NCBI GenBank assembly: GCA_003194525.1
Contig: NBIV01000004.1
Coordinates: forward strand, 620,001 to 684,000
Length of the DNA stretch: 64,000 nt
DNA from: Gracilariopsis chorda
Taxonomy: Eukaryota; Rhodophyta; Florideophyceae; Gracilariales; Gracilariaceae
Direction: 5' to 3'
This document shows, in pieces, positions 1-64,000 of the stretch. The translations under genes and the position numbers were made by a program. The notes beneath the pieces were generated by a model. The model saw only the letters and a list, made by a program, of their open reading frames with translations. It did no database searches and was not told the DNA's origin. The number at the start of each line of letters is the position of its first letter. Position 1 is the first letter of the stretch.

Positions 1-3000
1 CAGATGCGAAACATAATCCATTGAAAACGGCTGGTACCGTTGACTTAGTCGTGCGGTTGGGCTCCTCCGTAGCGAAGCTCGACTTTATTGTTTGTTCGTC
101 ATTGGCCGCTCCAGGTATACTGAGATGTGGTTACTGCGAAAGATTTGTCGACACAATCCGGCCCTTTCTTAAGCGTAGGAAACTCGACGCAGATCGTCAG
201 TCCCGATCCCCGGTCACTCGCTGAAGCGTGCTTCGCAGAAGCACGTCCAAATACCGCGCAGGACCCACCACTCGCGTCCCACGATTCCATCGAACTATTT
301 TTATACCGCTGAAGTCCAAAATCTGGGTGCAAGTCAACTGCCGCCAACACCGTCTTCGGGTCATTCAATCCATGTCCCCTTTATACAAGAAATACCAGCT
401 TTCTTTGGGGTTCGGAAGTGTTCACGTTACCCCGAACGCTTCTTTCCGGATACTCGCTGCCAATCTTGGTCAATGCATCCCGTATCTGGTAAAAAACCAA
501 GTAATTGGCAGCGTTAATACGTATTCTCTTGGGATGCTCCCGACGAAGATGACGACAGCCAAAGTTCTCGCAATGGCCCCCGATTTTGGGGAAGTCGCCC
601 ATACCCGCGATGAATTTTCGCGAAAGTAGGGGGATGGAATCGTTGTTTTAACGTCGAATACCCCGAATAACCCAGAACCAATGGCCTCAACTGTATCCAA
701 GGACAATTCTCCAATGAGATCTGACCGAGTAGACCTCTTCACGCTTGAGGAGATAGACCTCAGCCACGTGCTGGGGTTACATCCCCATAAGCTCCGTGAA
801 ATATTACTGGAATTTACTACATGTGGGATGGCTCTATCGGCTAGATTAATGCTACGGAACACCGGATTGATTTGTTACCGGGTGCACGTCCGATGGCATA
901 ACCCCCTTACAGGACAGGGTTGAAATCTTGGTAAGATGAGCAGTTTCAAGTAGAAAAATGCTCCGCGCAGGTGGGATAGGGCCCGTTGAATCATTCTGGG
1001 CATTCCCAGTTGTACCGGCTCTAAAGGCCGATGGAACCTGGAGGTTCTGCGTCGACTATTGCCGGCTCAATGCCGTGACTGTTACGGACACATATACCAT
1101 CTCTCATATGTACGAGTGCATCGAATCCCTCGGAGACGCCACTGTGCTCACTGCATTGGCTGCCGATTGTGGATATTGGCAAGTAACTATTAGACAGGAA
1201 ATTCGCAACAAAACTGCGTTCCCCTACTATGCAGAATCATACCGCTTTAAGCGGATAGCGTTTGGTTCGAGAAAATCCCCCAGTACCTTCCAGCGTGCAA
1301 TAGATATCCTATTGAACCGCTTCAAGTGGCGGAGCTGCTTGGTCTACCTAGATGGTATTATAATATCCTCCAATAACGTGAACGACCATCTCCCCCATGT
1401 CATGGACGTTTTGACCGTACTCCGCGATGCAGTAATTAATCTTAACCTGAGAAAATGCCAGTTTTCACGGATACGGTGAAGTATCTGGGACGTATTATTC
1501 GTCCCGGACGGTTGATGATCGAGAAAGCTCCAGTCCAATACCTAGTTGACGCCAAGGAACCCGTACCCAAACGGAACTTAGCTCCTTCTTGGGGCTGGTC
1601 AACGTGTATCGACGGTTTATCCCGAACTTTTAAGATATCGTGGCATCTTTCAACGTGTTGCTACGCAAAGTAAATCGCCCATAACTGGGACAATTCACGC
1701 CCAAGCAAGCGAAATCGTTTAACTCCTTAAAGGAGTCTGTCATGTCTGCAACCATCTCACTCTCATGCAAACTGGGACTTCCGTACTCAGTGGTCAGGAA
1801 CTCGAGCGACTACTAATTTGTTTGTGCTCTTTTCCAAACAACCCTAGATGGGCACCGAAGGCCAATTGGTTACTGGTCACGCTCACTCAATGTGCACGAG
1901 CGGAATTATTCTATGTCGAAGAAAGAGTTTCTTGCCATCATGTGAAAACTTTCCACCCTACCTCTCTCTCATGGGAGTTCTTCTCACCATGTACACTGGT
2001 CATTCCTCCTTGAGGGTTTCATGAATATTTTCGATACGTCGGGCTGTCTTATGCACTGAAGACTCCACCTTCCGGAATATGACTTTCAATTCAAATATAA
2101 AAAGGATGCGCTCAACACCCAGGCCGACGCTTTGTCGTGCTCACTCACAAATTTGGAAGCGCTGCCAACAGAGAATGACAATAATTCTTGCTTTATAACA
2201 GGAGAACCGAATGATGCGGAGTGGAAGTTCGAATTATGGCCAGAAAACGAGAATGGAGATGCTAAATTTGACAGTTTCTTCGCATTTCATCAGACCACTG
2301 ACAACCCCTTACCAGGAAGCTTTGTACCGGTTTCACCGGAGCAATTGATCGGAGAAGAATTTCGTGACCCCCTCTCTACGAAGATTCATGCTGGTCTAAA
2401 CAATGTTGAAGACCTCCTATTCGGGGTGAAAGACAAGGCTACTTCGTTCGGTTGGTAGAAGCCCGCCCACAGATTTTAGGGCCTCATTCCTTGCAGTTGC
2501 CAGCATAAAATCGTTTGCCAAATGCGAGGCTTGGTCGCCACGAAGATGGTAGGAGGCCCTAACTCACCCTGCGAAGGGCTTTTCAATCGCCTGCCATGGC
2601 GGTTGATTGCTACGCAACAGTGCGGTTTTGTACGGAAAGCTTGAAGAATCTGGTGAAGCTCCACAGGAATGCGAAGAAAATGACGTTATTCCCCGCACTG
2701 TTGCCAATCAAGTTTATATCAATCCATATTCTTTGGCCCTTCCTCAGTACAAGATAGGCAACACGTCCTTACTTGAAATCACCGATTGCTTTTCAACTCT
2801 TTTTCGGACTGTCCTTCTACGGAGCATAACCGCTTTCAAGGTGTTCCAGGCTCTAGTAAAGCACAGGAGTTTTGTCTATGGTCCTCTTGTGGAGATGTTC
2901 TCCGATAACGGGAAACAGTTCGCGTCCAAGATCTTTCAAGACTTTTGTCGCATCCTGGACGTAAAGAACGTGTTCATTACTACGCATACTTCCCATTGTA

Positions 3001-3390
3001 ATGGGCAACTCATACGGTTCAACCGGAATTTGTTAGCTTCTCTTCGTTCTCATGTTGCTAACCACAAAAACCTGGAACTTGTATACAGATGTGTTACCAT
3101 TTTCATACTATATGCGCTTTCAACGGAATACCGGAATATCACCGTTCACCCCCGCCGTGGCGTTGAAATTCCACGCTACCTTCGATAAGTTTCCATTTGT
3201 GGGTCGCTGCCATCAAGAATGGAAGCAATGGCCGAGCAAGCTGATCCCGGCAGCGTGGAGGTCAAGAAAATGCGCAGAAGCTGCGTTCAAGCGGGATTTT
3301 GACGCTTACCTACTAGGTAAGGCTCTTCGCATGCAGGGTAGTATCTACGTGCCGTCGCTGTGGACTCCTCTCCAATGGCTTCAGTTCCCG
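1..3390 (+). mobile_element. Broken chromovirus (Ty3/gypsy) pol, copy 1
   Basis: The pol order is readable on the plus strand. The end of a protease-like domain is at about 20-170 (KLDFIVC, shared with the copy at 59-64 kb). Reverse transcriptase lies at about 958-1500 (WRFCVDY, then LVYLDGIIISS). RNase H remnants follow at about 1700-2130 and integrase at about 2600-3330 (FSDNGKQF; a CNGQLIRFNRN stretch matching the NGQVERFN signature). The residues place it in the same family as the chromovirus at the right edge of the window. It is broken in many places (a dozen or more) and has no visible LTRs; the left end runs off the window. It is clearly older than the right-hand copy. The right limit near 3390 is set by the switch to an unrelated plus-strand ORF. 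Confidence 0.9.
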
Positions 3391-5110
3391 CCAGCAGCGC
3401 GTACGCCGATCCTGGGGAGAGATCTGACCATACCTTGGGGCGCAATTCGATGGCCGTAAGGACTACCCATTTTCCTAGTTCCGTCGAGGAATTTGTCCGC
3501 TTCAAGGACCAATACTTGGACGCCCGTAGATTCACGGCAATTCCGAATTTTGTCCGTGAAAAGAAGAACGCGCGAGACATCTCTTGGTACAACCGTTGGC
3601 TCCATCTCCCGGCGGACGTCTGAGCGGTGGCGCATTGCCGTGCTTTGGTCCGCCCGGACATGACGTACGTCCGATGCGACGAAGAAGACGACTACTAATG
3701 GAGGCTCAACCAGCTCCTCGCGGACCTATATCTCTTACATGGTGACCCCCGGTCTTCGGTCCCACCTGGTGACCACGTCCTCTTGGGGCTGATGTACTAG
3801 AAGCCGCCTTATGATCAGCTGTACTGGATTACTAACAGGTTTAATTGAAATGACATGATCGAACCCGACGGCTGTATCCGGAAGAATTTGAACTACTTCT
3901 TCTGCTGGCATCACGACGAATTCCACGACACGCCGCCGTCCCGTAGGGCCAACGTCTATCTTCCGATGCCTTTGGTCGCTGCGAGCCCGGAGGCGTCCAT
4001 TTGGCATGTATCTAATATCCTCATGGCCCGTACTCCGTCCATTGTGGCTTTCCACACCATTCAACTCCAGGGCGATTTCCGTCAGCGGCTCTCTTGGTTT
4101 TACAGGCAGGCCTTCTTTGCATAATAGGAGGTATTCTGCCTCATGGCCATTTTGGATACTGGTCGTAACGGCGTGCATGCGAATTTCCGTGAGGCTGTCC
4201 ATCGTATTTGAAATGAAAAAATCATTCCGAGTCCTGAGGGCAGATTGGTGCCCCTGATTCCCCGCCTCTTTGCGTTCATTCGCGAGCTAGGGGTGCAGAA
4301 CATAGTCCGAGGGACCGTGTGTAGCGCATAGCACACGGAGGAACTTTTAGATTATGTCCTGCAGGTGGATTGGGCGAACACCCCTGGATACTTGTGGTAC
4401 GACTACGACACAGGCGAGTTCTGGCCGATTCCGGAGCATCTTTTGGATCGTGAAGATGGCAAAGCCTACGAGACAAAGCCTTTAATGGATACCCCAGTCG
4501 ACGTACTGCGTCGGACCATCCCAGACTAATATTTGCAGGCTATTCGGTTTGATGCCGCTCGCCTGCGACCTCCTTCCAACCGTGCCTGTCCCTGCTTCTT
4601 CTTGGGTGCCACCTTAAGAGGAACCGGTGGTCGGCCATCCCGAGACGTCCATTGGTCCAACAGCTACCGTTACTAGTCCCGTCGGGTCGTTACCAGTCAC
4701 TGTCACTGCCCTTTCGGTCGTTGCGCCAGCACCGCCTCCGCCGCCTGTGATACCTATGGCCGTAACTCGGGCCTATGAGGAGCTTGTCAGGGGTTGCCGT
4801 TCGGCAGGCGTAACCGACCCCATTGGGGTTGTCATGAGGGACGCTGCATGCAGCGCAGTTGTGGGTCGGTAGGGCGTCGCGGTACGAGTCCCTGGTGAAG
4901 AGAAACCAAGAGGTCAAGGAGGCATTGGTGACCATTCTGGAGGAGAACACTAAGGGTCTTTCAACTCCCATGGCGGCCGACTTGGATAACCGACTCGATC
5001 TGAACCTGACGGACACAGAACATTCTCTGGCTCACTCGTCCGCGTCAGCCCATAGCCCAGCTTGCAAGCGCGCGTGCGTCGGTTCTTCTGCTCGTCATAT
5101 GGCCTAACTG
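3390..5110 (+). pseudogene. Worn antisense-type ORF of chromovirus copy 2
   Basis: This plus-strand stretch keeps weak but ordered likeness to the large ORF at 56886-58787. An 'LWYDYDTGEFWPIPEHLL' block (about 4390-4450) matches 'LLWEVYDKNRLWYIPPHL'. An earlier block at 3460-3620 and a Pro/Val/Ala-rich tail at 4627-4860 also lie in the same order. Like that ORF, it points toward a chromovirus pol on the opposite strand, whose chromodomain end is at 5945. I therefore read it as the extra antisense ORF of chromovirus copy 2. Its start is missing, apparently lost at the junction with copy 1 near 3390, and it is broken several times. The protein family is not recognised. Its homology to the 57-kb ORF is my by-eye inference. 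Confidence 0.55.
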
Positions 5111-5944
5111 GTCGCTGGCCTACTACTTGAAGCCTTGAGTCTTACGTACTGTCCACATGGGTCCTAGTGCAGGATGTATGCGTTGATATTCGTCCTTCAG
5201 ACCCTGAGTTTTTATTCAAGTCCCATGGTCCGTGCTGTGTGAGGTCAAACCTTATACCTTTGGCCATCATTCGCACCCTTCAGACCCTTTGGGACCCTTT
5301 TTTGAAGTTCAACTATGGGGTCTGAAGTCGCTGGGGTTCTCGTTCGGCCGTAGTCCGGCCAGAGGAAGACGGTGAAGGCGGTGCCGTGGGAGGCAGTTCA
5401 AGAGCGCGCCGTGGTATGCGCGCAGTCCTATGGGTCGGAGGCGGTTTGTGGCGACGTCAAAATAATCTTGTGGCTATAATTCCCCCCCTTCCTCAAGGGC
5501 ACGCTCCGTGTGGCCCATGGTGGACCAATGGGGTAACGCCGCCATGTGCTGGTGCATGGTCCGCTGTGTGATACCACGCGGGCGTTCCGGATGGCCATGG
5601 GTTTAGCGACAACGTCCGCACAGCGGCCCTGGCAAACAGCTGGTTCCCCACAGTTGGCCTTTGGTAGAGTTACAACTTTGGTTGTGAAAGAGCGATTTGC
5701 ACTTCACAGACCCACCGGGTATCCTTTTCTAAGGCCAGTTCCGTGGGTCCAAAGTTGGCGTTGCCACTGTGGTCCATGCGGGCGTGTCAAGGAAGACAGA
5801 GCGAGCGGCGTGGCCTGGAGGCGGATTGCCGATGCACTGTAGCACACGCGCGTGCCTATTGGCCAGAGACGTTTCGGGGCGCCTTAGCAGAAAATATGTG
5901 GTCAGAATTACGCCCTTTTCGAAGATCGCGCTCCGTGTGACCCA
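5111..5944. other. Non-coding spacer between converging ORFs of chromovirus copy 2
   Basis: No gene is seen. The stretch lies between the end of the plus-strand ORF and the chromodomain end of the minus-strand pol. At 5817-5836 it carries a 20-nt motif (GGAGGCGGATTGCCGATGCA), followed by a CCAAT-type ATTGGCC. Nearly the same motif stands at 59639-59657 in the other chromovirus. Confidence 0.5.
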
Positions 5945-8900
5945 TTTTGGTTCAATAGGGATTAATAAAACTCGCCGGGATATTTTCAGGCGGTATCCAC
6001 TGGTCGTCCTCCGGGCCATAGCCATACCAGCGGAATTTGTAGAGCACCTCACGTTTTTCGTCAAGGCCAGCGGAGACGATGCGGTCTACTACATACTAGC
6101 GGCGGTCCTCCTCTGGTAAATACATGTCCTCGAAGGCTCCATAGCCGTCGTCCGATGAGACGGTTTTACGGCCGCCGAGGTCGTCGGCAACAGCACCCTG
6201 TGGACCCGCTTTATTGACCTGAGGACCAAGAGGGTCGGCAATAACGGCGCGTGTACCCGGCGGTGCCGCCGAGGTCGTCGGTCCAGATGGTAATGGCAGC
6301 CTTGAGAGGGGCGCGTCGACCAGTGAAGTGCTTGATGAGCGCGGGGCGGGAGGTGGCGGCCTCAGAACGCGTGGGGATGTGCGCGCAACGGCCTGTGGTA
6401 CGCTCGAACTTCGGGTAGGGTGGTGCGTTGGGCCGACCGACGGGCGAGGCGCCATGGACACGTGGTCCGTCGACACAATATCTTGAAAGCCGTCTCGGCC
6501 CATCGTAACCATATGGTCAGTGGACTTGATTACCCTATATGGTCCAGTGGAACGAGGTACCAGCTTAAACGCAGTGTCCTCCGCCTCGTGTTTTTCCTTG
6601 GGGGGCCGGTCCAAATGGACATAATTCCCTGGAAAAAATGGGGCACAAACCATATGGCCTTATGAAAGTCCGCTTTGTAGGGCTTCTGCGCTTTGTAAAA
6701 ATGGGTCTGGGCGGCCTTCAGGATAGAATCGAAAACGAATTACATTTCGCGAATTCGTTTTGGCCTGAGCTGGCGTCATTTCCACAGTAACGTCCTGAGG
6801 GATGCCTGTATCCTGTAAGTCGAACATGTAGGGTGGAGGCGCCCGGAACAGGGTAAGGTCAAAGTGTGCCGTACCCGTGGACCGATGGACGTGATTACTG
6901 TAGGCATAGACCAAAGGTTGGACGTAATCGTCCCAGTCCAACTGGTGCTCAACCACATAGTGGCCTAACCTAGAGGCCAGCATCCTATTAAAACGCTCAG
7001 CTTGTCTATTGGTTTGCAGGTGGTAGGCGGTGGTCAAGAGGTGTTTTAGACCTAAGGCCGAGCACACATGTTCGAAAAACTTGGAGACAAATTGTGGGCC
7101 ATTTTCGGTCAACAGATATAAAGGCAGACTATAGGGCTATATCCAGTGGACCAGAAACGCCATGGCAACATCAGTTGCCGTGGTGGACCGTAGCGAAATA
7201 GCACGCGTCATCTTGGAAAACCTGTCGGTAATAACCAAAATGAAGGAGTGCCCATGGGTCGATTTAGGGAACGGTCCTAGGATGTCCATAGCAACGAATT
7301 CCAAAGGTCCTGCCGCAGGGAATAACTTAAGCGTCCCCTGTTGCAGCGCTCTTGTCCCCCGAGTTTTAGCGCATGCTGCGCATCTCCGCGTGGTCTCCAA
7401 TATATCGTTGGCCATGAGGGGCCAGTAGAAGTATCTCCTTAAGGTCTAATACATTGTCGTCCAGACAACCGAGAGTAATGAGTCAGGTATAGAAGAAGCC
7501 TGGCCTGAAGGGCCTTTGGAACAACGCGCTGTATTGCCCCATCAAGTGGAGAGCGGCGTCACAATATTCCGTGACGGTCATAATCAAACAAAGACCTATG
7601 GGTCCTGACGGCATTAGCGCACTGGACACACGGTTCATCACCCTTCTGGGCCGCGAGGAATTCTTCGGGGGATATGGGGGTGAGGTCTCCTGTTTCTGCT
7701 TCGGCCACGTGGACTTCCAAGGATGGGTCCTCCCAGTCAATAGTGCATAACATGACCTTAGGTTCTTCTTCATTCCCTTGGCTAGTGGTAACTTCTCCTA
7801 CCAGGTAAACCATTTCTGGATCATCGTCCACATCCTGTGGACCTTACCATATGGTGTGAATCTCATCGTCCAATGGAGTTTGATCCGTGCCATCGGTCAG
7901 GATACAAGATAATGCATCGGCAGCTTGTTGCTTTAAGCCAGGCCTATAGGTAATTTCGTAATCAAATTCGGCCAACCGGAGTCTCCAGCGGGCCAAACGG
8001 GATGAAGCATCAGTCTTATTCAAAAGCCATCGGAGGTCATTGTGATCTGTTCTAATGGTACGCCGAGTACCCTCCAAGTAAGGCTGCAGGTGTAAAACTG
8101 ACCCGACAATGGCCAAGCATTCTCGTTCGGACGTGCTGCAGTCCTTTTCGGCCTTCGTTAACGAACGGCTCCAGTATTCAATCGGTCGACAGTCCTTTGG
8201 AGAATCCTGCTCTTGGGTCAGTACGCATCCAACCTGGGTTGCCGAGGCATGCGTATCGAGGATGTACGGTTTGTTTGCCCTAGGCAAGGCCAAAATTGGG
8301 GGGTTTACCAAATGGTCTTTCAGGCTCTGGTAGGCTTCGAAATGCTCGTCCGTTAGGTCATCAAACTCCAAAGTGGTCCCTTTCTTGAGCATTTCGTTCA
8401 GCAGAGACGCAATATTCGCGAACCCAGGGACAAACCTTCGGTACACATTGCATAGACTTAAAAAGGATCGCAGTTCCGTGTAGGTCCTTGGAGGTTTCGC
8501 ATCCCTAATGGCCTTTGTAGTAGTTATTGCCACCTGGAGCATACCAGATAAGACCACATGGCCAAGATAGTCCACAGAGGGCTGGAAAAAGAAGCATTTC
8601 CTCAGCTTTAGAGTGACACCGGCCTGCTGGAGTAACCTTAGGACAGCCTTCACATGAGTGAAGTGTTCACCAACAGACCTCGAAAAGATGATTATGACAT
8701 CCAAGTAGACCAGAACAAACTTCCATTTGACCCTGGATAGTATGATATCCATTACCTGCAGGAAGGTTGCCGGTGCGTTAATCACTTCGAAGGGCATCCG
8801 GGTGAATCAGAGCAGTCTCTCGTTGGTCGTAAAAGGTAGTCAAGACCTTAGCCTTGTTGTCCATTGGTACTTGCCAGTAGCTGCAATTTGCGTTCAATGT

Positions 8901-10485
8901 GGTAAAAACTTGCGCCTCCCCAGGGAATCAAGACAGTCATCCATCCTCGGAATATCATAAGTGTCTCGTTTGGTTACTGCATAGAGCTTACGGTAATCAA
9001 TGGAAAACCATATGGTACCATCTTTTTCTTGGCCAAAAGGGCAAAAGGGCCTGCCCATTCGGCTTCATTGGGGGGGGAAAGTTCAATTACTCCGGCGGTC
9101 TGCATCTTCTCCATCTCTTTCGCCACTATTTCTCTTCCTTTCAGGTCTGTCCTATAAAGGTGCTGGTACTGCGGTGTGGCTCCATCCTTGACGTCGATTC
9201 AAAGTTTCGTTGCATCTTTCTGTCCCAGTTTGCCACTCCACATTTCGGTAGAGTCCTTAAGGAAGTCAATGAACTGTTTCCTATAGGGCTCAAAATCCTC
9301 AGCGAGGTTAACTTCGTTCTCCCCATGGCCCACTGGTTCGCTACTCGACGGCAGCTTTCCGAGCTGAACCTCCATGATGGACACTGGGGCCGATAAGGTA
9401 ATGCCAACTACCGTACCTTTGGGCAGCCTGGTGGGTTTATCGCGGAAATTGCTCATCGTAACCACGAATGGCCTATTGGGTACAACATTCATCACTCCAT
9501 TGGCTACTAACGATAAATGCTTCGTGACCAGCTTGGGGTGATTCTGCAAAGAAAAAAGACCTGAGAACTAGCGCATTGCAGCGGCCGCCACTTGGGTCAT
9601 CGGCGGTATTACTATCGCCTTGGCCGAGCGTATCTTCTTGGACACCGTCCACTAGGTGAACCTCGGCCTTGAGGGGGTGGCTTCGGGTCCGGGGCATGCT
9701 CCAACAATGGGCAATGGAGTTCCTCGATAGAATGCAACTTTCCTTTGGCCAAGATAGATAGCTCTTACATACCTATCAATACAACTCGCCCCTAGGATAC
9801 CCCCTCCCCCCAGGGTTCGGATATACAAGATACCACGTCCTGACCTTCAGATGACCCAATTGGATGTAAAGCGGGATGACCCCGCGGATATCCTTTGGTC
9901 GGCGTGACGCGTCCGTCACCCTTGGCGAGTTCCTTTCATGCACCATCCTCTCCCAGCTCAACGGTAAGATCTTAGGATGTACCAGGTTTGGACCTGCACC
10001 CGTGTTCAACAAGGCGGTGAAAGTCCGCATGGTGTTCGTTTGCAGTCGAAGGGTTCTGTTTACTTTATAATTCTCCTTCCGTACGACACATACTGCATCC
10101 TCAAGGTCTTTCCACTGTTATACGGCGTACACCTGACTGGATTCTTGATACTTTCCCTCCTTTGGTTCTAACTTCTTCTTCTGCTCTCCGGTCTTCCGAT
10201 CCGGTGTACTGAGGCAGTTGATTCTGGAGGAAATGCACGCCTCTATGCGTCCTTCCGGTCGTTTCCTGTGGCTACAGTGCCACGGGATGGGTCTGATGGT
10301 CAGGGTGCTGGACCGCATCGGCAGGCTTGTCCAGCATATTGACCTGAGGTTGCTGCACGGGGGTCGTAAGAGGTGTCATATACTTTGAACTCCCCGGAGT
10401 TCCTGTGATCCTCTGGCTAATTGGCCTTCCGTAATAGCCTTCCGCGCGGCGCACTCGATAGTGCTTGTCTCTATGGGCTATAAAC
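5945..10485 (-). mobile_element. Broken chromovirus (Ty3/gypsy) pol, copy 2
   Basis: Read on the minus strand, the parts are in normal gypsy order. A protease lies at about 10030-9780 (TGAGPNLVH). Reverse transcriptase and RNase H lie at about 9400-7850 (LVYLDVIIIFSRS, then FLSLCNVYRRFVPGFANI, then IRTDHNDLRWLLNK). Integrase is at about 7420-6660 (CAACAKTRG zinc-binding end, then MTENGPQFVSKFFEHV and a QTNRQAERFNRML stretch). A chromodomain lies at about 6090-5945 (FRWYGYGPEDDQWIPPENI). It is broken about ten times. No LTR is visible: the upstream side is cut at 10486 by the DIRS-like element, and the downstream side holds the antisense ORF and then copy 1. Residues differ clearly from copies 1 and 4, so it is a separate subfamily. 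Confidence 0.9.
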
Positions 10486-10486
10486 G

Positions 10487-13400
10487 CCGTCGGAGGTTAT
10501 GCATGCTCATTTAAAACAATTCTAAGCCCTCCAACCATTCATACAAATCTTCTGTTTTGACTCTGCATGTACCCATCTCGCCTCGTCGAGTTGGGAGCTG
10601 ATTGCTATTGATACCTTCTTCCAAATCGTAATGTACCCTTCCAGCAACGAAGCCCAAGCACAAGCCCCCCCTGCACAGCAGGAACCTATCCTCCCAATTT
10701 TGTCTTCTGTGGACCGTGTAGCTCCCCATCTGCCCTTTACCACTTGGGTTCCAGCCAGAGCCGTCCAGATTCAAGAACAGCCTCCAACTACAACCCAAAC
10801 CGCTATCCCTCAGTTCGGAAATCTCCGATCCAAAGATCCAGCTTTCTTTCTTAAGAAGCTTAGCATCAGTCAGCTTAAAGAGGTCTCGCAAAGCGAACCA
10901 TCAGAACTTCGAACCAGCCTTGTCCCGTTTCCATTCAGAGATCAGCTTCTTGGAGACGTGTTGCGCCTCCACGATCAGTAGGCTAGCGCAGCAACGAACA
11001 ATGTAACCAGTACCGAGCGCCGGAACTTGGACACGTTGATGAAGATGAGCCCCGATCAAGGCATGTCCTTGGCTCGTGAGCGTCTTGACGAGCTCAAAGT
11101 CCTCATGAAGTCCTCTGTCATTGCCGATTCCAATCTCAAGCTTCGAGCAGTTCCAGAAAGTAATCATTTCGAGGCTGCCGATGTCGCGATCTCGTGGCCT
11201 TTTTTCAGCTGTTCAGCAATTGCAGTCTGGAAACGCTCAGCCGAACCAAGCCAACAACCAACATATTCTGGCTACCGCAACACCTCTCTCTGAATCTGGA
11301 AACCCCTTCTCTATTCTTCAGACGTCGCCTAAAACTGCTGCAGCCAACATCAATCCGATAACTCAGAAAACGATGCTGAAATCCACTTCAACAGTGGATG
11401 TGAGTTAATGGCAACTGGGTCGATGGCCTCTTTACTAGGTATCTTCTGCCCAAACAAGAGCGCTTAAATAAGCATTCAATCTACAGTTTCGCGCCCTTTG
11501 GATATCTTACTGACACAATCCGAATTACTTGACCGATTTGAGTTCCATTCCGACGACCATTTGCAACACTAGAATATTTCTGTTGCATCCACCTTCGAAG
11601 AAGGCTAAACCAGTAGTCAAACAAAAGAGCTACTTCATAGGCATGAACAATGCATACCAAAGCACCTTAGCGCGTTATCCGAGAAAGGGAAACATGGCCA
11701 CTAGCCGCAACCTAGAAGACTTAATTGGGCCGGTCATTCTCTCTCTTCTCACCTCTCACGGTATAGACATAATGACGTTCTGCTGCACCATTTCCAGCAC
11801 TGGAAAAGACCAGCGAGCGGACTTCCGACAGCGCAGAAAATGGGAGCAGTCAGCATTGGGAGGATGACTCACGTCGAGATGTTTATTCAAGACGCCGCAA
11901 GACAAGCCCTCGAGCAGCAGCCATCACTATAAGTTGGCCTGCAGCGTTTGTATGCAATTCTCTGCGTTCAAGAGGACCTTTCCAATGGAGTGCACAACGA
12001 TCGCAGAAACGCTTTGGAAGAAGTACACTGCTTGTCGGAAGTTGTACCATAAGTTGCAGTAACGTCTCAAGTGGTCAAGGGGACTGTCACAAAAAATATC
12101 TCACTCGGAAAGAAACACCTATCTGTTATAAAGGCCATCAAGGAATCTCGCGGCCGGCAACGCCAGAATCGTTCTCTGAGACAGGAAAGGGCAAACGAAA
12201 GCCAAATTCTACAGAACAAGGTTCGACCTTTTCGTATTTGAAACGACCTCTCCACAACTTCAAGCCACTTTATCCAATTCCCTCCCTACCGTCCTCAAAC
12301 CCCCTCACTTCTTGCACTAACTTGCGCTTGGAATCTTTAAACAACCTGTACCAGGGCTCGATACAGTTCACGCAGAGCTCTGGATCACCACACTGGCCTC
12401 CTAGGGTCCAGCTGTCAGCACCATCTGTTATCATGGAATCCGCTGTCCGGTACTTCAAAAATCCACTTCGGGATCACTCGAACAATCCTTGCGCATATAA
12501 TCTTCATCTTCTGGGCTCAGAGGACAACGCAAATGAACCTGGAGTAATCTTTAGAGATCACTCCGAAGCATTTGCCCGGGGTGTCTTCAAGAGAACAACT
12601 GCATCCAGAATAGCGCTGCCGCTACCGAGAAATCTACCGGACTCAAATAAATCACTTCACTGGGTATCGAGGCTTCCGTGTGATATTCAGAGAGTCTTCA
12701 CGAGCTCACCACCCCACGTGTTTGAGAATCTTCTAACGAAACAAATTTTTCCTTTCGCCAACACACACGGACTTAAGGTGGAAATGCAAAACCCAGTTAC
12801 CTATGCTTTTCGAATTACTTGGCACTTCTTGAAAGGATGCATGGTTCCGGTATGTATTTTGGTCCTTGGTGTCTGAAAAATCGGATGCATACACCAATCT
12901 AGCGGATGTCATTCAACCGAAACTTTTTGCAGTCACGAAATCCGAAGAGGATGATGGCTTCATCTCATGGCCAAGAATTCAGAACCCACTTTTTCCGGAC
13001 CCCCCTTATACACCGCTGCCAAACCCAAATCATCATTTTCACTCAATCATGACCGAATTGTTTTCTCTTTCTGCGTTCTATTTCGATGTGGCTAACATAT
13101 CTCATAACATCATTCTACAGGAGTTGTATCAAAGCTATTTCCAATGCCGAAGTTTAACCATCACGAACTCCCAGAATCCCTCTCTGCGTATCTTTGCAAA
13201 ACGTTTGCAGGCTGCATTGGGCCGCGCTCCATATTTTGAACATGTCCAGCGTCGATGCCAATGGGCTTCAGGTGGTCAGTGTCTGTCAGCCGTACCTTTC
13301 CCGCCAACCACTTGCAGGAAAGCTTCCATATTATTAGGCAGTCTGGTCTTGCGCCATCAAGCATGTGATGATGGGAGAGGAGGGAGGCGCAGAGAGCTTC

Positions 13401-14690
13401 AACCAGACGCCTATCCGTCGTTCTTTCTTTACTGATCGCTCCGCGAGCTCTTATATAGAGCTCTCGCGGCCTCTCCTACTGCGTAGATGCTCTCTACACG
13501 GCGCGCTACCACGTACAATAAAGCTAAACCACGTACTACTATGCTATTGTCAGCAACTTAGTTACACTTCTTCATAAATGCACCAGTCGTACTGTCAGTT
13601 CTAATGTCGGTTGTAATGTCAGCACGACAAAGCACTCTCAGCTTCATAACGTTACTTCCGCGCAATGCGCCCTTTCTTATTCGCAGATTCGACATATTTT
13701 TGAAGCACATTATTGGTGATATTGGCGTTGTCGCCGACAGCTGGCCTCGTGAATCTCTCGTCGCTCTCTAAAGGATCATGCGAACGGGATTTGCGTCTGC
13801 TAAACTGCCCATCACGATCTCAAAATCTTGTCTCATCGATGAAGTCGTTGCTGCTGAACTACCTTTTATCGGATGTATCTGGGATCTAACATCCAACAAG
13901 GTTTACTCCAATCAGTCCAAGCTAAAGAATTTAGAGCCGTTTTTCGCTTCTTTCATCGCATCTACAGAAATCGATCAGTCAAACTGGCAATCAATTGTAG
14001 GTAAGCTTATGTGGCCATCTCTTCTCTTTCGACCAATGCTTTCTACCTTGAACTCTGTCATGCGCCTACAGGCCGATCCCTGTACCTCAAGGTTGTTGTT
14101 CTACTCGACGGCTAAACGAGAGATATTATTTCTTTCGTCAATCCTCCCAATGTCCTCCACATTACCTGGCCTACCAGTCTCAAATACTCTGATTGCATTC
14201 GATGCTTCAAATTCTGCTGCTTCCGCAATGTTTGCAACAGTTTCGACCACAGTCTCTAAATCACTCTGTATTTTCTCTCAAAGGCTGAAATCAAGATTGA
14301 AAAGGGAAATACAATCCGTTGACGATCTTACATCTTCATTCCAACGTCTGTATGAGAGCATGGAGTGGAAAACTGCTTTCGTTTACAAATGGAAGAAAAA
14401 AAGCATATCAATGGCCTTGAAGCAGCAGCATGTGTTATGTCGCTTGAATGGTTACTTGAGAATGGAATATCTCAAATTCGTGCTGTATTTGTACGGGTTC
14501 AATAGTTACCCTTGGAGCGTTAACTAAAGGTCGTTCTTCGTCACCTTCTGTCTTACTGCGATGTAGAAGATTTGCAGCATATTCTGTAGCTGCTGGAATG
14601 GGACCAGCTCTGTTACATATACCTTCCGAAAAGAATGCCGCAGATGGCCAATCAAGGTTGAAATACCTTTGGTCACAAAATCGGCGTTAT
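10487..14690 (+). mobile_element. Broken DIRS-like (YR) retroelement, copy 1: gag, RT, RNase H
   Basis: A Gln/Pro-rich gag-like ORF starts at 10631 (MYPSSNEAQAQAPPAQQ), with an 'FPFRDQLLGDVLRLHD' core. A middle region (12240-12870) follows. A DIRS-type RT connection lies at about 13700-14080 (FIGCIWDL, then GKLMWPSLLFRPMLSTL), then RNase H (IAFDASNSAASA) and the usual RNase H end (LLHIPSEKNAADGQSRL) at about 14620. From 10487 it matches the inverted copy at 29535-27590 at roughly 95% over the gag leader, judged by eye. No tyrosine recombinase is seen downstream. It is broken several times, and a 266-bp solo LTR sits in the RT region. The left boundary at 10486/10487 is where the two copies stop matching. 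Confidence 0.8.
13364..13629 (-). repeat. Solo LTR 1 inside the DIRS-like copy
   Basis: The 266-bp segment starts TGTGATGATGG and ends GCACGACA, and is flanked by perfect 5-bp duplications AAGCA (13359-13363 and 13630-13634). A strong palindrome at 13441-13469 (CCGCGAGCTCT / AGAGCTCTCGCGG) has a TATA box at its centre. CTATATAA reads best on the minus strand, so I give that strand. The LTR family is unknown; the size suits copia or a small gypsy family. Confidence 0.85.
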
Positions 14691-16012
14691 GATCTGGACT
14701 CATACGCTTGTGGGATTGGGAACAGTATCATTCTTCTGGAATTTACTGCAAGATCGCAGTTCTTCTGAGATTTTGGTGCCAGACGTGCTGAGTCTGGCCC
14801 CGTTTCCAAAACAAAGCTCTTTGCTCGGCTACAGCCTTGAAGCGAATAATAAAGTTTTATGTGTTCTTGTGTATGTGTGGGTTCATTGCAATACACTTTC
14901 GTTGGTCATGAAATCTTTTGAATGTTCTAGCAATGCTAAATCACACTGACTTTGACTGACTGACTTCAAACCTATGGAAGTAAAGAAAAGTAGTGACCCC
15001 TTAAAAGTCACCGCTATGCAAGAATTCAAGAGCGCCAAGGTGCCTTGAGTTTATCTTGAATTTTGTTTTGTTTTTGCCGCTGGGTTCTGCTGTTTCATAT
15101 AGCAGCTTTGCTTGACGTCAATAAATGTGGCTCTGATTACCAGGACTGTAGTGCTGAGGAAAGAGAATCTTATAAAACTATGGTAATAAACGTTAATCGC
15201 GAAGCAATCGAACTTGACAGCTCGATGTTCGGCGACCAAGAGCACTTGAGAGTAGTTTCTAGCCTTTTTTACCGTAACATGTGCGCAAACTTGCAAATGC
15301 ATGCTAAAAGCGACCTTCATTAAGCACTAGAATTTCGGAGGGAAGCAAACGAACACCAAGGATATGTCAGCTCGTTGCCGTTCAAGCGTATTGCAAAAGC
15401 GGCCTTTTCAGCACAAACACTATCTTCCTCAGCTGAGAGATGGTTTAGTGACCTCGCATGAGTGGAAGTAAACCAAAGGCAATCATTTCTTTCCGGAACA
15501 CTCGCAATGACCGCAGTAGTCAGTGATTTTGTCCATCCTGAAGGGGGAAGTTATTTGTAAACCTTGTTGCACCTTAAGGCCTCTGCCTTTTGCCGAACCG
15601 TGCGCACGTAAGATATCTGGCGACACGTCTTAATACTCAGTAAATTAATTTTACATCTTCAGTTGCACTTAAACAAGAAGCCAGAAAGACGGTATTTTTG
15701 TCTCTGTTATTGACTTTTGAGCAGCCTCGCTACGGTCCAATGCGCGCGCTGCAAAAGAAAACCGTCGAGCACTCTACAGCGGAAGAACGAGTTATCAGAA
15801 AGGCTTTCAGCATGACGTGAGTTGTGAATGACACATACGCTTGTAGTACATAGCAGGCTATACAAGCCTTGTAAAGGGTGCTTTGTTTTCTTATGTGTTA
15901 GTTCTTGTTTGGAAGGCTACCCTTTTGTTGGTCGTGTGCATTACGCAGAGGGAATAACAGACGAAGGCTCGCAGTTGTGCGTGTAACGAACTAGTCGATA
16001 CTACAAGCTAGA
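14691..16012. other. No gene seen
   Basis: Only short frames in all six readings. An AATAAA at 14847-14852 could serve as a polyadenylation signal for the DIRS-like unit to its left. No terminal repeat of that element was found here. Confidence 0.4.
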
Positions 16013-16017
16013 CTGTC

Positions 16018-16280
16018 TGTTATTGTCACTACAATACTTTAACGTGACGCTACAAGCTAGAACAGCGTCACAGCGTAACCTATCTTAGCTACAAGCTCTC
16101 TTCGAGGAGCAGTATAAATAAAGAGGCACGACCTGGCCTGCTCCTCCTGAGAGCTAGGCCATCCAGTCAGACCTCGAACCTACCCTCGAAACTATCGATA
16201 CCTTCATCCTACACCCTAGGTCTCCTCTCTGTATTACAGTGCGAGGATTGCGGGAAAAATGGGCAAAAATCCTCAGAACA
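16018..16280 (+). repeat. Solo LTR 2
   Basis: The 263-bp segment begins TGTTATTGTC and ends CCTCAGAACA, so the ends are TGTT...AACA. Perfect 5-bp target duplications CTGTC lie at 16013-16017 and 16281-16285. A TATAAATA box (16113-16120) lies between the arms of an inverted repeat (GAGGAGCAG at 16104-16112, CTGCTCCTC at 16138-16146). A short motif, CTACAAGCT, recurs in and just before the LTR. No matching internal region was seen nearby. Confidence 0.85.
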
Positions 16281-16285
16281 CTGTC

Positions 16286-17109
16286 TCAAATTGCCCCATT
16301 CCTCTAGGCCACTTCGCCTTCGAAGTCGGGCTTTTATTCTGCGCTTCAGCTCTGCACGAAGCCCCTCGCAGTCGGCTTCGTAGGCTGCATTGTGCGGTAC
16401 CTGCTGGAAGCCACTTACAGCTGCGTAGGTTGCGTGAGTAGTTCTCTATCGAATTCAAACTAATTGAGTTTGAGATACTACATTGGTTAACGCTAGTTGC
16501 TCAATACGGATGTACTACACCACGGAAACCTACCAAATTGCTCGGTACATCAACCCCTTGGTTCTGTTTTGTTGTCTTCATCGGTGCATTTCGACCTGGT
16601 CACTAACTCGTGTCCTTAAACGACGTTTGTAATGTCAATGTGTCTATGGGGCACAACTATAGCTACGTTTCAAGTGTGGCAGTATACAGCGCAAATCATC
16701 CATAGAAGCTTTTTTGTTTTCGGAGGCCAGGTTTTCTTCGTTTCGGCGCGCGGCACTAAACGCTCGCGCCTGTAGAGCCCCGGTTGGACCGGTGAGTTCT
16801 TCTCTTTTGGGGGTTTTCGCGCATGGGGAATCCCCATCCTCCAATGGGGATGAGCTCAATCGCACCAGGATTCGAAATAGATGTTTTTGTACATGCGCAA
16901 CTCAGTCTACAGCAGTAGAACAGGTGGAGCAAACGCATCTGAAAGATCAGTGCTTGCTCTTTCATTTGCACTGCCAGCGGTACGGCTTAGATTGGTAACC
17001 TTTTACCCCTTGACCCTTTAACACACTCTATCAGAATCGCCCACTTTGTTCCAGAGCTATACTATTAATTCTTCTCCAATCTGCTCAAAGGTAGGAGGGT
17101 TAACCCTTA
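16286..17109. other. No gene seen
   Basis: Intergenic DNA between solo LTR 2 and the pogo element. Only short frames, none with recognisable domains. Confidence 0.4.
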
Positions 17110-18542
17110 CAGGGGGGTACACAGAATAGTGCCATCCTGTGCCAAACGGTCATCCTGGGCACTATATCAGGTCAAGCATTAATGAAAAGCAACATGCCGC
17201 TACAAGCGCAATCGTTCACAACAGCTCAGTAATGAGCATCTGCTGCAGAGCTATAGCTCTCTCTGATCGTTTAGCTCGTAGCAAAGCTGCTCTGGCTTTT
17301 CGCAAGTGATAGGTCGCACCAGAAACGGCGCTATCAACAGCAATCTGTTCAATATCCTTAAACCTAAAAAGTATATCACACTCCGGTGGTAGGAGACAAC
17401 AATTCCGTCATCTTCTTCATTGCCACAGTCCAAAATATCCTCAGACTCACTCACAGATACATTATTGATCTGTTAAAACGCGTCTTCAACAATAGGTTCG
17501 CGTACGTCAACATCTTCTTCAACATTTAAACATTTCTCAATATCATGTGCTCTTGGTTCTTCATACAACTGCTCTCAGACTGGATCGCCTTCCATCGTCA
17601 ACAAAGACAGATATTTTACGGCATCGACCATATTGGTCAAAGCCATTTTTTGTTTCACATTGCAGGACATTTTCCCTTCAGCTGAATTAAGTTCTGCAGC
17701 AAAATGAGCAGGGAGAACTTGCGCTTTTCGCCAACATCTTGCAATTGGTGTCAGCGTTATCTCTTCCCAGCTTATACTTACCATATGACACACATCTAGC
17801 ACCGGTTTTGTCAACATTGAATATGCAATCGATATCAAATTCTTTACACTCTTTGCGCAAAGCACTCATATCTGCAGCGACTATTTCAGCAGAGGCACTG
17901 CCAGTCTCTCTCGCAAGAGACACGGAACGCAAAACATGTCGTTTCACAAAGTTGCATATCCAGCCCTTAGAGGCTTGGAACTGAGTAAGACGTTGCTTTT
18001 GCGCGTCAAAAGTAGCCCTTTGAAGAAATGTATCTCGGACCATAATTGCTTTTTGCTGTATCACTGACTGTGCAACCGGCGTTTTTGCTGATCTTACGAC
18101 CTGAAAAAAGTCCAATACGTTCTGCTCAATGTCGTAAATGGAGGCCGCTTGATGGTTTTAGCACCAAGAGAAATTGTGGCGTTGTTCTTATACGCAAACA
18201 GGGCGTTTGTAGCTCGTTTGATGTTTGTGACTGTGCGGCGCGAAATCAAGAATTGAGACATGATTTGACTAGCATTTCGTATCTGGGAAAGCAGTCTGGC
18301 AACTTCAGTTTGCTGGCCAATATCAAGTCTGGTCCGTTTCTGGATCGGTTTTGATCGTTCAGTGACCATCGCTGGTTGATGGTGATCGAAAACCGGTCGA
18401 CAGTTAGCAACAGAGATAGTCGGAGTGGCAACCGACGACTGGGAGCAAAGTCTCCCTTATAGGTGTGCCACGTGCCGCGGGGTGGCATTACTTAGAGGGA
18501 GTCACTGCTCAAAGTGACACTATTGCGAGCCCCCCCCCCCTG
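17110..18542 (-). mobile_element. pogo/Tigger-type Tc1-mariner DNA transposon, internally deleted
   Basis: The element is 1433 bp. Its ends are imperfect inverted repeats starting CAGGGGG and sharing AATAGTG(C/T)CA about 18 bp in. It is flanked by TA on both sides (17108-17109 and 18543-18544), as expected for this superfamily. The right end has an expanded C tract (18530-18540). The transposase inside reads on the minus strand and lacks most of its catalytic core. Confidence 0.88.
17251..18369 (-). pseudogene. pogo/Tigger-type transposase remnant
   Basis: The ATG at 18369-18367 opens an N-terminal psq-type helix-turn-helix (RTRLDIGQQTEVARLLSQI ... SRRTVTNIKR). The frame shifts near 18140 into a CENP-B-like DNA-binding part (QFQASKGWICNFVKRH). 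The start of the DDE domain follows (CIFNVDKTG), giving the first catalytic Asp. Shortly after, at about 17740, the reading jumps frame to a C-terminal tail (CNVKQKMALTNMVDAVKYL). The region that should hold the second and third catalytic Asp is missing. Tigger transposases are usually 450-600 residues; this one keeps perhaps 300 in several frames, so it cannot be active. The family call rests on the HTH-CENPB-DDE order and on the CAGGGG/TA ends. Confidence 0.85.
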
Positions 18543-18698
18543 TACCTGTACTCAGAACTGCTACAAAGATGGGTTTGTAAACAACTTGAGAGATAACCCT
18601 TACAGCAAAAGCTATTTCTGCATTATTGGCCTTTGTCTTGCACCTACATGTTGGTGTTTAAAGGGCGTTGAACAATGTCTATTACCCTTGCTGAGGGG

Positions 18699-18730
18699 GC
18701 GCCAAAGTTGTCGTGCGCCAAAGTTGTCGT
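18699..18730. repeat. 16-bp tandem duplication
   Basis: GCGCCAAAGTTGTCGT occurs twice head to tail, perfectly. It lies about 160 bp right of the pogo element in otherwise featureless DNA. Confidence 0.8.
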
Positions 18731-19049
18731 AGCCCATCTGGAATCACGATGCTAAACCGCTTTGCGCTGGATACCATTGCGGTGAGGGACCACTGCAACG
18801 TGCTGGCGAGATCCGCTCAGGGCACATGCAGTTCCGCCCGCCGAGGTGTGCCCATCTTCCGAAAAGGCTATAAAACACTATAAAGTTCCGCCGGATGAGG
18901 ACGCCAACTGAAGATGCGATTAGATCTATTAGGGCAATTTAGCCGTCGAATAGATGATTAGCCTTCTACTTGTAAAAAGTGAATACCGTTGCCTTAGAAT
19001 TAGAGCCACGTGCCCGTAAACACACACACCTTCGCTGAGGTGTGAGGAA

Positions 19050-19230
19050 CTGGCGAGTCACCCCTTTCATTTCTCCGTTACTCTGCCTCGCCTCTGCTCC
19101 TTTGTCGTGCCCGCTTCGATTACGCTACCCCGTCAACGTATCTTGTCCCGATCAACTGGCCAGCCATCACTTTCATTTCTGTTCTGCTCCTTTCTCCGTG
19201 CCCGCTTTGATTACGCCATCCCGTCAACAT
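19050..19230 (+). repeat. Imperfect tandem duplication upstream of the broken gene
   Basis: Unit 1 (19050-19140) and unit 2 (19156-19230) share CTGGC, TTTCATTTCT, TGCTCCTTT, CGTGCCCGCTT, GATTACGC and CCCGTCAAC in order, with small gaps. The pair ends 38 bp before the ATG at 19268, so it may be a duplicated promoter segment. The rest of 18543-19267 shows nothing. Confidence 0.65.
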
Positions 19231-19267
19231 AATATGCAAGATATTATCTCGCATCACTCAACCCAAA

Positions 19268-20420
19268 ATGAGGGAACCAACTCGGGACCTTGATGTCGAC
19301 TTGTCCAACGAAAAAATACGCGCCCTTGGCATATTGTGTCACATCCAAGTCGATATAAAGCTCAACATAAACCTGGAAAGGCTGAAAGGTATAGTCGATA
19401 GAGTGGCTGACCGTGCCTGGGTAAAGCCGCGATACACATCCGAAAAAGCCATTGCGGACGTGGCCACAATTGGTATCGCCTCGACAGCACGATTCGCGGC
19501 TCGGCTTATAACAAGGTTTTCATTGGCTTGTTTCGCAAGAGACTCGGAGCAGTACAAGGACCTGAGGCTGGCGATCAATTGTATCTCAATGGCTAACGTT
19601 GGGCTCCAAAACCGGTTTGAGAAGTTCAGCAATGAGCATGCAAGCAGGGGGATGCTCCAGCTTTTGAAATCTATGGGCGAAAGCGATGAACTTGACCACG
19701 AAGAAATGAGGCGCATTGCAATGTTAACATAGAGAAAAGAAATCTTGTTAAACAACACGGGCTGTCTAATTCATGAAGCCGCGTGCAGAGTGTTCTGCAA
19801 CGTGGCGCAGGAACAGCTGTCATGGCTGAAGGACTCGGGTGGTAAGTACTCCGAAGAATTCTCTTACAACCCTGGAATACCGAATCTATCTAGGCGACGG
19901 ATGGTAGTCACTGGTTCGCAGTAGAACTTCGACGATGCGGTAGATATCAAGGGGTCAAACGTCGAATTCTCTGCCTCCGCGGATCTCTCAGGTGCACTTG
20001 CCAACTTCAAGGCTTTTCGGAACATGGTAAGTGCGAAGAGGCACATTCGGGTCTCTGCGGCGTCTGTCCAAATCGGGGAACCGAGACAAGTGAAATACCT
20101 GAGTGAGATAGACGGCTCCGAACTCGGAAATAGAGCCACGCGACTTTTCCTCATAGCGTGCTACCAGACAGGCTTTCAGTGGCGTCCGGCCCGTTGACAG
20201 CGCTTACACGTGCAAGAGGGATGCGAATGTTGGTGTCGTAGACATTGCGCTAAGTGCACTTGCGGTGCAAATGATCGCCACTGGGACGAACCGTAGTGGT
20301 GGTGAGTTACTGGTTGGAATGAGTGTCCGCACCTTATGCTACCCGTCTGTGATGCAGTGGTGGGATTCTAGCACAAGTCGCGCTCCTAGAGGGCCCTGGC
20401 GCCAGGAAGCAACCTCACAT
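19268..20420 (+). pseudogene. Broken gene of unknown family
   Basis: An ATG at 19268 opens a 154-codon reading that is clearly protein-like: Lys/Glu/Arg-balanced and helical. Protein-like sequence of the same character (HEAACRVFCNVAQEQLSWL; LFLIACYQTGFQW; DIALSALAVQMIATGTNRSG) continues to about 20420. The coding run is broken about three times, so I call it a pseudogene. I do not recognise a domain, signal peptide or catalytic motif, and I cannot say whether it is a host gene or an element-derived one. Its high GC and codon use look like the neighbouring protease gene more than the AT-rich surroundings. An intron in place of one of the breaks cannot be excluded. Confidence 0.5.
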
Positions 20421-20555
20421 TAGCCTTCTGATCTCGATTTGCATTTTACTTAAAACTTGGGGACGAAAGTACGCCAGACCTATCTATAGCGCTCCTTGTG
20501 ATATTGTCGTGGCCTTCATTGTTCTAGCGGTCACGGATGCGACAAAGTTGGTCTA

Positions 20556-21761
20556 CTAGGCACAAGCCAAGCCAAGAGTGCGGCGGCCGACTGTCCCACT
20601 GATCTTAATTCGCACACTTTGGGCAGTAAGACGCTTGCGGGTTGGCTTCAAGCCATCGGAAAGCAATACAGCGCACGCACCTGCCACGTGGGGAGAAGCC
20701 ATAGAAGTACCAGAGAAGCGTCCACCAATCGACTCTATGCTCACACCTGGCGCGGAAAGATCTGTACATTTGAGCTCTTTGGTAGCGTAGTTGGTAAATG
20801 AGGCCGCCTTCAGATTCTCATCGTGAGCCTGAACAGTGAAGATTCCTCGTCCTGGTGTGGAGGCCGGAGAATAATTGCACGCGTTGTCAGCGCTGTTCCC
20901 AGCGGCAATGGCAAAGAAGATACCGCTTTTTCTTGCTTCTCTGACGGCGTTGTTGACCGGATCGTACTTGGGACCTGCGAGAGAGAGATTAATAACATCA
21001 CCCTTTCCAAACTTATTCTTGTTCGCAACAGCAAATTCAATTCCCTTGATGACGTTGGAGAAACTTCCAGATCCGTTGTCCCCGAGCACCTTCACACAGC
21101 TGCGTACCGCTCCTGTGGCCACACCGAAGGTAGGATGAGTGGCAGTGCCTCCTACGTGGTCCCCATGACCGTTATTGTCCTTGCACACGTTTTCACCTCC
21201 ATAGTATCCTTCGCAGAGTCCAGCAGAAGACGGAGTGCAACCGGTATCCAAGATCCATACATTGACACCTGTTCCGTTTTGACTGCTCACACTGCACGTG
21301 CGAAACCCGTCCCTGACTGGGCTTCCCTTCACTTTCCTAACTCCTCCATCGGCCTCATCAACACCCCACAACGAAGTCGGCTCACCGGAAGCGATAAGGA
21401 CCTCTTCGTCTTGTGCTACGAGCTGGATGCCCGGAACAGACTCAATGTTACTCTGAGCAGAGATAGTGGACGCAACGGATGTCTCTTGTATGGATACTGA
21501 TAGGGGACATTTAACATCCTCGAAAGAAATGGATCCAATCTTGCTACCTCTTTTACCAAGAGTGCAACCAGAGGTGAGAGGATTGGACGCAAGAGCTTTT
21601 CGAATAGCTGCCCGACATCGGCGATTGCAGTCTCCATCGAGCTGAACAATGAAGGAGCCCGGAATTTTGCGAGACCTCTTGCGGATGGGTTTTGCTATGG
21701 CGCTCGAGGCGAAGATCGTGAGAAAGCAGAAGAGAAAAACAAAAGCTGTCTTAAAAACCAT
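20556..21761 (-). CDS. Secreted subtilisin-like serine protease (S8, proteinase K type)
   Basis: A 401-residue single-exon gene with ATG at 21761-21759. Residues 1-23 form a signal peptide (hydrophobic 5-20, then AIAKP). Residues about 36-123 look like an inhibitor I9-type propeptide, with the mature enzyme from about 125. Catalytic residues are in order: Asp172 (WILDTGC), His199 (NGHGDHVGGT), oxyanion Asn289 (AIAAGNSADN) and Ser353 (FSGTSMASPHVAG). The length is right for the proteinase K group. The usual GHGTH around the His is GHGDH here, which is uncommon. Eleven or more Cys in the mature part suggest disulfides and extracellular life. It would cut peptide bonds in secreted or external proteins. 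No introns, no frame damage. It stands alone; no operator or TATA box stands out in the 150 bp upstream. This is the best-supported host gene of the window. Confidence 0.95.
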   Translation of the reverse strand: MVFKTAFVFLFCFLTIFASSAIAKPIRKRSRKIPGSFIVQLDGDCNRRCRAAIRKALASNPLTSGCTLGKRGSKIGSISFEDVKCPLSVSIQETSVASTISAQSNIESVPGIQLVAQDEEVLIASGEPTSLWGVDEADGGVRKVKGSPVRDGFRTCSVSSQNGTGVNVWILDTGCTPSSAGLCEGYYGGENVCKDNNGHGDHVGGTATHPTFGVATGAVRSCVKVLGDNGSGSFSNVIKGIEFAVANKNKFGKGDVINLSLAGPKYDPVNNAVREARKSGIFFAIAAGNSADNACNYSPASTPGRGIFTVQAHDENLKAASFTNYATKELKCTDLSAPGVSIESIGGRFSGTSMASPHVAGACAVLLSDGLKPTRKRLTAQSVRIKISGTVGRRTLGLACA

Positions 21762-23590
21762 TTTGATAGATATTGCCTGAGATCTGGACGGGGTGATTAA
21801 CTCCGTTGATGGTGCGGAAATAGGATGAAAGGTAATACGGGAAGGGCTTCACGTTAAATACCGATAAGTTTCGTAGGTCAAGAGCTCTGTGTTCTTGTTT
21901 TCAGTGTCTGAGAGGGTGTTAAAAAAGCAGCATGCAGCATTACAACCGCAGAAGTAGGAGAAAGAGAGCGGCTGTGAAACAAAACTTCTGTGAATTTGTA
22001 TAAGAGGTTGGGTAAAGTCATGGTTCCATGATGAGGAAATTGGTACGAAAAGAAAGCTCGAATGTATCATAAATGGAGAAAATTGGAATATGTTCATCGC
22101 AGGGTGTGCAAAAGTGGTGATGGATTGAACGTGTATAAGTTTTAGAATCGGATGTTGAGAAGTATTACATTCTGATAACTACAAGGAACGCACTATCTTT
22201 TCTTTCTATTGGTTCCGTAATATGTGAGGTTCCTTGTTGAAAAGAGCTATAAAAATATCAATGAATGCCAAACAATTACAAAGGTACAGAGGCACACAAC
22301 TAGGGGCGAAGTGTTGGTTCATACATTCCTTCTTTATTATTTGTTATTATTATTATTATTGAAGTCATTGGTATAAGTTGTATGGTGGTTTTATCGTTCG
22401 TTGGCGAGCATTTTTATGATTAATGAAAATTGTGGAAGAACTGCAGCTTGTGCACACCACCAAGCGGTGCAGACTGATCATGATGTCTGGAAAGATAGGG
22501 AGCAAACAACTGTACTGATCTTCGTCACTGATTGGGACAGAGCTACTGCTACAGGCAATGTATAAGACAAAGTCGATCGCGCGTTTGCTGTAGGATAGAG
22601 AAGAGAAGGAGAGAACGACGATAAATACTAAAATACGAAGGGTGCCGCGATTGTTCCTGCTTTTTTGGCGAATATTCCGGGTTTTGCGGTCCTGATATAA
22701 CGCAATGCGGCGCAAGGCCAAGCTGGGAAGTACTCCGAACGATTGGGTTCTGAATTTACGGGGCAGTGTAACGGCTACGCTGCTGATTACTCCGTGCCAT
22801 GACACGGGCGCCCGGAAATAATAGAGTTGCAGGAACACGTTCTGTGCCAAGTACTCCGAGTGGTTAGTCACTCTGACCAGACAACCGGCGCGTACAGATC
22901 AGCGCGCTGAAGTAGATTTCCTCAACAAATAGTTTTATTCATCTTAATGTTTTTTCTCTGGGCTGCGAGTTTCACTGGAAAGTTTGCCACCAGCAGACCC
23001 ATTTGTCTTGAACAGAGGTTCCGCAGTTAGCCTTATTGCCCAATACCCTTGAACAAATTGTTAATCGATGGGACGTCACGATGTTTAGTAGTAGAAAGTG
23101 CCCACTATTTATCCGCCGTAAGATTTCAAATATCGTTTCAAGTTGGGAGAGGGAGAATTCAATACTTGCAACACTCTTGTTTTTCTAGTTCTTGTGCTTT
23201 CAGTGAAACGTTCCAATGTGAGCACCGTTTGGTACTATGCATGCAGCGAGGCGATCACGTAATCTGCTCTGCAAAATAGAAGAATCTGAATTACGCTCTA
23301 AACTCTGATACAACTTCGGTAACTTCAGCCCGCATGCTTGCGACTTTGGTCTTGTCATGTGGAACGTACAGAGTACAGTTTTGTTGATCAACGCTTGCCA
23401 GCGTCCACATGATGTACGCTACACTCCGTTCCATCCTCGGGCTTTCTGTATTGTTCTTAATAGCCCGGAATTGGTGCAGATGGCATTTGGGTAAGATGAT
23501 GCGATTCAGTTCACTCACTGGATACGAAGATTCGATGACTTGCACCTCGGCCTAAGTAATGCGTGCACCGTTTAGAGCAAGACTGCCGAT
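21762..23590. other. No convincing gene; short TTA microsatellite
   Basis: This is the upstream side of the protease gene. A (TTA)6-like tract lies at 22343-22360. The longest frame (168 codons, minus, 22365-22871) has no ATG at its start and no domain, so I leave it out. AAGTACTCCGA occurs near 22730 and 22850 and also at 19844; I see no explanation. Confidence 0.4.
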
Positions 23591-23925
23591 GCGCTATATT
23601 TTCAAGAAAAGTTATAATTTAGTACTTCTGCAGCTCTACCAGTGCGCTATATCTATTCGCTGGCTCTAAATTATAGAGTGCAGCTCTATACCGAGCTCGA
23701 TTTCGTGAGCTTTTAGAGCTGGATATAGTACACTACCTGTGCACAATTAATCAAATATCAATATACCGATGGGCAATCAAATCGCAAGCGCTATATTTTC
23801 AGGACATGTCGTCCTCCCGTAGGCACTTCGTTTAACGTAGAAACTTCTGAAACACATGCCGGGTAAAGCTGCGTCAAGGGCCATACAGGGCTCTACTTCA
23901 AACTTTCCCGGCTATAATATAGCGC
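23591..23925. repeat. Cluster of GCGCTATAT motifs, possible nested MITE
   Basis: GCGCTATATTTTCA(A/G)GA occurs as a direct pair (23591-23607 and 23788-23804). GCGCTATAT occurs again at 23644-23652, and its inverse ATATAGCGC at 23917-23925. The outer pair could be terminal inverted repeats of a ~335-bp element. No clear target duplication was found. Confidence 0.4.
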
Positions 23926-23932
23926 ACTGCTA

Positions 23933-24299
23933 GTGTCTATCCGCCCGGATGTAGTGTTGCCAAATGATTATTTTTTGAAGGTTTTGAACCTTTCATACAC
24001 GCGTCAGGAACGTTTTTGAATCAAAAGTACGTTATTGATATAAAAAAAGCCGGTTTTCTGAAGCTCTGTAGTAAATTAGTCATATTTTACAAGCACATCT
24101 CTATCAAACCATCTGGTTGTCTTATGTTTCGGCTTCTCACCTAGCATAAACAACAGAAGCTCAGAATTTTTGCAATACAAAAACAAGTTGCATAACTTAT
24201 ACAGACTACAAACGGCGAAAAAATCCGATCAAAATAACTAAATTTAAACGTAAAGTTGATTGTTTTGACCTCATATGAGGTCAGCGGTCCGATAGACAC
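23933..24299. mobile_element. MITE, 367 bp, Tc1/mariner-like ends
   Basis: The terminal inverted repeats start GTGTCTATC and continue with two mismatches (CGCCCG against GGACCG). Both ends abut TA (23931-23932 and 24300-24301). The interior is AT-rich and non-coding. TA duplication plus short inverted repeats suit a non-autonomous Tc1/mariner derivative. No transposase with these ends is in the window; the pogo element here has different ends. Confidence 0.65.
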
Positions 24300-24301
24300 T
24301 A

Positions 24302-25033
24302 CTAGTCTTTGCACTTAGCCCTTCACAACCAAAAAAAACTTACTACAAACAGATAAATCTATCGAACGCGGTGGCCGATTGTAAACACCCCTTTGGCGTT
24401 TTGCGTTGGTCAGAACTGTAGATAGAGCACTTTCTGTCGATGCGATGTAGCGGCGTCAGGACTAGAGAAAAGAGCAGACACAAGGACCTTGGTAGTTCTC
24501 CCATGGATGCCCCCGACTACCCAGAGATGGAACTGGAGTCGGGTCTTTATTTTGCCTTCTTCTGGCGGGTTCCCCGAAGAGGCTGTTTTCTCTTTGGGTT
24601 GCGCTGACCAACTACCTTTGGATTCTAGCGCAATGAGCAGACTGCAACCTGCGCAAAAGAGGTGTGGGTAGACTAATATGATGGGTATCTACCCAACAAC
24701 AATGATCAGTTCTTTTGCTACCACCTATAGGGTTCCCACCCACGCACCAGCACATAACTCCGTTAAGATTTTGCAGACATATCATTGCTCTGAAAACGTA
24801 CGCAGACTTCTTTGCCAGTACTATTGTTTCTCTTAACTGATAATATTAGTAGGAGTTATGTTGCAAATCTCACTACCTCAGGTTCACGGCGCAGCCCCGC
24901 AGTTCAAATATCTGATATTTGAGCTGCCCCGAAAAGTATTTAACTGCAAAAGTGAGATAAGCCACAAGACACCTCTTCTGTGGCTCTCAGCCCGCAAAAA
25001 AAAAACATAACTTTGGCGAGCCAATCACCATAA
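24302..25033. other. No gene seen
   Basis: Mixed AT-rich sequence. Short frames only, none supported. Confidence 0.4.
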
Positions 25034-25245
25034 GGCCCTTTCTACATATGGACATGGACAAAATTCTATCTTGTCCATTGTTCACGATTTTGGGGTCGCT
25101 TATGAGCGACCCACGTAAGAGAAACTTCGAAATCGTTCTATCAGATTTGTTTTCTTTTTTTCGCAAAGTAAACATGAATTACTCTTAATTCTTTTCCTGG
25201 TGCCGTGCCAAAATCGCAAGTCCATGTCCATATGTAGAAAGGGCC
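25034..25245. mobile_element. MITE, 212 bp, with perfect 26-bp inverted repeats
   Basis: The two ends are perfect inverted repeats over 26 bp, starting GGCCCTTTCTACATATGG (25034-25059 and 25220-25245). Inside, CGATTTTGG / CCAAAATCG pair again, and a central hairpin GGGTCGCT-TATG-AGCGACCC sits at 25093-25112. The flanking triplets are TAA and CAA, close to the TWA target of PIF/Harbinger elements, but the duplication is not exact. Perfect arms suggest a recent arrival. It is non-coding. Confidence 0.75.
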
Positions 25246-25464
25246 CAACAAACTACTCTCTTATCTGTTATTTTTTTTGGAGGGAAAAGGTTCTCTATCA
25301 TCCTGTCTAAAGAAAAAGGCTAGAGCGTTAGCTACCAGCTGCAGAAGGATAGAAATCCAACCTTACCCCCTTCAGCACCGCGAGATGTTAAGGGATAGAT
25401 GGGTCTTTGTAGCTGAGTTGGCAGTTCAGAAGACACCGCACCTACATTAATAGCTTACCTATGC

Positions 25465-26085
25465 TTACAAGCCCTTCCTCTCCCTCTCGCAAATCTGAGC
25501 ACGAGTACCTTTGCCGTTGTATCCAAATGTATTGCGCCATTCCTGCTCCAGTATGCCAGCACATCGGCTAGTGGTTTTCTTGCAAGTCTCCACCCAGTAC
25601 TGACAGCCCCTCGTGCCCCCGCGTCGTGGATTCCAGGATGTAGTCCAGCTCACTGCCTGGTCCTTCGTCCACCTTCTACCTGGCAGCTCAGTATCAAGCA
25701 ATGACCTCCTTCTGCTATCTCTCCGCCGCCACAGCCCAAGCTTCTTCGCGCACAAAGCAGCCATGGCCCCAGAAGATGCTGATCCCACCGCCTTCACACA
25801 TAGGACAATGGGGTTGGCACTAAGCGTGCAGAAAAGGCTGAAAGAAGATTGGCCACATTTCTGGATACAAACTGGACAAGCTCGCATCTGGTTTGCGATT
25901 GCGCAGCCATGAAAGTTGACAGCACATTCAGCGTTGTCACGAAAGCCTCGGTCCTGGCGTACCACTGGAGTCATGGGTTGGGCGCCATTGAGTCCAAGCT
26001 CGGCATGTTCACCGGTGACGAAGAACGTGATGTCGATCAGCACAATGGCGAGTACGATTTGGATATTTGTCATGTTCGAGACCAT
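25465..26085 (-). CDS. Possible small secreted Cys-rich protein
   Basis: I start at the ATG at 26085 (MVSNMTNIQIVLAIVL...), because the first ~24 residues then form a good signal peptide. The longer open frame to 26157 begins at a non-ATG codon. The protein is about 206 residues. After the signal comes a segment with eight Cys (AECAVNFHGC ... ACPVCIQKC ... FC ... LC), then a basic RRRDSRRR stretch that could be a processing site. A tail with four more Cys ends in a charged RERKGL. Twelve Cys in a small exported protein suggest disulfides. I recognise no family. It is a single exon with no breaks. Without homologs it could be a chance frame; the signal peptide and Cys spacing are the only support. 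Confidence 0.42.
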   Translation of the reverse strand: MVSNMTNIQIVLAIVLIDITFFVTGEHAELGLNGAQPMTPVVRQDRGFRDNAECAVNFHGCAIANQMRACPVCIQKCGQSSFSLFCTLSANPIVLCVKAVGSASSGAMAALCAKKLGLWRRRDSRRRSLLDTELPGRRWTKDQAVSWTTSWNPRRGGTRGCQYWVETCKKTTSRCAGILEQEWRNTFGYNGKGTRAQICERERKGL

Positions 26086-26157
26086 GCCAGCCAGTACTGA
26101 GCCGATGCAAGAAAGAGCGTCAAAGGTGGTCAAAATGGCTTTAGAGAGCGGTGCCAA

Positions 26158-26808
26158 GGTCGATCAAACGAGTTAGCAGAAGTGCGAAGTGTGTAGGAGT
26201 GATTCAGGAGTACTGGTTGAAACTTCCCAGACGGATGGAGGTGGCCTTCGGGCTACGAAGCTCTCCATTTTATGCAACTTGCTCTGGACCAAATCGTGAT
26301 CGAAGGTGGCTATCACACAAACGAGTGGCCAGGAACAGCCAGAGCGGACCAAACTTTCAAATTGAGGTTATGGGATGTGAACAGTTGAGAGTTTCAACCA
26401 TAAAGCGTCATCATGCCATTTACATATGTTTGCAAGAGGCGCGCTGTTGGCCACAAGAATGCCCGTCATGTAGTGATATGTTGTACAGCGCTCACGTCTT
26501 GTCAAGTGGAGCCCATTCACCGTGAAATTTGAATTGAACCATTAACCGTTGGCGGGATGCTGCCTATGCGATTCAGTACTCTTGTAGCCTTGGTGCTATT
26601 GGGGCGTAACGACGATGCCCTGCCAACAATACTAGTGGTTGATTCTATTATCCTGTTGCCACGTTGCTAAGACAACTCATTAGGCGTCAGCTCACCGCAC
26701 AAAGGCACGCCTAAATATCTTTTCTTCATTGGATTTATAGGGCAATGCGCGTGCTGTGTCACACGCTTGACACGCGTAATTTCTTCTTCAGAATTCATAC
26801 GACCTCTC
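26158..26808. other. No gene seen
   Basis: Short overlapping frames on both strands only. Nothing assignable before the palindrome at 26809. Confidence 0.4.
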
Positions 26809-26879
26809 AGACGTGCTGAATGGGGGACCAACGTGACTGCAAGTCTTGCAGTCACGTTGGTCCCCAATTCAGCACGTCT
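26809..26879. repeat. 71-bp near-perfect palindrome
   Basis: The left arm AGACGTGCTGAAT...ACTGCAAG and right arm CTTGCAGT...ATTCAGCACGTCT pair over 35 bp with a single mismatch. The centre is one unpaired base (GCAAG-T-CTTGC). A palindrome this tight would extrude as a cruciform or hairpin. No target duplication surrounds it. Confidence 0.9.
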
Positions 26880-27082
26880 TTGTCACACCGCGATTTGATC
26901 TCTAATGCCCGTGCTTCCGGCGATCACGAAGCTTGGAAGAATACGCTCTCCGGAAACGTTGGCTGTGCTAACGGAAGAGCGTTAGCAGTACGCGAGATCG
27001 GCGAGATCTCACGGTTGAAATACTCAAGAACGGAGATCCTTCTCGCTAGCTCTCTTTCAAAGTTGTTCGAGTGATGTGGAAC

Positions 27083-27490
27083 TGTTGTATAATACAGCCA
27101 GCGATTACGCATCTGTCGCAGAAATAGGCTTGTAAATGTGCCACGTCTACTGTCTTCTGCGCAAATGCGTTCAGCATTTCGATAGAGCATACCGTACTTA
27201 ATTGTATTGGTTGCGCGATGATAGCAATATCTTGTATCTTCAATAGCCCACGTCAGGCTGCGCAAGCTATCGTTTGGTCGAGTCAGCGTCAACTGACTCG
27301 GTGGGTGCTTATAAAGGCCATCCAACTTCTCGGATGGCCACTAAGGAGAGGAGAGAACTCTCGTTGAGTGTACCCACTGTTGTTCCCCCGCGCTCGTCAC
27401 TACAGCATTTGCACCCTTTTCGTGGCATCTTTCACCGTATTGCCTGCCGTTTTCGTTCTTTTCAGAACCGTACTCCAGTATTTAACAACA
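27083..27490 (+). repeat. Solo LTR 3
   Basis: The 408-bp segment has perfect 6-bp terminal inverted repeats TGTTGT / ACAACA. It is flanked by perfect 5-bp duplications GGAAC (27078-27082 and 27491-27495). A TATAAA box (27310-27315) is followed at once by a hairpin GGCCATCC-(8)-GGATGGCC (27316-27339). A GAGTCAG/CTGACTC hairpin precedes the box. Frames crossing it are chance readings. Confidence 0.88.
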
Positions 27491-27589
27491 GGAACATGGA
27501 ACACGAAACATATGAACACTATTCGCTCATATTTTCGTTGCAGTCCCACACTTGGTCACATCAGGAATGGAGCTCGTATGCTATTCACA

Positions 27590-30500
27590 TAAAGCCGTAT
27601 TCTGGTGGCAGCGCTATTGTGGATGCAGTAATGCTCTTAAAGACACCGCGGGCAAATGATTCAGAGGGATCTCTAAAGATTACTCCAGGTTCGTTTGCGT
27701 TGTCTTCTGAGCCCAAAAGATGAAGACTATATGGGGAAGAATTGTTCGAATGATGCCAAAGTGGATTTTTGAAGTAGCGGACCGCGGATTCCATGATAAC
27801 ATATTGTACTGACAACTGGGCCCTAAAAGACGGTTGAGGTGATCCAGAGCTCTGCGTGCACTGTATCGAACCCTGGTACAGGTTTTTAGATATTCCAGGA
27901 ACTAGTTGGAGCAAAACTCGAGGGGGTTTGAGGAAGGTAGGGACGGAATGGGGAAAAGTGGCTTGAAGTTGTGGCGAGGTCGTTTCAAAACCGGAAAGGT
28001 CGAACCTTGTCCTTTAGAGTTTGGCTTTCGTTTGCCCTTTCCTGTCTCGGTGGACGATTCTGGCGCTGCCGGCCGCGAGATTCCTTGATGGCCTTTATAG
28101 CAGCTAGGCGTTTCTTTCCGAGTGAGATATTTTTGTGACAGTCCCCTTGACCTCTTGAGAAGTTACTGCACCTTATGGTACAACTTCAAACAAGCAGTGT
28201 ACTTCTTCCAAAGCGTTTCTGCGATCGTTTTGTACTCCATTGGAAAGGTCCTCTTGAACGCAGAGAATAGCATACAAACGCCGCAGGCCTACTTGTAGTG
28301 ATGGCCGCTGCTCGAGGGCTTGTCTTGCGGAGTCGTGAATCAATATCTCGAGGTGAGTCATCCTCCCAATGCTGATTGCTTCCATTTTCTGAGCTGTCGG
28401 AAGTCCGCTCGCTGGCCTTTTCCAGTGCTGGAAATGGTGCAGCAGAAACTTCATTATGTCTGTACCGTGATAGGTGCGGAGAGAGAGAATGGCAGGACCA
28501 ATTAGGTCGTCTATGTTGAGGCTGGTGGCCATGTTTCTCTTTCCCGGATACCGCGCTAAGGTGCTTTGGTATGCATTGGCCATGCCTATGTAGTAGCTCT
28601 TTGGGTTGACTACTGGTTTAGCCTTCTTCGCAGGGCGGATTTCAGCATCGTCTTCTGAGTTATCAGAGTTGATGTTGGCTGCAGCCGTTTTAGGAGACGG
28701 CTGAAGAAAAGACAAGGGGTTTCCAGATCCAGAGAGAGATGTTGCAGAAGCCAGGATATGTTGGTTGTTGGCTTGGTTTGGCTGAGAGTTTCCGGACTGC
28801 AATTGTTGAACAGCTGACAAAAGCCACGAGATCGCGACAGCGGCAGCCTCGAAAGGATTACTTTCTGGAACTGATCGGAGCTTGAGACTGGAATCGGCAA
28901 TGACAGAGGACTTCATGAGGACTTTGAGCTCGTCAAGACGCTCACGAGCCAAGGCCATGCCTTGATCGGGGCTCATCTTCATCAACGTGTCCAAGTTCCG
29001 ACGATCAGTGCTGGTTATATTTTTCGTTGCTGCGCTAGCCTCCAGATCGTGTAGGCGCAGCACGTCTCCAAGAAGCTGATCTCTGAAGGGAAACGGGCAA
29101 AGGCTGGTTCGAAGTTCTGATGGTGCGCTTTGCAAGATCTCTTTAAGCTGACTGACGCTAAGCCTCTTAAGAAAGAAAGCTGGATCTTTGGATCGGAGAT
29201 TTCTGAACTGAGGGATAGCGGTTTGGGTTGTAGTTGGAGGGTGTTCTTGAATCTGGACGGCTCTGGCTGGAACCAAAGCGGTAAAGGGCAGATGGGGAGC
29301 TACAGGGTCCATAGAAGACAAGATTGAGAGGATAGGTTCCTGCTGTGCAGGGGGGGCTTGTGCTTGGGCTTCGTTGCTGGAAGGGTTCATTACGATTTGG
29401 AAGAAGGTATCAATAGCAATCAGCTCCCAACTCGACGAGGTGAGATGGGTACATGCAGAGTCAAAACAGAAGATTTGTACGAATGGTTGGAGGGCTTAGA
29501 AATGTTTTAAATGAGCATGCATAGCCTCCGACGGCGGTGAAAGAAGAAGCCGTGGCCATTTCATGAGCGTTGCAGAAGCTGGAGAAAGCCCCGAGCGCTT
29601 GCTGTAATCATCTCCTGCCCGGTGCTTGTTGCTTTCATGTTGAGTATCCATGACTTTCCATTGTCCAAGTAATATCTCAATGAGGCCAAAAATTTCCAAC
29701 GGCCGTTGATAGCTGTCTGCTCAACAAAAATCCCGTTAATGTAGTCTTCAGCATCCTTGCCGATGCACGCCGAATGTGTTGTAATCTTTGCGTTAGATAT
29801 GTGGAACGCTAATGCGGCGGAATTAATACTTTGATAGTAGGCGTGATACGAAGGTTTTAGAGCAAACGATCTTTGGTGCGGGTTTGCGTTCTTGCAGAGC
29901 ATGAAAAAAGCGACGATATCTGGGTTAGTAATGGCAACAAACTTCATTCTGCCAGTCTTACGATATGTTTTGGCGTCAAGTATATTAACACCTCCGACCG
30001 AGTACCAGTAACTTCAAATTCGTAGGTCCCCGGGGAGTGCCACTTCCTCCCACTGGAGCGTTCGCGCTTCTGAGACTCGCAAATATGCTCCGTAAGAAAT
30101 TAGCAAAAATTCGGCTGCTCTGATGTTTCCTTGCATTGCAAAGTACTGACAGAAGGCCATTACTTTTTGTTTCGTAAGGGAAACAGAGCACAACGAAGGA
30201 TTGATGTGCTTCCATCCAGCGATGCGCTTCCGTGAGAGCCCAAGAGAGTGCTTTAGAGATGGTAGCATTAAAAAGATCATACACAAGAGGTTGAACATCG
30301 CTTATCTCCTTCTGGCGTGAGACTTGGTCATGTAGATGTCCTGAATATATTTTGCCAATCGTTGGTCGATTGAGAGATATTGAGAAGATTGAAATGCAGG
30401 AGAGTCCATGAAAGCAGGTAAGGCTACAAAGTATTTTTGCCATGTCGAGGGATTGATGGTCAAAGAGATAAAGGGTTTTCTTCAAAGAATACTTTAGCAG

Positions 30501-30800
30501 AGACGAGGAAGTCACAGTTTGGTACGGATTCAAAAAAGGTGGCTTGCACCAAAGATCCAAGAGCAATGGGGGTAGTACTAGGACTTGCAGCTCGCATTTG
30601 TGCTCGCATGATTGAAGGGAAACACGATCGAGAAAGAAAATTTGTCGTGGGATTTTCATGAAACGATTTGAGCATAGATTCTGCTGATGGACTTAGTGAA
30701 TGGTTTCTTGTCATGTTGCGAATGGCGAACAGAGAGTTTGAAGTGCTGAAAGAAATACGAGATCTGATACGAGCAGATTGATCATCATGCAACAGAATGT
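27590..30800 (-). mobile_element. DIRS-like retroelement, copy 2: tyrosine recombinase, gag, start of RT region
   Basis: Reading down the minus strand, a tyrosine recombinase comes first, about 30790-29560. It has a core-binding part (KTLYLFDHQSLDMAK) and an FLLISYGAYLRVSEARTLQW block matching the first catalytic Arg region. The end reads ITTHSACIG ... GRWKFLASLRYYLDNGKSW, with the catalytic Tyr region. Then comes a Gln/Pro-rich gag-like frame at 29390-28173 that looks whole (405 codons). Last is the segment shared with copy 1 at 12330-12600, cut at about 27590. The recombinase is broken a few times. The gag frame is close to copy 1 at DNA level, so both are fairly young. No terminal repeats were identified. 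Confidence 0.8.
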
Positions 30801-32399
30801 CTGACCAAGATCGGCGTCACCGGTTTCTCTTCGTCCAAAGCCTCTTTCAGCACTTCATAGCCTAAAATTGCTCAAATAAATCCACTTCTTCGTTTTCTCG
30901 AAAAGATATTTTCTCTGTCTTTAGCACAACATACGCTTGAAGAGGCTTGGGAAGCCCCATAACGACATATGGTTTTGTGAATCACAGCTCATAATAGTGA
31001 CTCATGGAAGAGTCGGTTGAGACCGATCAGCGCGGAGCGATGGTAAAGATGAAGTCCTTGGCACTGCCTGCCCTGTGGATTATCGAGATATAGATGGGTG
31101 GATGTCCAGGATGATGATTAAAACCGCCAGTTGCGGGGTTCGATATAGACTTGTTGTCATATCTATGATGGACTGAACTTTATTTCTTACCATTGTTGAC
31201 TTTTGGTATTCTGCAATGTGGCGCTTTCTAAACCTGTTCCGGCTTCGAACAAAAAGTACTGCAAGTGATAAGGCCGTCTTTACATGAGCTCAAGGAGCTT
31301 TTTGATCAGCACTTTCGTCTGGAACCGTGAATTTCCGTTCCTCTGTTTCGCTTTTTCTTCTGGTAGAAAGAACAAATCAAGATGCTAGATTTTTGGCGCC
31401 CAAATTGGGGGCACGATGTGGCAGAAATCTAGAATTGCGTGGGTTCACACTTTGATTGGCATTGAGTTTGTGTTTGGGTTCGATAATGGTACTTCAATTC
31501 GTAGCTTTCTCGTCTGCGCGACAGAAAGAAAGATTACTTAAGGACGACCAACTTAGTTTCGAACTAGTTCACTCAGAGAATTGCCAACCGTCCTTTACTT
31601 CTTACTGCAATTGGTCTTCCCCGTTCTGTCTGAAATTCAGCTGTGCAGTGTTTTTCCGTTCCCTCCCACGCACCCTACACTTTTCTTTAGTGGTTGCTGT
31701 ATACCAGTAGCTCAATTCTTTTCTTAGCCCAACGACCGACGACGAGCTACGGTCGCTCGGGAGCAGCTTGCACAGATGCTTCTAGTGTTCTGAATACTTG
31801 GTTGCATGGCTTTCTGAGATTGGCATCTTTTGGGAAAGAGACCGCTGCAATTCCGCAATATCCTGCAAACAATTAAACCTTGATAGCTTGGTTCTGTTTT
31901 TGCTGCTCATTCTACAACATTCAGTTTTCTGGCTGCGGACAAAGGCGGAATGAATTATTCTTTGCCTTTCGGCTGTTGCCAAGCCACATATATTTTATCT
32001 TTTGGAAAGGGAGAGATGGAGGTCAACAAACCATCACCAAGACCTCAGCATAGCTGAGATCCTACATGGTGATGCAGAGGATACATACTGTTCCGGGGAG
32101 TGGTGGGCGGGTAGTTTGAAGTGCTACAGGATATCGCACATCGAACAAGATTGATACTGTAGTTGATCAACAGAACAACAAGGAAAGGTTGCCTTTGCCA
32201 AAGTAGCGCCGGCGGGATGTGCTGTAGCCCTTCACAACCAAATATGGCATAAATAAAGGCACTTCTGCGATGCCCTGGAAGTCCTATTCTTTTCTAATTA
32301 ATTCACTGGAGTCGAACCTACCTTTATGCTTCTTTTAATACATGAACGGCACCACGGGTAGCAAGAAGTAGAAATTTCGTTATTCCCGACACTGGTTCT
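30801..32399. other. No gene seen
   Basis: Intergenic. Frames are short, start at non-ATG codons, or lack domains. Confidence 0.4.
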
Positions 32400-32642
32400 C
32401 TGATGTTGAGTGTTGGCTGGCGGCGTCTACGTGACGGCGTGCTGTCAGGAAGGGAAGGGAAGGGATAGGAGCTAGACAGAGAAAGAATGGGCGCACCCAC
32501 GCGGCTTTTTTTCCTCTCGTGGATACCTCCGAAGCGAGTCGGAGGTTTTTATAGGCGCCCCATGCCATCTCAGTTGTCTGCTAAGATGACAAGAATAGAC
32601 TATTGCGCAATCTATCAGTACTATTAAGCTAGAGTAGTTACA
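32400..32642 (-). repeat. Probable LTR end with promoter hairpin
   Basis: On the minus strand the segment starts TGTAACTACTC. It carries TATAAAA (about 32556-32550) followed at once by a hairpin CCTCCGA-CTCGCT-TCGGAGG. Near 32405 it reads AACATCAGAGAACC, resembling the initiator-Met tRNA primer site of copia elements (TATCAGAGC). No matching 5-bp duplication was found, so it is not a clean solo LTR. No internal region was recognised. Confidence 0.4.
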
Positions 32643-33176
32643 GTACTGAATTGACGTGCGCAAGATAATGACGTAAGAAATTCAGACGCATTTGTCGCCT
32701 AATTATACTTGTGCATTTGCGCCCAAATCTTGTGCGACGCGACAGCCGCAGCAGATTACACAACATTCTCTTAATTTGTCTGACCTCTTTAAGTTCCACC
32801 AAGAGCAACCGAATGTGTCGTATGGATTGATTATTGCTTGTTCTCAGTACCATGTCATAGCTTACTTGCTTGGAATCTGCTTGATACGTGAACCCCCGGC
32901 ATTGAACTACATGAGTAGTGAATAAGTACTCGCTTGCCGTATTATGGAATACGTCTTGTACCCATACGTGATGATCTAGCAAATAGATTTATGCACCGCT
33001 TTAAATTTCATCTCCGTCTTAGCAAGTCTAAATGGAAGGTTGTTTATAGTTTAAATAGTCTATCATGTAGTTTATATGCAGTTGAACGCTACATAGGACT
33101 TGGCAATTGCTCCATGACGCGGTTCGTATCCATCGTTTTTCCAGAGTATTGCTTCACAAGAACGACTGGTACACAG

Positions 33177-34508
33177 TTACTTCCTATCTTTATGAGATTG
33201 CCTATGTATCTTCAGATTAAAAGTTCTGTCGAATTCACGCCCACAAATGTCGCATTTAACTTTCGGTTTCTCTTCTTTCCCATGTAATTTGGAAACGTGG
33301 GTGTTCAAGGCTCTTTTTGAAACAAAGGTACGACAACATTGTGGACAAGCAAATGGCATCTGAAGCGTGCCTGGGTGCATTTGCCGAATATGATTTTGCA
33401 AGGTGTCTTGTCTTGCATATATCTTTCCACATTGTCCGCAGGTATAACTTTGCGGTTGTGACGAAAGCCTATGATGTGATACAATATGATGGTTTCGAGC
33501 CTCTTTCGAGAAAAATGTTTGGTCGCAATCAGGACATTTCGTTTCCTCATGCTTTGTGGAGTGCCGTAAGAACGCCCTCACATATGGGGTTGTATAGCCA
33601 CACTCGCATCTGTGAACTTGTGGACAGCTGCGTTGGTGCTCAATGGCTTCCTGCACGGTGTTGAATGTGCGGTTGCACTTGTTGCAATCATTGCTCCGCC
33701 GTTTCTTGAATTGTCTTTGTTCTCCGGCCCCAGGCGCAGGGGCAGGCACTATGGCAAATCCTGGCGCAGGCGTAGACTCAGGCGCAGCTCGCTTGCGGGA
33801 AGCTGAAGGTCGTGCTGCGCCGCCTGTAGATGGTCCTGCGCCAGATGGTCCTGCTCCAGAAGGACCCGGGACTGATATACTTGCGACATACGGACCTGTG
33901 ACATATGGACCTGCAACATGTCGAGATGCCCCAGGAACTGCTCCAGGAGCTGCGCCAGAAGGACCTGCGCCGGATGGGCCTGCGCGAGATGGGCCTGCGC
34001 CGGATGGGCCTGCGCCAGATGAGCCTGCGCCTGCGGAACTGGCGAAATATGTTCTTGTTGTTGGCACAAAAGGACCTATGAGATATGGACCGGCAACGTG
34101 TGGGGATGTGCCAGAAGCTGCTGCTCCTGATGGACCTCCGGTAGATCGACCTGCAACAGGTGATTGACCTGCAACAGGCGATCGAACTGCAGTAGGTCGA
34201 CGTGCAGTAGTTCGACTTGCAGTAGGCTGACTTGCAGTAGGCTGACGTGCAGTAAGTGGACCTGCACCCGACTGATGTGCTACGCTTGAAGATCCCCGTC
34301 CGCGGGCAACATTCCTCTCGGATGCTGCCGGCGTTCCGGCACCTGAGGGAGCTGGCGTAGTGGGGAACCTCCTTCTATTACCGAGTTGCAAAAGAGCTTC
34401 GGCAACTTCCATTGTGTCACTATTTCGTGTGGCACTACTTGTTCGGCTGCTGCTTGTCGAGCGGTAGCTACCGGACCTGTCTCTATTCGAATGTTTTCGT
34501 GATGACAT
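33177..34508 (-). CDS. Six-finger C2H2 zinc-finger protein
   Basis: A 443-residue intact single exon with ATG at 34508-34506. Residues 1-70 are Ser/Arg-rich. Residues 80-235 are low-complexity: TASQPTASRTTARRPTA, PVAGQSPVAG, and repeated GAGPS units. Two related PHVAGPY.. / RHVAGPY.. blocks lie at about 137 and 197. Basic clusters RKRAA (238) and KKRRS (268) could be nuclear signals. Six fingers follow: 275-295 (C2HC, CNKC...HQRSC), 301-320 (CEC spacing), 325-345, 357-378, 388-409 and 419-439. The last four are canonical CX2CX12HX3-4H, with CGQCGKIYARQDTLQNH typical. The arrangement suggests a nuclear DNA-binding regulator. Targets cannot be told. It stands alone between repeats; the GC-rich repeat part contrasts with its AT-rich flanks. 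I assign no gene symbol. Confidence 0.9.
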   Translation of the reverse strand: MSSRKHSNRDRSGSYRSTSSSRTSSATRNSDTMEVAEALLQLGNRRRFPTTPAPSGAGTPAASERNVARGRGSSSVAHQSGAGPLTARQPTASQPTASRTTARRPTAVRSPVAGQSPVAGRSTGGPSGAAASGTSPHVAGPYLIGPFVPTTRTYFASSAGAGSSGAGPSGAGPSRAGPSGAGPSGAAPGAVPGASRHVAGPYVTGPYVASISVPGPSGAGPSGAGPSTGGAARPSASRKRAAPESTPAPGFAIVPAPAPGAGEQRQFKKRRSNDCNKCNRTFNTVQEAIEHQRSCPQVHRCECGYTTPYVRAFLRHSTKHEETKCPDCDQTFFSKEARNHHIVSHHRLSSQPQSYTCGQCGKIYARQDTLQNHIRQMHPGTLQMPFACPQCCRTFVSKRALNTHVSKLHGKEEKPKVKCDICGREFDRTFNLKIHRQSHKDRK

Positions 34509-36438
34509 ATTAGATTAAACCCTTGCTTTGGTATTTTATGAAAATCGCTTCAAAGTTGATTGATAGTTGGTTTGATAGTTGTTTTTGTACGTATTGTGAT
34601 TGGTACTGCTTATGGATAGAAGTCAATCCTTTACTGTGCTCCTTGTATTTATGGAGGATGCTGGGTCGCTATAGACGATAGCGTCTTCCTAAACTACATA
34701 TTTAGAACTGTGGATGAATTCTAGGTGCTCCTTTATTGTGTGATGTATATACTCTCTTTTCATCGATTATACACAGTGTAATTGGTATTGATAGAATCCT
34801 ACGGGTTACATAAGATCCAAACACATAAATCATATGCGTGATGTTTCCAATGTCGACAGCATCTCATCCTCTGGGTCGTTGTTATGCCTTCTTCGAAACT
34901 TAGAAACGTGCTCAAAAGTTTTGCTCAATTCTCAATTTGGTTCACTCCCGGTCTGCTGAGAAATAAACGCAAATACTGATGTCGCGGGAGTATGGCTACA
35001 AAAAGTGCTATTTTACATGAATGCAACCGTAGAGTATGCAGCTAGAGGGACACTGCGGAATACACAAATTCGGGACAGTACTATTTGAACAAAAGAAACT
35101 TGGAAAGAGTATAAAATTCTTCTGAGGCCGTGGGAAACAGTACTGCACAGGTAGCTCGGCGGGAGTGAGGAGCTTTGTTCAGCGTGGCACGGGGACGATG
35201 AAAGCCGTTCTGGCGCCCACGTGCTACAATTGATGATGGTTGGCAGTAGCATCAGGTTGTACATAGCCGCTGTTGCGTCCGCTTGTTCCAATCGGCGGAG
35301 ACGGTAATATGAAAGAGTAGCTTTATGGTTGTGGAGTTGAAGGCTACCACTTGCATTATACGGCGCCCACTGGCTGAGGAGGAGGCATTTATGGTGCTTG
35401 TACCCAATCGGAAGGCGTTAGCTGTTACCCAGTTCGCAGGCTCTGCACTATCCATCCGTGTAAAGCGTGTCATGCGGTGCGTTCACATCGGGGTCCGGTG
35501 AATGTAAGCCATGACGCATATGTACGTGTACAAGAAAAAACACAACCACAGCCCACTACCCTTGTAACCCCAAAAAATAGCCGGGAGAGTCGGTCCAAAA
35601 CATCGACTTCCTTCAGGGCCACCCGTCCAACAAATAGAACCGTGTTAATCTCAAAAAAGCATTGCATTTCACTCGGGAATTAAATAGAAGTTCCGTATTG
35701 GATAGCATACAGAACACACTCACTGCGCACTTATTGCATAATTGGAGTTACATAAATAGTTGCAAATGACCCCAACATCAAACTAACAAAAACTACAAAC
35801 TCAAACCAATGAGCCCCGACTCCATTCTTAGCACACTCGAGGTAAGTCATCATTGTCTAAAGCATATTGTTCAAATGAAAACCATGCTGCAGGTCGCAGG
35901 TACTTAAGATTTATTGCATACTTGCTCTGTTCATCTTCCATGTTGCTTCTTTTTTGTAAAATCATATTATAATATTTCTACCACGATCACTCTCAGAGAA
36001 ATAATAGAAGTAAAGCATAAAATGTTCGGCAAACTCAATGACTAAAAGCCTCCTCCTACATATTATTATTACATACAAGAAAGGCACAGGCCTATGAATA
36101 CAATATATTGGTATTCCCATGTTACTGAGATTAAAACAAATATGAACGAGATATTTTAACTATGAGGCAGTGCTTCACAATTTTCCGTTGCTACAGAAAC
36201 ACTACTGGCACCTGCGTGAAAACAGTGCGAATGTAGAGTTAAGTTATGGCGAAATCTAACAAAGCCGTAGAACACCCGAACAATTTTCCTGTCTTTGATA
36301 GTCACACCGATTTCATATCTGAGACTGGCGGACTTAAATTTGTGAGAATAAAAATCTGAAGAGTAAGGAAATAAATCATGGACACTGCAGTCTTTTCCAG
36401 CAACTGAACCAAAGCAATCGGGAGGTGGTGGTACAAAC
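34509..36438. other. No gene seen; small hairpin near 34671
   Basis: Upstream of the zinc-finger gene the sequence is AT-rich. A CGCTAT-AGACG-ATAGCG hairpin lies at about 34671-34687. Minus-strand frames at 35013-35667 are short and show no domain. Confidence 0.4.
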
Positions 36439-36443
36439 CTTCG

Positions 36444-36661
36444 TGAGGCGAACTACGCGAGTTGTTCGTCGATGGAAAGGTGAGGTTCGATGCCTAGATT
36501 TACTGAGAGGCGATGTTCTTGAGGCTTAAGTGCCACTACCGTGTTCCCCAATTGGGAACTGCAAGCATTTGATATGATACTTACGCTAGTGTAACCTACA
36601 AATAGGGTTTGAGTAGCCTTTTTGGGTTCCATCCAGCGCTATGCAGCCGAAAACGGCTACA
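36444..36661 (-). repeat. 3' LTR of the 36-42 kb gypsy element
   Basis: 218 bp, TG...CA, direct repeat of 42283-42499. Shared landmarks are ACTGAGAGGCGATG, TTGGGAACTGCAAGCATTTG and TTTTTGGGTTCCATCCAGCG. The polypurine tract abuts its right edge at 36662-36675 on the plus strand. Confidence 0.92.
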
Positions 36662-36851
36662 CTCCCCTCTTTCACAGAGCGAGTTGCAAACGAGCGTCAC
36701 GAACCTGGTCGCATGGAGTGTTGTTACGCTTAAGCAAGCGCTGTAGCATGAATGGGACATCTTTGTATATCATTTCTACTGGTCCCAAAGTGTGTTCCGT
36801 TGTGCTTAGTCAATTCCATCGCACTTGAACCATGAGCCCTTGTTTGGTATT

Positions 36852-37648
36852 TCTAGTGCATTACCCGGACGCTGGAGTGCACCGAAAGACGTTCGGGACC
36901 TTTCTTCGTTAGAGATGAGCCTAGTTGGGTAGAGCCCTCCCAAGAGTGGCACGACTATGTCGAATTGTAAGGCCAAGGCCACCCGTCGCGACTTGCGCAG
37001 GGAGGTTGAGGCAAGAATCAGGTATCCGCAGGAGCGGTGTATGGGGGTGGTCGTCCTCTAGAGAGGTGAGGTTTCCAGGTTAATGGCACGCGCGAACACG
37101 AGCCGTGGGTAGCAGGAAAGCCATCCTGTAAATTGAAAAAGGAAAGGGGAGCTGATTCACGAGTGTCGTGACGAAGACTAACGGCAGTGCCGGTAACTAA
37201 ACCTTATACAGAGCGAACAGCAAGACAGCTGGAATAACAATCCGAATACTTGGTTCCTTTAGATAGGCAAGGGGTTTAGACTTCCCGTATGCGACGGTGC
37301 TTCCCTCCAAAGAGGAGTAGAGAACACGCAAAGGCGGTGAGGTCTAGAGCCGATTCCCCAGGTTGGGGTCCCTTGTTGGGGAACTTTTACTGGTGCGACT
37401 GCAACCCGCCGGCGCAATAAGTACTAACCATCCCAGAAATGGGTGTAAAAATAATAATTAGAATTAACTAAATTACTCCACTTTGGTGGTTCATGTCCAC
37501 TACTGTGGCCAACCGCCATTTGACTCTTTCGTGTCCCACGTGTCAAATCTACTACTAGTGGTCGTAGTTCCTGCAATGACTACATTACCGAAACATTCGG
37601 GAAATCAACCAAGTACCAAGGATCCCTCTCTGAGGGCATTGCACTTCA
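36852..37648 (+). repeat. Solo structured LTR (LTR C) inserted in the gypsy chromodomain region
   Basis: The 797-bp segment is homologous to LTR A (54292-55119) along its whole length. Its ends are inverted repeats (TCTAGTGCATTACCC against TGAAGTGCAATGCCC). Chromodomain-coding sequence of the host element lies on both sides of it, so it is an insertion. ATTT occurs on both flanks, but an exact 5-bp duplication is not clear. I give the strand in which it matches LTR A as the leader of the plus-strand ORF. It holds the same hairpin series. Confidence 0.85.
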
Positions 37649-40600
37649 TTTTTTACCAGTTTCATTAAACGTTTAACTGGCATTTCAGTTTCCGACGCTA
37701 TGAATTGCAAAATTATGGCCTCTCTGTCCAACGGGCTGTCGTGATAGTATTTGAGGCTACTACCATGAATGTCTTCCGTTAGGCCACTGCCTAGATCTTC
37801 CACCTTAAAGAAGTAATCTGATAGAGCTTTTTGGATGCAGTGGGGTCCGCGCCATCGCAGTGCAAGTTTCTCCCCCGCATGAAAATCGTTGCGCGCCACC
37901 AAGACATAATCACCTTTGACAACGTTTGGGAGAGTGCCTCTCGATGCCTTTTCCCTTGATGCCTTTCGGTTGTTCTGGACTGCGTTTTGTACCAGAGGAT
38001 TAAGCTGTGTGCAAGCTTCTTGTAAGGCCTTGATGTTAACGCAGCGCCTCTGGGTGACATCTGAAACTTTCATAGCCTTACGAGTGGAGGAACGGAAGAA
38101 CGAGGAGATGGGCAGAGACGGCTCCATTCCAAAAAATCGGTTACCAGTGCAAGGTTCATTCGGTGCGAAGAGGCAGAGTTGTTGAGGATGCTCTGTATCA
38201 CGGGTAGCAAATGTGTCCATTCCTTGAAATCCATTTGTAGTTCGGATGTCAATGCTCTTAAGGTTCAAATAACTTCCTTCCCTAAACGCTCCACTGCTCT
38301 GTTGCTCCACGGAGTGTATGGAAGTGTGAATTGATGCGGCACACGTAGGAATTCGCAGAGTACGCGTACAGTTTTGTTGCGGAAGTGAACAGGTCCGTCG
38401 GACATGAGACCATTTGATGTGACAAAAGCTGCGCACCAATGGACGATCGCCTGAGCTGCCTTTTCAGCAGCTGTACTTGAAAATGCATACAACCACTTGT
38501 AGTCGAAATGGTCATCGCGGACCATGAGAATGTATTTCTCGTCGTCTGTGTTCGGTCCAATCTCCAGAAATTCAAACTGGAGGAGACCATTGGGTGCCGT
38601 CCCGTGTACTGCCGGTCCAAAAGGACGTGGTACCTTCTCTCCACCGGTAGTAGAAATGCATTGAATGCAAGCGCGGATGAATGCACGGATGTCTACTGTT
38701 ACAGTGATCCATGTGAATTCTCTCCGTAGCGTTTTGTGGTTGGGATTCTGCCTCGGTTCCCGGATGGTCCAGTGTGCGCGATGATGCACAGTCGTAACTG
38801 AAGATCTTCCACATTGTCAGGGATCCATACAGCGCCGTCCTGAACTTTCCACAATCTGTCTTTCATCTTTATTCCCTCAGGACGATGTGATTTGTTCGCT
38901 GACTGCACTGCAAATATTTCTTCAGGCTTTGGCCATGAGAAATTCTCTGCGGAGCTTGATGAGAGAATAGGATATGCACCAATCAGCGAACCGTTGGAGG
39001 TGCAGCCCAGCGAGTGAGAAGATCAGCCCACACGTTGTCGGTGCCTTTGACATGGAAGCAAGTGTAGGTGTAGGCGCTAAGCCTCACTGCCCATCGCAGG
39101 ACTTTTCAAACGGACGGGAGGCTGAGATCAGGAATGATGGAGAGAGGGTCGAAAAGATTGTTATGATCGGTGTAGAGATCGAATCCAGTTGAGGTCGCTA
39201 CAAGCCAGTGCATACGTTCCAACGTAGAAAGTATGGCAAACGATTCCTTCTCCAAGACAGACCAACCCAGTTGGGTGGTGTTAAAGAAACCTGAACAGAA
39301 TGTTACAGGACTGTGCTGCTGTTCTTCTTGTATTTCGGTGAGGTCGGAGAGCGGAATTTGTGTGATGATGCCAGACCATAGGTTGTCGGGAGCATCTGTG
39401 TATATAACGAGTCTCTGATTCTCCCTCCTATGTGTGATTGTGACGCTGTGTCAAGTGCCTCTTTGCAAGCTCGAAATGCCTGGGTTTCTAGTCCGGACCA
39501 ACCGAAGGCCGCAAGATCTGCCTTTGCCACAGAAGTCTTTGTGCGCTTCCCAGCTTTCTTTTACACCATTCCCAAAAATTATTTCAATGGTATTATGGTC
39601 TTGGATAAGTTGGGTATGCTCATCTTAACCCACTGCAGTGCACACATAAATTGCTGCAGGTGGCCTCCATTGGTCGGAGGTTCCATTGCTAACAGAACAT
39701 TGCATTGTCATGGATCATACCGTACTACTGATGCGGAGATACTTCTTCCGCACCACCTGATTGAAGTTGAAAGTAGAATACACTTTTTTGGGTGGAGACA
39801 GATTGAGTGTTCCTTGCAGACCTGGAAGAGCTTCCGAATTGGTTGAAGGAGTCCTTCCACTGTTCTGTTGTATATTAGAATGTCATCAAGCTATTACACG
39901 AGTGATTGACGTAGTTCCTTCGGAAATATCTCAGCGAGGACTGATTGAAGGTGCGTTGTGGCATTGGTTGTGCCATGAAAAGCTGGCGTTGGGGAAAAAA
40001 TGCCGTCGGGTGTTATGAAAGACTGTAGCGCCTGAGAGTCTTCGTGGAGAGGGAACTGCCATTATCCGTGAGATAGATCAAAAGTCGCGAATAATTTAGA
40101 GTGTGCGAGTTTCAACAGCTCCTGCTCGATGTTTGGCATGGGAAATTGATGCTTGATGGTGAAAATGTTCACTGGACGTAGGTCGACTGTGAATCGAAAA
40201 CGAGCCGGCCCTGGTTTCGGCACAATCAAGGAGGCACTGGCCCAGGGAGATGTTGGGTTTGGGTAGGCCATTCCGGTTAGAACGAGATCCTCTACAAGGA
40301 GTTGTAGAAACTTTCGCTGCTCTTGCGAGTAGTTTCGAAGCCTGACGCGGACTGGTTTGGCTTCTGGAGATAACTCGATTTTTAGTGGTCTGATTTTTGC
40401 CGGTGGTCCTGCTGAGAGAGAGACTCTGAAGATGTCCCTGTTGTTCTCCAGAGCGCTGCGCAGTTTGGTCACCTGACCGTTGGTCATGCCAGAGTGTCGC
40501 ACGTTCTCCACCATTTCGTTGACAGCTGACTTGATTTTGTCAGGTTGATCGCTGTTGAGAGGGTCAAGAAGCGAGGGATCTGGGAATGGGTCCTGGAAAT

Positions 40601-42282
40601 ACTTTCTACGTGATAGTGGACTCTCGGACGGTTTGGTTGCGGTGGTCTGATGGGAATTGCAGTTGTGGTGCTTGCATCTTTGTGTAGTCTGGCGGACATT
40701 GACCTACTCACGTAACCTGCATCTGCCCTGGCTGTAGGGTTTCGTACATCTGAACAGTCTGCACCACTTACGGCAAACCGATTTTTGTCCAGTAGTATTT
40801 CCGTGTCTACACGAAGATGGCGTAGAACAGGGCGACCGATGAGTAGTTCCTCGCATGCAAGGTCATCATCCGCGACCAAGTAAATGGTGTTGAACAAAGT
40901 ATGACTGCCTGAAGAAAGATGCAGGACTGTGCGCGGTCCTGCCTATGTCCTAGAAAACGCGAAGCTTTGCAGGTTGGGACCAAATTTCAGCGCGACAGAG
41001 AGGTGAGTGGTTTTGATGGCAGCCATTCTTCCAATGCCCTTTAGTGCTGCCATCTCAACGAGAATCAGTGACACAATTCTGTCGTCGCTGCCGTCGTCAC
41101 ATCTTCCAGTAACATCCAAGGAGGTTTGGCCGTCCGATGCGGTGATGACACAGGACGGGGCTGGGTGGGAGGCTATCAAAGGCTGCAGTCTTTTCACTGC
41201 GCCCTTATTCTAGCTGGACCCCTGCTTATTTTTCTGGCTGCGTGTGGATTTCGAAGGTTCATCAGTGGCCATCTTCGCCGCAAACTCAGGCTTTTATTTG
41301 TGCTTCTCCTCATCAGTACACAAATCACAGACATCGATCCAGTGACGTAATGCCTTCTTCTTGCACGGTGGGTGGGGCACGGGGGAGGAGGCCTGCTGTG
41401 TGAACGTGATTTGCGCAGCTCACTGTTTGTCCTGCTTGATGCGGATGTTCCAGCCATTTTCTCCGACGATGAGCTTTTTCCTTCTTTACGAGAGGGAGAG
41501 CTAAAGCGGCGGGAGGTGGGGCCGTTATCAAGGTCATCAAAAGATTGAGACACGGCCAAGCCGTGTTTGAAGAAACCGTTTAAGTCTTTGTTTAGTTCCA
41601 TGTGACAGAATTCAATGTTTGATTCGAGCTTTGTGCGTAAAGATTTTAGTTTCACGGCGGAAATGATGTGGCCAATTGCTGTTTTGGGTTGAGATGTCGT
41701 GACCCATTTCAGTCCATGTCGCCTTAGAAGTGACAAATAGGACGCGAATAGAGTTTCCATCCACATTGGTGCGGACGTGTCGGACATTCCCATTCGAAGT
41801 TCTTTCTCAATGAGCACATTCAGAGCTCAGAGCGAAATAGATGTCCGCTTAGTCTGCCATGGCTGTTCCAAAAATTTGCGCAGCATAAGATCAGTAATTC
41901 TATCAGGATCGGAAAGATCCAGTATGAGGTTGAGGTGAACGATAGACTCTAGCTACTTCGGATCCACACACTACGTGAGATTAACCGGTCGGACTGGTTC
42001 TGTCGTCGTAGAGTCTACTACAGCAAGTTGTAGAGCACGAGCGGTGATTTCCTTGTGATACTGATCATAAAGGTCAAGAAATGTCCTGATTGAAGCGGAA
42101 TCTATGCGCACCAGTCGTGGATGATTGATGGAAGTAGAAACAAAAGAAGGTTCCTTGTATGTGATTTTCGGTGTAGATTCATCCGTGTGGTGGCTGCTTT
42201 CAGGGGGTTGACTGCGTGTCAAACATGGCAAACGAACGAAGGAAATTAAACGTCGAACTGTTGTAGCGAATCCAATGATCAC

Positions 42283-42499
42283 TGTGGCGAACGACGCGAG
42301 TTATTCGTCGATTGAAAGGTGAGGTTCAATGCCTCGATTTACTGAGAGGCGATGTCCTGGGGCTTAAATGCCACTACTGTGTTCCTCAATTGGGAACTGC
42401 AAGCATTTGATAATATACGTACGCTAGTGTAACCTACAACTAGTGTTTAAGTATCCTTTTTGGGTTCCATCCAGCGCTATGCAGCCGGAAACCGCTACA
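42283..42499 (-). repeat. 5' LTR of the 36-42 kb gypsy element
   Basis: 217 bp, TG...CA, direct repeat of 36444-36661 with about 20 differences. It is followed at 42500-42504 by ATTCG, the likely right target duplication. Confidence 0.92.
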
Positions 42500-42504
42500 A
42501 TTCG

Positions 42505-43589
42505 GTTCTTCCAAAAACACTATTACAACCATGATTTGGAGCAATTTCCCAATGCAGGAGATTCTCCCAAAGTGTTCGCTGTCTTGCTTTCATGTGAGGA
42601 AAGCACAGCGACAAGTGCATCCGTACCAAACGGTTTTTCGGTGTAAAATCGAGGTGGCTTCCGGCTATACCGGTAGAGTTGTTACTGAGACACGGATTAT
42701 TAGCTGGCCAACGTTTCTCACAGGTCCGTGCAAGGATTGTTTCCATTTTTTCCGTTTATGGAGGATCCAATCGGAAAAGGGGAAAAAAGGGAAAGAACGA
42801 ATACAAAAGGTACAAGCCGGCGAACCAGACAGAAAGCCAAAAGATACCTAGCAGTGGGGTGTTGCTGATTCAACCAGCATAAAGAAAAACTCAATACTGA
42901 GTGGAACGAGTATTTGTTTTCACAATTAAAAGTAATCGATATGGTAACTACGGTGAACAATGGGTGAATGCAGGAGGTCCGAAAGGTCCACCGTTCTAGT
43001 TGATATTTTGCAGGTGAGTATAAAGGGACCAAACGAGATGGAATCCCAGGAAGGAGCTAGTCCCTTCGCGAAGGATACAAACTCAAAGCTGGCTCACATA
43101 TTAATTTTAATTCAGTGTGAAACGGCAGGGTCGTCTTTGCTTCAGTACTATGGGGTAATAACAAAAGTAAGAACACAACTACTGTAGTTCCCTACACCTG
43201 TAGTCCACTCGTTTGTGTCACTGAGTGGCATGGCTGGCCACAGCGCAACATGACACTAGTGAATCATGCCTGCCATGAATAATATCGGTACGCTTACCAT
43301 GCGTCCATCCATTCCAGATATCACAGAAATCACACACGGGTGTTTCCAGAGTACCAAAGTAAATTTATATCCAATTTCACCCAAAAATTGTCAAGGGTTC
43401 ACTCATACATGAGTCGAGTCGATGCCACATCGGTACTGAATCATTCATGATCCACCGCGCCTAGAAGAAGCCAGAAGATGATCAAGAAGAAATAGCCACG
43501 TTTGAACTTCAAAGAAACATTGCCCTGTCTGGTATACTCTTATCCTTTCACCCTGCTTTCGTGCCGCCCTATGCCCGTCGCCAGATTCT
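42505..43589. other. No gene seen
   Basis: No domains or terminal repeats seen. The frames are short. Confidence 0.4.
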
Positions 43590-44520
43590 GGTACGTAGGA
43601 GAGATTTAGTTTGAGGTTTAACAGTCTACGTCAAACAAACTTGGATGCATTAGTTGAAATGAATAAAAGTGTGAAATTGAATGCTGGGAAATGCAACATG
43701 AATTTTGCAATCTGGTTAGCACAGGTGGTGTCGAAGTTGAGTGGAAGTCGAAAGATCGTCGGTGACTGAGAGAGACTAGGATTATTACTGAAAGGTGTAC
43801 CAGATGATTACACCAACACGAAGGAGGTACTCAGAGGACTTGAAAAATAGTACCAACAAGCCCTGGCAGTCTTACTTCAAAAAGAAGTAGAACTGAAACA
43901 GTATGAAGAACGGGAAGAGGAATTCAAATGGCATGCCATGCAAGCTAAGAGAAAAATTGAGGGAAGAATTTCATTCGTTGACAGGGGAGAAATCTGCTTC
44001 TTCTTTGGCCAACCTGGCCACAAGATGTATATATGCTGAGAGAGTTCCAACAGTGAGTGTTACAGAGGCAATGAAGGCTACAAGAGCAAACAATGAAAGA
44101 AGAACTGTAGACCAAAGGAGTAGATGAGGGCCTGGTTGGACTCTTACTTTGTGCTCATGACTCTAGGGTTCACTATAACTTCCGTAACAAGGAAGCGCGC
44201 CTTCAAAGAAGAGAATGTCGGATGGAGAGCAAAAGATGAGTATGATAATATGCAGATATCGCTGTTCCCTTGAAATAGTTACTGACAAAGGGCCAACCAG
44301 TGAAGCTGGACTCCTTCAACAAAGTAAAGGCGAAGCCGTTTTTCCCTCCATAATACTGGTAGTTCACCTCCAATTCTGGTGCTTCCAATGCGCGGGTTGC
44401 CGAGATCGATAGATACAAATGCAGACAGTGTCCAGATTGGATGTGCTCCTTCTAAAAAAAAAAAAACGGAACAAGGGGAGCGCCTGTCAGTTAGATATGG
44501 GTCATGAAGCCTCAAAGTTC
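43590..44520 (+). mobile_element. Copia-like gag fragment, broken
   Basis: Plus-strand readings give a UBN2-type gag phrase (LLLKGVPDDY) and, at about 43993-44034, a worn zinc knuckle (CFFFGQPGHKMYIC, canonical CX2CX4HX4C). Gag order and wording fit Ty1/copia. It is broken several times, and no LTRs were found. A (A)12 tract sits at about 44453-44465. Confidence 0.5.
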
Positions 44521-44599
44521 AAGAAAAAAATTCCTCAGTACCCAGGAAGGAATGTATAGCTGTGGTCTGGTGTCTCCAAACTCTACGACCATATCTAAT

Positions 44600-46150
44600 G
44601 TGAAACACTCACGAGTTCCATGCTGATCACTCGGCCTTGCACTGGCTTCTTTCCATATCAAAGCATTCTGGCCACTTCATGCAATGGCGCCTTAGCTTTT
44701 CTGAGGTGGACTTCGAAGCTCAATGCAAGAAGGGATCCCTGAATGCACAGGCTCAAACTCTGTTCTGCTTTCCAACCATGGCAGAAGCTCAAACGGGGAA
44801 TGACCTGGATATCCCTTGCTTTCTGGCAACACCCTAGGCAGGAAACACTAAATCGGAGTGGGAACAACCAGATTTGTAGGACGCCAGCCTTGCATTCTCG
44901 TCGGAAGGTGCTCAGTCCCGCTGGTTTGTACCAGTCACCGCACAGGATTTAGAAGGGGAACAACAAACAGAGCCGTTTTGTACGGAAGTTACATCCTGTT
45001 TGAATGGAGATGCTCAACCCCCCCTCTTTGTCAAAGATGAGAGATATTAGGCCAGGACGGATAGTGAAAGCCCACAGATTGTGATCCCGTACTCGTTGCA
45101 ATCGCAAGTTCTCACGTTCGCGCACTACGCGAAAGTGAGCGCGCACCATGGAAGTTTGGAGTTATACTCTCCTCCTCGCAGGAACTTTTATTGGTCAGCA
45201 ATATTCGTGGACGCATTTGCCACCATCCACTGATATTTGGATGGCGTAAAGAATCGCGAGAAGTTACGCAAGTAAGACAGTGTTGCCCTTCCCTGCACCG
45301 CTCGATTTTGTGGCGATAAATATCTTCAGAGACTTTGTCTGAACATTCCGAGGAAACTGCTACTTGCTGTTTATTACCGGCCTCTCCTAGAAGTGAGTAA
45401 TAACATTTCCCTCCTCCAAGATATCCACGGCTGCGGTAGCCCATGCGTATGTTCTCCACTGGGTCTTCACCTATGGCCCACCGATTGATCTACTATCGGA
45501 TAATCGTTCAAATTTTCATGCCAAATTCTTTCAGGACGTGTCCCGTATTGTTGGCATGGAGAACTGGGTAACTACCACCCATCACCCTCAAAGTAATGGA
45601 AAAGTAGAACGTTTTAACCGGCCCATTCGAAATTCTGAGAGAATATGTGGCGGATCCCCCTAAGGATTGGGACACCTCTACAAACGCGGGTACTTACGCC
45701 TGCAATCAGTAGCTACACTCGGTCCCCAGTGCCTCACCGTTTGACCTCTTCTTTGCGATGTCCCGACCGTCCGTGGGCACAGAACCCCATTATACGTTGG
45801 AGATGTTCCAGTCTCAGCGACTAAACCGGAAATCCTGAAAGAATTGGTTATCAAAGATCAGACCAGTCGTCCGGAAAAACTTGGAGAAGGCAAAAACCAT
45901 CCAAAAACTGAACGGTGGTGATCTAGTCACACCGAGAAGCCCCATGATACGGGAGAATGACCACTTATTCTCCGCAAGGAGTACTTCAGTCCAGAAATGG
46001 AAAAGCGTGGCAAACTTCTTCTATCGCGGAAGGCCTCTATCGGGTTGTTTGTAGTACGCATATTACGGTTACCTTTGACATCAAAGGGAACACGGACGAA
46101 TACTGCGTGAACACGTTACGCCCGCATCGTTGCAGAATGCTTTGAGTAGT
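44600..46150 (+). mobile_element. Chromovirus pol 3' half, copy 3, broken
   Basis: The RNase H end at about 44690-44830 (WRLSFSEVDFEAQCKKGSLNAQ, DLDIPCFLATP) matches the same place in the right-hand chromovirus. The integrase zinc-binding region is at about 45100-45300 and the core at about 45470-45640 (YGPPIDLLSDN, then HHPQSNGKVERFNRP). A tail at about 45950-46080 reads LRKEYFSPEMEKRGK. It is heavily worn, with ten or more breaks, and has no LTR. Confidence 0.85.
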
Positions 46151-46559
46151 AGGGAGGCTTTGCCGCAAAGTGCACATTGCATGCCCTGAAGGGAGCCTGC
46201 AAGCAAATGTTTTTGTGCAGCGCCTACCGTGAATCAACAACACCTCCTTCATGTTCCTGTAAATCATTATAGTGCGGCGAGAGTTAAGGCAAGAGGAAGC
46301 GGCCTTCAACCGCAAGCGACGCTGCACGCCATGGTGCGGGAGTGATAAGAAGCGGTAGGAAGAAAAAGGGGTGGGGAAAGCAAAACTACAAAAGCAGGTA
46401 GTTTAATTCAATTAATGAAGAACGCAAGAAGTAGGATTATGGTTGTGGAGGGATGCAGAAAGGATTGGGTTCAGGCAGCACTGGGCTCACGGTGGCCACA
46501 GACATGAGATGAATTGTTTGCCAATTCCCGGATGAAAGCTGCGGGACATGCAGGATTAG

Positions 46560-47860
46560 CACATGGTCATTCCTTCGAACGCACGACCATGTCACGTACA
46601 ACTAACCGACACAAAAGGAGTTGGACGGCACATCCACTAACAGGCCATTGAAGGTCTTTCCATGCCATTTGTGAACGGTAGCTGCAAACGCGACACGAAT
46701 GGGGAACTACTGTCGAATCATTCGAGTGTTTGCGAAAGAAAACTCGAAGTGGATACGATGAAGGAGCTGTTCTTCCAGCACCTGCCCGTTCTATTCGAAT
46801 CGAGCAACCTGCATCGTAAACTGATCGACACGCACGACCATGAACAGCTTTTCATTGACCACAGCAGGATGCGGCACGTTCCGAATGACCATAACTGGCA
46901 CACCAATCTTCAAGTCCAAGTTATGAGTTGGTACTACAGTAGGCGCACACTGATATGCAAACTCGGTAACGATAGTACAGACGATGTCGGACTCTGGGTT
47001 CTGTCCACGACCAGCGTGTACAGTCGTCACTGATGGAAAAGTGAAGCACTCACGAGGAAATGGATCCAGCGTTGTCGCATTATGTTCGTCGACCAACTGG
47101 ATGTGAACGCAATGAGCATTATGATGAGATTCACATCCTCCTTGCGTGGTGTTGTGAGCCACTTCTACAAGAATTCGTAAGCAGTTCGCATGCTCCTTGT
47201 AGATCTGAGTAGTAGTGGAGCGTTTTTGGATATTGTGTTGCGGTCAATGGAACGTAAGAGCTATGCAAATGCCGGATCATCGGCTTGGAGTACTTGTTCG
47301 GTGAGTTACAGCATTTGAACAGAGCAAAATACCCATAGATCACTCTTCTATAGCAAGTAGTTGGGATTGTTTGATTACAATCGTCTAACATTTTCACTCG
47401 CTTCAGCCTCCATGTATACCCGGGGCATAACTGGAAGGAGCTGTGAGTAGTCGCTGGATAGAACGGTCGTCAAGCCAAATGGAGGCTGTTTATCCATTCC
47501 AATACGGCGATTATCTTTGAGCAACGCATACATGAGTTCAAAGAGCTTTCGTGAGAGCATGGACGCCTTATCCAGGGCGAGCAGTTGTATTTCTCGTACC
47601 AGGTTCGCACGTTGAGATCGGGGACCGTACTTGGACAAAGTTGCTGTAGTGTTGCCTGTGCTGTCCTTGTCAGCTACACCCATTCCAAGCAGGCTACGTT
47701 AAATGCAGGCAACTTCGTACACCGATGCTGCAATGCCTGTTTTACCAGTCATTTTGGCGAGCTTTCCTTCCGAAACAGCGATATCGCGGAGGAGGTTGAT
47801 GACGTATGTCTTCCCGGTTCCCGCAGATTCTTACACAATGAACACCTTTCTTGAAGTGCT
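46560..47860 (-). pseudogene. Helitron Pif1-type helicase domain
   Basis: The helicase motifs run in order on the minus strand. Walker A is ESAGTGKTYVINLLRD (about 47830-47785). Walker B is LLALDKASMLSRKLFEL (about 47570-47520), where the usual DEAS is DKAS. Motif III is SSDYSQLLPVMP (about 47430), usually GDFRQLLPV. Then NLDLKIGVPVMVIRNV (about 46890), VAFAATVHKWHGKTFN (about 46690; usually INKxQGQT) and LYVTWSCVRR (about 46580; usually LYVALSRV) follow. Several frame changes and stops (one just before LYVTW) separate these blocks. The Asp-Lys change in Walker B and the Gln-His change in the QGQT motif would also disable it. Confidence 0.88.
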
Positions 47861-48959
47861 TATTCGCTACTGCAGCGCTTATATTTGTTGCATTGCGGCA
47901 ATTACGGTATAAATGACTTGTCCTAGGCGGGTTTTTAGGGTGGTGTACCTTGATTTCAACTTTTAAGTATTTCGCAGCACGCTCGAGTCTCGAGTTGTTG
48001 TAGCTTGATTCGTCTAAGTCAATGCTGCATCATCCTGGTGCAGGTGTTCATAGAAGAAGCTGTGATCGCGTTTCAGTCGTTCACTGTACCAATCTGAGAT
48101 ATCCACCACACGCTGGTACATCTTTTTCTGTCTTTGCTGCTCATATCCAGTATGTATGTCACTACATAGTGCCTTCAATTTTTCGACGGCCATTTTTCTG
48201 GGTCTGCGCCTTGCTGTCATAATGTAACAACCAGACGTTGTAGTTCGCAGGCCGTGCTCTAGATCTGCACTGATTCTTGGAACGTAATATCAAACTCGGT
48301 TCCGTCAAGCAGTCCGCTTGCAGTCGTTGTTTCACGATAGGTTCCATACTGCCGTCTGTTAAATGTCTTTACGTTTTCTGAAAAACTCAAGCCATGATTC
48401 ATGAGCGGCGAGTGAAGAGAAAACAGATCAATGTCAGACGATGACAAACGTCTGATCCTTGCGACGCACTGCTCATCTTCCGCGCGCTCTAACACGTAGA
48501 TGAGCAGATCACAATCGCCTGTGGGCACCTGAGTGCTGTATTCGTCGTGTTGAATAAGCAAATGGGCAGGAAGGATGCGGTACAAAGGCATATGTTTGAA
48601 ATAAGAACGCTAGTCGAGGGTTGCATATGATTCGGGCCTTGCAAAACATCTCTCCAGTGTAGACGTCTGCGATGCAGAAAGAAGCTGGTTAGGAACTTTG
48701 ATCAGAAACGTGTGCTCTTCTTAGAATTAAATGGCCAGTCGCTGTACTTTAGGTATGATGTGTACATGGTGAAACTCAAAGATTCTCCAAGCTGCGTTGA
48801 CAGCGACCACCACATGCGCACGCATGTATGCACGAATGTCATTCTGCGCCTGCAGCTCTTGTTAATGCTGGTTTTGCGTGCCCGGCTCATCAGATTCACT
48901 CACATTGAGGGCCACTTTCTATGATTTTCACTGCCTAAACGAGTACTCTATCAGATATG

Positions 48960-49800
48960 CCACTGCACCACCCCCTTTCGTACGTTCTACGTTAATATGG
49001 GAATGATACATCTTGTCCATGGTTGGATTTTACGGCTTAATCTTGAATCTTGTGCCTCTCTCCTGCGGTAGATCACGCAATTCGTTCCCTCTTCAATATA
49101 TGTCTCTGGCAGAATCATGTTGCTGTCGTATCCAAACATGCACTGCAAATCACTATTCCGGCAATAGCAGGAGTGTCTGTGACTGTGCATGGAACGAATG
49201 AAGGCACACAACGCGTCCTCGTCACTGGGAAGGGGCACTTCTGCACGAAGCAGCCCTTGGATCACATTAACGTCTTCAATCACACCCCACTCTAGTTACA
49301 CGAGCATGTGGTGATGAAGCACATTTCGATCTTGAATCTCAAGCTTTGATGCAAGCCCCAAGCACTTCAGTCCAATGGTATACTTCGAGTTCTTCTCAAA
49401 ATCCTTCATGAAGCCATTGGAGTACTGGTTGTACACCCTTGCAATCAGATCCGGTCGGTGAAACTTTCGAGGGCAGTTCACCTGTGCCGTAAATGCGCTG
49501 CGATTGCTGGTGTTAATCCGAAGGTGCTGGATGCCCTCTCACCAGAATTTCATGGTGATTGAATTGAAAGGAGAAGGCGGTTCTCTCCGCGCAACGATGG
49601 CACGTACATCCATGATTTTGTTCTTCCAGTATTCTGCTGAGTTGAAAGAGTCATCGGGCAGAAAGATCCGTCCCTTTTGAGCGAGCTGAGATGGTTGGAT
49701 GTGACCAGTTTGCTGTTGTGCTTGCTGGATCTCTTGCTATTGTAAAATGCGCGCCTGTTTTTTTCTCTCCACGAAACGCAGTTGCATGCCCTCAATTTTT
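48960..49800 (-). pseudogene. Helitron Rep (HUH nickase) domain
   Basis: The Rep domain nicks and joins DNA during rolling-circle transposition. At 49665-49555 the reading PDDSFNSAEYWKNKIMDVRA matches the 'YW' entry of Rep. At 49481-49296 comes PDLIARVYNQYSNGFMKDF, then KLEIQDRNVLHHHMLV, where HHH is the two-His metal site (HUH) with the usual E-Q-R before it. A stop codon follows directly after HHHMLV. Next, at about 49200-49130, HSHRHSCYCRNSDLQCMFGY matches the Cys/His block that follows Rep in Helitrons (canonical CRFGFP). The frame changes upstream of 49560 and again after the HUH site, so the domain is not functional. Confidence 0.85.
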
Positions 49801-51773
49801 GTGTGGGTGCAAAGCATCCATATATGCATCAATCGTCTACAGTTCAGAAGGATGTTGCATGAGTACAGACGTCGCTTTGCGTTTTCAGGCAAAGTGAGCT
49901 TTCGGAGCTTCCATTCGTTGACCCTCAGACCTCAGCTTTGCTGTCTGGAGTTTTTTACGTACAGAAACAGGCAGATATCAAACGGTTCGTGTTGATCGCC
50001 GTACGCGTAGAGAAGAGGGAAATGTCTTTCTTAGCAGGTTTGGATGCGGATTTTAGAAGTTGATACCGCACTTGCGCATGGGTTACTGAATTCGCAGTAG
50101 GCCCAGCTCCAGCAGTATCAGCAACAGCCGTTACTGCGTCATGCTCTTCTGTTACGGTTCCTTCTTACAAGCGCGGTACTTGAGACTCTACTCTGTATAG
50201 GCCAGTGGAATCCACGATGAGAGTTCTCATCATGGTTGACCCCCCACCAGGAGCATTGTCAGGGAGAGAGCCAGCACTTGCATGAGGAGCACTGACTGTG
50301 GCACCCCGGGTTGCTTACTATCCACGTACACGACTACTCTCTCTTCTCTTGCTTGACGCTGATACTGACGGCGGTCTCTGCGTTTTGTTCTTGTTGTGGC
50401 TCACTAAGCATGGGTTGGTACGCTCGTGCACCACTGTGGGCTTCAGCTGGATCACATCGTACAACCTGGACGTGATTTTTCGTACGTTGATGTCTTGAAC
50501 GAACGCACGCAGATTGGCACGCGCATAGTGAGAGGGATCCAACGCAGGCAGAGCGGTACCCCGCAAAAATCTGTAGCGCATGTTGTTCTGATTCTGAATG
50601 GGAAGAGCCAAAGCTGCGTTGCCATCACGTCTGAGGAACGAGAGACCGCCTCCCGTCACATACAACATGTCCATGAACGCGTGTGTCGTCACGAAGAGTG
50701 TATTCAAATTGAGAATAAAATGGATGTGAAAGGCTTCCAGGCTATAACGACTGCGAACCAACTCGTTTCTATGCTTTCTGCGCAACGTGAAGCCCCATCC
50801 TGACATTCTTCTAATTCCACATCACACCCTGGTGTTCTTTTTGCCAAACAAAACACAACCGCAATACTTGCAGCTACTAATTTTCACTTTCTAGTCCCAG
50901 TACGGGAAGGAGAAGAGCGTGTGTGAATGTTCGCCGCATCTTACACATCGCCTTTGACCCGCATTGAAAAGCGTCTCAAACTCTGGCACGCTTGCACGGA
51001 TCGCCAGGTCATTCCAAGCTTGAGCTGCCACGGGATCCCACGCATAATACAAGCGATACAGTCCTCGACCGGAACGCCGACAAGACTTCATTATCGTCAA
51101 AATTAAACTGCTTCAGCTGTTGCTGTGGCGGCTGTAAAGGAGCAGGAGTGATCTCAGCCTCTTCGAATTCCTGGGTAACAGTCATTCGATCTTGTTTTTC
51201 TTCAACATGCGGCAGAGCTGGCTTCTGTGGCGGCTTTGAGGGAGCAGGAGTTATCTCATTCTCTTCCAATTTCATCGGAACGGGCATTTGTTCTTACTCT
51301 TGCTCAGCTTGTGACACAGCAAGCCGCTGTGGCGGAGGTGGTTGTGAGGGAGCTGGAGTGATCTCATCCTCCTCCACTCTCATTGCAACGGGCATCTGTT
51401 CTGCAGGCAGCGATGGGAGAGCAGGAGGGATTTGAGGCTGAGGAATGTGACATGGAAGGGCTCTCATAAACTCCAGAAATCCAGGTATCGCACACGAAGT
51501 TAATAGACCTGTGCCGACGGATCCACTGGCTCCAGGTGTTCTGATGTTATCTGCCGCTGCAACCGACGTAGGTGCACGCATGAATTCGTCTTCTTTCACA
51601 GCGAGAACATGGGACCTTGCACGTGTGCTCCACTCTCATTTACCAGCATTTCATCTGAAGTGGGAGGAACTGGTATTCGTCTGGGTCTTCCAGCTCCTGG
51701 CCTGGCTCCACCACTGTTGACGCGAGGACATCCAGCGTTTTGCCTTGCGCCAACTGATTACCCAATTTGGCTA

Positions 51774-52087
51774 TGGCACCCCCAGCATTGGCTCTACCAC
51801 CTCCAGTATTGGCTCTAGCATCTCCAGCGTTCGCTCTAGACCACCCAGCATTCGGTCTGCCACATCGATAATTCTCTCTGGCACCTCCAGAATTCTATCT
51901 GGCTCCTCCGGCATTGGCTGTGCCTCCTCTGGTATTGGCTATAGGACCTCCAGAATTTGCTCTGCCACCGCCAGTATGGGCGCTGGAACTTCAAGAATTG
52001 GCTCTCGTGCCACCAGAATCAGGTCGGGCACCTCCACAATTTGGTCTAGCCCCACGAGAATTCGGACGTGAATCTCCACGCGCCACA
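51774..52087 (-). repeat. 21-bp tandem repeat, about 14 units, coding for a Gly/Arg/Asn heptad
   Basis: Plus-strand units follow ATTGGCTCTACCACCTCCAGT with drift. On the minus strand they translate as GGARPNS-like heptads (GGARPDS, GGTRANS, GGGRANS, GGARENY). Reading frame and strand agree with the Helitron ORF downstream, so it is probably its N-terminal repeat domain. One unit has an in-frame stop. Confidence 0.8.
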
Positions 52088-52095
52088 GTATTTTA

Positions 52096-53480
52096 ATAAA
52101 ATCTAACTAAAACAACTCTAGTTTTTAGACCTCTAAAACGTTTTCCAGATTTCCAGAATAATTTCCAATATAAAACAATTAAAAGTGAAAAAAGAGGTTG
52201 CAGTTTGTTGCATTGCACCCACCTGGTCTAGGGTCATGAGAAATTAAGAAATTGTTGCAAGACTTATATTTAACTAATGCAGTAGTGAGCAGCACAGGGT
52301 CTCTCGACACACTCTCGTTGGAATTTGACGGAAGGTGTGCGCCCAGTCGGTTTACAAGCCATTTGATGTTTAACCTGCGTCTGGTAGATAAAGTTTGTCT
52401 GCCTTTACTCAAAAACGGAAGTGCGCTTTTCGGATCCAAGAGGCACGATACGGCTGCCGCTCTAAACCCTGCACAGCAAGCTGTTATTAGGTGCGAGAAA
52501 CTCCTAGACGTGTTTATTTGCCGTTAAACCACCAGTTCACGACAGAGGGTTACCTGGTATTTCTCTGATCTGTGGTACTCAATGGGTTACTCTTGCGGCA
52601 ACATCCACACGAGCTCGGCCTTGCTGATGTCCGTGCTCAAAGTAGCAAAATATTATGACATGTCCTATTGGCCAAGCCTGAATGGGATGTAAAATAGTGG
52701 TTAGGGTCACCAATTGAGATGTTTTTGCACTGCGTTAGTGCAGGATATATGCTCCATGCATTGTCCTGGAAGGGCGCAGTGCAAAATGGAAGCCACGTGT
52801 CGCGCAAGCCAGCTACTGCTGCGTGACTGGCATTGCAGTCATTTACTGTAGTGCCATGCACTCAGCAGCAGGCAACGTCAGCATGCTGCAGCAGCCCATA
52901 AAGGTTTAGCTTTGCTGCTGCTGTTGCTCATTCTAGTGTCTATTCGACCAAGATATTGGCCTCATGAGGCCAGCCAGTCTGAGACAAAGAATATATAATA
53001 ACTTTGAATTCCGGCTTAGAAACAAAGAGTTTTTGAACTGGGGGTTCAAGTTCAAAGAGTTTAAGCACAAACAAGCCATTTTCAACTGCTTGTTTGTGCT
53101 TGAATACTTCAAAATCCGTAGCAATAGGTAGTAGTAACAGCTCAGTTGGCTCCAGCCAATTGAGAAGCTGTAGTAAACCCGATTTCAAACCTCGCTGAGT
53201 TTCTCCAAACTCTAAAAATCCTTCTGGATTTCGACTGATTCTTGTACTAATTATTTCTAAGAACGCATATACACCCACTTGAAGAAGAGAAAGAATACGG
53301 TGAAATCTATTAAAGTGGTTGTTTTGCCGTAGAAGTAGCTAAATCTTGAAAGTTTCATAACGGAGATTGAATGAATAGGGGTCCTAGGGTAACTGATCGT
53401 TTGCATTTGTCAACAGCACATAAAAGCTTTGATTTTAGCTCAATAAACGAGGTTGACGCATGTGTTTACTTCTTTGTTTA
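52096..53480. other. No gene seen
   Basis: AT-rich. The longest frame (112 codons, minus, 52940-53278) has Phe/Glu/Leu-rich wording and no recognised domain; I do not call it. A CAAGCAGTTG/CAACTGCTTG inverted pair lies near 53075. Confidence 0.35.
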
Positions 53481-54291
53481 CTTTTTTAATATCATAAAAC
53501 TGTGGCAATCACGTAAATGCTCAGAAAAACATTCTCTACCAGTTCCACTATGACATATACAAATGGGATCAAACTTAATAGCAAAACAATCGTAACAAAT
53601 AAACTTTGACTTCTTCGTTGATTTGCAGATTTTTCAGCGTACTTAGTAAAGTGCCATTGTATCGGTACAACTACTTCTTATACGCTTACGACTGCCTTGC
53701 ATCAAATGAATGCCAGTACCAGTTATTTTCGGAGCTGAATCGATATCATCCAAATTTTTGTTGGTTCTATCTATAAGACCAGTTGTATCCCAGGTATTAT
53801 CGATCAATGCATCTGCCAATTTCGTATAGAAAGCATTCGGATTGAGGTCACATCGCCCTTCTTTATCTGCCTTGTATATATTCTACGTTTCAACCATGCA
53901 CATTGCCAAAAGCGAGCAATTAACCCTGAAAGAGCATTCCTTAACTTGTATTTTCTTCGCAAGTTTGCCGTCATCTTGGCGGAACTGACTGTGCCGACCA
54001 ATCATCGAACAGCACTCATAGTACTTTTTATATACTTCTGGAATAGGTGTTTCAATCTCCAAAATCTTGGTGATGTTGTTAACTTTCCTCCAAAGTTCTC
54101 TTAAGATTAGAGCAGCAGGATTTGTGGTTCCATAAGTAGATGTAAAATACCTTTGATCTCCGTCCACCCATGAAACTGCCCTGAGATTCGTGTTAGCTGA
54201 ATTTCCCTTCGATAGAAGCGTAACGTGGTCTCCATTCTGACAAATCTTTCGTACGAAAATTTCTAGTAACAGTCTTCACAACACAACCCAG
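53481..54291 (-). pseudogene. piggyBac-like transposase, C-terminal part
   Basis: The frame on the minus strand begins about 54190 with GDQRYFTSTYGTTNPA. It continues through VYKKYYECCSMIGRHSQFRQDD, a block known from algal and oomycete piggyBac-type proteins (DDE_Tnp_1_7), then KIQVKECSFRVNCSLLAMCM. It ends in a Cys-rich domain (FICYDCFAIKFDPICICH, TGRECFSEH). In CSMIGRHSQ the expected Asp (usually IDxHN) is Gly, so a likely catalytic Asp is lost. Three in-frame stops (after MCMVET at 53885-53883 and two around 53640) leave it inactive. The N-terminal two thirds are missing, cut by LTR A at 54292. No ends or TTAA sites were found. Confidence 0.8.
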
Positions 54292-55119
54292 TGTGGTGCA
54301 ATGCCCCAAAGGGGAAAAACACCGAAAGACGTTCGGGATCTTCCTCTCACGAGGTGAACGCAGTTGGGTAGAGCCCTCCCAGAGGTGTCACGGCGAAGCC
54401 GGTTTGTAAGATCAGGGACACCTGTCGCGACTTGCGCAGGGAGGTGAAGGCGAAGAATCGGTATCCGCGTGAGCGGGGTGTGATCCTCAGTAGAGGCATG
54501 TTTCCACGTAAGTGGGGATGTGTGAGCGGATGCGCACACGAGGGCCGCCGATAGCGGGAGGAGCTACCCTAAAAAGGGCGAAAAAGGAAGGGCGAAGAGG
54601 ACGAAGAGAGGACGAAGTGAGTCGCGAGAGCGACGAACGGATACGGCAATGCCGGTGGACAGGACTCCCTATACAGGGTGAAACACCAATATGATTGGAA
54701 CAATTATACTCCCAAGGATGGGCTTCTTTAGATGTGCAAGGGGGTTAGATGTCCCGTGGTTTACGGCGTTTCCCTCCAAGGAGGAGTACAGCACGCACGC
54801 AAGCGGCAACAACTAGAGCCGATTCCCCAGGTTGGGGTCCCTTGTTTGGGAAGGTTTACTGGTGCGACGGCAGTGCGCCGTCGCACTAAGTACTAGCTTC
54901 CCAGAAATGGGTGTGAAAATAATAAATAATATTAACTAAAATGCTCCACATTTCGTGGCAACATCCACTACTGTGGCCAAGCGTCAATTGACCCAAAACC
55001 GTGTCCCACGTATCCATACCCACCATTGTGGGGCGTAGTTCATATAAACACTACACAACCGATAATATCGGGAAAACGATCAAGTACCAAGAATCCCTCC
55101 TTGAGGGCGTTGCACTTCA
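54292..55119 (+). repeat. Structured LTR A (leader of the short antisense ORF)
   Basis: The 828-bp segment runs from TGTGGTGCAATGCCCC to GGGCGTTGCACTTCA: TG...CA ends with a ~15-bp imperfect inverted repeat. It is homologous along its length to LTR C (36852-37648) and, more weakly, to LTR B (55982-56895). It inserts into the piggyBac remnant. Hairpins in order include CCCC-AAA-GGGG, CCGAA-AGACG-TTCGG, CGGC-GAA-GCCG (54391-54401) and CCCA-GAAA-TGGG (54900-54911). CCGAT-AAT-ATCGG (55059-55071) and CCCTC-CTT-GAGGG follow. I place the strand by the ORF that follows; as part of a chromovirus its sense strand would be minus. Confidence 0.8.
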
Positions 55120-55174
55120 TATCCGACCGTAAGACGGGAAAACGACCGCGGAAGCTGAGGATTCCCAGACGAAA

Positions 55175-55705
55175 ATGTGTTATAAAAGTGCGTGCTCGGT
55201 CTCCGGTTCTCCGGTAAATCCCTCTGCACCAGAGTCATCGGGCGCACAAACAACAACAACAGCCACCCACCAAAAGGGAAAAATGAACAACGACAACAAC
55301 ATCAACAACCACAGCCAACCTCCGAGGCCTCTCGGGCGATACACCACCGGTTTCCGTTCAGTTCCCCTGCCTCAGGGCGATCGACATCCGGTACAACCGG
55401 GGAGTATGGCTGCTGCAGCCGACCATCCCTTCGCACTACAACCTTCGGTGGGGTCCTCTGGAACCGCTCCGGCGTTCAACTGGCCAACCTACAACACCCT
55501 GGTGGGGCTTAACCCGATGAATCGGAATCACGTGTCGTGCCTGCGCCTTGCCCCGTGGTTTCACCCGGTCGCTGTCCTCAATGAGGGATTAGTCACCGCT
55601 TATGCGGATGGCTCAGACACCCTTCCCGCGGATGTCACCGCCATGGCGGACGCGTTGGCTTACCGCCTTGCCGGTGGTCAAGCCCCGGGCGACGGCGAAG
55701 AGTGA
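55175..55705 (+). CDS. Short antisense ORF of a chromovirus, unknown family (aORF A)
   Basis: ATG at 55175, 56 bp past the LTR A end, 176 codons, no break. The N-terminus is Thr/Asn/Gln-rich (HQKGKMNNDNNINNHSQ). The core is FRSVPLPQGD ... LRLAPWFHPVAVLNEGLVTAYADG ... LPADVTAMADAL. It is homologous to residues ~85-200 of the long ORF at 56886-58787, sharing PLP.G, N-P, APWFHP and LP.D..-M.D. It thus equals the N-terminal module of that protein. No known fold is recognised, nor a signal peptide or metal site. After the stop come two identical-type hairpins (CCGTC-TYG-GACGG at 55799-55811 and 55832-55844), also seen in kind after the long ORF. It may be naturally short or a cut remnant; the trailing hairpins favour the former. 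Confidence 0.6.
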   Translation: MCYKSACSVSGSPVNPSAPESSGAQTTTTATHQKGKMNNDNNINNHSQPPRPLGRYTTGFRSVPLPQGDRHPVQPGSMAAAADHPFALQPSVGSSGTAPAFNWPTYNTLVGLNPMNRNHVSCLRLAPWFHPVAVLNEGLVTAYADGSDTLPADVTAMADALAYRLAGGQAPGDGEE

Positions 55706-55981
55706 GCCCCTTTTGTCCAGTTTCCTGGTGTTCCTTCCCTGGCTATGCCAGTTAGTGTAGTGTAGTATGGAGCTTGCTGCTCCGCTAGGTAAACTTTCCC
55801 GTCTCGGACGGTGATTTCCAATTAGAATTCCCCGTCTTGGACGGACTTTCCCTTGCTATCCTTTCTTACTGCCCTCCGCTCGCGCGGCAACGTTACCCGA
55901 CTTTGGCATTAACCAGCGTGGCTGGAGCTGCAGTTCCCGTTTGACGGTGGTATCGCACGACCTGCGATCGTGGGAGGTGTT
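55706..55981 (+). other. Spacer after aORF A with paired hairpins
   Basis: CCGTCTCGGACGG and CCGTCTTGGACGG stand 33 bp apart (55799-55811 and 55832-55844). Nothing codes here. The stretch ends where LTR B begins, so the second element seems to have inserted into the first. Confidence 0.5.
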
Positions 55982-56895
55982 TGTGGTGCAATCCCGGTGT
56001 GGGAAGGGCACCCAAGGCAGCTCGAAGCCTTGCTCTCTTGGAGAGGTAGGCCCAGCTGGGTAGAGCCCTCCGTGTCCCGTATGACGGGTGTAACTCCGTC
56101 GGGAGCCTGGATGTACCTCGGAGGTTTAGGGGTTAGAACGGGTCGGAACCACGGCTGGTCCGGAAGTAGCCTGCGAACAGTGGAACAAAAGAGGGAAAGG
56201 GACCACCTGACGGGGGCGTGCGGAAAGCGGGAACAGACCCCGGAGGGGGGGTGCCGATACACACACACGAACACGCACCGCGCGGCGGTTAGGGGATATG
56301 AGGGGAAGGGATGGTCTCACGGTCTCACGACACACGTCGGTAATATCAATACCCAAAACTGGGGCGGAGATAGGGCCTGTACGGGCGGTCACACGACAAC
56401 AACGAATACCACGAGTGGTCACAACCCACTGGGTACGACGAGCACGGTCTCCTCGGTGGTGCGAGTCGGGTGAAACTATCGGGCAAGCGGTGTACCTCCG
56501 CGAGGAGTTAGACACTTCGCATGGCGAATAGAGTCAGAGCCGAACTCTTGTTACTTTTCTTGGTGAGCTCGCCGCCGTGCGGCCGACGCTCAAGTACTAG
56601 CTCAGTGCAGTACAGTAGGTAGTGCACTAGCCTAAGTAAAATTAACCCCTAAACTATACTAAAATAAGTAGCCGTTTTGGGCCTCCTGGCCGGGGCTGTA
56701 GCCACGTGTCCACCACCCTTGCCAGGCAAGTACCACAAAATATGAATGTTCCCATAACCACCCTGGGTAACCCGACCGCTAATTAGCCCGGTAAACGGGG
56801 GCTAAAATTCATGCATCCCGCTTCATCGCTCGCACCGAGTACACCTCAGATATGAGTTTCACCATCGCCCGTACGCGGGAATGTATTGCACTACA
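55982..56895 (+). repeat. Structured LTR B (3' LTR of chromovirus copy 4)
   Basis: The 914-bp segment runs from TGTGGTGCAATCCC to GTATTGCACTACA, TG...CA with inverted ends. On the minus strand a purine tract (AAGGAGGGGGATG, plus-strand 56896-56908) stands directly against it, as a polypurine tract does against a 3' LTR. This makes it the 3' LTR of the minus-strand chromovirus to the right. It shares GGGTAGAGCCCTCC with LTRs A and C, and the hairpin that follows (CCCGT-ATG-ACGGG at 56076-56088). The partner LTR lies beyond the window. Confidence 0.75.
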
Positions 56896-56945
56896 CATCC
56901 CCCTCCTTAAGGGCCGAAAACGAACGTGAGTATAAACGTGAGGAG

Positions 56946-58787
56946 ATGAGGCGCGAGGGTATAAATAGTCCCGACAAGGGAATCGCCGAGATACCGGTCC
57001 CCCGTACCAACACGGTTACAACTGATCAACCCTCAGAACCTTCTTCAACAGACTCTGCGCCCCTCTCTACTATGACCAACACTCCGTTTTCGAACAACCC
57101 GCCTGCGGGCGCCCCGCAGGGGACTTCCGCGAGCGGACAACCTTCCTTCGCGACGCCGGGGTCGTGGGTTCGTCACCCATCCTCTGGGTTCCTCTCCTTG
57201 CCTCTGCCTGGAGGATCGTCTCATGTTCCAACCTTGGATGCCTCGGATGCCGCGAGTATCGCCGCCTGGAATTCCGCTCAAGCGATACCGATCACTGCGA
57301 CCGCCGCCGGCTGGGTGTCACCATCGACACTTTGGGCCCGCAATCCCCGGGAAGACGCTCTCCTCTTTTCGCGTGCGCCCTGGTTCCACCCCACATGGGT
57401 TTCCGACTCGGACCTCATCGACTCCTATGTGGAGGAGGGCGAGCTCCCAGGGGGACTAGGCCGGGATATGGTCGACTCCTTCGACTGGAGGACGCGTATC
57501 GCGGTAGAGCCACAGTTCCTCGCACGGAAGCGCACCAGATATGGTTTCGAGACGCTGAATGAAGCCCGTGCCGGGATGGCCAAGGTCGCCTACGACCGTC
57601 TCGCCCGCGCGAGTTATCCGGATGAGCTGGTACCAACGGAATACAGCTTTGACCTCTCGCGGTACCGTACCTACGGTGAAGTCTCATACTGCGAGAACCT
57701 TGCTGCCTACCAGCCATCTACACCGTTCCGGTCCACTCCAATAGAAGCCGGGATGCTCCTCTGGAGGCGCCCAATTCTGCGTGCAGAGTTCCGATATCTT
57801 CGTCGTCCGAATCATCGCGGATCCTTCTTCGACCGACTCCGGTTTGAGCGAAAGGCGCGCTCCCGCTTCGGGTTCCTGGTACCATACCAAAATCTCGAGG
57901 TCGAGAGGCTCCGTCCATCCGCGATGCGCGGCCGGTATGCACCTCTTCCCCATTGGTGGAGCAGGTTCGAAGTCCCGAGGGGATGCTTTGCGGAGATGCC
58001 TCCGTGCCTCAGCTACATCGGTTCACGATTAATCAACAATCCGGATTCCGGTTACTGGACTCTCTTCCTCGCCGAATGGGCTGCTCGCGTTGCCGCATTT
58101 CTCCTCTGGGAGGTGTACGACAAGAACCGTCTGTGGTACATTCCTCCTCACCTACGCCAGGTTATCCGCCGATTGGATCTCTATATCCCTCTGGGATCCG
58201 AAGCCAATGTGGATGAGCTTCAGTGCCTTCTGAACACCATCGATATGGTTAACTGGGATACAGTCCCAGTCTCCAACGTCCCTGACGGTGAGCCTTCCAG
58301 GCATGATCGCTCTCCAGGCCGGAGAAATCCAAACGCTGGCAACTTCGTCTTCTATGACCCTTGGGAGGTATCCGTGACTTCACGGGCTCACGCGCTAGCG
58401 TTACGCGATGTACCACGCTCCGTTCCGCGAGGCCACCCGGTTGGGTTCATGTTTTCCGATGACTGGCACGGTTCCTACGAGGATGATCCAATGGTGGATG
58501 ACGACCCCGATGAGGTGGAGGAGGCCGTAGCCCCGGTAACGGCGATGGTCGACGATCTCGACGGATCCGGCCAGCATGTGGCTGCTCCAGATGGCTGGAA
58601 TATGGCCGCCAGTGTGGCTGCGTCTCCGTCTACCGCATCTCCGGTCCCCGTGGACCCTCAGGCCGTTGCCCTCAGGGCTCACCTCCAGTCCATTGGAGTG
58701 GTTGCGCCTTCCAACCTCACCAGCGTGAGCGAGTTATTGGCTTTCGCGTCTGCGAACTACCAACCGCCAACGAGCGGCTCATCCTAA
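56946..58787 (+). CDS. Long antisense ORF of chromovirus copy 4, unknown family (aORF B)
   Basis: The frame is open from 56886; the first ATG is at 56946 (613 codons), 51 bp past LTR B, and another ATG lies at 57072. It looks whole. The N-terminal ~85 residues are Ser/Thr/Pro-rich. A module at about 90-200 has FLSLPLPGG, ARNPREDALLF and SRAPWFHPTWV. The middle (about 220-480) is Arg/Tyr/Trp-rich: RAEFRYLRRPNHRGSFFDR, PLPHWWSRFEVPRG, LWYIPPHLRQVIRRLDLYIP. An acidic segment (EDDPMVDDDPDEVEEA, about 535) comes before an Ala/Pro tail. I recognise no enzyme motif; it is not gag, envelope or any pol domain I know. A nucleic-acid-binding role would fit the basic aromatic middle, but that is a guess. 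It converges on the pol genes (chromodomain end at 59124). Confidence 0.7.
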   Translation: MRREGINSPDKGIAEIPVPRTNTVTTDQPSEPSSTDSAPLSTMTNTPFSNNPPAGAPQGTSASGQPSFATPGSWVRHPSSGFLSLPLPGGSSHVPTLDASDAASIAAWNSAQAIPITATAAGWVSPSTLWARNPREDALLFSRAPWFHPTWVSDSDLIDSYVEEGELPGGLGRDMVDSFDWRTRIAVEPQFLARKRTRYGFETLNEARAGMAKVAYDRLARASYPDELVPTEYSFDLSRYRTYGEVSYCENLAAYQPSTPFRSTPIEAGMLLWRRPILRAEFRYLRRPNHRGSFFDRLRFERKARSRFGFLVPYQNLEVERLRPSAMRGRYAPLPHWWSRFEVPRGCFAEMPPCLSYIGSRLINNPDSGYWTLFLAEWAARVAAFLLWEVYDKNRLWYIPPHLRQVIRRLDLYIPLGSEANVDELQCLLNTIDMVNWDTVPVSNVPDGEPSRHDRSPGRRNPNAGNFVFYDPWEVSVTSRAHALALRDVPRSVPRGHPVGFMFSDDWHGSYEDDPMVDDDPDEVEEAVAPVTAMVDDLDGSGQHVAAPDGWNMAASVAASPSTASPVPVDPQAVALRAHLQSIGVVAPSNLTSVSELLAFASANYQPPTSGSS

Positions 58788-59123
58788 GTCAGGATCCTGG
58801 ACCGTGGCACACACACCTGATATAGGTTAGCGCTTAACGCTCCATAGCTTGTGGTAAACGACTTCCTTCTTCTATATCCGTATGTCCGGACTCTTCTTTT
58901 TCTTCTTCATAGCATCTTCATGCTGGACCGCTAGGCGGTATTCTTCATTAAACCGTTACTTCGGTCGGACCGCTAGGCGGTGTGACGTCCAATGACCATT
59001 GGTTTCCCTATCCAGTCCATTACTTCGTGTAACCTTCTGTAGCCAGATCTCTTCCTGTGTCCTCTTCTCTTCGGAGACTTCTCTTCCGTCTTCGGAATCT
59101 TCTGCATAGTGCAGTGTATCGTC
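58788..59123. other. Convergent 3' spacer with repeated hairpins
   Basis: Between the stop of aORF B and the chromodomain stop. CCGC-TAG-GCGG occurs at 58928-58938 and again at 58970-58980, with an ACCG...CGGT stem between. It resembles, in kind, the paired hairpins after aORF A. No gene. Confidence 0.5.
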
Positions 59124-62100
59124 CTACCCAACCTGGGCCATGTCCAAAGTGGATGGGAGTGGGAACCGCGTCCGGCGGTGGTAGGTTATCACCTTGGAAC
59201 GAGGAAGGTGCTGAATGGGCTCCCATGTGTCCTCTTCCGGGGGGTATCCGTACCATCGGATTTGGTAAAACCACACTCCTTTGGAGTCCAGAACATGATC
59301 CACGATGTGGTCAACGACAAACTCCTGGTCGTACGTAGCCGGCTCCTGACCCGTCATGGCAGGGCTTAAGGGGAGAACCCTGTGAGGGGACTTGCCTGAA
59401 ATTGGCGCGACCCTGCGGGCAAAGTCAGCTTTCCTCGACGCTGCGAGTGCTGGGACTTGATACCGCATTGCGGTCTTTCCGCTTCCTAATCCTCTCCTTG
59501 TGGGGGGGGGCCTTCCGTTCTAACCGGATTCCCCTATTGACGCGCAGCTCGCGAGCTCTTCTCCCACGCGACCCGTGCAACTCTGGTGAGTTTGACCTTT
59601 CACGGTGAGGGAGGCGGTTCACTACGGTTCCGACGCCAGGAGGCGGATTGCCATGCATCACACACTGTGATTGGCTGGCCGCTGGCGGCAAGTGTCGCGC
59701 GCGGTCTTTCCACGACGCGGGTCTTGACTGTACTCCTGACGCCGGCCGGCGGTATGTACGTGTACACCTTTCCACGGTTTGGAATTTCGGGCTTCGTCCG
59801 CGTGACAGTGGCGTCACAGTGTCCATTTGTAGGGCTCTGCGGTAACGCACGCAGTGTCAACCACACTCTCCGTGTCCGCGGTTGCTTTTCAGCTCACCAC
59901 GAAACTGGTTATGAACGAGGTTGTATGTGCTCCGTGCTCGGAGATATCATTCGCCACATTAGTGACCACACCGAGTCCGGTTCACCACTTCCTCCTTCGC
60001 TACCCAGCGACTCGCTCGACAGGAGTGCATCCGGGTCCGCGGAGACGGCCTTCTCGCTTCGAGATGCGTTCAACTCCTCCCTGCTCTGGGGGTGCTCATC
60101 CGACGATGCCGTATGAAACGGGACACCGTCCGACGCCGGAGCTTCCTTCCGCGATGGCGCGATCGATTCCCGTTCCTCCCCCTCCTTAGGTGAGAGGGCG
60201 GTGGGTTCAGGATGAAGGACCTCCGCGGGCGGAGTAACGGTTAGGCGTTTGGGGTCAAGCGTGCGTTGCACGATACGCGCGGCGCGCCCAACCGGTTGAT
60301 CGGCAATTGGAAGATCCGAGAGTCCCCGTTTCGGGTGCGGTAAGACGGGTGGGCGGGACGGAAGCAGATTATCCGTTGGCCGAGTTACGAGGTCATCCTC
60401 CGGGATTGTCACGAGCGGTGATGAGCCCTCAGGGGGCGCAGGCGCGTGGGCTACGCGGTCGCGTGAGACGCGTTCGAACTGGTTATCGATGTCCAGTACG
60501 ACTGTGTCGTCGGCGACGGAAACCACCCGATAGGGTCCATTCACTATCGGTGACAACTTGTGGCGCTTCTCCTTTTCGGGATTATAATATTCCTTTCGCA
60601 GGAAGACAGAATCCCCTTCCGAGACCTGGGGTATCGGGGAACGAATCTTCGCGTCGAAGTTCTGTTTGTATGCCTCCTGGGCTTTTCCCATAGCCTTTCG
60701 GGCGGTAGGGACCATGTTCTTCAACCATTCCTTCCAGGAATCTCGATATAACCTTGGTGAAGGGTACCCCGAGACGTTCGGTTGCGCTTCAATAGCCATG
60801 GGTGGTGGAATCCGAGACAGGACCAGCTCAAATGGAGCGAGGGTCGTGACCCGGTGTACCTGGGTGTTATACGCGTACGTAATAGCGTCCGTGTACAAGT
60901 CCCATTCCATGGGGTGATCCGCGACATACGCGCGCAGTGCGTTGAGCATAGTACGATTGAATCGTTCCACTTGTCCGTTACACTGCGGGTGGTAGGTGGT
61001 AGTAAACATATTCTTGATTCCCAAGATTCTACATACGTCCTGAAAGAACTTTGAGGTGAAATTGAGATCCGTTGTCGGAGAGTAGGTGTACCGGCGGGCC
61101 GTAAGTAAAGACCCAGTGGGTTACGAACGCACGCGCAACCACGTCCGCGGTAATCCGTTTAAGCGGTACTGTTCTCACCAACTTTGAGAAGCGGTCAGTA
61201 ATGACGAGAAGATACTTGTAACCACGTTTGGTTTTGACAAGCTCGCCCAAGATATCAATAGCGACATATTCGAGTGGCGCCCGTGCCGGGAATAGTGTTA
61301 ACTTCTTCGAGTACTTCCGAAGTTTCACATTATTCTTCGCACATTCCACGCACGAGCGGCGAACTGCAAAGCAGTCAAATGCCATAGCAGGCCAATAGAA
61401 GTCCCTGCGAAGGGTCAGGTATAGTTTCCTCCCGCCGGGATGTGCACCCAACTTCGCGTAATGCGATAGATGCAAGACGCGCTGCTGCAGCGTGTGAGGT
61501 ACAACGATCTGTGGGGCCCGTGTCAGCAACCTGACTAGGTAGCCTCGATCGTTCACCGCAAAGGGTATCTGTGCGCCCCCGTTAAGACGGGCACGAATCT
61601 GGGCACAGAAAGGATCCTGCTGTTGTTCACGGATCATTTCCTCAGGGGATATGGGAACAACCTGGTCATCCGGAGGATCCGTAGGGTTTGCAGCCAGAAT
61701 ATCGTCACAGATGTCATCCCCATTCACGTCTGGGTCGTCTTCTTCCGTTCCCTCCGGGGATTGTGCCATGAAACATGGTATTTCCAGATCGTCGACCGGT
61801 TCGGTTTCCGCTGATGTTCCTAAGCGCGATAGGGCGTCAGCCTGAGTATTCAGGGATCCCTTCTTGTAGAGGACATCAAATGTAAATTCCGAGAGTCGGA
61901 GACGCCAACGCATGAGGCGGCCCGACGGTTCTCGAATTTCGAGTAGCCAACGGAGAGCCGAGTGATCGGTGTGAACCTTGAAATGGTTACCCATAAGGTA
62001 TGGGCGAAGCGTTGCCAACGCCCAAACAACAGCAAGACACTCCTTCTCGGACACCGAGTAGTTGCGCTCGTGAACGTTCAACGAACGTGACCAATATCCG

Positions 62101-64000
62101 ATCGGATGTCTTTCTCCTTCTTCCGTGACTTGAAACAACGCACAACCCACCTGGTGGGCACTTGAGTCAGTATCCACTTCGAAGGGTAAGTCCGGGTGCG
62201 GTAAGGCCAGAACTGGCGGGGACGTTACAGCGTCGACAAGAGACGAGAATGCTGACGACTCAGCCTCGTCAAAGACGTCCAGTTCGGTGGGTTGTCCTTT
62301 CCGGAGGAGTGCGTTAAGCGGTGCTGACAAGTCGGCGAAGTTCGGGACGAATCGGCGATATACATTGCAAAGTCCTAGGAAGGATCGAAGCTCCGTTTGA
62401 TTAGTCGGATGTTTCGCCTCTCGAAGTGATTTCACTCTTGCTTCATCGATTGAAAGCTGTCCGGGGCGGATGATGTGCCCCAGATATTTTACCGAATCGG
62501 CGCAGAACTCACACTTTCCCAGCTTCAGGGTGATGCCTGCGTTGCGGAGCACTGTCAAGACTTCCCGGACATGGGACAGGTGATCGTCCAAGTTATTGGA
62601 GAACACTATAATGTCGTCCAAGTATACCAGACAGCTGGTCCATTTGAACCTCGCCAAGAGGATATCGATTGCCCGTTGGAATGTAGCTGGGGCATTCGTT
62701 AGTCCAAACGGCATTCGCTTAAAGCGATATAGTCCTTGATGGCACACAAACGCGGTCTTATCACGATCTTCTTTCCTAATAGGGACCTGCCAGTATCCCG
62801 AATTGGCATCGAGGGTAGTGAACACCGTTGCGCTCCCCAGGGAGTCAATGTACTCGTCCATTCGTGGAATCGGATAGACGTCCTTGACAGTAACCGCATT
62901 CAGGCGGCGGTAATCCACACAGAAACGCCATGATCCATCGGCTTTCGGAACAAGGACAACAGGAGAAGCCCAAGGGGATTGTGCTGCTTCGATAACTCCA
63001 GCTCGCAGCATCTTCTCCACCTGAGATTTCTCTTCCCCCCTTGCTTTAGGGCCTGCCCGATACGGGTGCTGTGCAATAGGCCGTGTATCCGGCAACAAAT
63101 CAATCCGATGTTCGGTTACCCCTATCGTCCCCAGGGAACCGTCCCACATGGCGGTAAAGTCCCTGAGCATGTCACGAAACTTCTCACGATGAGATTCATT
63201 AATGTGATCCAGGTCCAACTTATCCAAAGCCTGTTCTGGGTCTAACGCAGTATCTGCCGATGCTGAAGTCGTGCTCTTCTGAGCTTCTTCGACAGTCGAA
63301 TCTGAACTTTCCCGGGCGGAATCCAACGGAACGAACGGGACCTCCTCCCCCTCCTTAGGGTCTTGTATTCCGAGAACGTCGGATATCGGAATCTTTGTAG
63401 GAAGGATAGCCAACGGATGCGGAAGCATGTTGCCCAGGACCTGGTTTTTAACCAACCACTGAGTGGTAGTTCCGAGGTTAGCAACGAGAACCTTAAAGGG
63501 TTTGTCCGGCTCGACGGATACGATCCCATTTGCTAATGCGAGACGGCGCTGTTCGTAGAGCGAGGGGAGCGGTTGAACAACCTGCAACCCGTGGTGTTTG
63601 GATGTTACTGAGACCCACACCTGAGATTCCTTCGGGATCGAAACTGGTTCCGCGACGCGAATCTTCGTAGATGCTCGATCCACATTGGACGCTTCCTGAG
63701 CAGCAGGTAAAGGTACCCGTTTACGGGAGGCGTGTCGCAAGGGCTTCCGTACAATCGGGATGGTCGAACCGTTGGCCAATTCCACGGATCTGGAGCGAGG
63801 GCGGATAGCTTCCACGAAGCGGTCACAGAAATCACAACCGAGGATGACCGGTGCAGCAAGAGAATCGCATACGATGAAGTCCAACTTCACCACGTAGGTG
63901 CCTAGTCTGAGTACCAGAGGAATTGTTCCAAGAGTCTGGAGCGGGTTGTTATTAGCGTCCGCCAGATCCAGACTTGGACCAATGCGAATGCATTTCCGCA
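59124..64000 (-). mobile_element. Chromovirus (Ty3/gypsy) pol, copy 4, nearly whole
   Basis: Read on the minus strand from the window edge. A pepsin-like protease region (DLADANNNPLQTLGTIPLVL, VKLDFIVCDSLAAPVILGCD) is followed by RT at about 63070-62400 (WRFCVDYRRLN, LVYLDDIIVFSNN with the YLDD site). RNase H is at about 62100-61800 (VHTDHSALRWLLE) and the integrase zinc end at about 61370 (CVECAKNN). The integrase core is at about 61290-60900 (AIDILGE, LLSDNGSQF, HPQCNGQVERFNRTM). A GPY/F module is at about 60600 (KLSPIVNGPYRVVSV), and a chromodomain at 59400-59250 (YQIRWYGYPPEEDTWEPI). Only about one or two breaks, so it is young. About 0.44 kb that does not read as protein separates the integrase tail from the chromodomain. 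Gag and the 5' LTR lie beyond 64000. Confidence 0.93.

Follow-up and report, generated by a model that had tools for sequence, protein, structure and literature searches.

What is a long open reading frame doing on the strand opposite a chromovirus pol, with its start close to the LTR? The question arises from a stretch of 64,000 nucleotides of the red alga Gracilariopsis chorda (contig NBIV01000004.1; hereafter the window), in which the initial annotation had described two successive modules of an LTR and a plus-strand ORF, the second facing a chromovirus pol on the other strand. The frame (aORF) is open from stop to stop over 56856-58787. The 633 codons originally reported for it are reached from a TTG at 56886, while the first ATG, at 56946 and 50 bp from the LTR edge, yields 613 amino acids. 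Chance is excluded as its source, because the remaining five frames of the 643-codon stretch contain 14 to 22 stops each and long matches recur at 70 places among the matches listed. The encoded protein would be acidic, about 68 kDa in size, with a conserved and predominantly helical core of about 370 residues flanked by stretches of low conservation. No pattern of a nuclear signal turned up in a simple motif scan.

The aORF is enclosed by a complete minus-strand chromovirus of 11,450 bp (Table 1), laid out as gag, pol, chromodomain, antisense gene, polypurine tract and 3' LTR. Its LTRs (914 and 913 bp) are 99.7% identical and are accompanied by a 5-bp target duplication, GTGTT, and its longest pol frame carries PF00078, PF17917, PF17921 and PF00665 in gypsy-type order (within 61029-63893, minus strand). 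The domain order of pol, the chromodomain, the LTR pair, the target duplication and the polypurine tract identify the element as a chromovirus (Ty3/Gypsy with chromodomain). The second module indeed faces the pol of a complete element. A CT-rich stretch like the polypurine tract of the window adjoins the LTR in all five other LTR-bounded loci. The succession of the two modules results from the insertion of this 11.45-kb element into an older chromovirus, whose chromodomain it split. The first module consists of an LTR-like stretch of the L027 type and a shortened relative of the aORF, from which about 1.25 kb is missing compared with L027, its nearest relative compared; the second consists of the 3' LTR of the complete element and the aORF.

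Table 1. Features of the window that bear on the antisense gene (positions count from the first letter of the window).
Feature	Position	Strand	Remarks
Decayed second-clade antisense gene	3342..5107	+	pieces 3342-3620, 3849-4121, 4332-4526; tail 4838-5107
Chromovirus pol with its chromodomain (5955-6095)	5955..9816	-	faces the gene at 3342..5107 from the other strand
LTR-like stretch of older, different-family chromovirus (L027 type)	54292..55119	-	recurs beside other elements
Shortened aORF relative in older element	55133..55705	+	family profile E 2.7e-18
Half of older element's chromodomain, split by younger element	55896..55981	-	other half just outside younger element's 5' LTR
3' LTR of minus-strand chromovirus	55982..56895	-	914 bp, TGTGG...CTACA; partner C4:686519-687431, outside window
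Polypurine tract	56896..56910	-	CCCCCTCCT read on +; adjoins LTR
aORF	56946..58787	+	613 aa from first ATG; frame open from 56856
Candidate core promoter of antisense gene, TATA-like	56960..56967	+	TATAAATA; next in-frame ATG 57072; weak
Chromodomain frame, end of pol	59124..59519	-	PF00385, E 5.9e-11
Integrase C-terminal frame of pol	59909..61120	-	PF13683 below its cut-off; tblastn links
pol: reverse transcriptase, RNase H, integrase N-terminal part	61029..63893	-	Pfam

Long aORF matches (90-100% identity) occur at a minimum of 70 places in the genome, and among the matches listed the frame is open in 53 of 70, compared with 33 of 48 for pol. The census of the window family comprises 93 reverse transcriptase (RT) pieces: 68 are accompanied by the ORF, one has another element at that place and 24 are too close to the end of a contig to be assessed. 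With 68 of 69 assessable copies carrying the ORF, its assignment to a chromovirus lineage holds. Beyond this family, 35 of the 57 RT rows at 81-85% are linked to an ORF among the matches listed, all on the opposite strand, and 22 have no ORF partner among the matches listed; conversely, 30 of the best 87 window-family ORF rows have no RT partner among the matches listed. In 19 of the 20 diverged loci fetched, the aORF comes shortly after the chromodomain and in antisense orientation, the only locus lacking an antisense pol beside the ORF being L024, at a contig end. LTR pairs were found in five out of five loci tested (95.8-99.7% identical, with matching 5-bp duplications). It is barely credible that the aORF is a mere passenger, i.e., a host gene picked up by the element, or a second mobile element nested in it, that has become fixed in the lineage and is open only through the youth of its copies: many window-family copies do differ by under 1% and two young pairs bear no sign of selection, but the same gene occupies the same place in the same orientation in eleven diverged element groups, its tree is concordant with that of pol and dN/dS is low on the deep branches.

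Indeed, NG86 dN/dS amounts to 0.12-0.18 in five deep aORF pairs, with dS saturated in deep pairs, and to 0.09-0.21 in additional saturated pairs. For pol, it is 0.08 and 0.09 in the two deep pairs where it was measurable, which places the aORF at 1.5 to 2 times the value of pol (two pairs with both measured). Young aORF pairs range from 0.26 to 1.27. The conservation between diverged copies that had been taken as a sign of selection is thus borne out by the deep pairs, and values near 1, which speak against it, are confined to two young pairs. Across ten aORF pairs, codon positions 1/2/3 differ by 0.30/0.23/0.57 to 0.48/0.40/0.66, so third positions are not constrained by the opposite strand. 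The aORF and pol trees (17 loci, all copies of this genome) are concordant at all supported forks, and a Mantel test over 18 loci gave r = 0.75 (0/2000 permutations). The aORF is under purifying selection at the protein level and co-descends with pol. Given its position, the concordant trees, the low deep-pair dN/dS and the census, we hold with high confidence that the element carries it as a selected antisense gene, situated between pol and the 3' LTR. In this position, and in a protein conservation on a par with that of other element-encoded proteins, it fits the type of LTR element designated aORF-3R. That the antisense RNA matters rather than the protein, by pairing with the genomic RNA and tuning silencing, is very unlikely in view of this amino-acid-level selection, with third positions near saturation and the protein kept, and of a frame of more than 600 codons that has stayed open at 53 of the 70 places listed, even if the convergent layout would yield double-stranded RNA over about 2 kb and PMC7264820 names such a possibility for plant elements.

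A homologue of the antisense protein, 774 amino acids long, is present in a second chromovirus clade (98.0% probability, E 1.6e-13, with five shuffles at most 0.31%), which further weakens the passenger explanation. The third, worn relative that the initial annotation had placed at 3390-5110 belongs here: it is real and faces a chromovirus pol as described, but the first family profile gave no match to it, and its three pieces match the 774-aa gene of the second clade (E 8e-9 to 2e-13). Apart from the copy with another element at that place, none of the 69 assessable window-family copies lacks the ORF; the high-copy second-clade lineage L037, by contrast, keeps pol, chromodomain and LTRs with an antisense tail of only 192 aa (one copy examined). 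The core of the aORF is hence not indispensable in cis. L037, which seems to have lost this core, speaks against a strict need for the antisense gene.

The view that the protein resembles no known one held across Pfam, PDB and fold searches. For the window aORF, Pfam gave nothing at E up to 1, nor did it for P0001, P0003, P0006, P0008 and the L038 ORF at E up to 5; P0010 and the L037 tail have matches to other families only, all below cut-off, and the TRP28 (Transposase_28) domain is absent from all of these sequences in Pfam. There is no PDB sequence match at E 10, and the fold search with a weak model (mean pLDDT 58.8) returned no meaningful match, including none in BFVD at E 0.001; these are also the results that bear on a possible sequence or fold relationship to HBZ/APH-type proteins. 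Homologues (25-56% identity) occur in other records; of ten of these, one is from G. chorda itself and one from Agarophyton chilense. No relatives outside such elements were recognised, the database homologues being judged by their sequence, which is another point against a passenger. By these searches, the aORF represents a protein family for which no relatives were recognised in the databases covered, and its host group is new. A structural or particle-related factor (envelope-like, nucleocapsid-like or movement), for which only the strand would be unusual, might be retained in 68 of 69 assessable window-family copies and evolve faster than pol along the same tree, just as the aORF does. We nevertheless regard such a factor as unlikely: there is nothing above cut-off in Pfam, nothing by sequence in the PDB and no meaningful fold match, four cysteines in 613 residues make a row of zinc knuckles unlikely, and the antisense message would be separate from the gag-pol message.

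Antisense ORFs between pol and the 3' LTR are known in plant gypsy elements such as Grande, as the initial annotation had noted and PMC7264820 agrees. There, maize Grande (gene23) and rice RIRE2 are described as carrying an antisense gene behind pol that is conserved in the family; the Grande gene is transcribed antisense, has a reported upstream promoter of its own and encodes a nuclear protein. The red-algal gene is likened to these by its layout. The same source places an antisense gene, brtn, between pol and the 3' LTR of Boty from Botrytis cinerea (PMC7264820). Boty offers the same antisense position in a non-plant element, with a fungus as host. The paper linked with brtn is reportedly Zhao et al. 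2011, as listed in PMC8365987. HBZ of HTLV-1 is a retroviral antisense gene read inward from a 3' LTR promoter (PMC11963269, PMC7264820), and is alike in layout. In the plant Gypsy lineage Retand, a non-chromovirus of flowering plants, an antisense TRP28 gene with a proposed regulatory role lies in a POL-3'LTR region of 2.9-6.6 kb that often holds tandem repeats (PMC11963269). The red-algal elements differ in having a chromodomain and an antisense protein without Pfam match above cut-off, hence without TRP28 domain. Membership of Retand was rejected on these two grounds.

The aORF is probably an element-encoded accessory gene of red-algal chromoviruses, translated from antisense RNA. Its product would act in trans to regulate the element or to counter its silencing, by analogy with what has been proposed for the antisense proteins of Grande, Retand and HTLV; such a role, as opposed to any other, we rate as less likely than not. 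Transcription of the antisense RNA would begin either within the 3' LTR or from a promoter a short way into the element. A role of the LTR as promoter or leader, as initially proposed, is suggested by position: the first ATG lies 35-55 bp from the LTR in five of six loci with a known edge, and in several other loci it is missing or farther inside the element. Alternatively, the TATA-like site a short way inside the element might serve; among the 20 loci with a polypurine-tract-like anchor (of 21 examined), three have TATAWAW, against 0.5 expected.

More speculatively, and in our estimate somewhat doubtful, an ancient protein family may have been carried antisense by two deep red-algal chromovirus clades since before their split, acting against host control. 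If so, it would add one more independent origin of such an accessory gene on the 3' LTR side to those in plants, fungi and retroviruses; the position itself, providing a second, LTR-linked expression unit, would be the selected trait, and the tail-only L037 could parasitise the intact lineage or have another escape from control. With this finding, the phenomenon comes to include red algae and chromodomain elements, here with a non-TRP28 protein, a combination suggesting that such genes were invented repeatedly at this position. The role of antisense genes in LTR elements is a standing question in PMC7264820 and PMC11963269, for which recent, near-identical copies by the dozen, eleven diverged groups whose trees match, a seemingly core-less lineage and a single protein family form a compact system. 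Finally, genome annotation is affected as well, as one such element gene, BWQ96_10156, stands in the records as a hypothetical protein of the host.

The antisense gene of the window (aORF; 613 codons from its first ATG at 56946) is part of a single complete element of 11,450 bp, as follows from the LTR pair, with both copies ending in TGTGG...CTACA, from the GTGTT common to their outer flanks and from the minus-strand pol. It is antisense within this element, with the chromodomain on one side and the 3' LTR on the other, and CCCCCTCCT (+ strand), between LTR and ATG, is the element's polypurine tract. The chromovirus pol that the initial annotation saw facing the ORF is thus that of the same element. 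The 633-codon ORF reported there starts at TTG 56886, inside a 643-codon frame, and its lack of resemblance to known retroelement proteins agrees with Pfam and PDB sequence searches, neither of which gave a match. The two successive LTR-ORF modules are likewise present, in the same orientation, because this younger element is nested in an older one. The left flank (54292-55981) belongs to a different family (91% and 84% identical to locus L027 on contig C137), its antisense gene lacking about 1.25 kb relative to L027, and the older element continues in the right flank of the younger element's 5' LTR; the insertion site is the older element's chromodomain. The LTR-like stretch of the older element has another relative at 36880-37649 (77-81% to 54320-55120).

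Features of the window and of related loci in the same genome (window positions unless a contig or locus is named)
Feature	Position	Strand	Remarks
aORF open frame	56856-58787	+	643 codons
LTR beside aORF	55982-56895		partner C4:686519-687431, beyond window; 99.7% over 915 columns
Chromodomain frame	59124-59519	-	Pfam
pol, integrase end	59909-61120	-	Pfam, below cut-off
pol, RT + RNase H + integrase	61029-63893	-	Pfam
Second-clade pol, worn	7089-9816	-	window's own representative
Subtilase	20556-21761	-	PF00082, E 2e-26
C2H2 zinc-finger protein	33177-34508	-	E 2e-16
L037 (C241) antisense frame	1270-1848	-	192 aa, start 22 bp from LTR (one copy examined)
BWQ96_10156 joined frames	L012 2152-2545	+ (locus turned)	88-bp GT-AG stretch
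C15 antisense ORFs	287157, 293174, 299191, 305211	same orientation	

Across the genome (91.3 Mb, 1081 contigs), the full aORF has long matches of 90-100% identity in at least 70 places (73 matches, three being separate N-terminal pieces), free of stops in 53 of the 70 among the matches listed; pol occurs in at least 48 places and is stop-free in 33 of these among the matches listed. A census was made with 200 aa of the window family's RT. Of the 150 matches listed, 93 are copies with an identity of at least 95%, and in 66 of them a listed ORF follows 4.6-5.1 kb on, always on the opposite strand. The other 27 comprise 15 copies too near a contig start, nine too near a contig end, two with the gene present with indels (C113, 99.5% over 403 bases; C457, 98.0% over 561 bases) and one (C124) in which DNA of the L037 lineage occupies its place. 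The search for ORF-lacking copies with pol, proposed at the outset, thereby finds the gene in 68 of 69 assessable window-family copies, the remaining place being taken by another element. Starting from the ORF instead, an opposite-strand RT is among the matches listed for 57 of the 87 best ORF matches and missing there for 30, contig ends not being factored in. At 81-85% RT identity, 35 of 57 matches link to an ORF among those listed, all on the opposite strand; the other 22 (two near a contig start) show neither absence nor presence.

The arrangement extends to 20 diverged loci, chosen from searches with the homologues P0003 and P0008 (P0003, BWQ96_10156 of Gracilariopsis chorda itself, has a 99% match on C355). 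The ORF lies antisense directly behind chromodomain and pol in 19 of them, the sole exception (L024) being near a contig end. In all five loci for which the far end was included, the LTRs form a pair (95.8-99.7%), the 5 bp on their outer sides match, and the near LTR stops just before the ORF. A start about 50 bp past the LTR, as first described, applies to the window, L013, L016, L020 and L023 (first in-frame ATG at 35-55 bp) and does not extend to L030 (broken frame; about 150 bp); in the loci anchored on a PPT-like stretch only, the position varies more widely. Four same-family ORFs follow each other at about 6 kb spacing in C15:286527-306053 (part in L017), as if in a tandem array. In L009, another Gypsy-like pol (6312-9494, +; about 32% identity with the pol of the window in the best piece) lies right of the 5' LTR flank.

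Over 18 loci, distances of pol and aORF are correlated (r 0.75; 0 of 2000 permutations). The maximum-likelihood trees of the two genes, each built from 17 loci, contain identical supported groups, one fork unresolved by pol being resolved by aORF; eleven element groups were counted manually in the tree. The suggested comparison of dN/dS between copies speaks for selection in deep pairs. NG86 values are 0.12-0.18 for aORF in the five deep pairs that allowed a dS estimate and 0.08 and 0.09 for pol in the two where it was estimable, with further saturated aORF pairs at 0.09-0.21; all are rough since dS is saturated. Codon positions 1/2/3 differ by 0.30/0.23/0.57 to 0.48/0.40/0.66 (ten pairs), which says the same without needing a saturation correction. 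Young pairs range from 0.26 to 1.27, with L013/L015 and L029/L030 near 1, as expected because copies decay after insertion; the eight nearest window copies have just 0-6 differences per pair, too few to judge selection.

Two relatives of the second clade, found by the RT of the window's worn pol, were examined behind pol, one copy per lineage. In L038 (C144; RT about 62% identical), an uninterrupted antisense frame of 774 aa comes after the chromodomain. It fits the aORF family profile (E 2e-18), and hhalign aligns it with the family at 98.0% probability (E 1.6e-13), against no more than 0.31% in five shuffles. Frames on the + strand of the window, within 3342-4526, match it, and the third, worn ORF copy facing a chromovirus pol had thus been recognized correctly. 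With homologues in both places, the antisense gene predates the separation of the two clades, barring transfer from one to the other. L037 (C241; RT about 72%) keeps the chromodomain and a 478-bp LTR pair (99.4%) but has only the 192-aa antisense frame, which is similar over 76 aa (39%, E 7e-10) to the tail of the worn copy in the window. Since 20 L037-type RT matches at 72-73% have a pol frame open for at least 1,300 codons among the matches listed, the L037 lineage seems to have spread in the genome without the conserved core of the aORF, its antisense region being taken from one copy.

As the ORF start adjoins the LTR, antisense RNA starting in the 3' LTR would have a leader made of LTR sequence. 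Alternatively, transcription may start just inside the element, from TATAAATA at 56960, using the in-frame ATG after it at 57072; TATA-type sites lie at 59 bases in L018 and 39 bases in L021, and such a site is found in only three of 20 anchored loci. The BWQ96_10156 model joins two antisense-ORF frames over an 88-bp stretch that starts with GT and ends with AG, which fits an intron in the 5' part of its own family's gene. The aORF protein is acidic (pI 5.4, 68 kDa), with a conserved core at about residues 140-505 and poorly conserved ends. Its predicted structure is weak, core included; a fold search with this model gave no meaningful match and a simple pattern scan no nuclear-signal pattern. 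For such antisense genes, function is not established in the available portions of PMC11963269 and PMC8365987. The antisense proteins of HTLV and of plant elements offer an analogy under which a role in regulation or counter-silencing would be the likeliest, if tentative, reading, and a particle-related role is rather improbable. The red-algal gene is a known type of gene in a different form: unlike that of TRP28-type plant elements it has no TRP28 match, the elements that carry it have a chromodomain, and it takes up the greater part of the region from chromodomain to LTR.

Elsewhere in the window, the subtilase and C2H2 zinc-finger frames are likely host genes. Inverted copies of about 2 kb (10478-12620 and 27607-29543; 87-94% complementary) lie about 15 kb apart, and a long frame in one arm (28173-29390, -) has no Pfam match. 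Direct repeats at 36444-36661 and 42283-42499 (about 90% identical) are 5.84 kb apart, a spacing compatible with an LTR element whose repeats are short.
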